In this document: positions 1 through 64,000 of the stretch, one piece after another | Layout: each line of letters opens with the position of its first letter | How positions within the stretch are numbered: the first letter of the stretch is position 1 | Assembly (NCBI GenBank): GCA_014871385.1 | Contig: CM026426.1 | Span: forward strand, 13,049,958 to 13,113,957 | Direction: 5' to 3' | Length of the DNA: 64,000 nt | Origin: Ceratodon purpureus | Taxonomy: Eukaryota; Streptophyta; Bryopsida; Pseudoditrichales; Ditrichaceae | Translations under genes and position numbers: made by a program | Notes under the pieces: generated by a model | The model's input: the letters and a program-made list of their open reading frames with translations, nothing else | Told to the model about the DNA's origin: nothing | The model's database searches: none

Positions 1-2700
1 GGAGTTGCAACGTAAACATTGCACCTTGAAGGAGGTTATTACGTCCACACCTTTTAAAGCACGGGACGCATACATTCCTAAATCCAGTACTAAAGAGGAC
101 ATGTTGAAGAAAAAAACATTACACAAATTCAAGAGGACTCCTTAATTTGACATTGAACTAAAACAGTGGTGAACAAATAATTAGTTCCGATTGAGTTCTC
201 TCACCACTATCAGAATATGCGTGAAATTGTAACAGCAGAAGATAAAGAAATATAGAAACAAATCATTTAAAATGGAGGGCACACGGATAGCAGCATCTTC
301 AATTTCTCCTTTGAAGATGATCTGCATGTAAACAAATCGGCATAAAAAACTAATACAGAAATCCAGTATAATCCACCGACGAGGTTATAATCATTTCAGA
401 TGCGGCTAAGATTTGATAATACCTCTTCCGAGACAGGGTCCAGGATATCCTCCATTGTATGAAAAGTGCCTGCAAAAGAATTTAAACAGGGTTAAACTTG
501 TTGCTGTTAGATTCCGCGACAGAATATAGACCGCCGTCAGATTCATTACATCAACTCTGGAACTAGGCATTCCAAATCATTTACGGACACCGTTATATAT
601 TTTGATTTCGGCTTTCTTTCTTACGCATTTTCCTAATAAAGCCTGAACTCTGTAGATACCCATGCATGAGACAAGAGTATTTATGTCTACCGCCAAAAAC
701 ATGAAACCCGTTATTATTAACGTATAAACAATGGCGGGTTGAGATTAGATTAAGGAGACCCCCTGAATCCATAATAACGCATTGACTTTTGACTGACAGT
801 CCGTGACAAAATGATAGAATATTGAACTGACATCCTAAAGTACAATCTATTACTATTCCTGTATGGTACATCTCATTTGTAACAATAACTATCAACTTCT
901 GTGATGGTCGGCCGTTTTCCCAAAACGTAGGATGTATATCATATTCTGCATGCAACCAGAAACTTACGTGAAGCTAAATTTGATAATATGTCCCCATGCA
1001 CTATCAGGTTTCTAGTGCTCAGAGTCCTACAGAAACATTCAGATCCAGAGAAGCCGAAACTCACTGTAAATTAAGAAGACATTCTTAAATACGATTTATA
1101 ACATGATGTTATGATATAGGGATCGATGATATACATAGTCATCGTATTGTATGTCGTCTCAGGATGTTTCTCATGCGGTTAAGGACGTCAACAGAGAATA
1201 AATATCTAGGCATTACTAGAATGAGGTGACCATCTTAATCAAGTACATACAAAAACTAGATACCTCCTAATACATCTAAATATAGTAACAAAATGTATTG
1301 TTAGAAAATGAAAGAGTACACACCGTATACAACTTGATACATTGTAGTCATACCGTTTGAACATGCATGGACATAGTATAGTCGAGCTTTCTCAGTACAG
1401 AGCAATAGGAAACTATGTCTCAGAAAAACAAAGCTGTTTGCACTAACTACTACCAAAGCATCACCACAAAGCCAAGACATCATGTGCTTTTGGAAATCGA
1501 GGTTGCTGCTAAACATGAGCTTCTCGATAGATAGACAGATACATACAACAAACAAGTAGAGTGGAATTAGAAACTACGCAGGAAGTAAAGTAGTGCACTA
1601 CTTACCAGAAAGAAATAGCCTCCAAAATGACGATGTTAGAAATCACAAACGGGGAACTACAACTCAAGAGTCCAGTGTGTAAACAAAGCAAGAAAATACA
1701 ATGTCTAAGACAAGAAGGTCGTAGTAAAGCAATACTCTAAGTAGCAGCACAACATGCACATCCAGAAGTGACCACTATGATATCTCAGAGAGGAGGGACT
1801 GAACGAATCTGCAAGCGTAGATGATAGAAACTGAATTTGGGACCTAGCTTTTATAGAGTAATGGACTGATAGGAAAAAATCACGCGGGAAAGGAATGTAT
1901 TCCAATAATTGGAGGGAATGAGGGATCAAGCATTCAAACTGGAGGCTCAACTTCGGAACATTCGTTCAAACGGAAATAGGATTCTGCCTGAATTTTAGGT
2001 GAGGCAGCATTTCCCAAGGTGACACCTTCTACAGTAATGCCCGTCGTATGAAATAGAGTGCATGCGACAAGGAATTTGAACGTTAGATGCTTCGCAAATA
2101 TTACGTACTGATGTAAACTACGAATCCATGTGGAGGTAAAACGACACCAACATGTATGAAGAATAAATGAATGACGAACAATATAAGCTTTAGGGCCACG
2201 AAGCATTCTACAACACCGTGAATCCACGTCATCTATTGCCAAAGAGGCAACATATTAAACACAATAACGATTAAACTCGCTTCTCTGTATTTGACAAAAG
2301 GAATGACATCAGAAAACAGGAAACTATTAAAAATATTAGAGTCCCCCTGTACAATCCAACGCATTAGCCGTTGACGGGATAAAATCACAGGCACTTACAA
2401 GAACATTAGAAAGTTGATAATGGAAAAATTAGGTTGATATAGTATTGTCAATAGTCATCTCTTTTAAGAAGCGGGAGATACGCCATTACATCATAAACCA
2501 TGGCAGTAGGAGGTAATCCACGAAAACAGTTCTGTAAATCTGACATGCAGCTCAAACAAGCTGAAGCAAGGGATATCTAACATCCGATATCCTAGTAAAG
2601 TAATCAAAAAGCGTGTTATACTAATCAAAAGTCCGGCTATCCTAATCAAATTTCTCAGATACTAATCCTTATAGCTTTACACCGGTAATGCTCGAACAAG
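1..2700. other. AT-rich region with element-B-type palindromes; possible left portion of element B
   Basis: No complete gene is seen. Degenerate copies of the element B palindrome lie at 127-146, 748-769 and 1219-1240, the last reading GAGGTGACCATCTTAATC. Short minus-strand open frames (593-955, 1934-2242) may be exons of an interrupted gene. If this is the left arm of element B, the gene order (minus-strand genes left, plus-strand ParB-like gene right) would mirror element A, with element A inserted between the two arms. This is inference. Confidence 0.35.
593..955 (-). CDS. Exon-like open segment, unknown protein (possible left part of element B)
   Basis: An open frame is preceded by a plausible splice acceptor (minus-strand TGCATGCAG, exon from about 945 downward). 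It encodes a segment with KLIVIVTNEMYHTGIVID and a cysteine-containing part, SFCHGLSVKSQCVIMD. No family was recognised. The hydrophobic stretch followed by YHTG weakly recalls VVVALTHSGLYYAG near the N-terminus of the element A transposase gene, which would fit the 5' part of a related minus-strand gene continuing left of the window. That link is inference from eye alignment only. The surrounding 1-2.7 kb carries ATTAAGG-type palindromes of the element B family. Confidence 0.25.
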   Translation of the reverse strand: MHAEYDIHPTFWENGRPSQKLIVIVTNEMYHTGIVIDCTLGCQFNILSFCHGLSVKSQCVIMDSGGLLNLISTRHCLYVNNNGFHVFGGRHKYSCLMHGYLQSSGFIRKMRKKESRNQNI

Positions 2701-2720
2701 GAATTCCAAGGACTATGCGT

Positions 2721-3561
2721 CTAACCTGCCTCCAATTTTTGTAAATTTGTCAGTAAAGATTGGGTACAAAGGAGCAACCAATGCACCGTTGCATGGCTGA
2801 TCTCCTCCATCGGATTCCTAAAGCTTGTGTAAGGATCTCCCACAGGTGCATTTATCATCTTCAGATTCGTTACGAGGAGAATTACCTTCAGCATAGGAGT
2901 AGGCCCCATTCTCCTGCGGTGACATTGGATTTTCAGTACCTGTAGCAGGATCCAGCGCCATCGATGAAGAAGCCTCCACCCGTTGTAAAGCGCACCGCGG
3001 ATTTGGTGGCTCAATAACTCCATTGTCGTGAAGAGCAGGTCCACTTGAAGGAAGGCGCTGCGACGCGCTATTGGTGCGTGAGCGACGCGTCCGATATGGT
3101 GGGCTTGCTCGCACTAAATTGAGCTGAGGCGGCACGGATTTCGAGAGCTCATTTGCCTCGCCATGGCTCAAAGGTCTGTGGCGAAGACGTCGGGAAGGAC
3201 TGACAGGGAGTGGGGCCGCAACTTGGTGGGGTACATTTTACAGCTGGAGTTGCAGAAGTGAGGTCTCGGTGGGCGTGCAGAGGTAGTGCCAGTAGGTTGG
3301 GAATGAAGTTGTAGTTCATTTCGGCATTGACATTTTCGAATTGCAACTGGCAAGCGCGGGTCCAGGGAACTCCGTGCCTCTGTTAAGTAACGCCAGTAGA
3401 ATGGCATCGTGCGGTGGAATGTATCTGAAACCTCTTCGCTCATGGATCTGGCAAACTTCTACCAACCACTGTAACAGTTCTACTACAGACTCCGGATGAG
3501 AGTTAGGAAACCAGCCTGAAGTGATCGGCATCGTGCTTACTCCTCGACAAAATGAAGTCAC
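2721..3561 (-). CDS. Possible multi-exon gene fragment, unknown
   Basis: Overlapping minus-strand frames have locally protein-like composition. The right-most (3316-3561) contains SVVELLQWLVEVCQIHERRG followed by FRYIPPHDAILLALL, with amphipathic-helix character. The left part (2818-3171) is Pro/Ser/Arg-rich and ends near CTCGRSLHKL. No single frame spans the region and no clear intron set joins them, so this may be a decayed gene. The right side abuts the terminal repeat of a miniature element at 3562, which may have truncated it. No family was recognised. Confidence 0.22.
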
Positions 3562-4303
3562 GAGGGGGGAAGCACAATAAAGTGTACCACAAAAGTGCTT
3601 AGCTCATTGCCAATTTCAGCCATTGTTGTAAACACTAAGAAAAGTGACATATAATTTGATGAGATGTTGGAAGGGGCTTCGGGTATAGAAAATAGACTCG
3701 GTCATCTTGAGTCTACAAAATTTTGGAACCGATGTGTGCCTTTTAGGAAGCCTTACGAGTCAAGGCAAGTGATCCAAAGTGAATGCTGTCATTTGAAGAA
3801 GTGGACAAAAAAGAGTGCACAAATGTTAGAAATCACTTTTGACTGCGCTGTACCCTCCGATTGTGAATTGCGGTTTCAAAAATGAGCCTAAGCAATTCCT
3901 TTGGAAGTTTGTACAGCCAAAAAGTTTCGTTGGGACGTTTTTGAGGAGCTGTTTTCGACGAAACTTTTTGAGAGGTTTTTCTCACCGAACACTGCTTTTT
4001 AAATTGGAAAAAACATCCTCTAAAGACAATAGAGGGCTCCAAATGAAGAAATTAAGACTTTGGAAAAGTTCATTTTCATGTTTTAGAACTAGCGGTCAAA
4101 TTAAGTTTCAATTGAAGATGTTTTTCTTATGGAGAAGCCTTTAAGATACCTTGTGACACCTTAAAAAGTGACTAAAATGCTCAAAAACTACACCAAAATG
4201 CTCAAAATCAGCTTTGAGCAATAAAAAACTGCACACTTCATATTGACTTCCTAGTGATCACATGATGCACTTTGTGGTACACTTTATTGTGCTCTCCCCC
4301 ACT
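3562..4303. mobile_element. Miniature DNA transposon with about 38-bp terminal inverted repeats
   Basis: Left end 3562-3599 and right end 4267-4303 are inverted copies: GAGGGGGGAAGCACAATAAA on the left, and on the right its complement with one extra base and one change, both continuing into GTGTACCACAAA. The 742 bp between hold no convincing transposase. The open frames at 3664-3885 and 3839-4144 are low-complexity and look incidental. No target duplication was recognised, so the superfamily is not assigned. Confidence 0.7.
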
Positions 4304-5047
4304 CAGGCTTGATAAAAAGAAAGGAAGTCGAAGGAAGAAACTGAGTTTTCTAATAGAGGCTGAGCACAAGAGATGGGAGAAATGAGGTCACGTAGACTGG
4401 GTACAGCAAGGAAATGGAGGGGAAGAAAGTCAGTTTTCTAATAGAAGGAGAACACAAGTTATGGGAGAATGGTAGAGCACTAGTCGTCTGCTGATTGGAG
4501 AGGTTGAGGGACCTTTATATTAAGAAGTCACTTCAAGTCGCCAAATGAGTGAAATTTTCCATGAACTCGAAAATCACATCATGATAGACTCTGGAAAAGA
4601 TTATTCCTCCATGATAGTATACTAAATTGGAAACAGTGAAGTCACAATTGTTAAACTACCTCCTTTAGTGTCAGCAAATTTTCATGACCTGCATCTTACT
4701 ACCAAAGTTCCCACTGTGAAATAACGACGTTTTTAAGCTGAATACCAAATAATTAAATTTTTAAAATACCAATGACAATAAAAATGAAAAAATGTATCAG
4801 GCCAATTTTCAAATAAGTTGTCCAAGTACTTTGTATTCCAGAGAAATGTTTAGTAATATTATAAGTAACATATTTGGACCGCCAATCAACAATTATTTTG
4901 AAAGAATTCATTAATAAGCAACTATTCAAATGAATTTAGGATATTCAATATATTTGCTAAAAATGAAATAAAAATTTACAAACCTTGTGCAATATAAAAA
5001 AAATTAAAGTAAATAAAAGAAAAAAAAAAAACTAAAACTAACAGTAT
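4304..5047. other. AT-rich intergenic DNA, nothing recognised
   Basis: Low-complexity AT-rich sequence. No open frame, RNA gene or terminal repeat could be supported. Confidence 0.6.
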
Positions 5048-5387
5048 TCTAGAGTAGTACTATTATACAATCATACTCATGCAAACGATCTCATAGGTCC
5101 ATTACGAATAATCCAAAAAAAAACTAACAACCACATCCTCCATCTATGCAACTGAATTAAAAGATATTCTAGCTTTTCAAGTAGATTCCATTTTTATTAA
5201 TGAAACTAAACTTCCTATTTTGATATAATGGTCATCGTGAGCAAATAATTAAAATCAAAGACATGGATTTCTAATCCACGTCAATAATAGGTGATACCTA
5301 CGTAATAAGAAAACGGATGTCTTATATATATAAATTTTATCAAAATCTAAATTACAATTATATATAAATATATCTACAGAAATATCT

Positions 5388-5424
<37 letters not shown>

Positions 5425-5631
5425 CGTAGTGAGTAATATAATTTGAAATTCTATCAATTTGAAATAATATTTCAAGAAAAAATATCCTAGTCTAATCTTG
5501 GTCAATTATAATCCTGCAAATGTTCTCATAGGTCTATGACGAACAAAAAAATAAAATAACAATAACCAACGGCATTACACATCTATGGGATTGAATTATA
5601 ACATATTTCAGCTTTTAAATAGATACCATTT
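5048..5631. repeat. Tandem satellite, left block (about 435-bp unit)
   Basis: The landmark TCTCATAGGTC recurs near 5087 and 5525, giving a unit of about 435 bp. Each unit also contains a GAGCAAATAATT block, a TACGTAATAAGAAA block and a TA-rich stretch (5390-5421). The same unit reappears at 21547-22390. The left block stops inside the unit after GATACCATTT, and the right block resumes at the matching place with GTTTCTTTTAA. One array has therefore been split by element A. Confidence 0.85.
5390..5421. repeat. (TA)n microsatellite
   Basis: Uninterrupted TA dinucleotides inside the satellite unit. The homologous position in the right-hand block is expanded much further (21719-21818 and 22282-22380). 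Confidence 0.95.
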
Positions 5632-5659
5632 AAGGGGTATTTAAGTAATTACGGACAAA
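5632..5659 (+). repeat. Left terminal inverted repeat of element A
   Basis: About 22 of 27 positions match the complement of 21520-21546. The outermost AAGGG and the inner GTAATT and GGACAAAA blocks are identical. The repeat starts precisely where the satellite unit is broken. Confidence 0.8.
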
Positions 5660-5870
5660 ACGCTCAATTATGGACTACTTTGCATCATCAGTAGACGTCC
5701 AATTCATGTGTTATCCCTCAAATTTAAAGACAAAGATGTCAAATATTTATGAAAAAATGCATTCCGTTTACAAGGGATAAAATCATTTGAGTGAATTTAT
5801 TATAATGTTGAATAGAGGACATTCCAGTCCCACTGTCATGGCCGAATCTCTCGGCGAGTGGCTGACTGAG

Positions 5871-5925
5871 AACCCTAAACCCTAGAAACCCTAAACCCTA
5901 GAAACCCTAAACCCTAGAAACCCTA
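5871..5925. repeat. Telomere-like CCCTAAA/CCCTAGAAA array
   Basis: Four alternating units of CCCTAAA and CCCTAGAAA lie about 240 bp inside the left end of element A. The sequence resembles plant telomere repeats (and plant telo-box promoter motifs), but every second unit is altered, so it is an interstitial array. Confidence 0.85.
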
Positions 5926-6203
5926 TCCTTAGAAATCTATATGTTCTAATAAAAGGAAATACTTGCTCTGCAAAATGTGGATCTGTGAAGTGAAGCGGGT
6001 GAAGGGAAGATCGTCGGCGACCCGCTGAGTGGACACGACTGCCAGGCATCTCACATTGGGGTGTCCGTCTGTGAGGACTCCGGAGTCGTCGTTTAGAATG
6101 AACAGTATTCACGATCACAACGAATGGAAGTCCTTTGTAGTCGGCTGGCCGCCGACTAGGAGAGCCAACCTCTTCCTCACTGAACCGACCTCTGGAATTT
6201 GAA

Positions 6204-6511
6204 ATACATATAAAAATGATGAGGAAATAAGTCCTAGTCCTAGTGATAAAAATGATGAGTAAGCTAGTCCTAGTCGGCTATCAGCCGAGTAGGAGAGTAG
6301 GGGCTACTAGTCCTAATGATGAGTAAATAAGTCCTAGTCCTAATGATGCAAATGATGAGTAAGCTAGTCCTAGTCGGCTACCAGCCGAGTAGGAGAGTAG
6401 GGGCTACTAGTCCTAATGATGAGTAAATAAGTCCTAGTCCTAATGATGCAAATGATGAGTAGGCTAGTCCTAGTCGGCTACCAGCCGAGTAGGGGAGTAG
6501 GGGCTACTAGA
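6204..6511. repeat. Tandem repeat, three 100-bp units each with one palindrome
   Basis: The palindromes at 6273, 6373 and 6473 are exactly 100 bp apart. The unit also contains CTAGTCCTAGTCGGCTA and AGTAGGGGCTACTAGTCC. It sits in the left subterminal part of element A. Confidence 0.9.
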
Positions 6512-6687
6512 CTAGGTCGACATTGGCAATTAGTCGTCCAGAAAACCCTAGAGAAGTGGATTACTAGAACGTTTACCAGTTTACTAGACGAACTCGTCGG
6601 CTGTCTACTGTAGAAGAAGGTCGAATATTGTAGAAGCAGGTCGCATACTGTAGAAGTTAGTCGCATATTGTCCAATATTTTGTCGTT

Positions 6688-7209
6688 ATGGGGAGGCGGG
6701 GTAGCAATGTGGAGCGACCATTTGGTCGGGAGACACCGGCTAACCTCGAGGAGCTCCGGCCATGGTATAGGGCGGTGGTCGCCCGTTCTCGCAATACCGC
6801 CATTCCAGCTTTCAAATACATCCCACGCCTTCTGCAGCCAGGTGCGCGGTGGTTTTGGAGTATTGCTCACAGCATTGAGTTGTTGGAGATCTCTGACGCT
6901 TCCGGCATCGCCTTCCCACTGACGTTCGAGGAGTCCGAGGAGTCCGAGGAGTCCAGGAGTGTTGGCAGTGTTCACTTCAGCCACACAGGGGAAGTGTCAA
7001 CGCAAACCATGTCAACTGCAGGGTGGCTCCGCCTTGTTGACGAAGCTTACGACATCTCGGAGGGTGCTGGAAGTCGGTGCTCTGGCCAAGATCAGTGGTG
7101 CGGAGGGAACGCAAGCCCGCAGTCCACGTATTCGTCGTTTGGATCCGTGCATCCATCCGTCGATACTGGGTGTAGTGTTGTCCGAGCCAAGTCTACTGCG
7201 AAGGACTGA
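6688..7209 (+). CDS. Hypothetical protein of element A (173 aa)
   Basis: A single open frame begins MGRRGSNVERPFGRETP, has a Trp-rich middle (RPWYRAVV, GARWFWSIAHSIELLEI), an acidic EESEESEESRS run, and a Ser/Gly-rich tail. It matches no family I recognise. Downstream, 7390-7460 is AT-rich with AATATAATGAAA-type sequences that could serve polyadenylation. An overlapping minus-strand frame (6478-6984) is also open. I favour the plus strand for its start and its distinct 3' region, but either could be an artefact. It is convergent to the transposase gene, which ends at 7860. Confidence 0.35.
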   Translation: MGRRGSNVERPFGRETPANLEELRPWYRAVVARSRNTAIPAFKYIPRLLQPGARWFWSIAHSIELLEISDASGIAFPLTFEESEESEESRSVGSVHFSHTGEVSTQTMSTAGWLRLVDEAYDISEGAGSRCSGQDQWCGGNASPQSTYSSFGSVHPSVDTGCSVVRAKSTAKD

Positions 7210-7859
7210 TCGCTTCATGGCGTTGGCGACCATATGCAGCTTTTTGGTTTTTTGGCTTCAGGGTGAATTAGTGTGTGTTAGAATTGTCCAGCTCGTTTTC
7301 AATAGAGCTGCTTCACACACTCGGATAGTTGTAGAATTCATGGTTAGCATTTGTTACTGAGGCTTTAGGAGTAGAGGCATCTTTGATGTATACACAATAC
7401 AAAGTAACATGTAAAAGGCGGAACACTACCGTTGTACTCCGATAATAATATAATGAAATGGATAAATATTTTTGATCAGTTTATCAAAGCGCATAGTGGT
7501 TCTACCAATTTTGTGGAAAGCGTCGGCGGGCAACCGACTAGAGTAACAGTGTCCACCGTAATAATCACAGGCCATACAATATAGACCAGCCTCACAAAGT
7601 CACCGTTCATGATGCTTATCTAACATGGTTAGAGGCATCGGCGGACAGCCGACGACCACCGAAGAAGGAAAAGTAAGGCATCAGAACAACAAATAGAAGA
7701 CAAAGTGTAATACATGACTAGTATTGGGTCTATGGTAGAATACAATTCTTATTCGAAGGAATCACAGTGTTTACAATATTCAACTATAACGTTTACAGAG
7801 GAAACCATCACTAGCTACATCTTCTACAGCTAAGATCACAATCGTCGGCGGGCAGCCGA
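7210..7859. other. Intergenic, element A
   Basis: AT-rich 3' flanks of two convergent genes, with palindromes at 7522, 7637 and 7844. The last ends at base 7860, touching the transposase stop codon. Nothing else is seen. Confidence 0.6.
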
Positions 7860-10800
7860 CTAGTCTTCCTCCTCGTCATTCCAGTTCATCGAGATTCCAT
7901 GCGATTCGAAGTTTGCCATGGCAGCAATCACAACATCTTCGGGTATTAGATGGGACTTTGGGGGCCCCTCATGCGTAGTTTTCTTGGTCCTATGAGTGTA
8001 TACAACGGATTTACACTCCACCCACTCCGCAAGAGTCAACTCCCTTTCCCACCGTCTTGTCCAGCACTCTCTCGCAACCTTCTTCTTACCTTCCTTCTTG
8101 CCCTTCATCGGAGTCCACCATTCAACCTTGAACTTACCGTAATTAGGACCAGGCTCTGTTATAACAGGCTCTATCGCCCTACCCATCCAAATGGGTAGGT
8201 GGTCTTCTTTACACGGACGACAGAAAACCCAATCGCCACGTAAAACGTCACGATATGGGTTAAACACAGACTTCGGCCTAGAGTTTTTCGGACCACAGAA
8301 AGGATAGGGCTCCACCTCATCCTCGTCACCGGGACGAATATCCGGATCCGGTATATATTCGTCCTCTGCATCGAATGTGGTGACGTGGTCCCGCTTCCAG
8401 TCTGAGATAGGCCAGAATCCTTCCTGTAAGGTGGCGGAATTGACGGGCAGTGGTTCGTTGACCTCCTTTAAAATTCGCTCCCAATACAGTACATATGGTA
8501 ACATGTCTTGTGCGTATTTCTTATCCCGAGCCATGCCAGTTCTCCAGTACTCAATGTACTTAGATAATCCACTTTTAATGAAATTTCTCTTCTCTGAACA
8601 CTCCGCTGCCCTTGCCACCTCTTTATCCGCGTTCTTCTTGCCCTCATCGACTTCAACACTACTCCATAAGTGCTTATGAGGAACCGGTTTGGGATCACCG
8701 ACGGGCAAACGTGGTTTACCCTCTTTGTCTGCCCTCCACATTTTCACGGGTTTGCCAGGTGGAAGCCATGATGGATCAGTTGCACGCTTCTTGTACCTCA
8801 TCACGGGCCACCCCGCATCCTCCCCATCCTCCACTACATAGAACTTAAAAAGATGCATTTCACTGTGACCTTCTATCGCATTACCTCCGTCGTGATGAAA
8901 ATCAGCAACATAACTTTTGAAGTCTGCCACTTCCTGAACAACCTCTGGAATAAAGGCAACTGTCTTCTGAGAATCCATGAATGCCTTCATAAGGTCGGCA
9001 AGGCAGTATGTGTTCTTTCGCTTAATGAGTTTCGATAGGTGACTGAAGTGGGCGTCGATGTCCTCATGTGTGTGTCCCACAATCAGGAAACCAACTGTAA
9101 CTTCCTTGAATATTCGCCTCGCCGTCAGCAACGAGCAGAATGCTAGAAGAAACCGGTTCTTGTTGTCCTTTGCAGAATTGTCAAGCTGGAGATACAACTT
9201 CTTCGGCAAAGGAACAGCAGGCCTACCAGGCAGAGGTGGAGTGAGTGGCTCATCTCTAGAAGGTGGAATTGAGGGGATGCAACGTGACGATCCATGCAAA
9301 GAATTCATTCTGTGGCGGTGCCTCGAAGAGTGCTTTTGACTCCCGGACAGGTAGTCTCTCCAAGGCACGGAATACCCTGCACAACGAGGAGATTGTGAAA
9401 TTTGGGTCTCCTGGCCACAGGGCAGTTGCATAGTGTGCGTAGGCGCCATCTCCGTGACCGTGAGTCCGCATTCCAGTACAGGAAATCGGAATTTGACCAA
9501 GCCCTGCCGTAGCCTTCGTGATACGTTGCATGCGGGGGATCGCTGTTTTCGATGTGTCCATCTTATCATGTATGATGCATAGGAACTCAGTAGGACTCTG
9601 TATAGATTGGGTTGTCCATCCGTAATAAATGTTGCGACAAGCTCGCTGATAGTTCAAATGCCTGGTCCTATCCTCTGTCAAGCTCTCCCACTCGTCCGAC
9701 CCTCTTGGATACTTGGCAATGAGTTCAACGAAGAAGTCACACTCAGTGCACTTGGAGAAATTACTTCCTACCGCCTTGACCTCAACGTTGCGGAAGTACT
9801 CCTTCCTCATGCGACTAACGGAGGACTGCGAAATCAGCTTCGCGTTGCACTGCTCATTGACTTGAATAGCACAGAGTGAGGTCGATCAGTTGGGAAGTTC
9901 GTCATCCAGTCGGCGGGCAGCCAACGATAGTAATCACTACAATTCAGTAAACTATCCAAAGTGAAAGAAGATGAGGAGGAACTTACGGCGTTGGCCATTT
10001 CGCGCATGTGATTCCAGTTCATCGCAGACGGGAGTACTTTGAGCGCGGCCACTCTCTTCTTGCCAATCATCCGAAACTCATTGGGCATTTGGTCGGCATT
10101 CTCATTAACGATAGTGGTCAACGTCGCGCGGGCCTGGATTGTGTGAATCTGGGGACGATGTACACCGGAATTTCCGTGACTCCCATTGACACGACCACTT
10201 CGGGCCGAAGCCTTGTAGCTGTAGTACGCGGATTTCGATACTCCGTGAATGATATACCACGCCACTTCACATACGTCAACGTTCGCAAGAGTAACATAGA
10301 GCTTCCGCTTGCCGGGTACAGTATGTAAGTGCCCTTGCACAGCGAAGGACATCTCTCGCCTCGCCTCGAATGTTGTTGCGTAAAATTTACGCCGAATACT
10401 CACAGTATCTTCCCATCTAAAAGTCTGGCAACATCGGTCCTTGCAACAGCGCTTTGAGCTCACTAAGCGGCATTCAGCAGGGACAACCATTCGACGAAGC
10501 TTAGTGGAAGAGACGTCATCTTTTTCGCGAACTTTCCTCCGCACCGATCGATAGGCATTCTTCGGGACACCATCCAGACCATCGTCCGCGTCGGCGTCTG
10601 CTAAATTCTTGGAGCAGTAAGTAATTATATCAGAGAGAAGGTGACCCCCTTCTAACCGAGTGTGAGTCAGACGCCATCTGAGAGTTGTCATCTGCAGATG
10701 ATCGTCTTCAGAGACGAAGAGAACCCCAACCTCTGTATACCCTAGGACTTCATCATCACATGCCTCATCCGGTAAACATACTTGAATCATTGCTCTACCA

Positions 10801-11933
10801 CGGACTGATAGATCATCATTAAGAAGTTCGACATACCGATTTCTCCAGAGGTGGCGGTCAGGATAAGAAGCATCTGGAGTAGAAGGAGTACCCGAGGTCC
10901 TGGAATCCGGACCCCAACAATGATCATCTGTTTCTATGTCGGATTCCCCTTGTTTAGACACATCGTCGTCACTGCTGATATTCATTGGAGACCTAGTCCT
11001 CAGATCCTGCTCAGACGGAGCGGAGTTGCTTTCATCAATTTCTTCATTGTCGTTCCCCAAGTGAGGTTCCGTCGGCGGGCAGCCGACGGGACATGTGCCA
11101 GCCAACGCGCCGTTCACAAGTGGACATACCTTGTATCCACTCCAAAGTACCAATCGCCCCACAGCACACCCGATCGTTAACACATCCGGTAACTCGCAGA
11201 AAGCAGGTGTTTCAGAGAATTCTGGATTGACGGACGACACTCTCACTATTAGAAAGAAGCTGTGAGGAATCAAGAACCCCTCCCACGTTCCTTTAGGAGA
11301 GCACTCCATAATGACTCCAGCGGCTACACAACGCTTTGAGCCTCCGGATTCCTCGAGGAGCGCAACTTCCATCTGCTCTGCGAGGTCCAGGAATTCTTGA
11401 ACGAGCTTGACATCTTCTTCAACATCCGTCGGCGGGCAGCCGACGGCGTTGATGTCATCGTCTTCCACCTCTCCGAAAGGCCTGAGGTCGGCCGCCTCCC
11501 ACAATATCATTTGTCCTAAGCAGTTGCTCAAGGACTTCACACCCTCATCCGGAAATGGTATATTCATTTCCATGCTGTCTGAAACCTCAATCACTTTTAC
11601 CACCACCACTATAGGATCAAATTCTACAACACGTTGGATCACTGCCCTGCCTGCATAATAGAGCCCAGAATGAGTAAGGGCCACGACAACGCCCTTTTTA
11701 ACCTTCCACCGCCCTGATCGGCCATTCCTTAGAAACGTCTGGATCGGCTCTACTTCCATTGGATAAAAGATGAAGACCTCGTCGGCGGACAGCCGACAGG
11801 GTCGACGGGATGTGTCCCCGCCGACGAAGTAAAATGTATCCGCCGACAACGAAGACGACTCGGCGGGCAGCCGACGCGGATCGTACGACTCGGAGTGTGC
11901 ACAGAAATAGCATCCGCCGACGATGACGGCCAC
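7860..11933 (-). CDS. DUF7869-type (RNase H-fold-like) transposase of element A
   Basis: The first exon runs from 11933 (or a Met near 11760, MEVEPIQTFL, because the first 60 residues are made of palindrome-derived sequence) to 9987. A GTAAGT donor there joins an acceptor at 9826, phase 0. The N-terminal half is acidic and unrecognised. Next comes a Cys/Arg block (KRCCKDRCCQTFRWED) and a segment ending GVSKSAYYSY, which I associate with the DNA-binding N-terminal part of this family. The second exon has CIIHDKMDTSKTAIPRMQR, then HGHGDGAYAHYATALWPGD, YLQLDNSAKDNKNRF and VGFLIVGHTHEDIDAHFS. The first D, the LQLDN Asp and HEDID are my candidates for the acidic triad, by analogy with DDE enzymes. 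The frame changes once near 9.3 kb, by a small indel or an unrecognised splice. The tail is basic/acidic and ends at a palindrome. It would excise and insert element A, acting in the nucleus. Family assignment is from memory of the conserved motifs. Confidence 0.75.
9826..9986 (-). other. Intron in the transposase gene
   Basis: A GTAAGT donor and TTTCGCAG acceptor bound a 161-bp intron on the minus strand, keeping the frame (…MANA | SSVSRMRKEY…). It contains the palindrome at 9909. Confidence 0.75.
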
Positions 11934-13426
11934 GTCCGCCGACAGAAATTGCAGGGGACCTTAGTTGAGAAGCAGTATGCTGTCCCTAACCTGTCCAATT
12001 AGAGACTCCTCTCAACCGTCCAATCAGAAACGATAGACGAAGACAACAGAAACGGCAACAGAAGGTGCGGGACAGTTAAGCACATGCGGGAATAATAACG
12101 GTCCTCTCAAGAAACGTGTGCGTCAGGAGCACTCTCAGAGGGAATCGAAAGTGCAATGACAGAAATAGAATGAAGTATGCGCATCTGACGGGGGGTTAGT
12201 TATGAATTCCCAGGAGTACAAATTGGCGCCAGAATCAAATTCAATTTTGCGCGCCTTGGACAGATCAAGATCCCATCATGGCGGCGAGATACCCCCGCCG
12301 TCACACAACAATGTTAGTTCATTATTACGAATTTGAACGTGGCGATTGGAGCATCTGTCACATCACATGCCCACGCCATCATGACTTGGTGACGGATTGA
12401 AAAAAGGTCAAAAGACGTCCCATCATCATCCTACGTGGCGTGATGGGACGGATGTTAGGGATGACCATCCATGCATGGATGGTATGTACATGCCATACGC
12501 CATGACCCATCGGGCGTGACGATTCAGTCTCGGGAGGTGGGGGTCTGTAGGGTATACACCCGCCACCCCCGACGTTTCCTCCTCATTTCTAGCCTTCTCT
12601 TTTTCAGCTCTCTTTTGTCCTCTTCTCAGCGCTCCGCAGAGGTCGCGTCGGCTGCTAGGTTTTTCTGCGTCGGCTGCTAGGGTTGAGGGCGTCGGCTCCT
12701 TCACCTGCGCGCGTCGGCTGCTGTTCGAAGGTCATCCGCTGACGGTGAAAGGCCATCCGCCGACGTTATGGCAGCCTCCGAGAGTGGGTAAGTTGTTAAA
12801 GTCGGCTGTCCGCCGACGCTCCCTTTCTTGAGTCTTTCATGTTTCCGTTTTCTCGCATGGGTTTGTCCCTCCCGTCGGCTGTCCGCCGACGCCACCCCTT
12901 CTATTGTCCTTCATGTTTCCGATTTCTCGCATGGGTTTGTCCCTCCCGTCGGCTGTCCGCCGACGCCACTCCTCCTTTTGTCCTTCATGTTTCTGTTTTC
13001 TCGCATGGGTTTGTCCCTCCCGTCGGCTGTCCGCCGACGCCACCCCTTCTTTTGCCCTTCATGTTTTGTGTTCTCTTGCTTGGGGTTGTTCCTCCCGCCG
13101 GCTGACCGCCGACGCCACCCCTTCTTTTGCCCTTCATGTTTTGTGTTCTCTCGCATGGGGTTGTTCCTCCCGTCGGCTGACCGCCGACGCCACCCCTTCT
13201 TTTGCCCTTCATGTTTTGTGTTCTCTCGCATGGGGTTGTTCCTCCCGTCGGCTGACCGCCGACGCCACCCCTTTCTGAGTCCTTCATTTTTCTATTTTCT
13301 CACATGGGTTATTCCCCCCGTCGGCTGTCCGCCGATGGGGAGGGCGTGTCCATCCGCCCCGTCGGCTGTCCGCCGATGGAGTGAGAATCTCATGGTCTAA
13401 TCTTGTGATTCTTCTTTTGCAGGGCG
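11934..13426. promoter_or_regulatory. Divergent promoter region of element A
   Basis: About 1.5 kb separates the head-to-head transposase and ParB-like genes. The left two-thirds has no convincing open frame. It holds short near-repeats such as CATCCATGCATGGATGG (12467-12483), which is a perfect palindrome around GCATGC, and several GACGG/CCGTC blocks. The right third is the palindrome minisatellite. Shared control of both genes from this interval is inferred from layout. No TATA box was convincingly identified. Confidence 0.55.
12801..13390. repeat. Minisatellite of 73-75-bp units carrying palindrome A
   Basis: Successive palindromes at 12874, 12948, 13022, 13097, 13172, 13247 and 13320 are spaced 73-75 bp. 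Between them lie repeated TCTCGCATGGGTTTGTCCC and TTTTGCCCTTCATGTTT blocks. The array ends just before a TTCTTTTGCAG (13415-13425) that directly precedes the ATG at 13427, so part of it may be transcribed as a 5' leader intron. Open frames across it (for example 12828-13400) only reflect a repeat length divisible by three in places. Confidence 0.92.
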
Positions 13427-16400
13427 ATGGTCGACTCCACCGCAAAACCAAATGGGTTACGGTGGCTCTGTGACAAGGTTGTTGATCCTGAAGTACAAAT
13501 ACGAGCACGGGGCTTGACACCGAGGGTGACATTCCTCGCTGATTCGAAGATAACGGAGTGGGGCATCACCTGGCGTGACACTCCCACGTCGCTGGGCTTC
13601 GTGACCAAAATAGGTCAGAAGCAAATGGCAGGTGGACCAAGATTTGAGATTATTGGAGCCAGGGAATGCGAGGATAACGACAACGTGTGCTTGGTGTTTG
13701 CATCGGTTCCTGTCGCGGAGGGCACACCAGTGGACTGCTTCGCGGTTTTAATTCCGGTTGAGAAGTGCATGGATGGCTTGTGCTCTAAAGAAGTACAGGA
13801 TGCGGCTACTTGGGGCAGGGGCGAGAACATAGCTGTTGAACAGATACTCGACGTGATTGATACGCTCGGGGACAAAGTGATGGAAGAGAAGACGAAGAAC
13901 TCGGTTAAGCCTTCAGCAAAGAAAAGAGGCGGCCGCAAGTCTGCTGTAGAAGCGGGCACTGGTACAGTCACCTCCGAGACCGGAGAAACACAGACGACAG
14001 GGGAGTCATCGAGAAGGAAGAAGGGAAAGGCAGCGGCTGCTGAGGGCGAGGGTAGGAAGAAGAAAGGTAGGAAGAAGGAAGAGACAAAGGAGACCGTGGC
14101 GGAAGCTCTCATGCTCGCAAACAATCTCACTTCCAAAACAAAGGACACCGACGTCCTTGCCATGTACCAGACGTTGGAGGAGGGACTTGGGCACTGCTTC
14201 CCCAACGGGCAACGTGCCCTTCCTTGTCAGATTCCATATAACAGGATACACATAGCTCCCGACGAATTTAAGTACAGAGCGATATTCAGGAAGAGGCAGG
14301 ATCAGATAAGTCTTTTCTACAAAGGACTTGGAGCAATCCGGAAGAAGCCCGAGCTGTACTGCCTTCCTATGAGTGGTGACCCCGGAGTAAAGGATCCAGT
14401 GACGGGCGAGATTAAGCTTAAAGGCTTGGAAGGACTTCTTCGACCTCTGCCAGCCCTAAATGTCAAGTATTCACTTACACTGGATGACGGCACATCTAAG
14501 CTGGTACCTTGGTATGAAGATGAGCTCATCCATTGGTACATAATTGGGGGCCAGCACACGTTTGAGGCTTGTCGAGAACTGGGAGAGAAGGAACCACTGG
14601 ACTCTCCTATGCGGCAGTATTACCTTAACCACGATATCATTCCTGTATATGCTGATAACAAGGATACCCTCATTAAGGTCTCTAACGCATTAAACATGGA
14701 GGTGAAGGATAAAGTCGCCGAAGTAAGTTTCAGGTCCCAGCTGGCGAAGATGCGCGCCAAATGGATCGAGCGGGGGAGGATCGACAAGAAAGATGACTTC
14801 AGCGCATGGAAGGTAATTCACATCTTCCTCTTTTCCTGTTGTTTACATGTAGTTGAAAGTCGTCGGCGGACCGCCGATGCTCAAGTGGTTCTCCGTATTG
14901 TAGAAGTGGGATTTATTTATCAATGTCATTTTCTTCTTCCTTGCAGGAGTTCTGCAAGGAGTACCTCAGTCCGATTCTCGGAAAGTCCCTTACGTCCCAA
15001 ACCTTCAAGTTGCCCTTAGTCTTTGTGTCTGACGAAACATACAACGAGTGGCAACTGGTGTTCGACGCCTGGGAGGAGGGGAGGATCATCGGGGAGGACG
15101 GTTTGAAACCTGGATTTCCCCCAAAGCCAGCCCGCCGGGACATAACACTCAACGACATGCAGTACGTGATCGGTCTTCGGGACCACGAATGCAAGAGGCT
15201 GGCCAAGGAAATTCTGGACCTTAAAGTGTACGTCAAGGTCACTGGGAAAGAGGTGGTTCAACGGGATGGAACATCAGTGGAGAATTGGTGTAAGCGTGTG
15301 AAATTCGAGTATGTTGTCCGGAACGAGCTCATGTGTATTTACAGGGGCTTTGCACTGAAGAAACCAGGGACTGGGAAGCATATTGAGTGGACCATGGATG
15401 ATTGGAATTCCCTTGAAGTCGAGAAGGGGTTCAATGATACAATGGTTAGTAATATTCGGGCTGACTTGGAAGATAGTCCTGAGGGGAAGGAGTGGCTTAA
15501 GGGACGGAATCATCCGCTCACGCCGTCGCAAGGGCCAACACGAGAATTCTTCAAAGACATTGTGCAAAAGTACAGAAAATCGGATGTGGACCAGTCTTCG
15601 CAGTCGTCTGTACAGTTCGATGTTCGGATTGCAGAGGACCTGGGTGAAGTGTGCACAGCTCTTGACGTTGGCGGAGCATTCTCCTTCAACAAGGCGCAGT
15701 ATGAGATGTTCGTGGTCTTTGGCTACGATCCAGCGGGAAAGGAGATGCCTAACATGCGACAACAACACGTTATAACTGTCGCTGAGAGGATTCACCGTGA
15801 GGTGGAGGAGGAGGTCATTCTGGATGGGGAGGTAGATACAATTAAGGTGAATAAGCTTGTCACCCCATCCTTGTGGCTACTCGATGCTGAGTGTAATCAC
15901 ACTCTTCAAGGCGTGTCAAGGCTGACGAGTAATTCGTGGACGGTTCATACTATGCAGTACTTCCCTGATAGTTCCGCCGGGTTTCAAAGGTGTTCTCTCA
16001 TTGACTCTAGACCCAAGGTTCATGTGTCCGTTATGTATCCAAGAACAACGCTCGGGGATGCATGGAATACCTTCTCGGACTTCACTGGTTTGAAACGTCC
16101 GCTTCCTCCCTATGTGGACGAAGGAGAAGATCATCTTGGGGAGGATTGGTCAAATGGTCACTGCCACGCTAGTTACTCTTTCCTCCAATCTCTTCTGGAG
16201 AAAGCGATGCAGATTGAGGACGTTCGGGTGATCAATTGCTGGGGAGGGGGAAACGTCACGGCCCTTGCTCTGGTAAGTTACTGCAGTCTCTTCTGGTGCC
16301 TTCGCTGTTTGCTCACCGATCGTCGGCGGGCAGCCGACGCTGATTGAATCCTTCGTGTTTCTTGGGTAGAAGATTTCCTTAACCGTTTCGTCTTGTTCTG

Positions 16401-17612
16401 CTGCAGAAAAACCATTTGACTGTAATTGAGATCGTGCGTACCGAGGAAGAGAGATACGAAGCGCACTGTCGGGTTCGGAATATGACGTTCATTCCGGGCG
16501 TTTATAACGTGCCCGTCCAAGCTCCAGTTCAGACCACGCAGTCTGGGGCCGGGCCGTCTGTCCCCGCCTCTGCTAGAGGCAGGACTGGCTCTCTCACGGC
16601 TGCCGACTTGGGTGTGAATGCGGAGGAGGCCCATTTGGTCGGGAAGGGTGGATGTATGGGTTCGGGGAAGACTGCGAGGGGTCGCTCAGAGAGTTATCTG
16701 GACTCCGACGACGATGTCGACGAGGAGCCACCAGATGTACCCGACCCAGACGTTGAAGATGAAGCTGGAGATGCTGAGGAACAGCCAAGAAACGAGGACG
16801 ACCAAGCTGAGGCTTTCATTCCAACTGGAAATGCAGAGGTAGAGGAGCGAGACACGGAGGACTTAAGCTATGAACCAGTACCCGACGTATTACCACTGGA
16901 AGAATCGAATCCTCGTTACGTGAACCCACCGCTGTCGCAAGTTCTACGGGAGACCGGAACTGACTCCCTCAGCTTCGGTATTAATTCTCCTACATTTCAA
17001 GAGCAGGAGACTCCTCCCGCCGAGCCAGAACGTGATTTAGACCAGACGGGGCGTCCAAATAAGATGCAGGTTCCTCTAGCATCGAGGCCTGACGATGAAG
17101 TGGTTCTCCGTGTCCAGAAGCCAACCCAGGAGCCTGCAGTGAGCATTGAAGGGCATGTTCCTCCTGCTGCCGTCGGCGGGCAGCCGACGGCAGACAAGCA
17201 AACCTCATCTAACCCCTCTGCCAAGACCAAGTTGACAGGGAAGTCAATCGCATTCGTCACTCAAGGTGTGAAGGGCGCAACTCGGATGATTGGCCCGGAT
17301 GAGAACCCTCTGGTTAAGACACGATCAATGAAGAGAAGTAAGACCGATGGTACCGCGCAGGATTCCTCTCTTGTGGGTAACTTATCCCGTGATTCCTCAG
17401 GGGTTCAGGAAGGGGAGGAGTCCTCTGGGAAGGGCAAACGGAAGGCTGCTTCGAAGAAGACTTCCTCCGAGAAGACTTCCTCCAAGAAGGGCACATCTGG
17501 GGAACAGCTCATGAGTCCCAAGAATGTGGACGCTCCAGAGGACGTTCTGTCACCTCCGCGGGCATCCAAACGGGAGCCTAGGCCGAAGAAGCACAAAGGT
17601 GGAGCTCAGTAA
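13427..17612 (+). CDS. ParB/DGQHR-like protein with methyltransferase-like C-terminal region, element A (1305 aa)
   Basis: Three exons: 13427-14812, 14947-16272 and 16407-17612, all phase 0 with GTAA donors and TTGCAG/CTGCAG acceptors. Residues 1-150 are globular and unrecognised. Residues 160-225 are a Lys/Arg-rich linker (RRKKGKAAAAEGEGRKKKG), likely nuclear. Residues about 230-460 hold HWYIIGGQHTFEACRELGEK, resembling the GxxR/DGQHR core of ParB/sulfiredoxin-fold proteins, with His-Thr where bacterial ParB has Arg-Arg. The second exon ends INCWGGGNVTALAL and the third continues KNHLTVIEIVRTEEERYEAH. This layout recalls the glycine loop (GSGTT) and following acidic strand of N6/N4 DNA methyltransferases, but the canonical residues and a clear DPPY are missing, so activity is doubtful. 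The last 350 residues are acidic then Lys/Ser-rich and disordered. A palindrome lies in each intron and one in the coding tail (17172). A diverged homologue exists in element B. The domain calls are inferences from short motifs. Confidence 0.65.
14813..14946 (+). other. Intron 1 of ParB-like gene, with palindrome
   Basis: GTAATT to CCTTGCAG, 134 bp. It contains the palindrome at 14862-14878. Confidence 0.85.
16273..16406 (+). other. Intron 2 of ParB-like gene, with palindrome
   Basis: GTAAGT to GCTGCAG, 134 bp, the same length as intron 1. It contains the palindrome at 16322-16338. It splits the methyltransferase-like motif between glycine loop and acidic strand, as the homologous intron in element B also does. 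Confidence 0.85.
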
Positions 17613-17770
17613 GTCAGGCGGTGGCCTAGTCCATCTTTCTAATGCCTGCATTGATAATTTAGTGTAGTGATCGGGCGCTAGGATTGTGTTAGATGTTTGT
17701 ACTGCCAAATATGAATAAATTTTCGGTAAATGCCAAGTTGTACGCTCTCCCTTTTTCCAAATAATGTTGC

Positions 17771-18688
17771 TTGCAAGTCGGCTGTCCGCCGACCGTCGTC
17801 CTAACCGTCACGTTTGTCTTCTGCTTCGTTTTCTGTCACTCCAGAGTCCGCGGACAAGGAAGTCCATGGAAAACTTCGCGAAGACAAAAAAGTGCAGTTC
17901 TGGAGCAGGGACCTCCACCTCTGAATCCACTTCACATAGCCCCGGAACAGGCTGGTACTCAGGTACACGATCCAGTGCTGAAGTACTTTCTGGTTCTGGA
18001 TATTAAAGGCCTGCTATTAGTCCAGACGAAGCAGGGTACTAGGTGGAATACTAAACTTAGACCGGGTTTAGAGAAGTTCCTAGAGTTCTGCCTGGACAAT
18101 TTCGAGGTGGTCTTCTGGAGCTGCGTTCAGGAAAAAAGGTTCCAGATTCTGTGGACAGCGTTGCAGCAGCGCTGTCCTCGTCTAGATGCCGAAGTGCGCT
18201 ACAAGTTCGACCAGAGTTTCTGCGAGACTTGCGTTCATAAGGCTAGTAGGGAGTTTTATTTGAAGAGACTCCAGACCCTCTTTGACCTCGATGACGGCCT
18301 GAAGGGGACGGGGGCGTCTTCAATTAACACTCTCTTGGTTGATGATTCCCCTTATAAAAATGTCGCAAACACTCCTTGGAACGCTGTGCACCCTACACCA
18401 TATACCTTCGAGTCGAAGGAGTCGGAAAATAAGAGGAATTATGTGCTTGGAGAATTGATTCCTTGGCTTACCAGTTTGAAAGAATCCAAACTCCCCGTGC
18501 CCGAGTACTGCCAGAAACACTCCGAATTCGGTCAGCGTCGTCTGTTTCCGGGGATGAAGCTTATAGTCTCTTCTCTCCACACATTGATTGCCCTAAACGA
18601 AAGAGAACATAGTAGATGTAGAAACTGTTTTAGAGAGCATGCACATGATTCAGTCGGCTGCCCGCCGATGGGATCTTCATGTATTTAG
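17771..18688 (+). CDS. FCP1-like HAD-domain protein 1, element A
   Basis: The first 25-30 residues look like leader or intron sequence: an acceptor TCACTCCAG lies at 17839-17847, and the segment is palindrome plus hydrophobic. The domain starts at YFLVLDIKGLLLV, followed by RPGLEKFLEFCLDNFEVVFW and INTLLVDDSPYKNVANTPWN, then WNAVHP. This order (motif I, the hhhWS motif II strand, motif IV DD) is that of FCP1/SCP CTD-phosphatases and NLI-interacting-factor domains. In motif I the nucleophile Asp is kept, but the second Asp of DxDxT is Lys (DIKGL), so phosphatase activity is unlikely. Motif IV VDDSP is intact. It lies 160 bp after the ParB-like gene, whose AATGAATAAA-type signal is near 17711, with AATAAA near 18703 after this one. 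It ends in palindrome-derived residues DSVGCPPMG. Confidence 0.7.
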   Translation: MQVGCPPTVVLTVTFVFCFVFCHSRVRGQGSPWKTSRRQKSAVLEQGPPPLNPLHIAPEQAGTQVHDPVLKYFLVLDIKGLLLVQTKQGTRWNTKLRPGLEKFLEFCLDNFEVVFWSCVQEKRFQILWTALQQRCPRLDAEVRYKFDQSFCETCVHKASREFYLKRLQTLFDLDDGLKGTGASSINTLLVDDSPYKNVANTPWNAVHPTPYTFESKESENKRNYVLGELIPWLTSLKESKLPVPEYCQKHSEFGQRRLFPGMKLIVSSLHTLIALNEREHSRCRNCFREHAHDSVGCPPMGSSCI

Positions 18689-18851
18689 ACTTTTTCAGTA
18701 AATAAAGTTTTCCTCCTTTTAAATATATGAGAACAGAACTCAGTGTCGAGACTGTGTATTCTGTCGTGGGTGTCTTATTGTGTCTCCATTTGTACACTAG
18801 AGCAAGTATGAATTGTGAGCATGCGATTGATCACCGGAATTTTCTTGGAAT

Positions 18852-19967
18852 TTGTCCTTCATTTTTCAGGAGTCACTGGAGGATGACGCTGAAATTGAAG
18901 TGCACCAGGGACCTTCCCTTCTTAGTATGCTCTTGGAGGAGTACCCAACATCTCCTGATGGTGATGCTCACAGAGAAGAGTCTCCGGGAGCGGAAGCCGA
19001 GAATGAAAGTGATGGGGAGGACGAGTACGACTATCCAGTCAGCGGGCCGCCGACGCTGTCTGCTGCACATAGCTCTGGCCGGTGTGCGATGGCTTCCACC
19101 TCGTTCGTCGAGACCAACGTCGCGATCCCGCGCACCGGTTCCCCGCGCGATGATTCCGTCAGTGTCAGCACTGATATTATTGCGCGTAATATTGAGGTAC
19201 CTCTCCAACGATACTACCTTGTCCTTGACATTAAGGGATTGCTCATCGCGGAGCACCACGGGTATATCGGTGATGACCAGAAGACAAAAATTCATATCCG
19301 GGCTAGACCAGGACTTCTTTCATTTCTAGAGTTCTGCACGGCGAATTTCGAGGTAGTCTTTTGGTCCACAGTTTCTGAAAAGAATCTCGATCGTCACTTC
19401 CAGAAGCTGTTAGCCATTCATCCTTTGCTCAGGAGCAATTACAGACGCCTTCCAGGATTCTGGTGTGATATCTCAACAAGGACTAATCCGAATGGGAAAC
19501 GGGAGTACTTGTTGAAGCGTCTGGATAGACTTTTCTGCGACACTAGGCTACTGGCTCGATCAGGTGCCACTGTCCAGAATACCCTACTGGTAGACAACCG
19601 CCCTTATAGGAATGTACTTAATCATCCATTTAGCGCTGTCCATCCGAATTCTTTTTTCTGGGACTCTGCAGAGTGCAAAGAACCTCAACCCACCCCCAAT
19701 CCCTATTTAACTAGGGTAGTTACACCATTCCTTGCAGGACTTAAGCAGTCTGGATTGGATGTCCAGGAGTATTGTAGGAAGAATTCTAGCGTGGGGAAGC
19801 CACGTCTTTTTCCAGGATCTCGCGAATACCAGAAGTATAGGGAGGTTATTCCTTCTCATGCATGCGGGTTTGACGTCCCGGGTGATCCTGGATCTTGGTT
19901 TGTGAATTTACCTTGTCCTCCGGAGGCCCCTGGTAGTTCCATCATCGGCGGGCAGCCGACTGATTAG
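18852..19967 (+). CDS. FCP1-like HAD-domain protein 2, element A
   Basis: The exon proper probably begins at the acceptor TTTTTCAG (18862-18869), giving ESLEDDAEIEVHQG. An acidic N-terminal region of about 100 residues includes palindrome-derived PVSGPPTL (19038). The domain follows: YYLVLDIKGLLIAEHHGY, IRARPGLLSFLEFCTANFEV with VFWSTVSEKN, and NTLLVDNRPYRNVLNHPF. It shares the DIKGLL substitution with the preceding protein. In addition motif IV is VDN instead of VDD, so it should be catalytically dead. It could act as a phospho-CTD or protein-binding module. The stop follows immediately on a palindrome encoding IIGGQPTD. The start codon was not located with confidence. Confidence 0.7.
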   Translation: MSFIFQESLEDDAEIEVHQGPSLLSMLLEEYPTSPDGDAHREESPGAEAENESDGEDEYDYPVSGPPTLSAAHSSGRCAMASTSFVETNVAIPRTGSPRDDSVSVSTDIIARNIEVPLQRYYLVLDIKGLLIAEHHGYIGDDQKTKIHIRARPGLLSFLEFCTANFEVVFWSTVSEKNLDRHFQKLLAIHPLLRSNYRRLPGFWCDISTRTNPNGKREYLLKRLDRLFCDTRLLARSGATVQNTLLVDNRPYRNVLNHPFSAVHPNSFFWDSAECKEPQPTPNPYLTRVVTPFLAGLKQSGLDVQEYCRKNSSVGKPRLFPGSREYQKYREVIPSHACGFDVPGDPGSWFVNLPCPPEAPGSSIIGGQPTD

Positions 19968-20277
19968 AGCCTTTATCAGCGGCGCCACTAGTTTTAAAAA
20001 TCACATATGATACTCTGCACTCTTTAGCTAAATACGCTAAGACTGTTCCCTTTCTGAACTTCCCTGCACCACACAATTGTTTCTAGTGCTGCAATTCGGT
20101 ACTTCTTTTTGTAGATCCATGCATGAACATTTCCCTTGCTGCACATTTACCTTTGAGGTTTCTTCAATGCATCGTTTTGTCGACGGGTCGCCGACGACTT
20201 TGAATATAGTCCATTTCTTTCATATACTTCGTCCTGTTCCTTGATTTCCTTCACTGATTGCATTTCATATTCTTCAG

Positions 20278-20955
20278 GGTTCCTCGTTTTATTTCAAATG
20301 CCTTCACGCTCCACCTCATCATGTCAAGAAATGTATTGTCCTATGCGTCAATGGCCTTCTCTGCTATGTGGATCCCAGGATAGAGGCTTTGCCATGGGAT
20401 ACGCATCGGAATGTAGTGAAGCGCCCAGGTTTGAAGAAGCTTTTCGACATGCTTTTCTTGCATTTCCATGTTGGTCTGTGGTCGAAGATGCCCTTGGGAG
20501 AACTGAAGCCTTTACTCACACATATTCTGCCGGCCGGTGTAATGGAGAGGCTGTCCTTCGTGTATAGCAGAAGTGACCTTATCGACCGGGAGAATTTCCC
20601 CTGGAGTTATAAGACGTTAGGTCAAGTTTGCTCCAAGGTACAGTCTAGAAACGTCTGCAAACTAGATCAGGTGCTATTTGTGGATGTTGACCCGAGGTCA
20701 TTGAGGAGGACACCAAACTGTATGTGCTACATTCCTTGGCCTTTTTAGGGTCATCTAAACTTTCCGAACGATGACGGCGTTATACCTAACATTGCTACAG
20801 ATATCCTTCCTCTGGTATATCCCTTGCACAAGTTCGGATCTGTACCGGAGTATATGGCGCAGGCGTGTAGGCCGGGGCAAGTGCACTGGGCAATTGAAGC
20901 TGCGAGAAAGTTTGGACGTGCACGAGTGGACTGGACTGAAGTTTGCTGGGACTGA
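20278..20955 (+). CDS. FCP1-like HAD-domain segment 3, element A (interrupted)
   Basis: It starts after the acceptor TATTCTTCAG (20268-20277). The frame reads HHVKKCIVLCVNGLLCYVD, where the position of motif I is LCVNGLL, with both catalytic acids lost. RPGLKKLFDMLFLHFHVGLW and DQVLFVDVDPRSLRRTPN then match motifs II and IV of the two preceding copies. An in-frame TAG at 20746-20748 follows IPWPF, but coding character continues in the same frame to 20955 (YPLHKFGSVPEYMAQACRPG and EAARKFGRARVDWTEVCWD). Read-through, a recent nonsense change or a short domain are all possible. It is the most degenerate of a row of three related domains, which suggests local duplication and divergence. Confidence 0.6.
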
Positions 20956-21518
20956 GTTAGGCGGACTTTTTCGCCTCCAACTTGCACTTCTTCCCTCCTC
21001 CTGACCAACAGAACACCTTCCATCGGCTGCCCGCCGACTTGGTCGACCCGTTTGTGCGGCCTTCAAATATATGATTTACTCATTGACCTTACGGCTATGC
21101 TTTCAGGGAAATAGTTTTCCGAGTAGGTTATAATGTGATAGGATTTACGTCAACTTGGTACATAGTGCTGGGTGTAGACTTAATGTTGTAGGACTTCATG
21201 ACTCAAAGTGCTACGGGACTAGTTAGTTTAGCGTGTTCTATTATCGGCGGGTCGCCGACTCTGTATTGTACATTTCATTACTTGAATCAACATGATATTC
21301 TTTAAAGTATTCATTGTAACTCTTATTCTGCATCATATGTCGCAATCTTCGGGTTCATATATCCATCACTGGCAAATTCCGCCCATGCACATCTCGATGT
21401 CCAGTTTTGCATTCCATATTCTGTCGTATTTATGTACAATGACAGTGTTCATCTGTGGTCTCCATCCATCGGCGGTCCGCTGAGTTTGCATTGGTCATTT
21501 TTGAATTCTGGACTTTTT
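20956..21518. other. Right subterminal region of element A
   Basis: AT-rich and non-coding, with palindromes at 21022, 21243 and 21468. The last is 62 bp from the right end. Confidence 0.7.
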
Positions 21519-21546
21519 TTTGTCCAGAATTACCTTAATATCCCTT
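21519..21546 (-). repeat. Right terminal inverted repeat of element A
   Basis: Reads inward on the minus strand as AAGGGATATTAAGGTAATTC and then TGGACAAAA. Just inside, a GGAC...GTCC palindrome adds a small hairpin (about 21507-21525). The satellite resumes at 21547. Confidence 0.8.
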
Positions 21547-21733
21547 GTTTCTTTTAACGGATCTGAATTTACTAATTCCATATAATAGACTTCGTAAGCA
21601 AATACTTTAAGTCAAGGATATGAATTTGTAATCCACATCTACAATTTATGACACATAGGAAATAAGAAAGTTAATGACTTGAATATAGAAGATTGTTAAA
21701 ATTGAAATTACATAAATACACACACACACACAC

Positions 21734-21820
<87 letters not shown>

Positions 21821-21958
21821 TATACATATATAATAATCTTAGGGAGTAATATACTTTGAGATATTATCTATTTGAAATAATATTAAAGAAACCAATATCC
21901 TAAACTACTCTTGTACAATCATAATTATGCAAACGTTCTCATAGGTCCATTACAAATT

Positions 21959-21991
<33 letters not shown>

Positions 21992-22279
21992 AATAACTCA
22001 AGGACATTAAACAACTACGTGAATGAATTCTAGAATATTCTAGCGTTTTTAGTAGATACCGTTTGTTTTAATGAAACTCAATTTACTATTTCCATATAAT
22101 CGTGTAAGTGAGCAAATAATTTAAGTCAATGACATAAATTTCTAATCAATGGTAATAATAGATGACACCTACGTAATAAGAAAGTGAATGTTTAAAATTT
22201 ATAAAGTTATTTAAATTAAATTACATAAATATACACACATACATATGTATATATAAATCTAAGAGGTTAATCTTTTGTA

Positions 22280-22364
<85 letters not shown>

Positions 22365-22390
22365 TATACATATATATATAATTTTGGATC
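21547..22390. repeat. Tandem satellite, right block
   Basis: About two units homologous to 5048-5631, with landmarks TCTCATAGGTCCATTAC near 21938 and GAGCAAATAATT near 22109. They are interrupted by expanded TA runs (21740-21818, 22282-22380), an AC run (21719-21736) and a poly-A run (21960-21989). Confidence 0.85.
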
Positions 22391-24600
22391 GAAGTTTTAT
22401 TCACATCCCCATGGTAATGCCCTCATGATCGTGGAGTTTTCATTTTTTTGTGTTGTGCTTCATGGACACATGTAGGGTTTCGTTTACATCTCCAGGTTTT
22501 TGTTTTCATCACCAGGATATCGTGATAATCTATAGGTTTTCTTCCATATGTCCAGGTTTTCGTCTACATTTTGAGTGGTGTCGTTGAGAATTCCTTTTTA
22601 TAATTGGCAGGTCCAGGTCCTTCACATGTACAAGCTTGTGTAATAGCTCTAGGCCTTCGTAGGGGTCAGTTGCAGCACTTTGGAATTATTTCAGCACCTT
22701 CATTGGATTCCTTCTACATCGAGATTTGTCCACTATTAGCAAACTATTAGGATATTCAATGCAATTGACAGAGGGACTAAGTGGAGCATCTCCCAATCCA
22801 TGGTGCAAGATAGGTCGTCCTGCGTCACAAAGCCAGTTTAGCATTGACACTATTTAGAGGCACATCGATACTGGTTTTCGATACTCGGTTCTATGTTCAT
22901 TGGATAAAAAAAACAAAATTGGAGTAAGACATAATACTAGCCTAAATTCTATATATGATTGTTCACATAAATTTTTCGAATGTCGCCGTTATTCATCCTC
23001 ACATAATACTATTGAAAAAGTCCCATTTAATGGAATGAGCATTTTCGACGTTTTTCACTTTATCATTAAATTCTTTACAGTTCCATAAATACATGTCCCC
23101 TACAATGCTAGAATTAGGCGAATCAAAGTTCTTGAAAGGCCTAACATTGCATGTCAGAACCACCGTTATTTTCATGTTGTCTCTTGCAAGTACTCAACTT
23201 AGTCTAGTAGATTTAGAAAAACATCCGAAGCTACTTTGATCGAAAATATATTGCTGTTCTTCTCTCACTGGACCTCTCTCAAATGGTGTCTCTGTTTTTC
23301 AAATACACTGAAGTTCATTCATTTTTTATAAAGGAAGCAGTTAGAGTTAGAATACTTCGCAGTTTTAACTTGGACATTTCATTTGATGTACCATACACAA
23401 CTTCCGGGAATTAAGGTTTCCATCTAAATTTGGAAGTTACACCCCCAATATCGTTGGCTTCTTTAAGTAATGGTATTTGAGTAACGTCTACCACAGGGTC
23501 TGGGTACATTTCATTTCCAAGGACAGTTTTGCATTTCTATTTATCCAGTTACCATTAGTAAATGAATACATGATGAATATGATAATGTATTCAAACTTGA
23601 CAACGTCGTAAATCCATAGAGTTATTTATTATTAAAGAAAATTTTATAAAATAGTTTGATAAATTCAGTAATAGTCAATTCGTAATTTACCGCATGAATG
23701 TGTTTTTTTATTTTTAATTTTTTTTTTTTGATCTACATGAATGAGCTACATGAATGAACTTCACCAGTAAAATATTGCCATAAAAACTCTTTGATAATAT
23801 ATTCAAATTTAACCATTTTAATGACTTCATTCAAGAAGGCTTCATTGCAAGCTGGAAATATACTTTGAATTATTTTTTAAGCTTCTTTACACCATTCTTC
23901 AAGTAAGTCTAATTCCATTGGCAGAAACTATCAAACACAAACCACGACTTCATGATATGTATACTCATTGGATGAGATAGATCTGACGTTTTTGCTTTGG
24001 CTGGATGTCTAAGGAAACTGAAGAGTCGAGTTTGTCTAATTCCATCATTGTCTACAATTGTAGTAAATATCATTTCATGGCATGATTTGGTGGTGATCGT
24101 CTCTTGAGTATTCAGTTCACATCATTTGCTTGAACATGAACATCCATCATGTAACCGCCAGCACTATCCTAATTTTATCAATGACTGATTTTCATTTCCC
24201 GCCACCTCCCATTATACATATTTGTGTAATGAGTGTGTTTATCAAGCGTTCCCATCCGTTCTCAAATACATTTCTTCTACTGTCCTACCGTTCCCCACAT
24301 TTGCCTTTGTTCTAATCTTGTTCGAATACCCTCTGGCTTGCATCGACCTCCTCTCCCTCTCCTCACTCTCCTTCATTCTGCATCCTTCTTGTGTTAGTCT
24401 TTCTGTTTTCTCTCCTGCGTCCTTCCTTGTGGACTTCCGGCACATCCTACTTGAGAGCGCACCAATACACACCCATATCGTTTTGCCTAGCACTGAAGAC
24501 CTTTTATGTCATTTCCTACTTAGTTACACATTGGTGTAGTATAGAGGGGATTGCAGTGTTTCTGTCCTTCTAGGTTGATCTGTCTCGCACCTTCCCACTC
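22391..24600. other. Non-coding AT-rich region; left part of element B or flank
   Basis: Between 22435 and 22570 short imperfect repeats of CCAGGTTTTCGT type recur. A degenerate element B palindrome (ATTAAGGTTTCCATCTAAAT) lies near 23410-23429. From about 24290 to 24430 the plus strand is CT-rich, as often found near plant transcription starts. No supported gene. Confidence 0.5.
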
Positions 24601-26895
24601 CAAGTTATACGTGAGCGCTGTTACATCTATCAGCATTTTTACAATTGGTGGGAGGAGAAGCGTTTTCGAGGAGGACCGTTTTGGAGGAGGAGCTTTTTGG
24701 AGGAGAATGAGCGTGCTTGTTGTTTCTTAAACCGAACAGCGTATGTCAGGTAATTCTGAATATCTATGTTGTTTGTGCTGTGCCGTCTGATTTGAAAAAG
24801 GTTTTGTTCAAGTTGAATAAGGAGTAATTGTTAAGCTGCTCTTTTGTCCTCTCTAACTTCGATCTGGACAAGTACTGTATCTGGCCAATTTCCATTTAGT
24901 TACCTGCTCAATCTTTATTGCTAGCGACCCTGGTTGCTTCTGTCAATAGGTCCGCGCAATGCATGTTTTAGAACGCCACCCAGTCTTCCTATCTCCCCGA
25001 GAGCGTCGTTTTCTCAATCACATGCCCTCAGTTCTGCTGTAATTTCGAGCTTCGCTGTTAACCTCTGTACAAATAATTGTTGACTTGCCGAGACTGCATT
25101 TTTCTAGTTCGTGATTGATTTAGTCATAGAACCCCTTGTTTATGTTTAGCTTCATTGTGTGGGATTACAATGCATTGGCGGTTGTTTTTAGGCTACTCTA
25201 CGAATTCTGACACATTTCTTCTATCCCCGTACTCTAATGAACGTAGATGCTCAAAACTATATACCTAAGAATATTCGATTCAATACGAACTCTGTACAAA
25301 ACCATTTAGTCCTAATGAATTGACAAATTCTCTCCTTGGCTTAGCTTTGCTCGGGAATTAGTCAGTTCGGATTAAGTAGGTCACCTTAATGAGCAATGCA
25401 TACATATATCTCCTTTTATAGCGTACGCAAATAAGGTGACCATCTTAATCCTGAGTCATCATATAATGGGTTTGGCTTGTTTAACTTCCTATTGATTGTG
25501 TATTGCACGTAAACTGCTTGTATGGGGCTTCAACTGCTCAGATAACTTTGGTGCTTTGAATTTGAGTAGTTTTATGTTTCTCTGCCTCTTCAGATTAACC
25601 TGCCCATGTTAATAACATTTCTCTAAGTTCATGATCAACGTTATGATGTGCATATTAGAGTGAGAATGGACGTCATTGATACTGTGAAGGATCATGTCAT
25701 CTAATCTTCTTGTTTTTTGTATATATAGGATGGGAACAAACGATCCCTTTCTTTTCAGGATTGTTATTTGACAGGATCTCTGTCCTAGTGATTGTGACAC
25801 TAATTTTTTTGAGGAAATTGAGGACGTCAAGTTTACAATCCAAACCGACGTTGTTGATACGAGCGCAGGATGGTTCTTGGCAAGGGAGAATCTCACGTCT
25901 TCGAAATCCTCTCTTTTCGTAAAGTTTGCTGGATCCGAAGATTATGTTCCTGTTACAGGGCATTCAGTTGTATTGTGCCAAGCAACACATCCGTACGTAT
26001 ACATACTTCTTCAGAGGCCCGATTCTGTTCGAGAAGCGCTTCTTATCAACACCGTGATGTTTTCAATAAACCATGTGGAGTTGCGTAATGCGTGGAAGGA
26101 TACTCCACTGGCAGCGTTCATTCTGGAGGCATTTAACAAGGACTCGAACAAGGCGGGGGTGACGCAGACACAAGTGGAGAAGCTAATAGCAAAATTGAAG
26201 GAATCGGTTTCAAAGAAAAAGAAGAAGGATAAGATTCCGAAGATAGACAAGGGGAGTTCATCCGGGGTCACCGAATCAAGTGCACTTCCAGAGAGATCAG
26301 TTTCAGTGAGAGGGGCTCCTAAAAAGGTACCCAGATCGAAGGCAGCATCTAAGAAAACGGCGGGGGAGAAATCTGCAGGGGGAGATGAGGATCCTGCCGA
26401 TGCTGATGATAAGGAGGAGATACCAGCTGAGCATCACCTGCCTTCCACCCGCAACTTCGATGGATCAGTTGTCGCGGAGGAGTGCATCCGAAGATTCAAG
26501 AACTTCAAAGACAATTTTGGGAAGTACTACCCCCTTGGATACAACACATTGGTGGATGTTGATGTTTCGAAGGTTGACATTGCGCCCTGCAACTACATCG
26601 TGCGAGTACTTGAAGGTGACGGTGTTACTACTGTTTACAACACCTTGCTGACACAAGTTATTCCGAACAAGCAAGTGCTTTGCCTTTTTCCACAGGGATT
26701 GACTTCCGTTCCCACCAGTTGGGAGCAAATTAAGAACCTAAGATTCTACGCAATTAACGGCCAGCATACGGTTAAGGCAGCTCAACGAATTCTTGCAACT
26801 CCTGGAGTTGACAGTGCAAGAAAAGAGATGGTCCGAAATTTGAAGGCGCAGATTGTGTGGGATTTAGAAGCGTGGAAAATTCAAGCTATTGGAAT

Positions 26896-27870
26896 GTAAG
26901 TACATTGCACTCCTGTTCTCTAATCCTGAATCCAGTTTCAAAAGATTTTGTTATTAAGACTGTCACCTCAATTTGTGGTCCTTTAAACTTTACATATTCA
27001 CAAAAGTAATTGTTCTTCTCAATCAAAGTGAGCGAGAGTAAAAGGATTAGACAGATGAGAACGAAGTACGTTAGAGTCAGACAAATTTTTCAATTCTAGT
27101 CCGCAAATGAATCAATTTCCAGTTGTTAAAGTTGTAAGGAAATCTCTACTTGCTTGTCACATAAGCTGTTTCTACATGTAACGGTTGAAATGACGAACTT
27201 GTTGATATTAATGATCGTTTGAATTTGTTAGTGTAAATTAAGAAAAATGCAAATAATTATAACTCATCTTCTAGCATGCATACATCAATCATCATTAGAT
27301 GCCCTTCTTAATCTTGCGCTAGTGATTTAGAGTCTAATGTGCATAAGATTAAGAACGTCATCTGAATTCGACCAGATGATATTCGATCAAAACTCAATAT
27401 AGGTCCCCTGTGTGGAACCCTACGTTCTAGATTTGTAACCGCATACTAGAGATATATCTGTGTTGTTAAATTGCTAAAACCTGATCTGAAATTGAGGTGA
27501 TCAGCGTAATATGAGACTGGGAATGACTGGATCTATTCAATCTCGGTCTGACGTAGATTTAAACAACTTGATTGAGCTGATACTAACACGGATTGAGGTG
27601 GTCACCTCAATCTTAGACTCAGATATTGTTGTCATTCAAAGTTGAAGAAGTTAAGAGTTGTAACTACATTTCATTTCCTATCGATGTTTCTGTTCTTACA
27701 TTGTCTAAAAAGCTAAGCCACATCATCGAAGTATAAAAATTAGATATCATAAATTGTAAATGGTTTGCATATCATTTATCCTACGGACATTTTACAAGGT
27801 ATTGTAATCATAATATACTTTGTGTACTATAATCGTGAAGCTAATTTTCTGTGAACGACTTCTTCTTACA
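26896..27870 (+). other. Intron of the element B gene with five palindromes
   Basis: Bounded by GTAAGT and CTTCTTACAG, it contains palindromes at 26954, 27294, 27348, 27491 and 27591. About 380 bp of it (27130-27510) is homologous to the next large intron (29225-29610). Confidence 0.65.
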
Positions 27871-29239
27871 GAGGTTTTTGAACTCCATGATCCAAACTCT
27901 GTCGAGTGTATGATCCAAGAAAGACCAGTTGGAGGAAGACGACAAGTTGATAAAGTGGACATACAATGAGGTGAGATTCGAGTGGACGTTGATGCGGTCA
28001 AGTGACGCGTGCTGGGAGAAATGGGAACGTTTTTTCGAAAAACACATAAAAGGAGAACTCGTCTGTCCAGAATTCGGTCACTACATCAAAGACACTCCTA
28101 ATTTCAAGAGCAACCTGAAGGCGATTGCACCGTTGACAAAGAATTGGTTCAAGTGTGTGGAATCTCTCACAGAGAAGGAGATTGAAAAGCTGGTGACATA
28201 TCTTCTGAATGAGAAGACTGATGATTTGAAGCCAATTCTAGTGTACCCCAAGGTGATTCCTTTTGCGGTAAAGGATGTTTGTAAGAGTCGTAACATATTG
28301 TCCGCGTTGGAGTGGGGCAATAGGAAAAGAACCAAGCGTCATGTTATTGGAGAGTTCAATCGCTATACTGGGGGAAAGTTCGATCTTATCGAGACATGTT
28401 CAGCTAAAGGATTGGACAAAGGCCACGACGTCCACCGGGAGAACTGGAGAACTTTTAAGAAAGCACACATGATCTCATCCACGACTATGGCTAATGTCGA
28501 ACAACTATGAGGATAGAAATCGGCTTGACAAAGGCTACCTACCTCTAGCATTCATCGAGTCACTTCGCTCGGTAGTGGAAACAAAGTCGGATGAGGCCTT
28601 GACCACAGATGTAGGCATGTGCATGCTTTTAGCCCGGGATTATAAGACATTTGGGGGCGAGATAGTGAAGAAGGGAAACTATACAGCAGTGGGGGATATG
28701 AAGAAGGTGGACATCCGGGAAAAGACAAAGTCCGATTGGGCTGCCTTTATCGATTTTCGGTAAATTGAAGGACATGTAGAGGGTTCAAAGGTGGAGCACC
28801 CATTTTGGGAGCCGTTTGTGAAGAGGTTGGAAAGTTTCAAGATCCCGAGATGGGCTGAAACTCCTATTTGGATCTGGATAGCAGATGACACTCGAAAGGA
28901 GCAAGTGCAGGAGTTATATAAGCAGAAATTAAGAACCACGCATTAGAAACCAGTGGAGGCTTTTTAATCCCCCTGATCCTATAGAAGGGTTTAAAAGTGA
29001 TAAAAAGGTGAAGGGGAATGTAGTCACAGTGTACTACATCGTGAAGGAATACTACAAAGTGCCCACACTCACAAATATCTTCAGATGTGACACTAGATTA
29101 AAGGGATTTACCGAGGGTAAATACCGATACTACCCAGGAGAGTTTCGGATGGAAACTTACCTCCGAATGCTTCAGGACGTGTTTAGCGCATACAAGGCAG
29201 TTTTTAACATCTTTGGCGGGCGGAAACTCATGCTTGCTT

Positions 29240-29815
29240 GTCACATAATCTGCTTCACCATATAACGTTTAAAATGATTATGATGTTTGTAGTATTAAGT
29301 TAATAAATTTATCAGCTTATTCCAAGAAGAACGCAGCAACTTCAACCATTTATTTGGCATGGACACTACAATCAGTTTAAGATGCTCTTCTTAATCTTGC
29401 GCTATTGATCTAGAGAGTATTGTGCATAAGTTTAAGATGGTCATCTTAATCCACCGAGATGATATTCCATTATGAATTAGTTTTATGTCCTAGGGATCCT
29501 ACATTTTAGATTTGTCACCGCGTATCAGAGTACTATTCCTGTTGCATAAAATTGCTGCGATCCGATCTAGATATATGTGGTTGATTATTTTCATAATTAA
29601 GGTTACCTCCTTAATTTGACGATGCAGTCCTTCACAGTTATATGATCTCTACTTTTATTTGTTATTGCTGGAAACTACTCATCTTAACCATGATGAAGCA
29701 GATCTCTATTGTAGTTTTCTTACCAATACCGTACTCTAGATTCAGGAGGTCATCTTAATTGCGATTGTTTGTTGCAAGTCTTTTATTTATTCTCATTGAT
29801 ACGCATTTTACAGGA
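29240..29815 (+). other. Intron of the element B gene, duplicate of the upstream intron
   Basis: Shares with 27130-27510 the blocks CTTGCTTGTCACATAA, CTTCTTAATCTTGCGCTA and TTAGATTTGT. Palindromes occupy matching positions (29375/27294, 29430/27348, 29595/27491), with one more at 29739. Confidence 0.65.
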
Positions 29816-31878
29816 ATATGAAGAGTTTATCTAATAGTCTATTTGCTTATGCTCAATTGCAGATGTTGAAAATACATGTCTACACGTACTGTGACCAAGA
29901 TTGTGTTGATGAGCTGATCTCCATGAAGTCTAGGGCAGTAGCAATGAACTACACAGACTTTCTCCAACCTCAACGCTTTGTTGTAGCTGACGTTAGTAAT
30001 GCGCAGTCCGGAGGTGTTACTACTAGGCAGGAAGAACCTAGTTCAAGAGGCTTTCTATCCACTGATCATAGGGTAGTTGGTGCTCAAAGCGGATCTTTTA
30101 CAAACCGAACGGAAGGCTCGTCAGACGACAACATGGATTCAGTTGTTCCTCAAAACCAACAAAACCGTAAGCGTCCGCATGGAGGAGAGTCCTACGAAAT
30201 GGATGTTGGAGCCTACAAAGATGAATACATATCTCCAATGAGTTATGGGAGTTCGCCAACGTTCAATCACTATGGCGATCCTAGTAAACAGAGGGAGCCA
30301 AGGGTTGAGTCTGCAAAGAAATCTTGAGTAAGCCTAGTCGATAACGATCCGGATATCATTGCATTGCAGAAGCAGATCAGGATGGCAGAGATGGAGGTTA
30401 CATTGAAATCTCTAAGGGATACGTTACAGCCCCATCCCGTATTTAGCAGCCCGCATGGTGGATTTAGACCCAACATGTTTGGTTATCATCAGGGTTACCG
30501 AATGGAGGTATATGGTGAGGCTAGTGCGTCGCAGATGGAGTGTGACTACTTGAATGACGAGGCTGGGATGGTCAACTCTCATCTCTACATGCGGACACCA
30601 CCAAACCAACTAGTTGGACGGACTGAGCCCTACACGACTCCGAGGAAGACTTTATCGAGATTCCACAAGCAGTTAGCAATTACAAATGTGATCAATGCGT
30701 CCCCTATCCAGGATGGTCCGTATGTGGACCATCCCATGGAGGATAGTTTCAATGTTGGAGAAGTTGATCCCATCCCCGCAAGTTCAGTGATAATTTTGCA
30801 GACTGTTCCTGAGCAGCGTATCAATGTCACCCCCGTCGCTGAAGAGGACCAAATTCAGGAGACAACAATAGCTTGTCCGCGCTCAATTTTAGGGAGTAGT
30901 CATGTGCCACCTGTGGTGCCAACCCCCGCAGAGAAGAGCTCTCGGAATCGACCTCCAAACCTTCTGGTGACGAACAAGATCAGATTGAGGTGGCTCCGTT
31001 AAATTCCTCCCCATGTGGAACAAAGCAGATTAAGGAGACATGTGACATCGAGATGACTTCTGACAGCCCTCCTGATGAAGTCGATCATATTAAAGTCGTA
31101 CCAATTATCTCCCACGTATGTGAAACTGCGCAGCCCGAAATGTGCGTTATTCCAGAGCCAATCCCTTCACAAGTCATGGAAGATGGAGCTCATAGGATTG
31201 AGGAGGGCACTTCAATTCAATCCGCAGTTGGCGGCAGCGATAGTCACCAAGTTCCGTGCGGTGAGAATATAGTACTCGACGGAGCAAGCGCTGGTCGAGG
31301 TAAATTATTGCTAGAAGGCAGTGATGGTTCTGCTCTTCGTGGGGATCCTGAATCACGAGGTGGTGATCCTAAATCACTAAGTGGGGAGCCTGATACAGTA
31401 GACGGGGATCCTAAAGGAATGGATGGGAATTCTGGAGGAATGGTACGAGATGAATGCCAGCTGGGGCAACCCTAAACCTAGGTGACGAGGTGGATGTTGA
31501 TAAGGGCGACGATGGGGACGGTAAGGAGTTGGAGACCGATACCATTGCTCTTTAGTTAGTCACCTCGACAGGTAGCAATGTTGACATTCCTGAGCAAACG
31601 AATGAAGACATTGGATGCAATAATGAGCCGGTGCAAATCGGTACTGAGGAGCCCTTGCAGACTTTGAAAGCTGGGACTGTAGCACATAGCACAAGATCAT
31701 CTCAACGACTTGGTTCAAAAACATACAAGTCTACTGGAAACTCTACACTTCCACCTAATCACAACGCTTCTAAATCTGAGGATAGGAGAATGAAGCAACC
31801 ACCGACTCCTAATGCTAGTCTTGCTTTGAAGACAACGGCTGTTCTAGAGCTATCAACGGAGAAGAAAGGCAAAGAGTA

Positions 31879-32517
31879 TTGGCATTTATTCAGAATTTTG
31901 GGGAGTCTGATATTTCGGGGCTTGTTCACACACTCCAAGATTGTTGCTTTGATGAAGTTTCTATCACTCTAGTTGGAAAAAGTGATCTAGTTCGCGTCCG
32001 AACCAATTTCGTAGAGTTCTGGGAGAAGTTGTCTGCGCTTGAGAATGTCTTCCCGGTCATTTGGAGTGAACTTCGTTATGATCGTGTTCGAGACATCTGT
32101 TCCTTTCTCTTTCATGAGTGTAGCAGAAAACCAGGAAGAATCTTTTCTCACTACGACATGGTAGAAATGCGTGATAGAAGTGGGTATAAGCATAGGAAAC
32201 CTGTCGCCCGAAGGTCCATCCAACGGCATGGTGATGTCTATCATTTGAAAGATGGAAAGGAAGTTCTCTGGTCGAGGACTCACAACTGGCAATTCAACCC
32301 CATGCCGCCTAGTGGAGTGCATCCAGATTTGACAAACACTTTACTGATTGATCCAAATCAGGAGACCAACATATCCTCTCCAAGAAATGTTTTGTTCCCT
32401 CTACCTTGGCATAATATTTTAAACCATCACTCTAGCTTGGTGAGGTATCTGTTCCCATTTATCGACGAACTAGCCCATTCAGGTGAAAATGTTAGGGAAT
32501 TCGTGAAGAAGAACTAA
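31879..32517 (+). CDS. FCP1-like HAD-related segment 1, element B
   Basis: VRVRTNFVEFWEKLSALENV followed by FPVIWSELRYDRVRD matches the motif II region of the element A proteins (RARPGLLSFLEFC…VVFWS). LTNTLLIDPNQETNISSPRN matches motif IV with Asp-Pro in place of Asp-Asp, and LFPLPWHN corresponds to the VHP segment. No DxDxT-like motif I is recognisable upstream (SITLVGKSDLV), so activity is unlikely. The C-terminus DELAHSGENVREFVKKN parallels SGLDVQEYCRKN of element A. An overlapping frame upstream (31631-31972) holds a Ser/Thr-rich linker in another frame, so the gene is probably interrupted at its 5' side. Confidence 0.5.
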   Translation: MAFIQNFGESDISGLVHTLQDCCFDEVSITLVGKSDLVRVRTNFVEFWEKLSALENVFPVIWSELRYDRVRDICSFLFHECSRKPGRIFSHYDMVEMRDRSGYKHRKPVARRSIQRHGDVYHLKDGKEVLWSRTHNWQFNPMPPSGVHPDLTNTLLIDPNQETNISSPRNVLFPLPWHNILNHHSSLVRYLFPFIDELAHSGENVREFVKKN

Positions 32518-34360
32518 TTCAAAGTTCCTGGTCTAGATCCCGTAGGTAGCAAGAGTCATGTTGCGGTAGCTCTTAAGAAGTGGCCACTTTGTAGATAGAT
32601 GTTCGGTCATCTAGATTGTACTGAAACCCTTCTTGTGTATATTTTCCACTTCGGATATTGTTTTGATACACTTACCCTGGAGTAATCATTTTGGAGGACT
32701 TGGTGCTTGATATCACGTGGTTGAACTTAGAAATCTAAATGTTACTTTTGGACATAATCACTCGAAACAAGTTCTGTTTGAGTGATCTCCGTATGTTGAA
32801 TGTTGCAGCGTATTCAATTTTGGTCATGCGCTAGTTTGATAGCTGGATTGAACTTGCTGATTAGTAGTGTCTACATCCCAGCTCTTTGGTGATCTAGTAT
32901 TTGCTTGACGTGATTTCTTATATCTTGATTTGGAATTGGATGCGTCGTCGTATTCCTGTAGTTTTGAGTCAGAATGTTCACTATTATTCTGTAAAAATCA
33001 AAGTTAGATTTGAATAAGTCACAGGGCAATTGTTTCTGGAACTGGGTTTTTATTTCGCCATGTTTGACCTCTGTTTGTATTTCAGGACGACGTAATGTGT
33101 TGCCCCTTGGTAATAGCTTGTTGTAATTAATTGATTTTGACTTAATTCGAAATTAAAAGCCATGGCAGTGTGATTTTGTGAATTAATGGATCACCTAATA
33201 AGTCTCATTATTCAGCAGGAAATGAATAAATAGCTTCTGTACCTAAATTGTTTGCTTGCCTGGCATGGTTTTAGCATTAAGGTAACCTTCTTAATCCACT
33301 TAGTATCGTGTGTTGAGACCTTGTTCACACTAGCTTTTCGGCGCTTGTCTCCTCTATTATTCTCCATACTTTTCGTTTATTCGAAATGATTGTTTTCTGT
33401 TATTGAGCTTGCCTATCTCAAGCTCTTTCTGCTTTATGGATTAAGGAGACCTCCTTAATCCCTATCACATTTGGAGAATTGGATTTACTTTTCGATATGT
33501 CTTGAGTCATTTGAAAATTTGTTTCATTTTGGGTCCTCTGACATCTTGGACGTGTTTCTGAGAATGTTGCATGGTGGAACCACAAAGAAGACCTCAATAA
33601 TTGTCGTGATTCTGTAGGAGGATTTTAAGATGGTCATCTTAATATTTGTACGACTTCTAGTTTTTGAAAATCAATATACTTATTGCCTCCGGCACTATTG
33701 TGTTGGGCCTTTTTAGATGTTGGATATCACTTGATTACTATTTTCTTCGCCTTTCTTTGTTTTGGGTTTTGAATGGGTATCAATATGACCATTGGTCAAA
33801 ATTATATTCGTATATGATGAATTTGATTTTTAGTTAGATTTTGACGTATTCAATCTGGACACCGTTATACGAATTACGGTAGTACTCTTGTATTAAGTGG
33901 ACCCAGGATTAAGGTGGTCATCTTAATTCTGCACCTACTAGATTGATTAGGATGATTAGTCTTATATCACTCTCTCCGCCTTGTTGATAAGATGAATACT
34001 GTGATTCTATCAGTAGTCTTTGTGAGTCTTCTTATAATGTTTTTACTTATTTGTCTTCAGAGGACCTCAAGATTATGTAGACCAGACTCTACTTGCGATA
34101 TGGCGATGTACTTTGAGGGTGGTACCTGTAGAGAATTACCTCTCAAACCAATCTACCAAACCCGCTAGACAACAAGATCTGGGAGACAATCATAGTTCTG
34201 AGGGTCAACTTTGTACAACTTAGTGAGTGCGGCACACGTAAAGTGTGCTGGACTAAAATCAATAGCACAGCTCAGTTTAGAGGATTTCGTTGATTTGGAA
34301 GTATGCCAGGTACTGGTAGTCTTAATGTTGGTGGCTTGTTTAATTCATATTGGTCTTGAG
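32518..34360. other. Intergenic part of element B with four palindromes
   Basis: AT-rich and non-coding, with palindromes at 33276, 33439, 33623 and 33907. Nothing else could be supported. Confidence 0.6.
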
Positions 34361-34362
34361 AT

Positions 34363-35220
34363 TTGGCGTGTCGTTATTCTCCACATGATAGCTGGAGAGA
34401 TGCTCCAAGGATTCAGAAGGCCCCGTCTGGCCTAAGTAGGACAAGATTGATCATTCTTGACTTGAACCATGTGCTATGCAACATCGTTTTTGTCCACGGC
34501 AAGAAAGACGATATACCCCCACATACTTATGTGGACATCGGGGAGAAGATCCAATACGAGAAGCCGGTGCTAATAAAGGCTGCCAAAAGGGAGAAGTACA
34601 GACTAGTGACCGCCCGTCCAAACGTCCGATTATTTTTAGAGAAGCTAACCTCCATGGCACATGTATGGGTTTGGACTTGCATGGCAAGGGACATGGCTGT
34701 GCCAATAGTTTCTTGGTTGTTTGGGGACTGCCATCCTCTATTCCTTTTGTCTCAAGAGCATTGCACAACCCTGAAACATGAGCAGTAGAATGTTATGTAT
34801 CGGTCTGAGGATGGACATCATGAAGCGTTTTTTAAGGAACTTCAGCTTTTCCAGGACTATGCAGTGGCCTGTAGATTTAAAGGGATTCGTACCTAAACCC
34901 AAAAACACATTGATCGTGGATGATAGCCCGTTGAAGTGTTTCCTGAATCCGCCAGAGAATTGCTTTCACCCGCAACCATGGCGTAGCTCAAATGAATCAC
35001 ACAGTAATATTTTGAAAGAACTTGGAGTACTTTTTGTGTGAGTCGAGACAGTATGTCAGTCCCGGAATTTGTGAATATATTGATGGTGGATCCTGAAGGA
35101 TCTAGAGTCTTCGGTCAAGATCCGGTGTCAAAGAACAGTCGTATTGGGAAGACATTAGAACCTTTCACTAGGTTGATTAGGCCCAGCATTCTCATGCTGG
35201 TTCGTACCGGTTGTAAATAG
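34363..35220 (+). pseudogene. FCP1-like HAD-domain segment 2, element B (interrupted)
   Basis: LSRTRLIILDLNHVLCNIV is motif I with the nucleophile Asp kept and the second acid replaced by Asn (DLNH, against DxDxT). TARPNVRLFLEKLTSMAHV and WVWTCMARDM form motif II. In a second frame, KPKNTLIVDDSPLKCFLNPP (about 34890-34950) is an intact motif IV, followed by CFHPQPW and, after a further break, SVPEFVNILMVDPEGS. At least two interruptions separate these pieces. It is closer to canonical plant FCP1-like domains than the element A copies. Confidence 0.55.
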
Positions 35221-35937
35221 CTGTATACTCTGAGGCTTAGATTAAGGCGACGATCTTAATCATTTTGATACTTTTGAGGTTGCCCGGTATACATGTTTTG
35301 GTTTTTCTGCGATTTTGGAGAGTATGGCAGAAGTAAAACTTGATGGAAACTTTTTGGACGTGCATGAATCTTGATGAGATGTTCTGTATCATGTTTTAGT
35401 ATGTTGAAATCATAGCACTTCATGGTGCACAAAACAATTTAAGCTGTACTCCCTTTAATTGTATGCAATCTACATAGAGGTGCAAAGGATATACTTCTGT
35501 TGGGGAAAATGCATACTGTTTTTTCGGCTATTATCCTCGACGTTACGGAGGACGATGTGGGCATTCTGTGCATTTGTCAACGCATGAGCACAACAAATAT
35601 CACTTCCAGAATTTGAGCACTTTATGGTTACAATGTACTGCAATATGCACACTGCTTTGGCAGAGTATTTGTTGCCTTTCTTGATAGTGTAGGATCATTG
35701 TAGAAGCGTTTGTTTTTCTTACAAGTGTTTCAGTGAAAGATGCCCTTCTACCTAGCTTTATTTTGAAACCTGAACGGTGAATTGTAATAAAAATCGGTAT
35801 ATTGTGATGTAATAGGTACATTTTGAATAAAAATTTGAAGAACTGTCTTGTCGCTACGTTCAATTTGCTAAAATTTGAGCACATTTTAACGTTTGCTTTA
35901 AATTTCCCAGGGCTTTGGAGACGGAGCTGCTTACAGT

Positions 35938-36234
35938 ATGCAATCTACACTTAAGAATTCTACCAAACAAGGGGTGCGTCGAGACGCACGTGACTGCTAT
36001 GTTCTTCCAGCAATGGACTATTCTTTACCTTCAGAACTAAAGGTTGGTCTCGTCAATAGCTGGCCACATCGGCCAAAACAGATGGTGAACCCACGTAGGA
36101 TAGTTCATGCGTATTCAGATGTGAATACTTCTTTCTATGGGAACACGTACACAAAATTTCCAAGAAGGCGATCAGGAACTGGAATACCATCGAAAATCAA
36201 GGTCATTGGCCCCATGCCCCGTGGAAGTACTTGA
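35938..36234 (+). CDS. Unrecognised open frame, possible terminal exon
   Basis: The frame, preceded by CTGCTTACAG (acceptor-like), encodes RRDARDCYVLPAMDYSLPSE and a basic tail, KFPRRRSGTGIPSKIKVIGP. No family was recognised. It may be a last exon linked to element B or an unrelated host exon. Confidence 0.25.
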   Translation: MQSTLKNSTKQGVRRDARDCYVLPAMDYSLPSELKVGLVNSWPHRPKQMVNPRRIVHAYSDVNTSFYGNTYTKFPRRRSGTGIPSKIKVIGPMPRGST

Positions 36235-36339
36235 TCAAATAGAGATGCAGTTATGAAAATATACGAAGGAAGAAAGGCTGCAGCAGCGGCAGGAATTTCT
36301 CGTTGGACTGATAGTATGTAGTGAATTACATATATAGAT

Positions 36340-36540
36340 CGTCGACAGCTCCATGCGTTGGAACCTCCAGCCCCTCCGGGTTGGTTAGTTTTATTTAAAA
36401 AAATAAATAAAAAAATAACCCATTGGATTTTGTGATTCTTTATTCTTTCTGACCAGCACTGATCTACTTGGCATTTGTACTTTATTTGCAACGAGTAATG
36501 AAGCTTCTCGTTTGTGTCAAAAAAAATAAAATAAAAAAAT
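36340..36540 (+). mobile_element. 5'-truncated retroposon with perfect 14-bp target duplication
   Basis: Direct repeats TTACATATATAGAT at 36326-36339 and 36541-36554 bracket a 201-bp insert that ends in an A-rich tail (AAAAAAAATAAAATAAAAAAAT). Sequence before the tail (TTGCAACGAGTAATGAAGC) resembles the 3' end of the LINE at 59.7 kb (TTGCAATGAAGTTTCC on its sense strand), so it is probably a LINE 3' fragment or a SINE sharing that tail. The intact duplication suggests recent insertion. Confidence 0.85.
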
Positions 36541-36889
36541 TTACATATATAGATGTGGACGCATAGGTTTCAGCTAAACCCGTATTGGGCAAAAGTATAT
36601 GTATTACATACCACATAAATGGAATGAAGATGATTTTTAGCAGGAAAAGGTGTTCATTGTTCTACATAGATCTTGTGAAATGGAAGTTGCAAGCAACTAC
36701 GCATTCAGTATATGTGAAGTATTCTCAAAGACACACATCGAGTGTTTGAAAACGTCACAAAATTCTCATGTATTTCTAGAGGTCAGTTAAGCCCAATCCA
36801 ATTAATTCTAATGAACTCTGACTGAAATCAATGTAATTAAGAACATGTTATTGATTTTACAACCTTATGATACAAACTCTGAAGTGAAA

Positions 36890-37180
36890 TGTATGACGAA
36901 CTTTAATGAGTTTCGAAAAGTCTAGAGGACGCAATTCACCACCAATGTCCCAAAATCGCCTCCTTTTCCCAATTTAATGAATATCGTGTTCTTGTCACTT
37001 CTCGCATAGTGGGTTGTTGCCTGGCACAACTCATTTTTTGCGTGCAATTGCTCACTCAGCAGTTCCAAGCCACTTCGTCCCCACATCTGCTCAAACGAGT
37101 CCATTAGGATTCAAACCTGGATCAGTTATATGAGACAAAGGCTCACCTCCAACCAACAATGAGCTCGTGGCTTGGTGTTC
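36890..37180 (-). mobile_element. tRNA-derived SINE-like sequence
   Basis: On the minus strand GAGCTCATTGTTGGTTGGAG (A-box-like) is followed about 45 bp later by CAGGTTTGAATCC (B-box-like), the spacing of an internal RNA polymerase III promoter. No folded tRNA with a plausible anticodon arm is evident. The 3' end and target duplication were not resolved. Confidence 0.5.
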
Positions 37181-37478
37181 AAACTATCACTACAAACTAA
37201 CTTATACGCCCGTTTTACTGGTTTCTTGTTACTGGTTACTTGTAACTAAAGTGTCTATTGTCAAAAAGGGGGAGCAGATCTTCACTTCCATACCTTTGTC
37301 CAGTGGGCTTTCGATTGGGGGTAGATCAAACAGACACTTAATTCGCGTGGTCTCTTCCAGAGACCGAAGTTTCTCTCTCTCTATTTTTTGAATTGTATAC
37401 TTAGATACTACAATCTCAATCAAATATTTACTTTATTTTTTCCTTTTTAAATTTGAATCTTTAATAGTATATTATAAA

Positions 37479-37480
<2 letters not shown>

Positions 37481-37528
<48 letters not shown>
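37481..37528. repeat. (GT)n microsatellite
   Basis: Twenty-four uninterrupted GT units. Confidence 0.97.
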
Positions 37529-37530
<2 letters not shown>

Positions 37531-38726
37531 ACTTTTATAAAATACTATAGAATTTTTTACAAAATATACAAATTAAAAAGGTTTATAGTTTATCAAAATA
37601 TATAGATAGATAGTTTTGGATCTTCATCCTTGGATCTTTGATTTTCATTTTTGAATCTTTAACTTTTATGTTAAATCTTTAATTTTCGTTTTGGGATCTT
37701 TAATTCTCATATTTGGATTTTCTAAAATCAACTTGAAATATTTTGTTTGAAATTTTGGAAATTTTATTACATAACGAGGATTACAAAAATTATGTTTAAC
37801 TTTACTATTGCTAGGTTCTCATTACCAAATCCCTTGTAAGCCTTTGTTAAAGCCCTCACCGCCTTGGCATATATGATCAAAAAGAAGCTCTAAATCAAAA
37901 ATTGACCTTTCAACCATGAAGAATTACAAAGATGCTACTTTGGAGCGGAGGAAGAAAAGCCGCAAGGCCCTTCAACTATTCAAGGCAATTGACTTTTGAG
38001 GGGTATGGCACCCTGAATTAATGCGTCGGAAGAGTCCATTTATAGTTGGGTGGGGCGCTTGAACGCCAACAACTCATAAGATTTGAGATTGACAGACAAA
38101 AACACCTTGCAGTGTAGATGCTATAAGCTTTCAAAAACAAATCCAAAATTTGATCTTTAACATTTATATATACTTATTAACCCTTAAAGGCTTTAGAGAC
38201 CATATTATGGTCGTGGCACTTTTGGGCAAGCTATTCTAAGGTATCAGTGTTTATTTATTTTTTTAAATATTTACTACATGTAATTTAAGAGGTAGCTTTC
38301 CAATGGCGCAAATTTTAAAGAAATTTTAATTATAATACAAATATTATGAATTTTAGAAGAAATGTGCTTAAATCTAGGCAGCCAATAACCGATCATAATC
38401 TACCATTTTTCTGCCTAAGTTGCACGTCATTTAAGAGGGTAGAAGGTAACAAGTCTGAATTTCAATGGGTGGGCACTTGCAAAATAATGGGTCCACTATT
38501 TTTTCATCCATACACATTGATAACAATTTTCATCCAATATATGTTTTCATGGAAGGGTCACTAGTGGGAGGGCTTGCATGTATGACTGATTCTATGACCA
38601 AGATGGTGACCGAAATCAAATTTCATGTTCAAGATGGCTCCCTGGTCATCTCCTTTCGATATTGGTCAAATTGGTCATTCCAAACTTAGCAGGGGTCGTG
38701 AACAGTAGTAGGGTCCCACTGCGACC
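37529..38726. other. AT-rich intergenic DNA
   Basis: Short degenerate repeats around ATCTTTAATTTTC (37615-37730). The segment 38465-38560 (AATGGGTGGGCAC, CATCCATAC, CATCCAATAT) resembles parts of 48130-48370 and may be a dispersed element. No gene supported. Confidence 0.5.
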
Positions 38727-38826
38727 AGCTTCGTGAATTTGAAATTGTAATTTTTTGTTCAGCTTCGTGAATTTGGAATCGTAATTTTTTGTTGAGCTTC
38801 GTGAATTTGGAATTGTAATGTTTTTT
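38727..38826. repeat. Tandem repeat, three 34-bp units
   Basis: AGCTTCGTGAATTTGGAATT blocks start at 38727, 38761 and 38795. Confidence 0.9.
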
Positions 38827-40380
38827 TACATGGAAGGTTCTTGCAATTGATACCAGAGAGAGAGGGGATCGAGGGTTTCTCAAGGCTGCCCTAGGTTGGC
38901 TGCTACGCAGTGCGTAACATCGCACCGCTCGCACCTACTTTTCCAACCTTATTGTCCAGAAGCGAGGGATTCAGTGCTTCCATTCTTGATTCTTGGCGAT
39001 CACCTCAACACATTCTTACATACAAGACATCGCCATAACTATCTAAGACCAGCTATACTAGCACTGATTTAAGTGATTGAACATCACAGAAGCTCTTGAA
39101 CTGACGCTCAAAGCACCTCCTCTTGCACCTGTGATGTTCCGATCAAAGCTCCTCCTCTCGCTCTACCCCGTCTCGCACCTCCGCGTTGCATCCCCTCGCC
39201 GGAACCTGCAACTCACTCCCTTCAGTCACATTCACGCTCCGCACCGCCGCTAGCTCCAGCGACCAAACACAAGCCTCGCCTCCCACTGCTAGAGTGCGAG
39301 AGTAGTGCCTTCCTACGTCGCGAGCAACGCTGCCCTTCGCTGGTGCCTGCTGCATCTCCCCTTCTGTCGACCTCTCTCTCACGCTTCCAATGATGCTCTC
39401 TTCTAGACTCCCTCTCGCTCTTGACGTCGACGTCGCCGTTGTGCACACTTCTCTCCCTCTCGCTCTCGACGCTCTGCACAATGCGGTAATCTAATCTTGC
39501 TACTGGGCTGATAATCTGCGTAAAGGGTATCAACCCCACTACCGGGTACAATCATGCCTTCGATAAACTTGTGAGTATACAATGAAAGGGGTCAAATGGA
39601 GCCGGAATGTACAGTAAGCGGAAGGCCCGGAACATGTGGCAAATTTATTTCACTAGAATAATCGCTGCGCGCTTCGTCTCTGGCCCACTATACATCTGAA
39701 TTAGGAAATAAGTAATGGGCCCAAGAATTCGCATGGCTGTCATTGGTCAGAATAGCGCATGAACAGTTCCCATGCGCGAGAATTGTGTGGTGCACCCCGG
39801 GAGAGGTCTGTAACCCCCCAATTTATAAGTGATCTCCCCTCTCCACCAATGAGGATTAAGCTTCGTGACTAGGAAATTTTTTGGTCATACAATTTGGTCA
39901 TAGTGGACAAGTATTCCACTAGTGGGTGTTATGAAAACCCAACGCCGTTCCCTCGCTTCTGGTGCGGCCAGGTCGATGAGTTCCAAATGCGTTCCCATAG
40001 CCGTTCCCATAGCCGTTCCCATAGCCTCGACAGCCAGAGCTTCTCCGTCGCGGCGTGCATGCACGCTGCTCAGAACGAACGCCTTCCACTCCGCATCGTC
40101 GTCGAGGTCTTGTTCGGGGAGCCCCTGAAGCTGCGAGACGCCATCACAGGGATAAGCCAATCGATTCAGGAGGACCGCGCCATTGGGGACTCCGGCAGCT
40201 CATTGGGAAAACCACCCCTGTGAGACGAATCTCCCAATCCATCAGCGAGTCAGCATCTTTGCACTCTGGACATGGGAATCCTGGTGCAGGTGCATCATCC
40301 GAAAGGAAGAAACCAGAAGAATGTGACGATTGTCGTGAAACCGCGCTCAAGGTGCATGGTTTCCGCGACTAAGGAATCGG
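38827..40380. other. Region with possible decayed coding sequence
   Basis: 39143-39551 is CT-rich with short Arg/Ser/Glu frames and nothing recognisable. On the minus strand 39885-40190 has a protein-like stretch (DGVSQLQGLPEQDLDDDAEW, then KAFVLSSVHARRDGEAL), with a related frame upstream containing FPCPECKDADSLMDWEIRL. The frame is broken between them. A 12-bp CCATAGCCGTTC repeat occurs about three times at 39986-40022. No family is assigned. Confidence 0.3.
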
Positions 40381-40891
40381 TCGTAGCCATGTTTGCGATG
40401 GTTCTTGAGATGATCATAGGAATGACTGTTGATTGATGCCCCTGCGTATTGAAAGGACGGGAATCAGACTGAGGACTGAGTTGAAGTCAGCTTGAACGCG
40501 TACTAGGTGCGTAGTTTAGTGGCAGAATTGGAGCGACGGCGTTGATTGTGGAGGAGCTAGCTCCGGCAGCGGAGTTAATGGTCGTGTAGACAAAAAGGTG
40601 AGCCCTGATATCATTTGTGGGAATGCGAGTGTGGATTTGCCTGGAGGAAGGATTGTGTGAGGAGTTTGTGAGGTAAATGTGGGAGAGGTTTGGGTCTATG
40701 AGTTTCGGTTTTTGTGATGTTGATGTTATTTTGATCTCTTTGCATTCTGTTATGCCAGGGTCAGGGTATGGTTTCATTAAGATTGATATTTTGAGACTGT
40801 CAGTAGAGTTCAGAGTCTGAGAATTAGAGGTTTGAATGATTTTCCATCGAATTGCTGTGAGAGCCAGGTGTGACTAAAAAGTGGGTCAGTA

Positions 40892-41312
40892 AGGTGAAGG
40901 CACCCATAGCCGACCAGGTACCCATAACTAATCAGTAGACTTCTCCATTTCCGACCTCCATTTTCAACCACTTACTATTCACAATCTTGGGAGATCTAGA
41001 AGAAAGTATCAAGCATGATTGGTAAAAAGGGAATCAAAGGGAAACATAAGGGAATATTTTGGTAGTAGCACAATGATCAAGTTTTGGTGTCATAGTGGTC
41101 GGTTTTAGGTGGGCCTACATATCGGTTATATGTATTACAAAAAAAATGTCTTTCAAAATTCATAGTAAATTAAATATAGAAGTAAACATGACATTTAAAG
41201 TTGCATTCCTCCTTAAACCTATTTCTCTTTCAAGGAAAAATCTCTCTCAACTTATACACCTCCAATCTTAGTGGCAAATTTCTTAACTGGTCGGTTATAG
41301 GTGCCTCCACCT
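40892..41312. mobile_element. TA-flanked MITE (Stowaway-like)
   Basis: The ends AGGTGAAGGCACCCATAGCC and, inverted, AGGTGGAGGCACCTATAACC both continue into GACCAG. TA dinucleotides at 40890-40891 and 41313-41314 fit a Tc1/mariner-type target. The 421-bp interior has no transposase. Confidence 0.8.
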
Positions 41313-41585
41313 TAATCTCCATTCTCTCTGTCATGCACAATGTGACTCAACAAGCAGTAAGACTTAGTTCAATCAAGCACTAACTCTCTAAGCGCAGCGG
41401 AATCAGACAGGGAGTATGGCAAGATGTGAATCGGACCCTTGGTCTTCTGTCCATTCGCTGACAGACAACACTGACACAAGTCGACTTTTCAAATAACCAG
41501 GTTCACACTCAACAAAGCAAGCTCAAAGTACTCACAATTCCCCAAGGGTGCAAAGTCTGTTGATTAGCTTAACTCAATGGAACAA

Positions 41586-44500
41586 TTAATCTCTAAATGC
41601 CCATCACATGTTGAACCTCAAAACTGCCATTTTACACCCCTTCGTGCAATAAAAGCACTTATGGATTTTGGATGAAATATTTGGAGGTTTTGACCGTAGG
41701 ATCTTATAACTAACATGACCATTGATTATGTTACCAATTTATGACCGTTGGTTTTTTTTCAGTAAAAAGATTATAATGTTTGAAGTTGGCTGAATTTTTT
41801 TTGACCCTGCCCTAAGAAGAATGTGACTGTTTTTTTTATCTAAATTCAAAGATTTTGAAGGTTTTTGACTTCGACAAGTTGGAATTATTTGTAAGCACAA
41901 GTCATGTAGTATGTGTACCAAATATGAGCATGTGATCATATGTGTAGCATTTTCAAAAAAATGCATATTTGGGAGGGGGTCAAAGAACACACACATGCAC
42001 TAGTTTTTTTCAAACACTTCGATGAGAGAAGATAAATTAAAATTTAGTCCATCCCAACGGTCAAAGTAAACCTCTGCTCCACTTTGAAATTTAAGAAAAA
42101 AAAAATAAAAAAAATGAAAAACCTAATCAAGATCTAGAACTGAAACTCACTAAGGAAAAAGAACTGATTATATCAGTAGGGCAGCAAGGGAGGCCGGGTC
42201 AAGGCTTGAGGAAGGGCGGATGGAAGGGTGTGAGCCTGTCAACCGCTGCGCAGTTCGTTGGCTGTGACAGCCTGCCTTCGAACCACCTACCCCGATTTCT
42301 CAATTCAAATGCTGGCGCCCAGAGCCGTCCCCGCCATCGTCACCTTCCCGACCCCGCCACCGCGCGCAGTCGCGGCGTCCGCCCTCGCTGCCTCCACCCG
42401 GGACTGTGGTGACTCACCCGCCCTCACCCAACCCCGCCCGCCCTCTCCCAACTCTGCCCGCTCTCTGCCAATCCCGCCCGTCCTCGCGCTGTCCGCCCGG
42501 GCTTCGCGACCCTGGTGCCATGGCTCGGCCCTTGCCTGGGCCCGCAAGTAGTACCCCACCCCCTTGTTACACAGTCCCTCCTATGCTCCCACCTTCCTGT
42601 TTTCGCAAGCTTACAGTTTCCCCGACCCTGTCTGTTCAGCTGATTTCAAGTCTTCAAAAGTCAAAAAAAAAAAATTAGTAAATAAAAAATGAGGCACGGA
42701 TGAAGTAAAATATGCTGGAAATAGAAAGGAAATTTTGAAGAATGACTCCGATAATTGAAAGGAAAAAATAAAAAATAAAAAATAAAAAAAAAATAAAAAA
42801 AAATGTAGAAAATAAATTAATGAATTGATATGTTGAGGTAGCAAAAAATTCTGACATGTACGAGAACTACTTCAAGTTGCTCCAGAAATTAATCCATATT
42901 TGGATTATAAAGAACCGACCTCTATTCAAGCACGAGTGTGATAAATCTCAAAGCATCCTTTGTTGAGGCACATATATTTGCTCTCGCAACGTTCGCAAGA
43001 ATAGTTACACCTCTTCGTGGTGCACACTACACAAAGTCTTCGCAATGTAGTCCACTTTGGAACATGGATTGCTTGACCATGCATGGGCTCATCATCTCTC
43101 CTATGAGGCCAATTGCAAGTGAGCACTTCACAAAAGTTTGTCTTGAACTGGAGGTGTGTCATTCGTGCTCTTCTAATCCGGCCTTGTCTCAAAATTGCCA
43201 AATAGTAGATGTACATGTTGACAATAGTTTGATCGAGAAAGAAAATAAAGGACGCTGCTACCACTTGTGAGAACAAGTTTGGCATGTATAGGAAGCTCTC
43301 AACTAGTCTCCTACATCAACCCCGGGCATAAAAGTTGTGTACTCATGATGAATTGGACTTGATGGCACATTCTCCGTGACTGCACCATTGCGGCGTGGAA
43401 CCATTGTAATTGGCATACAAGGAAACTCTATGGGAAAGGCATAAGTAGATAAAAGTACTACTGCCTTTTTGTCCTTCCAAATAACACTTGACATTCCACG
43501 GGATTCGTGCATCCTCCATGCCAATGTACCGTGTGGCAATTTGTTGAATTCCTTCACATTCTTGAATTCAAGAGGCAAACCAACTCTATTGATTCGCACT
43601 GTCCCTAATGCATAAGTCCCTAGGTTTGATAGTTCCTCAAAAAGGCCAATTGAGGTGAAGTAATTGTCCATTACAACACAATGCCCCTTGCAATGGTTCC
43701 CCTCCAATAATTGCATAAATACCTCATGAGCAAGTCTTGATTCACCACGAGGTATGCGTTGAGGTTCTTAATTCCCATCACCATTTCTATTGGCATCTCT
43801 ATTTTTTCCACAATAAATGTCAAAATTGCAAACAAATTTTGATATAGAATCTGCCAAGCACCATACCTTTATACCCCATTTCTAGGGTTTTTTGGCATGT
43901 ATTGATGGGCTGGGCAATAACTACCTTTATATCGAATCATCATTTCATCTATAGTGAGAAATGGACCCAATTGCCACGCACTCATGAAATTCAATCGCAC
44001 AATGTCCATCACCGGTCTAACTTGGCGCATTTTATCATAACCTGGCAATAAAGGATCATCAATGTATGATGTCGGGTTTGTGAGATGTAAACATTTTGTC
44101 AAAGCTTCAGACCTCGTCCGGGACATAATATTACTGATAGTTGGGCAATGGTAAAATGACGGTTTCTTCAACCAATAACTTCTTATATTAGATTGTCTTT
44201 TCATACCCATATACAAAATCACTGCCAAAAATGCTTTCAACCCAGCCACCGTTAGTGGCTCCCAATTAAGTCCTCCACGTGAACTACCATTTCCATCCAC
44301 TTCTGTTGCATACCGGTTTGTCTCCTCAACAATACTCCTCAACATTGTCACGGGCCAAAACATATGAAACAATGTCATAAAAGAGGGCATTCTCCACCAT
44401 ATTTTTTTAGGCTCACTTCTCATACAACACTAAATGCAAAGGGTTCGTAGGTGTGATTTGAATTGCCCCAAGTTGAATCTCGGTAGCGATATTTGACACT

Positions 44501-46952
44501 AGAAGAGTCAAGACCTTCACCATCAACTGCAATATTTAATCCTTCCCCATCAGATTCAGTAGAGTCAGTGCCATCACTCAATTCCGGTGCAATTTCTGGC
44601 CTATGGTAATCCCTATATACGCTTTCTTGCCTTCTTTGTTGAAGTTGATTCCGTGCCCTTCTATTTGCCCCATTCTGTAACCCCTCAGCCCCCATTGCAG
44701 TTCCTTCATTAGCTGTTGCCCCCGGTCCCCAAGCCTCGGCACTCCTAAAAGCCCCTTGCTCAACAGTCCTATCATGGTGGGAGCACTCTCCGGGCTCCGA
44801 CCCCGCATGGGGTTCAGAACCGCCCACGCCTTGATTGTCCACGGCGGGCTCAAGCCCGGCCTCGCCCTCGAACATGGTCTTGGTATCCATATTGGGCCCG
44901 GGCCCTACCCATTCTGACCTGTTGGCGGGCTCTTGCCCTGCGCCCATTCATGCCCACCCCATCTCATTATTGGGCTCGGCGTCGGGTGCAGGCCACCCAC
45001 CCTCTGTCAACCACTCGAACGGTATTCTCCCTCCTTCGGGGTCCATCTCTCCACTCTTGCCCCCTCCTCTACCTCTCTCCGAGGACGCCCTGCTCGCGCT
45101 TGCAGCCGCAGCAGCCTCACCTGCGCCACTGCTCTCCACCCCCGCCTCTGCGCCATCACCCTCCACTCTTCCTCGCACCTCCACAGAACTCTCTGCATGC
45201 CGTTTACTCTTGTTCTTTCTCTGTGGACGAAATAGAAGCTCTGGAGGCCAAGGTAACAACTCCTCTAACCCCATGTCAGGAGCCTCTAAATACATTCCTT
45301 CATCCATTGAGTCTTCACTATCCTCATCGCAACTACTATCTCTTGCTTGGTTGAGTTGGCTCTCTTGACTGTCCATAAAATCCATTGTTGGTTCTCCTAT
45401 CCCACCTTCATCTAAGTCTTCTAACTCTCTTTCTTCTCCCATGTATAATTGGGTTTGGTTGAAATAACTTACAGGTTCAAGTGGAGCTGCTTGTGGTGGA
45501 GAAGGTGGTGGGCTATGTCGACGGCGTCCTCTCCCACGCCCAGTGCCGCTACCTGCGCTGCGACCTCTTCCGCAACCAACTACGGGCTTCTTTGGTTGAC
45601 CGCTTTCATTTGTAGTTCCTGTCCAACCTCCCCGACCCCGTCCGCGCCTTCCTCGAGCTGAGCATCCTGGCGCCGCTGCCTCCACAGTCCCTCCAAGCGA
45701 GCTATTGTCATGGCCTCCCGCGGCTAGACCGCCCCCACCTGCAGTCCCACCCGCCCCAATGTGATTGTGCGCCCGTAGGACTCCGTCCCCGCCCTCACTG
45801 CTGTCAACGGCACTGGCCGCACATGCTCCCCGCCCGGCCATCACGGTCTCCTTCCTCCTAGTTGTTGCAGGTCTTCCTTGCGCAGAGTACTCCTCTCCCT
45901 CTACCAGCCTTCAGCTCGCCCTTCTCAGGCTCCGCCCCTCTCGTTCCCCTTCTCTTGATCTGTGCAGGTCCCCTAGCGGTGATATCCCGTTCCTCTTTCT
46001 TGTCCCTGCTACTGTCCGCCTCTTTGGTTTGATTTCATTCACAGTAGCCCCTCCCCCTTGCTGCCCCCTTGCTGCACGCCCCTCTCACCGAAACCAGTCC
46101 GCCCCCTCTCTGATGTGTTGACTCCCCCTTCCCTTCGTTGCCTCCTTGCTCAAAGTCTGCTTCTCCCTTTCATTCCACTCTCTCGTCCATGTTTCTTGAG
46201 TCATGTTTCCATTTTGGTTTGGCTGCAAGTCATTACTGTTTTGGTGGCTGCAAAATAGACTCAAGTTTTTTGTAAATGATGAGCCTTTACTGCTGCTTCT
46301 ACAAATTTGTAATCTGTGACTTGAAATTTGATTTGCAGCCACCATTTTGAGAGTAATCCAAGCCTTGTGGCCGTCAAGCATTGATGTCTCTTGTTTTTTA
46401 AGAGTGCACCTGTCAATCTAGTTGCTAAGTAGGTTGTGGCTCTTTGGCCTTTGTTGAAATTTGTGTAATTGACGGCTTGAGATCTTGCAAGTTTAGGTGC
46501 TCTTCTTGTTAGTCACAGGAGTGTCCACCTTGGGCTGTCTTGATACTCTGCAACATGAACTTGCATGACCACCTAAACTGTTTTTTGCACCAATGAGATG
46601 TGAGGGATGATGTCATCCCATTATTTGGCAATAGAACCTACTATTCTCACAAAAACACAAGTTGCCCTTCTCCAAGCCCCATTTCAGCTGGTCACTTGAA
46701 TTTTCACAAGGACAGAACTGCAGAAGCTCTCTTATTGGTCCTTGCCTGCCCACGTTGAGATTTTTGACCTGTTTGTATCCATATCTTTTACTACACAAAT
46801 AATTTTCAAAAAAAATTACATCATGAAATTCCTCTTAGAAAATCAGATTGACACGCAAAATTTCATGATTTTACCACTAATTGTGACTTCAGAATCGCCT
46901 GTCCAAAATAGGCAGCAACCACATCTTGGTCGCTTGGGAGTTTAGGGGTTAA
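41586..46952 (-). mobile_element. piggyBac-like DNA transposon, degenerate
   Basis: TTAA at 41586-41589 followed by TCTCTAAATGCCC, and TTAA at 46949-46952 preceded by AGTTTAGGGG (inverted: CCCCTAAACT), bracket a minus-strand piggyBac transposase gene. TTAA target duplication and YCYCTAAA-type ends fit the superfamily. The interior has strikingly C/G-rich blocks (42170-42560 and 44850-46130) against an AT-rich background. Similar ends occur at 47.54 and 56.8-57.7 kb. Confidence 0.65.
42926..45844 (-). pseudogene. piggyBac-like transposase (DDE_Tnp_1_7), interrupted
   Basis: The N-terminal 470 residues (45844-44420) are Gly/Ala/Glu-rich and disordered, with an AT-hook-like basic stretch (GRGRRGRGRGGW-like) and one in-frame TGA at 44948-44950. 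After a frame change near 44420 comes the catalytic core: WEPLTVAGLKAFLAVILYMG, FLTIDEMMIRYKGSYCPAHQ (first Asp) ending KNPRNGV. Then, from 43716, CVVMDNYFTSIGLFEEL (second Asp) and FMPGVDVGD (third Asp) follow, and the frame breaks again. The last segment (43285-42926) holds FFLDQTIVNMYIYYLAI and a Cys-rich end, CNYSCERCESKYMCLNKGC, the C-terminal zinc-binding domain of the family. Roughly four breaks make this copy inactive. Confidence 0.85.
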
Positions 46953-47538
46953 GTCACTCAGATTCTCTGCTAACCAAGTCTCGGGGCTCGTTCTTCTGTT
47001 TCAAACTACCCACCGATTACCACCTTCTAAGCCCCTTAAATATACCCCTTACTCATCATTTCTTCTACCTCCAAGAGAACCTCCAAGTAATGTTGTTGTA
47101 ACTAACTTAGTTCCTACCAAAAAAACTAAATACTGTTACCCCAAGATAAACTGGTCTGCTGTTGTGTCTCCCACCTGATGCCTCCACCTCGGTAATTACT
47201 TAGGCAACAATTTAGATGTCACACATGTTGTTCGATTATGTGGATTTTTGGTTAGAGATGCTAGTGGAGCATGTGATTAGGGTTGTCAAAGTGAAAATGA
47301 TTGCGAGGAATTGCTCTTTGAATCATTCTGGAGGTTGTTTTACGTAATTTTCCTTCATTGGGTAAATTAATATTTCTATGAGGTCTCAATAAAATAATAG
47401 ACATGATGGATTGCTGAATCTGACAGCAGAAGAGTAATTATTTCATTTCATCAGTTGGCAGTAGGGATGATTTTCACTGCACTGCTGTGTGAGTTGCATT
47501 ACCGTGACACCTAACTGTTTATCTTGCAGCTACCGCAA

Positions 47539-48115
47539 TTAACCTCTAAATGCCCTTGCTCTTTCTGGAGCCAAAACTGCCCAATAGGTAGAAATCTACT
47601 CTTTTCTAACTTTAAACGTTCAATTGAGAATAAAATCGTAGGATCTTGTACCTACCTTATCGAAAAAGGTATATACCAAATTTGAGGACAATCCACAGTA
47701 CAAATTATGAGATTGTAAGGTTCAAAGTCACTGTAGAAGTTTTTTTTAACATTGCTCTGAGAGTGTACCTAAGTTTTGATGCCCAAAAAGCATATATTGC
47801 AAACACCTTCGATCTGTAGGGGGGTCATCAATTCCTCTAGGTGTGGAAGTTGGGCTCACCAAGTTTGAGTCCCATAGAAGCTTGGAAAGGAGAAAAAACC
47901 TTTGATTTTGTTGAAAATGCCTTACATTCTCCAAAATTGAAACTACCAAAAGGGTAATTTAAACATGTCCAATTTGAAACCCGAACAATAATTCTGTTCA
48001 TGTCAATGATACACAGAACCACAAAAAAGTCAATGCAATCGGCATAAATCTCAAATTTCTAGAATTTTTGGAAGTATTAATTGTATAATTCCTTTTTATT
48101 TTGAAGGGCGGTTTT
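47539..48115. mobile_element. One-ended piggyBac-type remnant
   Basis: Begins TTAACCTCTAAATGCCC like the left end at 41586, and shares interior blocks with it and with 56880-57020 (GTAGGATCTTGTA near 47639, TTTCTAACTTTAAACG). No matching right end was found. Confidence 0.45.
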
Positions 48116-49890
48116 GGTAAAAAAAAAGGTTCTATGGATGGGACCCCTCCCACGTCATAGATATTGGATGAAAATTATTAAGCTTTGATGAATAATGAAG
48201 ATTGGATGTAATAGTTTGTGGATGAATAAATAATATTTTTGTGGATGCAAAGTGAATCATGAATGATAACTTTCATTTGAATGAGAAAATTTCAGCAACC
48301 CCTCTAAATGGAAATAGTTAGTAAGATGGAACTAGCCTCTTGTGGGGCGAGCCCCACCACGTTGGTGGATGGAAGGGTGATGGATATGAAGACGAATACG
48401 TAAAAATCGTAGGCAAGAATATTACTTTTAACTTCTCATTTAGTTTTGTGGTAAAAAATATCTATGAAGAAAACACACTTAATGGAGTATTGAGAACCAT
48501 GGTTATAAAAGTATGTGCAACCACGCAGGGAGTAAGACACATAATGTGCAAAATTCTAATGGGCCACCCTCAAATATATATAACAACTATTGGCGCAAAT
48601 TTAAAATTTATAGTTTTTCCTTTTCCAAGCGAGGCTCATCGGAATTTTTCACCCTAGAAGGCCCATCTTATGAGTCATTTGAAATCCAACAAGGAGACTC
48701 GTAGTTCTACACCCTCAATCTATATGTTGATGGAATGAACATAGACTTTATTTGGAGCGACTTTCTTGGAAGATGGGATTTTTTTATTTTTTTATTTTTT
48801 CTTTCTTTTAAGGGCTTTTTTTTTTTTCCTTCCATATTTATCCCTTTTTTTTTCTTTTTTCTTTTGAATCAAAATCAAACTCTTGGAATCTTGGTCTAAG
48901 TCTCTTATGAAGATTGTTATTCATAAATTTTAAGATAACATTCAAAAATTTCACATTTCAGTTTGCAAAAGAATTTATGAATTTTGATTTCAAAAGACTG
49001 GGTACAAGTGCATGTGGAAAAGAAGAAAATGGATGAACAAAATCATGCAAATTTACATGATTGGGCATTTTTTTGGTTAATTTGTCTGCGGTATCTGTGA
49101 CACCAAATTTCAAGAGTGAATTAAATCAATATGTTGAACATTTTGTTGAGAAATAACTTTTAGAACCTGTTGGATTTAGTCCATACAACTTGAAAGCGTA
49201 AAGTAGTACCTAGGATAAGTCCGCAATAGTGAAGTTTACATGATCTACCTACTAGTTAATATCATCACATGGGATGTTCAAGCCATGAATCCATTTGAGG
49301 ACAAGTAGTCCATCCGACAACAACACTCCACCAAGTCCACAAGCTTGTATGTAACTTATTCTCTCTCAGATAGTCCTTTCCCCAACCCAAATGTGGCACA
49401 CACTACAATATCTGAGTTCCTTTTTTAGAATTTTTTGTATAGTCTGAGAATTTGTCTTGGCACGTATTGCTGTCTGCATCCTTACAGAATGAAATATAAA
49501 TAAAAACAAATGTACAGTCACTATGGACTTGAAATTGTTGTATAGTGACTAACATAAGTGATATCCATTAAAAAATCAGGATTGGTGGTTCCAAAAATGG
49601 CTAAATTATAAAAGAGTAACTCATGCTCTCTTCAATGTTAATTGTATAAATAGGAACATATTTTTAGTGAGATTGTTCATCACTTGTAAGTTACGCTGCA
49701 TATGCACTTTCCAATTTCGATTGTAAAGATGGGCTTCTCAGTTAGTAGTTGATGAAAATCTCATCTTTCTACCATCACAATGGATTATAAGCATAGTGGA
49801 TTGCAAGAAAGTTTGATAAAATAAAAAAATAAAAAATAAAAAATAAAAAATAAAAAAAAACTTCAAATAGCAATTAAAGGAAAATAAAAT
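48116..49890. other. Non-coding AT-rich region
   Basis: T-rich stretches at 48780-48865 and an A-rich (AAAAAT)n run at 49820-49860. A segment at 48130-48370 resembles 38465-38560. No gene supported. Confidence 0.5.
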
Positions 49891-49896
49891 TCTTAC

Positions 49897-50604
49897 CAAC
49901 CAAGTAGTCATCAAGTTTGTCGTCTGAAGGAGGTTCATTTGACACATCTGTATTCTCTTCAGAGAGGTAGCAGGGTATGAAATCGGATGGGATTAAGGTT
50001 CTGAAAAGAATCACAAAACAGTTTTAGTACAGAGCTGGGTTTTCACCTTTGTTTCCTCGTCATGGACATTAAGACCCGATTCAACTTCTGCACAAGGCCA
50101 ATGAATGAGCGATATGGTCCTGATCATGACAAACGCAATGTGAAATTCCAGTGGTCTTAACACTTCTGTCACTCTCTGAGGCCAGCTTTATCGATACATG
50201 CGTGAACGCTGCACACAAACTGTGTAACCCTAACCTGACGAATACAAGCAATTCCTATGTACTGCCCCCAGTCTCAAGCGACAAAGAAAGATATTATCAC
50301 TAAGAAGCAAATGTCTGATATGAACCACAATTATCTGCGTACAGCTCATATGTGACTTCAAAAACAGGAGAACGACAATGATAGACTCAAGCTACGGAGC
50401 AGCTCAACCATTCCATCCCCAGACGCTTATACCCCGACGTGGCCAGTTCATATTGCAGGAAGCAAACTTTGAATCAAACCAACGTAAACAAAACTGCTCA
50501 AAATAATTGACATACCTGAAGCAGCACTTCTTCAAGCTGTGGTTGTCTTGCTTAATATCATCTATGATGTAGCAGCATTGCTTTCCATTCCGCCTGCTCC
50601 TACC
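49897..50604 (-). CDS. Two exons of an unrecognised host gene
   Basis: Exon 50604-50516 follows an acceptor TTGGCAG and ends at CAG|GTATG. Exon 50000-49897 follows TTTTCAG and ends at G|GTAAGA. Spliced, they stay in frame: GRSRRNGKQCCYIIDDIKQD, then NHSLKKCCFR joined to TLIPSDFIPCYLSEENTDVS, ending DDKLDDYLV. The consistent phase supports real exons, but the first and last exons and the protein family are unknown. The intron downstream carries an A/T-rich run (49820-49860). Confidence 0.45.
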
Positions 50605-51229
50605 CTGCCAACCACAAGGAACAGAACGTCGCAACTATGTTTGCTGAATCAAGCATCTTTTCATCTCGTGACAAACATTCCGGCATTTCTCAATCTCAAA
50701 TCCTTGATGCAAAAACTTGTCCACAACCTACTGTGTTGAACACATAATCATGTTTGGCAAACAGGGAATTAGGTTCAAGCACGAAAGGGCGTGCAATGAA
50801 CTACATCCGTCTGTGACTGTTGGAGAGACGAAAAGATTATTCAATCAACACATAGGTCACCAAAACTCTCCAAAACCCTTAGCCTCAGCAAACCCACACG
50901 GACAAGAGCGGAAGGAAAAATATCCTTGACAAATAGAAAAAAATGGTGAATTGAAAAGTAGACTCAGAGCAATATGCTCATTTCGTCATCTGCCTATAAA
51001 AATACAAGTATGTTCACAATGACATTCACTCCGCTCGGAATTGGTGACTACTTTGCATTCCGAGTGGGATGAAGAAAATTTGTACGTTCCGTGTTACTGC
51101 CGTGATCTCACTTCAAGCAGCTGCTGGGACTGGGCAAGCATCGTGTGCGTGGTTGGTATGGCAACCAAATATTCTGAAATCCTAAGGCTAAGTATTAAAT
51201 GTTCAACTCAGAGAACAATATGAACAGAC

Positions 51230-51677
51230 CTAAAAAGAATTCATCAACCTCGTGAGGAAGTTGGAACTACGATATGGAGTTCCGCCATCTTTGCGCAGAA
51301 CTGGCGTTGTTCGTACGTGATCTCCCGGAATTTGATGAATCATTGGTTTCTTTGCTTGGTGTTTCCGGATACTTGGGTGCTTTCTTCCAGTGCGTTGTCC
51401 ATGAAGAGTTGAGTTCCGTCCGGGTCTAGACAATTTCTCCACCTGGTGAAGAAAGGTAGATTAGCTCACAAGTCGGTAACGTTACAAATGACATTGAGAA
51501 GAGCTAGATGTTACATTAGAGTTCGGAACTTTAGTGAGAGAGATGTGGTGGTATAGGAATGCGTACCATCTCCATCATGGTTGAGTGACTCATCTCCAAC
51601 TCCGTGTACTTGATTCTCATCGTCGAAAGCTCCTGCTGCAGTGCTCGTATCTCCATTTGATTTGTCGTCTCCAGCAT
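51230..51677 (-). CDS. Two exons encoding a coiled-coil protein, unrecognised
   Basis: Exon 51677-51567 encodes METTNQ-type heptads (LETTNQMEIRALQQELSTMR, then IKYTELEMSHSTMMEM), a likely coiled coil. A GTACGC donor joins an acceptor TTCACCAG, in phase 0. Exon 51442-51230 encodes VEKLSRPGRNSTLHGQRTGR and a basic tail ending FLTRLMNSF. An upstream exon is likely, because the frame is open before the first Met shown. The gene is divergent from the PSA2-like gene that starts 650 bp to the right, so a shared promoter region around 51.7-52.3 kb is plausible. It may or may not be the same transcript as the exons at 49.9-50.6 kb. Confidence 0.5.
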
Positions 51678-52325
51678 TGCTTCATCAATTGAATATGGTA
51701 CATAGGGTTAAGTTATGTTGGACAGGGAAGCTTTGAGACTTGCTTTTGCAGGGCAATCTGTGGGGATCCGTTTTGCAGACACAACTTAAGGTTGACAACC
51801 TAAGACGAGGAGCTTTACAGTGAATGGTGGTGAGCAGAGCACATCTGGTTGTTCCGAGCTGCGACGTGATCTGTCACTCCCAGACAAAAACTTGCAACAA
51901 GTTGCTGCCTGTTGGTCATTTTAGAATCATCCTGTCAACTTGGCGTGTGACCCTGCTCATGGAAAGCCAATACATGTGATCCTCTCATTTTGCAAGTTAA
52001 TAAACCACGCAGATCGTCCGACGTTGAGCGAAAATCTGTAAAGAATTGGGTATAGTGGTCTCTAAGGAAAATTACAATCTAGACGATCGACGTAGGAAAG
52101 GTCTCCTTTGGGCATCAATTGAGTTCTTCACGCGGACTCGGTCTGTTGGTCGGAGTTCATCTTCAAGTAATCGCTTGTTGCGCAGTTTCAAAGGTGAGTA
52201 GGTGTGTTGTTTGGGGAACTGGCGCTGGTGTGCTGGCTGGAGCTCTGAAGCGCTGGAGCGGCATCTAGAGTGATTGTTTGTGGTTGCAAATTAGGGTTAC
52301 TAGCTCGCAGGATTTCGCAAGGAAG

Positions 52326-53276
52326 ATGTTGCCGAGCGGGGTATTGGAAAGTGGGTGTGCTGTTTTGGCCTCGTTTCGGAGCTTTCGGTGTGGAGTGAGC
52401 TCGCGTCAGGGTTTCGATGAGCAACTTTGTCGGCCAGCCCTGTCTCTGGCGAGGAAGAGTGGATGCCATTACTCATGTCAGGTTTGGGCGGTGATTTCTG
52501 AGACTTCTGCAAGTGACAACGCCGGGGACAGCGCGGCAGATTTTGTGAAGAGAACGGAGCGGGCGTGGATGATTTCGAAGGTTGGTGCTCCAAATTCTCT
52601 CTTTCTGCTCATGATTTTTGGTTCTGGGATTAAAGCTCTTCGAGAGCATCGATGTATTGTTTAGGTTACGTTAACCTCAGTGCTGAAGCCTTGTATATAG
52701 TTTACTTCTGGGTTCGATTTAAACAGGCAAGCAGACATGGCTTTGAGCAAGGAGCTGACTTAATTGGGGCGTTGTGTGAATGCCAGCAACCCCGTCCACT
52801 GAAATGCACATCGTGTGAAGCAGGCGGGAGTAAGGAATGCGTGTGGTGCAAGGGAACCGGCTTCTTCATTCTGGGTGACTCTATGCTTTGTGAAGTGCCT
52901 TCACGCAACACTACTTGTGTCATCTGTGCTGGGCAGGTACAATTTCCTGACGTGAATTCCTGTGTTGGGTGGATTCTTTTCTGGCTTCGAGTTTGCATAC
53001 AGTGTCAACAGCTTTTGATTTAGGACTCTAAACAAGTGTGTAGAGTTCGATGAATATTTCACGAGTTCTCTTGCAAGCAATCAATGGTAGTATGATGCTT
53101 GGGTCACGGCAAAATTTCTTCATCGTTCTATGAAGTTTAGGTGGCATCTGGTTTTGTTGCAGGGAGTTGTTCCTTGTAAAGATTGTAAAGGCACAGGCTT
53201 CCGAGCACAGTGGTTGGGACTTCCTCCGAAGGAAGACCATGAGCCTGACCATGGAGTGGGTTTCCCTCGACATTGA
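52326..53276 (+). CDS. DnaJ-type cysteine-rich zinc-domain protein, PSA2/BSD2-like (chloroplast candidate)
   Basis: Three exons: 52326-52580, 52787-52936 and 53163-53276, all phase 0 with GT-AG borders. The N-terminal 60 residues are Ser/Arg/Cys-rich with few acids (MLPSGVLESGCAVLASFRSF), like a transit peptide. The mature part reads ERAWMISK | QPRPLKCTSC, then ECVWCKGTGFFILGDSMLCE, VPSRNTTCVICAGQ and GVVPCKDCKGTGFRAQWLG. This gives four CxxC pairs, two as CxxCxGxG, the zinc-binding arrangement of the DnaJ cysteine-rich domain without a J domain. Plant relatives act in thylakoid or Rubisco assembly, so a chaperone or disulfide role in plastids is likely. I chose the intron 1 acceptor at 52786, although an earlier one at 52725 also keeps the frame, because family members continue directly into QPRP. 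It is about 172 residues, normal for the family. Confidence 0.85.
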
Positions 53277-53810
53277 ATCATTTCGCCACTTGATATTTGA
53301 GCATTATGAGGATTGGTCCTTCACGAATGTAGTTATGCTAGTCTACGCAAGGTTCAGATTCCTGGCTCAACAACGCACCTCCTTTTAGATGCGCCACCTG
53401 GTAGGAGGGACGGCCACAAGGATGCATTTCTTGCTATTTGTGGTTATGGTGACATTAACGAGTTCATAATGCTCATGGGCGTTGAGCTTTCTGGTTAGGT
53501 ATTGGCATCACGTTGTCATTTTTTTTCTCCCAGACTGGCTTGTAGCATATCTGTAATTTGTAAACAAGAAGAGGATTTGTACAAGGGCACGGTGATACTT
53601 ACTAGGGCTCCATTGATTGTTCAGGGCTGTGGGAAGGTTCCTCCGAGCATAAGTGAACCGGTAAATTAGATAGTCATTTATATGTCGTGATTGGAATGAT
53701 CCGATCACCAATCATTGTATTGCACAAGGAGAGAATTATTCAATTTGAACACACTTGTGAGTTTTGCCCGAGCTGAATAAAACTTGGTTCCTGTCGATGG
53801 TATTCCATAT
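53277..53810. other. 3' flank of the PSA2-like gene
   Basis: No further gene is supported. AT-rich stretches here could include its polyadenylation site. Confidence 0.5.
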
Positions 53811-54118
53811 CTAAGTGCAGCATTCCGGCTTGTGTGACGTCATCACAAAATTTCCTGAAATTTAGAGGGAGTGTAGAAGGATCTTTCCATTTTTAAGCAA
53901 GATTTGGTGTACTCCCTCTAAAATTTGAAAATGTGGTTTTTTCAATGGGACATTTCACTTTCGTCAAATTTTTACAATTTTTTTTTTCTTGAGAAATATC
54001 TCACGTTTATTTTAATGCGCTTCTAATGATGGTAATCTCAATGTCTAATTTTAGGTCAGTTGAAAGATAGATTTGGTTTAGAGGGGGCTGTATAGTGTAC
54101 GATTGGGGATGCTCTTAG
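53811..54118. mobile_element. Possible MITE
   Basis: The ends CTAAGTGCAGCATTCC and, inverted, CTAAGAGCATCCCCAATC are related but imperfect. An internal inverted pair AAATTTAGAGGGAGT / ACTCCCTCTAAAATTT lies at 53857-53931. No target duplication was seen. Confidence 0.4.
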
Positions 54119-54724
54119 AGGTTTTCCGAGATGGTCATTGTATCATTAAAGCCTGCTCACAATATATAGCGGCAGTAGTTGAGCCCCCGTCGCTATTCAT
54201 TTCGGTTTGAGGGCGAAGTGTTGCTTTTCACTCCCTAGAAGAGTTGTACTGGATCCGCGTAGGTTTTGCCAAACGTCCCGGGACGTTGTTTTTCCCACTG
54301 CGAGCAATGTGGCCCACCCCAGTGCTGTCGCCCCTGCCGGTGTTTTAACCTCCATGTACATGCAAAGGTCATAGGTTTCTGAGCTCGGATGTTTTACTTC
54401 TACCATTATCTCCATATCCGAGACGTATGTCTAGACCCGACAGGGGCTAGTCAGTGAATATCCGGGTCTATGAAATCAAATATCAATTGAAAATCCAAAA
54501 CGGATATGATCTGATGAGTCAAACTTGATGAGCCAGATTTTATGCACTTGTAACAAAATTGCGAGAGTGTAAGGAAATGACAAATTATCCCATCGAGTTC
54601 TCCCTTCCATGAATATATTGAGAACTTGCTACAAGTCTAATATTTCTATATACATATTTATCCGCAACAGGAGTCTGTGACTGTATAAACAAGAAATTGC
54701 ACATAATCCTATCAATCTACAGAC

Positions 54725-55076
54725 AGTAGTGGCAGTCACAGTAGAGAAACCTCAGGGAATGTCCATTCTTTCGGAATGTTACTTCATCCAAGTAGAAGTT
54801 ACCTTGAGTTACCATTCTCCCACTTCATGGAAGTATGATGAGGTGTCACTCTCTCCTCCAACCTCAATGTCCATTCTCCCGGAAGCGCTTCCGTGCTCTT
54901 GGGAAGACGGAAGCGCTTCCGGGAGAATGGACATTGAGGTTGGAGGAGAGAGTGACACCTCATTATACTTCCATGAAGTGGGAGAATGGTAACTCAAGGT
55001 AACTTCTACTTGGATGAAGTAACATTCCGGAAAAATGGACATTCCCCGAGGTTTCTCTACTGTGACTGCCACTACT
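54725..55076. repeat. 352-bp foldback with 170-bp near-perfect arms
   Basis: Arms 54725-54894 and 54907-55076 are inverted copies without any indel and with only about five or six mismatches, around a 12-bp loop. The outer ends are AGTAGTGGCAGTCACAGTAG and its complement. The innermost arms contain GGAAGCGCTTCC, itself a palindrome. Open frames over it (54729-54992, 54809-55186) are mirror images and not genes. It could be a foldback MITE or a young inverted-duplication small-RNA locus. No clear target duplication. Confidence 0.95.
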
Positions 55077-55344
55077 ATGAACAAGCTAAGGTGCTGGATC
55101 ATTGAAGTGGGCTCAGGTATCTTTTGTGGGCTTGCGTTCACAAGGTTTGCTTTGATGTTGTATGTAGTCGGTAGAGTCGGTTGCAAGATGTCTTTGCCTC
55201 GGGTTTAGATCACCTGAAAATGCACCGGGCTCACCTGACTATAAACCAAGGTGTCGCCTAGTTTGAAGAAGTTTTTGTCGCGGAACATCCGTGTGTGAAG
55301 TAACAAAACGTTTAGTCTGGAATGACTATAAACTACCATAGGAC

Positions 55345-55520
55345 CTTCGGGCAGTGGTTGGGTAGGCTCTTGGCATCCCTCTGGGATGACCAGGGTTCGA
55401 ATTCCAATGTCGCCCGGGGCTTTACCACCATTGATCCACCCAATCTTGGTGGAGGGTCTCTTGACCTTGTTGTATCGGTACCCTTTAAAATGTCCTAGGG
55501 GTGGAGAACATGTCCGTTCT
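55345..55520 (+). mobile_element. tRNA-derived SINE-like sequence
   Basis: GGCAGTGGTTGGGTAGGCTC (A-box-like) and CAGGGTTCGAATTCC (B-box-like) are about 35 bp apart. The tRNA-unrelated part follows with GGTGGAGGGTCTC. It differs from the SINE at 37 kb. Ends and duplication were not resolved. Confidence 0.55.
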
Positions 55521-56530
55521 TCCTAATGGTAGTACTTAGCTCTAGGCTAGGTAGTTATAGTGTTTACCTTCAAAAAGGAGGCAACAAGGGTAGCATGCAC
55601 TCTTTAGGTCCTAGTGGCATACTTGGTATCACTATCCCCAACAAACACTTCATTCACGCGGGCCCTTGGCCCGAGTTACTCTCTTCCTCTCTAACAAAAC
55701 GTTTGTTTTGGAGCACTGTTTACAATCGCTGTCACTCTCACCGTAGCGTAGGATCCGCGGAGGGTGTAGCTTTACATGTCGAATTTGTCTTTTATGTGTT
55801 TGCGCCAGAATGAGACCGATATGTCCTGGCATTGGTTCAGGCGGGTCTCCGATGAGAATTCACGGCAATTACATGGACAGGGGCAAGGGTTTGTAATAGA
55901 CTCAAAGAGGACAGTGCATCAGCCACTGGGATATTTGGAGACAATTTAGTGCAAAGCAAGCAATTTTGGAAACAAAATTGGGGAGTGGATGACATACTAA
56001 CTTTGCCGAGTGATGCGGGGAAGGTGTGTGAGACTCAAATAGTTTTTGTAAATTCAGGAGTGTTGACAGGGTCACACCATTGCCACCAGGAGTCTTTCAT
56101 TAGCAGGCTCAAAGACAATGAACTTCCCCTTCATGATGTTCTTGTCAGGAAGGAATTTCGCACATCCATTGCCGATGCTCCTTGCAACTACTCCCGTGCG
56201 CTCAAACTTCACCACTGACTCTGCAGGTGAGCTGATGGAAGTTATTATGCCACACTCTATGCAGCAGCCCGGCCACCCTGTGTTTGCCGTGAACTCTGGT
56301 GGTACTTCTTGCAACACTCGTAGCCCACATTTAGTCATTCAGTGCGGTGGTACTTTCTACGACACTTGTATGAGAGATGAGCTTAATCTCTGTTGTACAT
56401 GAACCACGATTCAACAAACCTGTAATTAGAATCTTAGAACCATCACATCTCATATGGATATGACCAATGTTACATTCTACCAAAAGCTGCCCTATGCATC
56501 CAAAATTGCGAACCACCGAATGTGACATTA
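55521..56530. other. Region without a recognised gene
   Basis: Frames at 55949-56218 (+) and 56072-56338 (-) are open. The minus one (GWPGCCIECGIITSISSPAE, KFLPDKNIMKGKFIVFEPAN) has protein-like composition, but no splice or family support was found. Confidence 0.3.
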
Positions 56531-56819
56531 TTTAATTAATGCTGGCCCTAATGAGGGGGTGTGACGTCGAGGGGGTGTGACATGGCATGGTGATGGTATG
56601 TGATGGTATGGTGATGGTATGGTGATTTGGGGATTTGTCCCATATTGTTTGTATATGCAGAGGAGGTGATGAAGTATATAGAATGGGAGTTGAGAGAGGA
56701 GAAATACCAAATATAAAATACCTTTTTTTGAGTTTATTTTGACTTAATATATAATTGCCACGTGGCACCCCCTCAAGGGGGTCCACGTGGCACTCCTTAT
56801 GGCCCCATTAGTTAATTAA
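56531..56819. mobile_element. TTAA-bounded MITE
   Basis: The left end TTAATTAATGCTGGCCCTAA and the inverted right end TTAATTAACTAATGGGGCC share a GGCC...GAG...GGGTG core. The interior has a GTGATGGTAT simple repeat (56590-56630). The element shares its right TTAA with the next one. Confidence 0.5.
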
Positions 56820-57680
56820 CCCCTATATTTCTAAGGGTATTTTTCATCAAAACTGCCTCAAAACAGCCCCACTTCAAAGCAAGGTGGATTTTGCAAACTT
56901 GGGGTCTTTTTTAGTACATCTAACCGTAAGATCTTGTAGCTAACTTCTATGTCTACATGTCCACCAAATCTCACACACTCGTTCTTCACTAATTGCAAGA
57001 TCGTAACGTTCAAAGTAGATAAACAAGTTTTTTTTCCCTACAAAAAAAAGGGACAACAGAGTTTTGAAGGCCCAAAAAACCATTTTTTTGCATTATAGAT
57101 TTTGGCAGTTCTGATGGGCGTCAAAGAAGACCAAGTTATCTAATTGCACTAAAAAAATCATATTCAAAAAGGTTGTGGAAGGTTGCCAAAAAAATCATTT
57201 TCCGCTAGGGGATATACTGAAATTCACAAACAAAGGCTGTTTTTGGACAATAAAAATAGCATATGAAAAAAATTTGGATTGAAATCCAAACGGTGGGAAC
57301 ATGCTCTACTGCCTTCTCTATACATAGAATTTTTTATTTTTGAAAAATATCAAAATCTCAATTTTTGGTGGAATTTCAAAGTTTCGTCTTTAGGCAGATT
57401 TTTGGAGATTTTCACAATTTTGGGCAGTTTTGGGCAGAATTTGCATTCACAGTGGCTTAGAAAATTTCAGCAGCTGCCCAACGAGCAGTGTTTGACACTT
57501 AAACCTTCACAACTTTTGATCCCGATGTCGGAATTGAAAAATAAAAATATGCACACGGAGCTCTCAGAACGGCACACCTCCATTTAAAATTTCAAAAAAT
57601 ACCCATCCAAATTGAAGTTGCAGGTACATGCCCAAACTCCAATTGCACCCTCAGGGGGTGCATTGTCGTTTAGGGATTAA
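56816..57680. mobile_element. TTAA-bounded non-autonomous element, piggyBac-type ends
   Basis: TTAA at 56816-56819 is followed by CCCCTATATTT. The right end TTAGGGATTAA (57670-57680) is, inverted, TTAATCCCTAA. Interior blocks (CTAACCGTAAGATCTTGTAG) match the left part of the piggyBac relic and the 47.5 kb remnant. The flanks on both sides also form an inverted GGCCCCATTA pair, so this element may be nested in or abut a second element of the same family. Confidence 0.55.
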
Positions 57681-58800
57681 TGGGGCCAAAAGAGCAGTGT
57701 GACACTATCAAGCCAAAATATGTAACAAAGTATACAACCAACCTTACAAAGAAATTAACACATACTGAATACTTATTTCTCAGGCTATTGTCCAAATGCA
57801 CCTATAACATCAAATATTTAGGGTTTCAAGTAACCATATACTACATCGACAACAAACATTAGTAGAAATTTGCAAATAAAGGTCGCCAAGAATGACTCGT
57901 TTTGGTGTCATTTTGGACATGAATGCAAATAAATGACTTTCAGGGTCTGCGTCAATACGGACGCGTCATTCCTTGCGCACCATCATTTAGGACCGAATTG
58001 AACCGAATTCTCCTAAGGAGTAAACACTGATTTTGAGGACACTGGTTCTTCGCAAATGGCATTGTGATGAACAGTGAGCATTATTCACTTTTCTCACAAT
58101 CTGTGGTAAATAAAGGACACCTTCAACTATGTCTACAATCTTTGACCGGTATACTCATTAGAAATTATCTTTTGTGTAGATTCTCATGGCGGCTGTGTAC
58201 ATTTGTTGCATGTTTGCTGCAGTTTTAATGGGTCAGACCCTTGCTTCTTGGCTTCAATTTTGTCATATCCAAACTGACATGTGTTGGAGCCTCCATTCCC
58301 TATCCATGCTTACAGTAGCATCTAGTCAGCCAGGGTCCGAACTTAGGAGTACATCCTCAGCTCGAAGACTGACTGGCTGGTGTAAATAACATCACTGCTT
58401 CCTTACTTGGAAAAATGTACAATGAAGGTTCGCATTTTGTGCTATAGAATACCCAATAATAAACCTTTAACCTTAAACCTTTAATTAACCTATAATAAAC
58501 CTTTAACAACCAAAAGAGAATAACGAAAATACATGAAACAGACACGAACTCATATATGTAACTAATTGTTTAATCGAATCACTTATTTAACCAGACGTGG
58601 ATACGAAGAACACCGTCGATCTAAAGTCATTCATTCCGGAACGTTCCAGATCGCGTTCCCATTTATCATAAACAAGGGATATCATATGCGCTAAAATGCA
58701 GGACACCTTGCAGCGTTTTCAAGTGATTAAAGTTCATCACACACTACATTCCCTCATAGCCTAATGCACATAGAATTTCTTACCAAGGGTTTCCTTCAGT
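57681..58800. other. Intergenic, nothing assigned
   Basis: A 67-codon plus-strand frame (58186-58389, MAAVYICCMFAAVLMGQTLA) begins with a hydrophobic stretch but has no other support. CCTTTAA-type short repeats occur at 58464-58507. Confidence 0.4.
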
Positions 58801-58803
58801 GTA

Positions 58804-59440
58804 TTAGAAATAACTTGAAGAATTTTCACGCCAGTGCAACATTACTTCATAGAGCACATGCAAATCATGTATGAGGACGTACAGGCGCTGACTCAAATCC
58901 ACTTCAATGTTCTCATAATAAGAGTGAAATGAATTCCCATTCCGCGTAAGATTATTGGGCTGGTTGCAGACCTGGTGGAGTGGATTTTGTTGCTCTGAAA
59001 ACGTGAAAGAATGAAATGGCTCCAAGCCAATGCTGAACGAGGAGCCCTTTCATACCTATCACGTTTGCTACACTGGCAAGAAAGTCGTCCAGGTCCTTAA
59101 GCAAGAAGTGACAATCTTTCCAAGATGTGAACTCCAAGATAACCTCTTTGTCATTTGTCTCACAAGCTACAACATCGAGTAAGTCTTCAAGACTGTATAA
59201 ACCAAAGTGGCAAGAATTAGTCTGCGTACAACAAGCTCCAACTCTCAGATCACGAAGCCCTAATATCCAGTTCTGAAAAACAAAACACACCCTTACACTA
59301 CAGCAAAACGCGGCTTTCTCCAGGTAGCATTTCCAGTCGTTTTGCACTGGACTCGTACCGCTCCAGCGCCCTGGATAGCCAGTAGACAACTGAGTGAATG
59401 GAAGTCGAATGGGACAACGGAGTTCTCCTTCATTAACGCG
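58804..59440 (-). CDS. Small host gene, three exons, unrecognised
   Basis: The best model starts at a Met near 59434 (MKENSVVPFDFHSLSCLLAI, ending AGA). A GTACGAG donor near 59354 joins an acceptor TTTTTCAG near 59274 in phase 0. The second exon encodes NWILGLRDLRVGACCTQTNS and EVILEFTSWKDCHFLLKDLD, ending SVANVI. A GTATGA donor at about 59055 joins TTTTCAG and exon three, EQQNPLHQVCNQPNNLTRNG through LYEVMLHWRENSSSYF to a stop at 58804. Splice phases agree throughout. The second exon has a faint resemblance to PH-like repeats of GRV2/DNAJC13-type proteins, which I do not trust. The frame is also open upstream of the Met (HAILIRWSKSERSAL), so the true 5' end may have been separated by the LINE inserted about 220 bp away. 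Confidence 0.5.
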
Positions 59441-59659
59441 CTTCTTTCCGATTTACTCCATCGGATTAGAATGGCGTGGTAAGTCTTAGTTTCGATTTTT
59501 TTTTCTGCCCATCTCTGTTTTGTGAATTGCTGCCCGCTGCGTGCTAAACGGGGTGGCCTTTTCTCTCGCATCTGCAACTGATCCCAGCAATAGCCCGCTT
59601 CCCCATGCCCGCGATACCGTCGTCGGATCTTCCATGTCTGAACCCTTCGATACGAGTAT

Positions 59660-62600
59660 TTTTTTATTTTTTTATTTTTTTTGAAGCAATAAAAGGAAAC
59701 TTCATTGCAAGAAAATAGATTACACGCCCTCATCGGACAAGGTCGAGGGCGGAGAAGTCACCAAAGAAAAACAGAAACCTACCCTACCAGAAGATAATTG
59801 GGACATTAGGGGGAGCAAGATTCCAAACTACACGAAGTCCGTTTCTATGACAAAAAACGTTATTCTGAAGCCAAACTGAGTCAAAAGCAGATAAAGCTTT
59901 CTGTTTCTTCTCTGGTGAAGCCGTGTTCTTGAATTTCTTGAGAGTGCGGGCCCAGTGAACCCTCCCATAATCGATCAGAGCAGTCCAGATGTAGTCTCGG
60001 ATTCTTTGATGGCTCCAATAGGTCCCCTCGAAAACTACCTCATTTCTGAGGATCCAACAGCCCCAGATTGCTATTCCTCTCAACAGTTCCCAAATTCGTT
60101 TCCTGCTCATTGTTCGCAGGCGATTTGGACTGCCGAACAAGCATTGTTCTAAAGAGTACTGAGACATAGGGGTCAAGCTCGTCGGACCTCTGCATACCCA
60201 GTGCAAAACAGCGAAAGAGAAGTGCCATATCCCCGTTGAGTAGTTGCACTCGAAAAATCTATGGATATAAGTTTCTGGGGTACCTGAATCACACAGCGGG
60301 CAGGCAGGAGAGGCAAGAGGATTGAATTTCGCACGCCATGTATTGGTGGCTACAGCCTGATGCCACATGGACCAAATGAATCCAGCCTCTTTCTGGGACC
60401 TATCTTTCCAATTCTCTTTCCACTTGAGCTGGATATTCATCTCCATTTCGTGTCTCCATTTATCAGCCACGGGTTTCTTGAGAGAGTTTCTGTTCCCTAT
60501 AATCTCCCTCCCTGTTTTAGCACTGTACATGGCAAACAATTTTCCGTTTTTCCATTGCCAAAGTTGTGGGTCAAAATTCTCCAGCTCACCCACAATGCCG
60601 TAGTATACTGCAGAGGTTGCTTTCCTTGGCCCGTTTCGTTCAACCTCGGCAACTCTAACCAGCTTCAGGGCCCCTGTCCAACCAGTGACTTTCGTGTAAA
60701 GGTGGCCTGAGTTATTTGGAATGAGACTTCTTGATTGTAGTCCAACCGAGTAAATGGGATAGCCCCATGGAAGATCTCTCAAGATGCCATTATCTTCAAG
60801 GGAAGAGGGGCACCAAATTCGGCTGGTGCGGACAATGAACACCGGGTCAGGACTGAGAGCAGGATCAAACCCGCCGAACCAGGCACCTTGAATGAGATGG
60901 GAGCGACTGGTGCCGAGTTGGGAACCAAACTGGACCTTGAGGCCGCTGCACATCGCGACTATACTTCTGCTCTCGCCAACTGATAAGCTGAAATCCCTGG
61001 CCAACACCTGCGCGCTCTAGAATTGCTTGTTTACGGGGTCCCACAAGTCTCCGATGCACCTTAGGCCTCTGTTGTAAAGCGACAAGGCAGCGAGCTGGGA
61101 AATGTTATAGTTATCTCCTTTGAACTCTGTGCCCCACCAGAGCATTTTCTGGCAAGTGTCTGCTTCGTTTTGGGGGGGGCTTCAGAGAGCTCTTTGCTCA
61201 CTTTTCTCCAGGCAAGCTGGACTTTGCTCCACACTCTAGAGCCAGGCTTTGTAGTGTGTTTCCTTGATAGACCCCACTGGGCATGGGTGGGCCAGCTTGC
61301 TCCTTTATCAGGATTCACTTGCCAAAGTTTACTTCTAAGGATAATCTGCAAATTGGAAGTTCTCGGGAGATAAGCTTCCAACACCCATTTGCACAGCAAA
61401 CTTGTAGTAGCCTCCTAGGGGTCAATCAAGCTCAGTCCACCGATGCTTTTCCCAGCGCAGCAATCGTGCCAGTTCACTCGTGATCTGGAGAAGTCTTCTG
61501 ATCCTGACCATATGTAGTTCGTGAACATTGCTTTAATCTTGGCAATAGCTTTGACTGACCCGTTCCAAATCGAAAGGAAAGGAAATACCAAAGGGAAGAG
61601 AGTAACACCTGCTTAACAATGAGCACTCTCCCAGCAAGCGAAAGCTTGGTAGTCACCCAATAGTCTAGCTTAGCTTTCACCCTGTTAATGAGAAAGCTAT
61701 CTACATCTTCTGTGTCTACTTGCAAGCCAAAAGGAGTGCCCAAAAGTTTTGAAAGGTCTTTCTCATCGGCCCATTTCCAGCCCAGTCGGTTAATCCAGCG
61801 AGGTTTATCATAGTGACAGCACCAGTATGCGTGGCTTTTATGCCAATTTATATTCAAACCTGAGACGTCTTTGAATAGGTTTAGAAGCCTGACCAGCTCA
61901 AGAATGGAATCGGGTTGACTGATCTCAAGAGAGACAGAGGTGTCGTCAGCGAATTGAGAGAGGAGCTGAGTGGCCTGAGAATAAGGTAGAGTAATGCCCT
62001 TGATTTTTCCTTCCCTCTCAGCAGCCTTGAGCAGTAGGTTTAAAGCTTCGGCCACTGTGATGAAGAGCAGGGGAGCCAATGGGCAACCCTGCCGCACACC
62101 TCTTTGGATGCTGAACGAGTTGGATTTTCCCCTATTCACCTGGACAGATGCTTCAGCCTCCATGAAGAGCAATTTAGTGAGGTTAATGAAGTTTTCACCT
62201 AAGCCAAGTCTCTCCATACAGCAGAATAAGAAATCCCAGTTGACACAATCAAACGCTTTCCTGAAATCCACCTTCAGAAAAAGGAGCGGTTGTTGTGATC
62301 TCTTAGCAATGTCAATAACCTCATGAGCAACAAAAACATTATCTAAAATGAACCTTCTAGGGACAAACGCTGTCTGATTGGGACTGATGAGATCAGCAAG
62401 GAGGGGTTTAAGTCTTAGCTAAAGAACTTTCGCCAAGATCTTGTATGCGGTGTTTAATAGAGTAATTGGGCGCCAGTTCCCGAAGTCTTCTTTTGGCCCG
62501 GATTTGTAGAGCAAAGTAATTAAGCCTTGGGTCATAGTCTTTGGGAGCTTGCCTTTGATCAGGGCTTCATTCACCATCCTAAGAAAATCAGGACCCATCA

Positions 62601-64000
62601 TCTCCCAATGATGAGAATAAAAAGCAATGTTCACGCCGTCAAGGCCTGGGGCTCGATCCTTAGCAAGGTCCTTCGCAGCGTCCCAAAGCCCTTCGAGGGT
62701 GAGTCCTTTGTCAAGGCCAGCTCTCATGATCGGGGAGACCTTCGGAGAGATGAGGCTGAGCACCTATTCCATGGCAATTGGATCAACAGGGGCAGGTTTG
62801 GCATAAAGCTCAGCATAAAAGGTTCGACAGATTTCTCTAAGTTCACTGCTCTCCGATTTGAGGTCGCCTGCAGAGTTGCGGAGCTGGAGAATGGCCTGGG
62901 TTTTCGGTTTTTCCTGCACAGTCTTGAAAAACTCTTTTTTGCACGAATCACCCCAGTCTTTCCATCGCACCCTAGCTCTGACTCTCTGGCCTTCGACTCT
63001 AGTTTTTTCGATGTCATTAAGCTCTTCCCTCACCGTTGCAACCTTTAGCTGGAAAGGGAAGGAGCAAGGATCGGTGTGAAGAGCTTCCTGCGCTAAAGCA
63101 AGGGCTTGCTTTAGATCTTCTTCCTTTGCTCTGAGAGCTTCGGCTTTCTTCTTAGAATACGATCTGTAAAAATGTAGCACCTTTTTTAGTTTGGCAAAGG
63201 AAGGGGAGGTAATTGGCTCTGCTCTCCAGATTCTCTGCACCTCCGCGCTTGTTTCTTTGATGTAAGCAGCGTTCATTTTCCAAGAGCTGCAATTCTTCTT
63301 AACTTCTCCAGACTTCAGGATAAGCTGGACCGGAAGATGGCCAGATAGGGAGCAGTTGCCGAGAATCGCATTGGTCACCTCCTCCAATGATCGACATCTT
63401 GGTTGATCTTTGTACGTATAGAAGCGATCCAGCCAAGCTAAAATTCGTTGCCCCTGGATTCTGCCGTTGTCCCTAGTGTATTTCAGACCCCTTGGTTTGA
63501 AGGTGTCCTCGACGTTGAGGCTGTCTTTGAGCGCATCCCAGATGAGCCTTTCCTGGTCACAAACCATTTTCCCACAAGCCGAAGACTTATCGGATGAGTT
63601 TTCCACCATGTTGAAATCACCAGCAATTGTCCACTTACATTGGTTGGAAATGGAGTTTGGGATCAAGTTCCAGAGCTGTCTGCGGCCTACTGAATTAGTC
63701 AGGCTGTAGATATTGAGGATACCCCACTCCCCCCTGGGGAGGTTCTTAAAACTGGTCCAGAGGGCCTTCCCTCTAAACAAACCTCCAGAGTTGTCAAGGT
63801 AGGGCTCTAATCTATTGTGAATGAGGGTGGCTACTCCCCCGCGCCCTCCTCCAGACTTTCCTTCAAGATTACCGTAACCAGGCAAGGATTCGGTGAAAAT
63901 AGTCTTGTATTGTGGGTTGAAATGCCTACCAAGAGAGGCTGCCTTGGTGCCCACGAGTTTATGTTCTTGGATTAAGAACACGTCCGGGATGGGTTATAAA
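59660..64000 (-). mobile_element. L1-type non-LTR retrotransposon (LINE), 3' part, damaged
   Basis: On the minus strand the order is endonuclease, reverse transcriptase, zf-RVT finger, 3' UTR and an A-rich (AAAAAAAT)n tail at about 59660-59690. The 5' end is beyond the window. The 3' UTR spans 59690-59783. Coding interruptions mark it as inactive. No target duplication can be tested without the other end. Confidence 0.9.
59784..63981 (-). pseudogene. LINE ORF2: AP-endonuclease, reverse transcriptase and zf-RVT
   Basis: Endonuclease (63981-62764): FLIQEHKLVG, WTIAGDFNMVENSSDKSSA and NCSLSGHLPVQLIL are the family's Glu, GDFN and SxH motifs. Reverse transcriptase: DRAPGLDGVNIAFY, WRPITLLNTAYKILAKVL, FRKAFDCVNWDFL, GVRQGCPLAPLLF and QFADDTSVSLE, with the FADD catalytic box intact. 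C-terminal part (61007-59784): WSMWHQAVATNTWRAKFNPL and CPLCDSGTPETYIHRFFEC form the zf-RVT finger. Two in-frame stops lie in one frame, one at 62764-62766 and one just after YKILAKVL near 62419. A frameshift lies in a TTCCTTTCCTTT run near 61575, with further frame loss around 61.0-61.4 kb. Expression products would be truncated. Confidence 0.88.

Follow-up and report, generated by a model that had tools for sequence, protein, structure and literature searches.

Why a DNA transposon should carry one long palindrome throughout its length, and what might read that palindrome, is the question raised by a 64-kb window (the whole stretch of DNA analysed) of Ceratodon purpureus.

Element A and the distribution of its palindrome

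The palindrome GTCGGC-N5-GCCGAC (palindrome A) was present in the window in 14 exact and 17 one-mismatch copies. All 31 lie within 6140-21259, inside a DNA transposon referred to as element A. The initial annotation had reported about 32 copies confined to this element, and the present count agrees with it, as the remaining 48 kb of the window contained no copy with up to two mismatches. The only two-mismatch sites in the window, at 5850 and 6013, are both inside element A. There were 21 three-mismatch sites, one of which (21468) is close to the right end of the element; the others, inside and outside the element, may be chance. Copies with at most one mismatch averaged 0.02 (maximum 1) in 300 dinucleotide-preserving shuffles of 5800-21500. 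A position weight matrix (PWM), trained on the same 31 copies, identified 33 sites scoring at least 9, every one in element A, against a mean of 0.5 (maximum 2) in 20 block-shuffled windows.

The ends of the element were located independently at 5632 and 21546, giving a length of 15,915 bp. Element A interrupts an AT-rich satellite unit, the left half of which stops at unit position 22064 and the right half of which restarts at 22061. The insertion is flanked by a 4-bp target site duplication (TSD), ATTT at 5628-5631 and GTTT at 21547-21550, with one difference. The 29-bp left terminal inverted repeat (TIR; AAGGGGTATTTAAGTAATTACGGACAAAA, 5632-5660, plus strand) matches the right repeat (AAGGGATATTAAGGTAATTCTGGACAAAA on the minus strand, 21518-21546) at 24 of 29 positions. 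These ends lie approximately 500 bp and 60 bp beyond the interval assigned previously (6140-21484), and the earlier statement that the palindrome stops at the ends of the element holds with the revised borders. When the window was searched with both termini of element A (the 20 bases starting at 5638 and their right-hand counterpart, up to five mismatches), the only match besides the termini themselves was a five-mismatch site at 43913, which was read as chance.

Element A is organised in two divergent gene blocks. The minus-strand block includes a DUF7869 gene (7860-11960; Pfam DUF7869, E = 2.5e-38), a candidate DDE transposase. The predicted structure model of its homologue P0001 most resembles DDE integrases/transposases. 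Compared with the homologues, the reading frame of the window copy changes near 9298. The plus-strand block includes the GQHT gene (13427-16347), previously called ParB-like. Its exon 1 has 48 homologues, one (P0101) with 91% identity and 47 with 31-49%, and the ORF at 14857-16347 is a putative continuation of the gene. This is followed by an acidic/low-complexity ORF with no Pfam match (16383-17612, plus strand) and by three FCP/NIF-like domains (Pfam NIF; 17765-20748, plus strand) at 17765-18688, 18831-19967 and 20245-20748. The standard FCP/NIF motif is DxDx[TV]; in its place the three domains carry the degenerate versions DIKG, DIKG and CVNG. Among the Pfam matches of the 10 element A ORFs scanned there was no MULE family, no Tnp2 and no other named transposase family, the transposase-like ORFs being DUF7869. 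No mention of DUF7869 was found in the literature searched, and no relative of P0001 was found in viral contigs, where neither of two pattern stretches was confirmed. The pattern GTCGGCGGNCAGCCGAC occurred once in each of 30 viral stretches, without clustering, and was read as chance.

Internal structure and placement of palindrome A

Each copy was oriented by its better fit to GGGCA, a procedure that favours that consensus; read in this way, positions 7 and 8 are each G in 20 of the 21 non-redundant copies, position 10 is C in 19 and position 11 is A in 17. The consensus including the centre is GTCGGCGG[G/A]CAGCCGAC. The previous description of a varying centre was therefore mostly wrong, as only position 9 is loose. 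The spacing of the arms is rigid, with a 5-bp gap in 26 of the 28 TCGGC...GCCGA pairs found within 40 bp.

The average of one copy every 500 bp, as first reported, masks two tandem arrays holding 12 of the 31 copies. The left subterminal array has three copies (6273-6489) in a 100-bp tandem unit (6215-6510). The central array, between the divergent gene blocks, has nine copies (12801-13377), mostly in a tandem unit of ~75 bp (12801-13335), with the last two copies spaced 73 and 41 bp. The flanks of the dispersed copies are unrelated to one another. The earlier view that the copies do not reflect simple duplication thus stands for the dispersed copies and fails for the 12 in arrays. It is very unlikely that the palindrome is a functionless selfish mini-palindrome, or the product of tandem expansion, spread by copying: the two arrays fit such an origin, but the dispersed copies have no common flanks, palindrome A was not found in the rest of the window, and compatible peptides are present at matching introns of distant homologues (see below).

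The subterminal array, together with the variant sites close to both ends and the DDE-like transposase candidate, is what would be expected of transposition cis-sites bound by a transposase or a TnpA-like helper, as in CACTA elements, for excision and pairing of the ends. In an extract of PMC2613891, TNPA is described as binding subterminal repeats and as being required for Spm/En transposition. However, most copies in element A are internal; the largest array, of nine, is in the middle of the element, others are in introns and at gene ends, and the sites closest to the ends (5850, 6013, 21468) are the weakest. We consider this reading unlikely.

Palindrome A had been placed in introns, intergenic DNA and exons. 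This needs correction, as exons are avoided: only 5 of 34 sites fall in exons covering 60% of element A, with exon borders estimated from ORFs and matches to homologues and with p-values that count array copies as independent. One copy adjoins the stop codon (7844-7860) and another lies in an intron (9909-9925, flanked by exon matches at 9870 and 9984) of the DUF7869 gene; a third (14862-14878) is in the GQHT gene, 49 bp 3' of the inferred donor of intron 1. All eight copies at 7522-11859, in the minus-strand block, share one centre orientation; both orientations occur in the plus-strand block. Changes in one arm were observed in 12 copies (A1 with C17 in six, G1 with T17 in two, G17 in three and C1 in one), with no compensation in the opposite arm. 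On one strand, the A1/C17 variant amounts to a G-U wobble pair.

These placements also bear on a role in RNA, in which the palindrome would fold into a hairpin that acts in splicing, processing or termination. The arms are able to pair, several copies are in introns and at gene ends, and the uniform orientation in the minus-strand block is consistent with it. Nevertheless, this is the least probable of the alternatives, because the one-arm changes are uncompensated (though some are G-U wobbles) and the 12 array copies are outside gene models; the mixed orientations in the plus-strand block also argue against it. Of the two possibilities offered initially, a selected dyad-symmetric binding site or a hairpin, the hairpin is accordingly the less likely. 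The binding site is the best-supported reading of the sequence, in view of the rigid spacing, the unrelated flanks, the palindrome of element B and the homologue peptides.

If the palindrome is a binding site, a host protein could read it. Each arm, GCCGAC, is identical to the DRE/CRT core of DREB/CBF factors, such that stress could turn the element on. In favour are this identity and the frequency of lone GCCGAC/GTCGGC outside the palindromes, three times that expected (15 found, 5.1 expected). DREB/CBF promoter sites are, however, independent RCCGAC sequences without fixed spacing, and would need neither the rigid 5-bp gap nor the constrained centre. Moreover, lone 5-bp half-sites TCGGC/GCCGA are in little excess (28 found, 22.5 expected), ACCGAC/GTCGGT is in none (4 found, 6.3 expected), and the palindrome of element B, which follows the same habits, lacks GCCGAC. 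Recognition by host stress regulators is thus distinctly unlikely.

Element B and distant homologues

The element B region (25371-35260) contains 15 sites scoring at least 16 for a 20-bp sequence, ATTAAGRTGRYCAYCTTAAT (palindrome B), using a PWM trained on 13 of these 15 sites. Exon 1 of a GQHT gene is present at 25772-26899 (plus strand); compared with P0149-P0152, the window copy is missing a portion of it. As in element A, the GQHT gene carries its own element's palindrome in intron 1; the copy has one mismatch and lies 57 bp 3' of the inferred donor (26953-26972). FCP/NIF-like pieces are found at 31819-35041 (plus strand): 31819-32517 matches Pfam NIF at E = 0.0038, weaker than the cut-off, and 34877-35023 matches the element A NIF1 protein (tblastn, E = 4e-5). 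A DUF7869 homologue was not found in element B, but the same search also missed its GQHT gene. Three further sites scoring at least 16 (749, 1070 and 1220; 749-1239) are present at the left edge of the window and possibly belong to another B-type element or to another part of B. A weaker site at 127 was also noted at this edge.

The strong sites of the two palindromes do not mix within the window. No palindrome B site scoring at least 9 was found in element A, and no palindrome A site was found in element B. A B-arm copy with one mismatch at 48464, outside element B, has misfitting inner bases and a PWM score below 9. Palindrome B also avoids exons, with 0 of 15 sites in approximate exons that make up a fraction of 0.50. 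It contains no CpG, and a plain CpG-methylation target therefore fails to explain both palindromes.

The GQHT proteins of the two elements are homologous (hhalign probability 96%, E = 2.6e-9), with 16% identity over 169 columns; the element B protein is a remote homologue of the presumed binding protein of element A. The GQHT motif resembles ParB/DGQHR domains, by motif alone, and a palindromic site is a feature shared with ParB-parS. The label "ParB-like protein" was nonetheless unconfirmed, since no Pfam ParB match was obtained at E ≤ 0.1 in any of the 49 GQHT family members and the fold comparison gave no informative match. No PDB sequence was matched by the GQHT alignment at E ≤ 1, and no ParA family was present among the Pfam matches of the 19 ORFs scanned. 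Also unlike ParB-parS, the sites here are in an integrated eukaryotic transposon.

Peptides compatible with palindrome A were identified in distant homologues, with 12 matches in 10 of 144 non-close proteins. Compatible peptides precede the matching DUF7869 exon in P0002, P0026, P0027, P0032 and P0005, comparable with the copy at 9909-9925, and occur in the tails of P0101, P0107 and P0145 at the place corresponding to the GQHT intron-1 copy. None of 400 random half-site permutations reached 12 matches; among all 3,359 permutations, 10 reached a raw count of 12 (maximum 33). When shared tails were collapsed, the observed count was 11, reached by one of the 3,359 permutations, which scored 12. 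The peptide excess is thus strong, though not unique among permutations. A first-pass scan had given 16 matches in 148 proteins (composition shuffles: mean 0.28, maximum 2); it took in near-identical proteins, and P0001, P0003, P0005 and P0101 were dropped for the 144-protein counts.

Candidate self-recognition and comparison with known systems

The favoured reading, at a probability of roughly 0.5, is that a dimeric DNA-binding protein encoded by the element recognises the palindrome and thereby marks the element, probably to protect it from silencing and to promote its expression. Binding, the protein concerned, its dimeric state and the anti-silencing effect are all things that we infer from sequence. 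The likeliest binder is the GQHT gene product. The palindrome A sites, written GTCGGCGGRCAGCCGAC, would be bound by the version encoded by element A, and, with copies over promoters, introns and subterminal DNA, the protein would cover all 16 kb of element A and no other DNA. Most probably it would keep the chromatin of the element open and drive the element's own divergent promoter, where the nine copies lie. Element B would do likewise with a different version of the protein and a different palindrome, which would mean that protein and site have diverged together. The data suggest that each element's protein recognises only its own DNA.

The closest parallels are with VANDAL/VANC of Arabidopsis, in which anti-silencing VANC proteins encoded by MULE-type elements bind the motif and remove methylation; the mechanism proposed here would be similar but would belong to another transposon class. 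According to extracts of PMC5735166 and PMC10398659, VANC21 and VANC6, though related, have different short motifs, which lie in tandem repeats of non-coding DNA. As there, element-specific words (here specific within the window) are concentrated in non-coding DNA and are partly tandem, and related elements have different words, which in VANDAL are matched to related proteins (PMC5735166, PMC10398659, in extract). In contrast to the VANC motifs (a 9-mer such as YAGTATTAY), the sites described here are 17- or 20-bp dyads, a few copies of which lie in exons; VANDAL has a MULE-type transposase (VANA), whereas the candidate here is DUF7869; and the candidate binder, the GQHT protein, has no recognised relation to VANC.

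CACTA/EnSpm elements with TnpA similarly combine a repeated motif with what is here a presumed element-encoded DNA-binding protein. They have CACTA termini and a 3-bp TSD, while the TIRs of element A start with AAGGG, its 4-bp TSD has one difference, and Tnp2 is absent from the Pfam matches of its 10 ORFs scanned. Their repeats are subterminal, whereas the sites of element A cover the whole element; motif and protein differ between CACTA/EnSpm families (PMC2613891, in extract). Zisupton TSDs are 8 bp (PMC12730594, in extract), unlike the 4-bp TSD of element A.

Among the literature matches listed, no title described such a palindrome in moss transposons. We tentatively propose, at somewhat below even odds, an undescribed moss superfamily of large DDE transposons (DUF7869, GQHT and pseudo-FCP), in which each lineage has a private palindrome over its whole length, read by its own GQHT protein. 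Self-addressing of the VANC type would then have arisen independently, with protein and palindrome changing specificity in step.

To our knowledge, a transposon that activates only itself without disturbing its host is known mainly from VANDAL/VANC in Arabidopsis. The neighbouring elements A and B, with homologous proteins and non-overlapping palindromes, provide a test case for the co-divergence of protein and site in a different lineage of land plants and with a different class of transposase. If this reading is true, the A and B proteins would be new orthogonal DNA-binding proteins with long sites.

Constraint and arrangement of palindrome A

The palindrome GTCGGC-N5-GCCGAC (palindrome A) was present in the 64-kb window as 14 exact and 17 one-mismatch copies, spanning 6140-21259 within the DNA transposon element A. 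Dinucleotide shuffles of the element gave a mean of 0.02 copies with at most one mismatch, and no copies were identified in the other 48 kb of the window, in agreement with the confinement to the element proposed in the initial annotation. The insertion site of element A is an AT-rich satellite with ~0.5-kb units (5058-5631 and 21547-22366). A telomere-like tandem repeat (AACCCTAAACCCTAGA, 3.4 copies) is present at 5871-5925, ~240 bp inward of the left end.

Each copy was placed in whichever orientation matched GGGCA more closely, and the consensus then taken was GTCGGCGG(G/A)CAGCCGAC. The centre had been described as variable; however, four of its positions were constrained in the 21 non-redundant copies so oriented (G7 and G8 in 20 each, C10 in 19, A11 in 17). 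Past one base per side, the flanks carried at most 0.43 bits of information per position, consistent with the earlier argument against simple duplication, although 12/31 copies are located in two tandem arrays, the left with a 100-bp unit and the second, between the divergent gene blocks, with a 75-bp unit.

The spacing was 5 bp in 26/28 pairs, and changes in one arm were not accompanied by a compensatory change in the other. Together with the constrained centre, these features point to a single dimeric protein that would read the palindrome as DNA. Counting against this reading, all eight copies of the leftward gene block share one centre orientation, which could be explained by a role in RNA; the absent compensation counts against that role.

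A private palindrome in element B

A blind search of the window for exact spaced dyads (spacer ≤12) identified two families with at least six sites, GTCGGC-N5 and ATTAAG-N8, shifted and extended forms of both aside. The latter is a 20-bp dyad, ATTAAGRTGRYCAYCTTAAT (palindrome B). With PWMs trained on this window's own sites for both palindromes, the region of the neighbouring element B (sites within 25371-35260) contained 15 palindrome B sites scoring ≥16. A further such site is located at 23410, the window's left edge has three more, and two weak sites lie elsewhere (36836 and 46682); no site scoring ≥9 was found for palindrome B inside element A, or for palindrome A in the window outside it. 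The GQHT proteins of the two elements have matching profiles (hhalign probability 96%, E 2.6e-9, 16% identity across 169 columns).

Private words in two related elements suggest that each reader would be encoded by the element itself. In element A, lone GCCGAC/GTCGGC exceed expectation threefold; a host factor could account for this excess, which counts against a self-encoded reader. Palindrome B lacks CpG, which rules out the words being simply CpG-methylation targets.

Region B also encodes FCP/NIF-like pieces. The standard phosphatase motif of FCP/NIF is DxDx[TV]; its second Asp is missing from the domains of both element A (17765-20748; DIKG, DIKG and CVNG at the motif) and element B (34360-35041; DLNH), and these are thus probably pseudophosphatases. 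No DUF7869 was found in region B using 148 homologue proteins, which says little since the same search also missed the GQHT gene of B.

Elsewhere, DDE_Tnp_1_7 transposase pieces of piggyBac-like type are present at 43303-44429 (minus strand), a self-inverted repeat of 352 bp (95% identity to its own inverse) at 54725-55076, and a LINE-like element with zf-RVT and endonuclease domains at 59784-63993 (minus strand), including a reverse-transcriptase-like ORF identified by eye (61474-62418).

Palindrome-compatible peptides in homologues

Past apparently the same splice point, the tails of three GQHT homologues read RRRPAD (P0101, 90-91% identity), IGCPPM (P0107, 36-37%) and YRRTAD (P0145, 38-53% across alignments), all encodable by palindrome A. 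After removal of four close proteins, 12 peptides compatible with RTCGGCKGNCMGCCGAY were present in 10/144 homologue proteins, a match that constrains the DNA word only in part. None of 400 random half-site permutations attained 12 matches, and 10 of the full set of 3,359 did so on raw counts; with shared tails collapsed, the observed 11 matches were attained by 1/3,359 (mean 0.35). Most compatible peptides lie in tails that precede or follow a conserved exon. By eye, VGGPPI and IGGPPT near the N-terminus of the Physcomitrium patens homologue P0020 lie opposite two VGCPPT of Ceratodon P0003, and one of the two N-terminal peptides is gone in Ceratodon P0005 (VSSKPM). The DUF7869 homologue P0019 has a compatible peptide in its N-terminal tail ahead of an exon at which the homologues P0001 and P0003 are uninterrupted; palindrome sites may come and go along with introns.

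Relative to homologues, the window DUF7869 gene has a frame change at 9298-9299 and the B GQHT exon lacks a part at 26890-26899. Both copies look damaged, and intact homologues exist.

Candidate reader and putative function

With donors inferred from GT and homologue tails, palindrome A begins 49 bp past the intron-1 donor of the A GQHT gene, and a one-mismatch palindrome B begins 57 bp past that of the B gene. These matching places with different words are supporting evidence only, as at this site density either single placement is not rare. The GQHT protein, whose predicted structure model was only moderate in quality, is the favoured candidate reader, as it is, apart from the FCP-like domains, the homologous component that the two elements were seen to share, and its intron carries the site.

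Using approximate exons, 5/34 sites in A and 0/15 in B were exonic, with exons comprising 60% and 50% of the respective regions; the exonic copies originally reported for A are few. The targets of VANC, the anti-silencing proteins of Arabidopsis VANDAL transposons, are located in non-coding tandem repeats (PMC5735166, PMC10398659), and palindromes A and B similarly lie mostly outside exons. The palindromes would probably serve in self-activation or anti-silencing.
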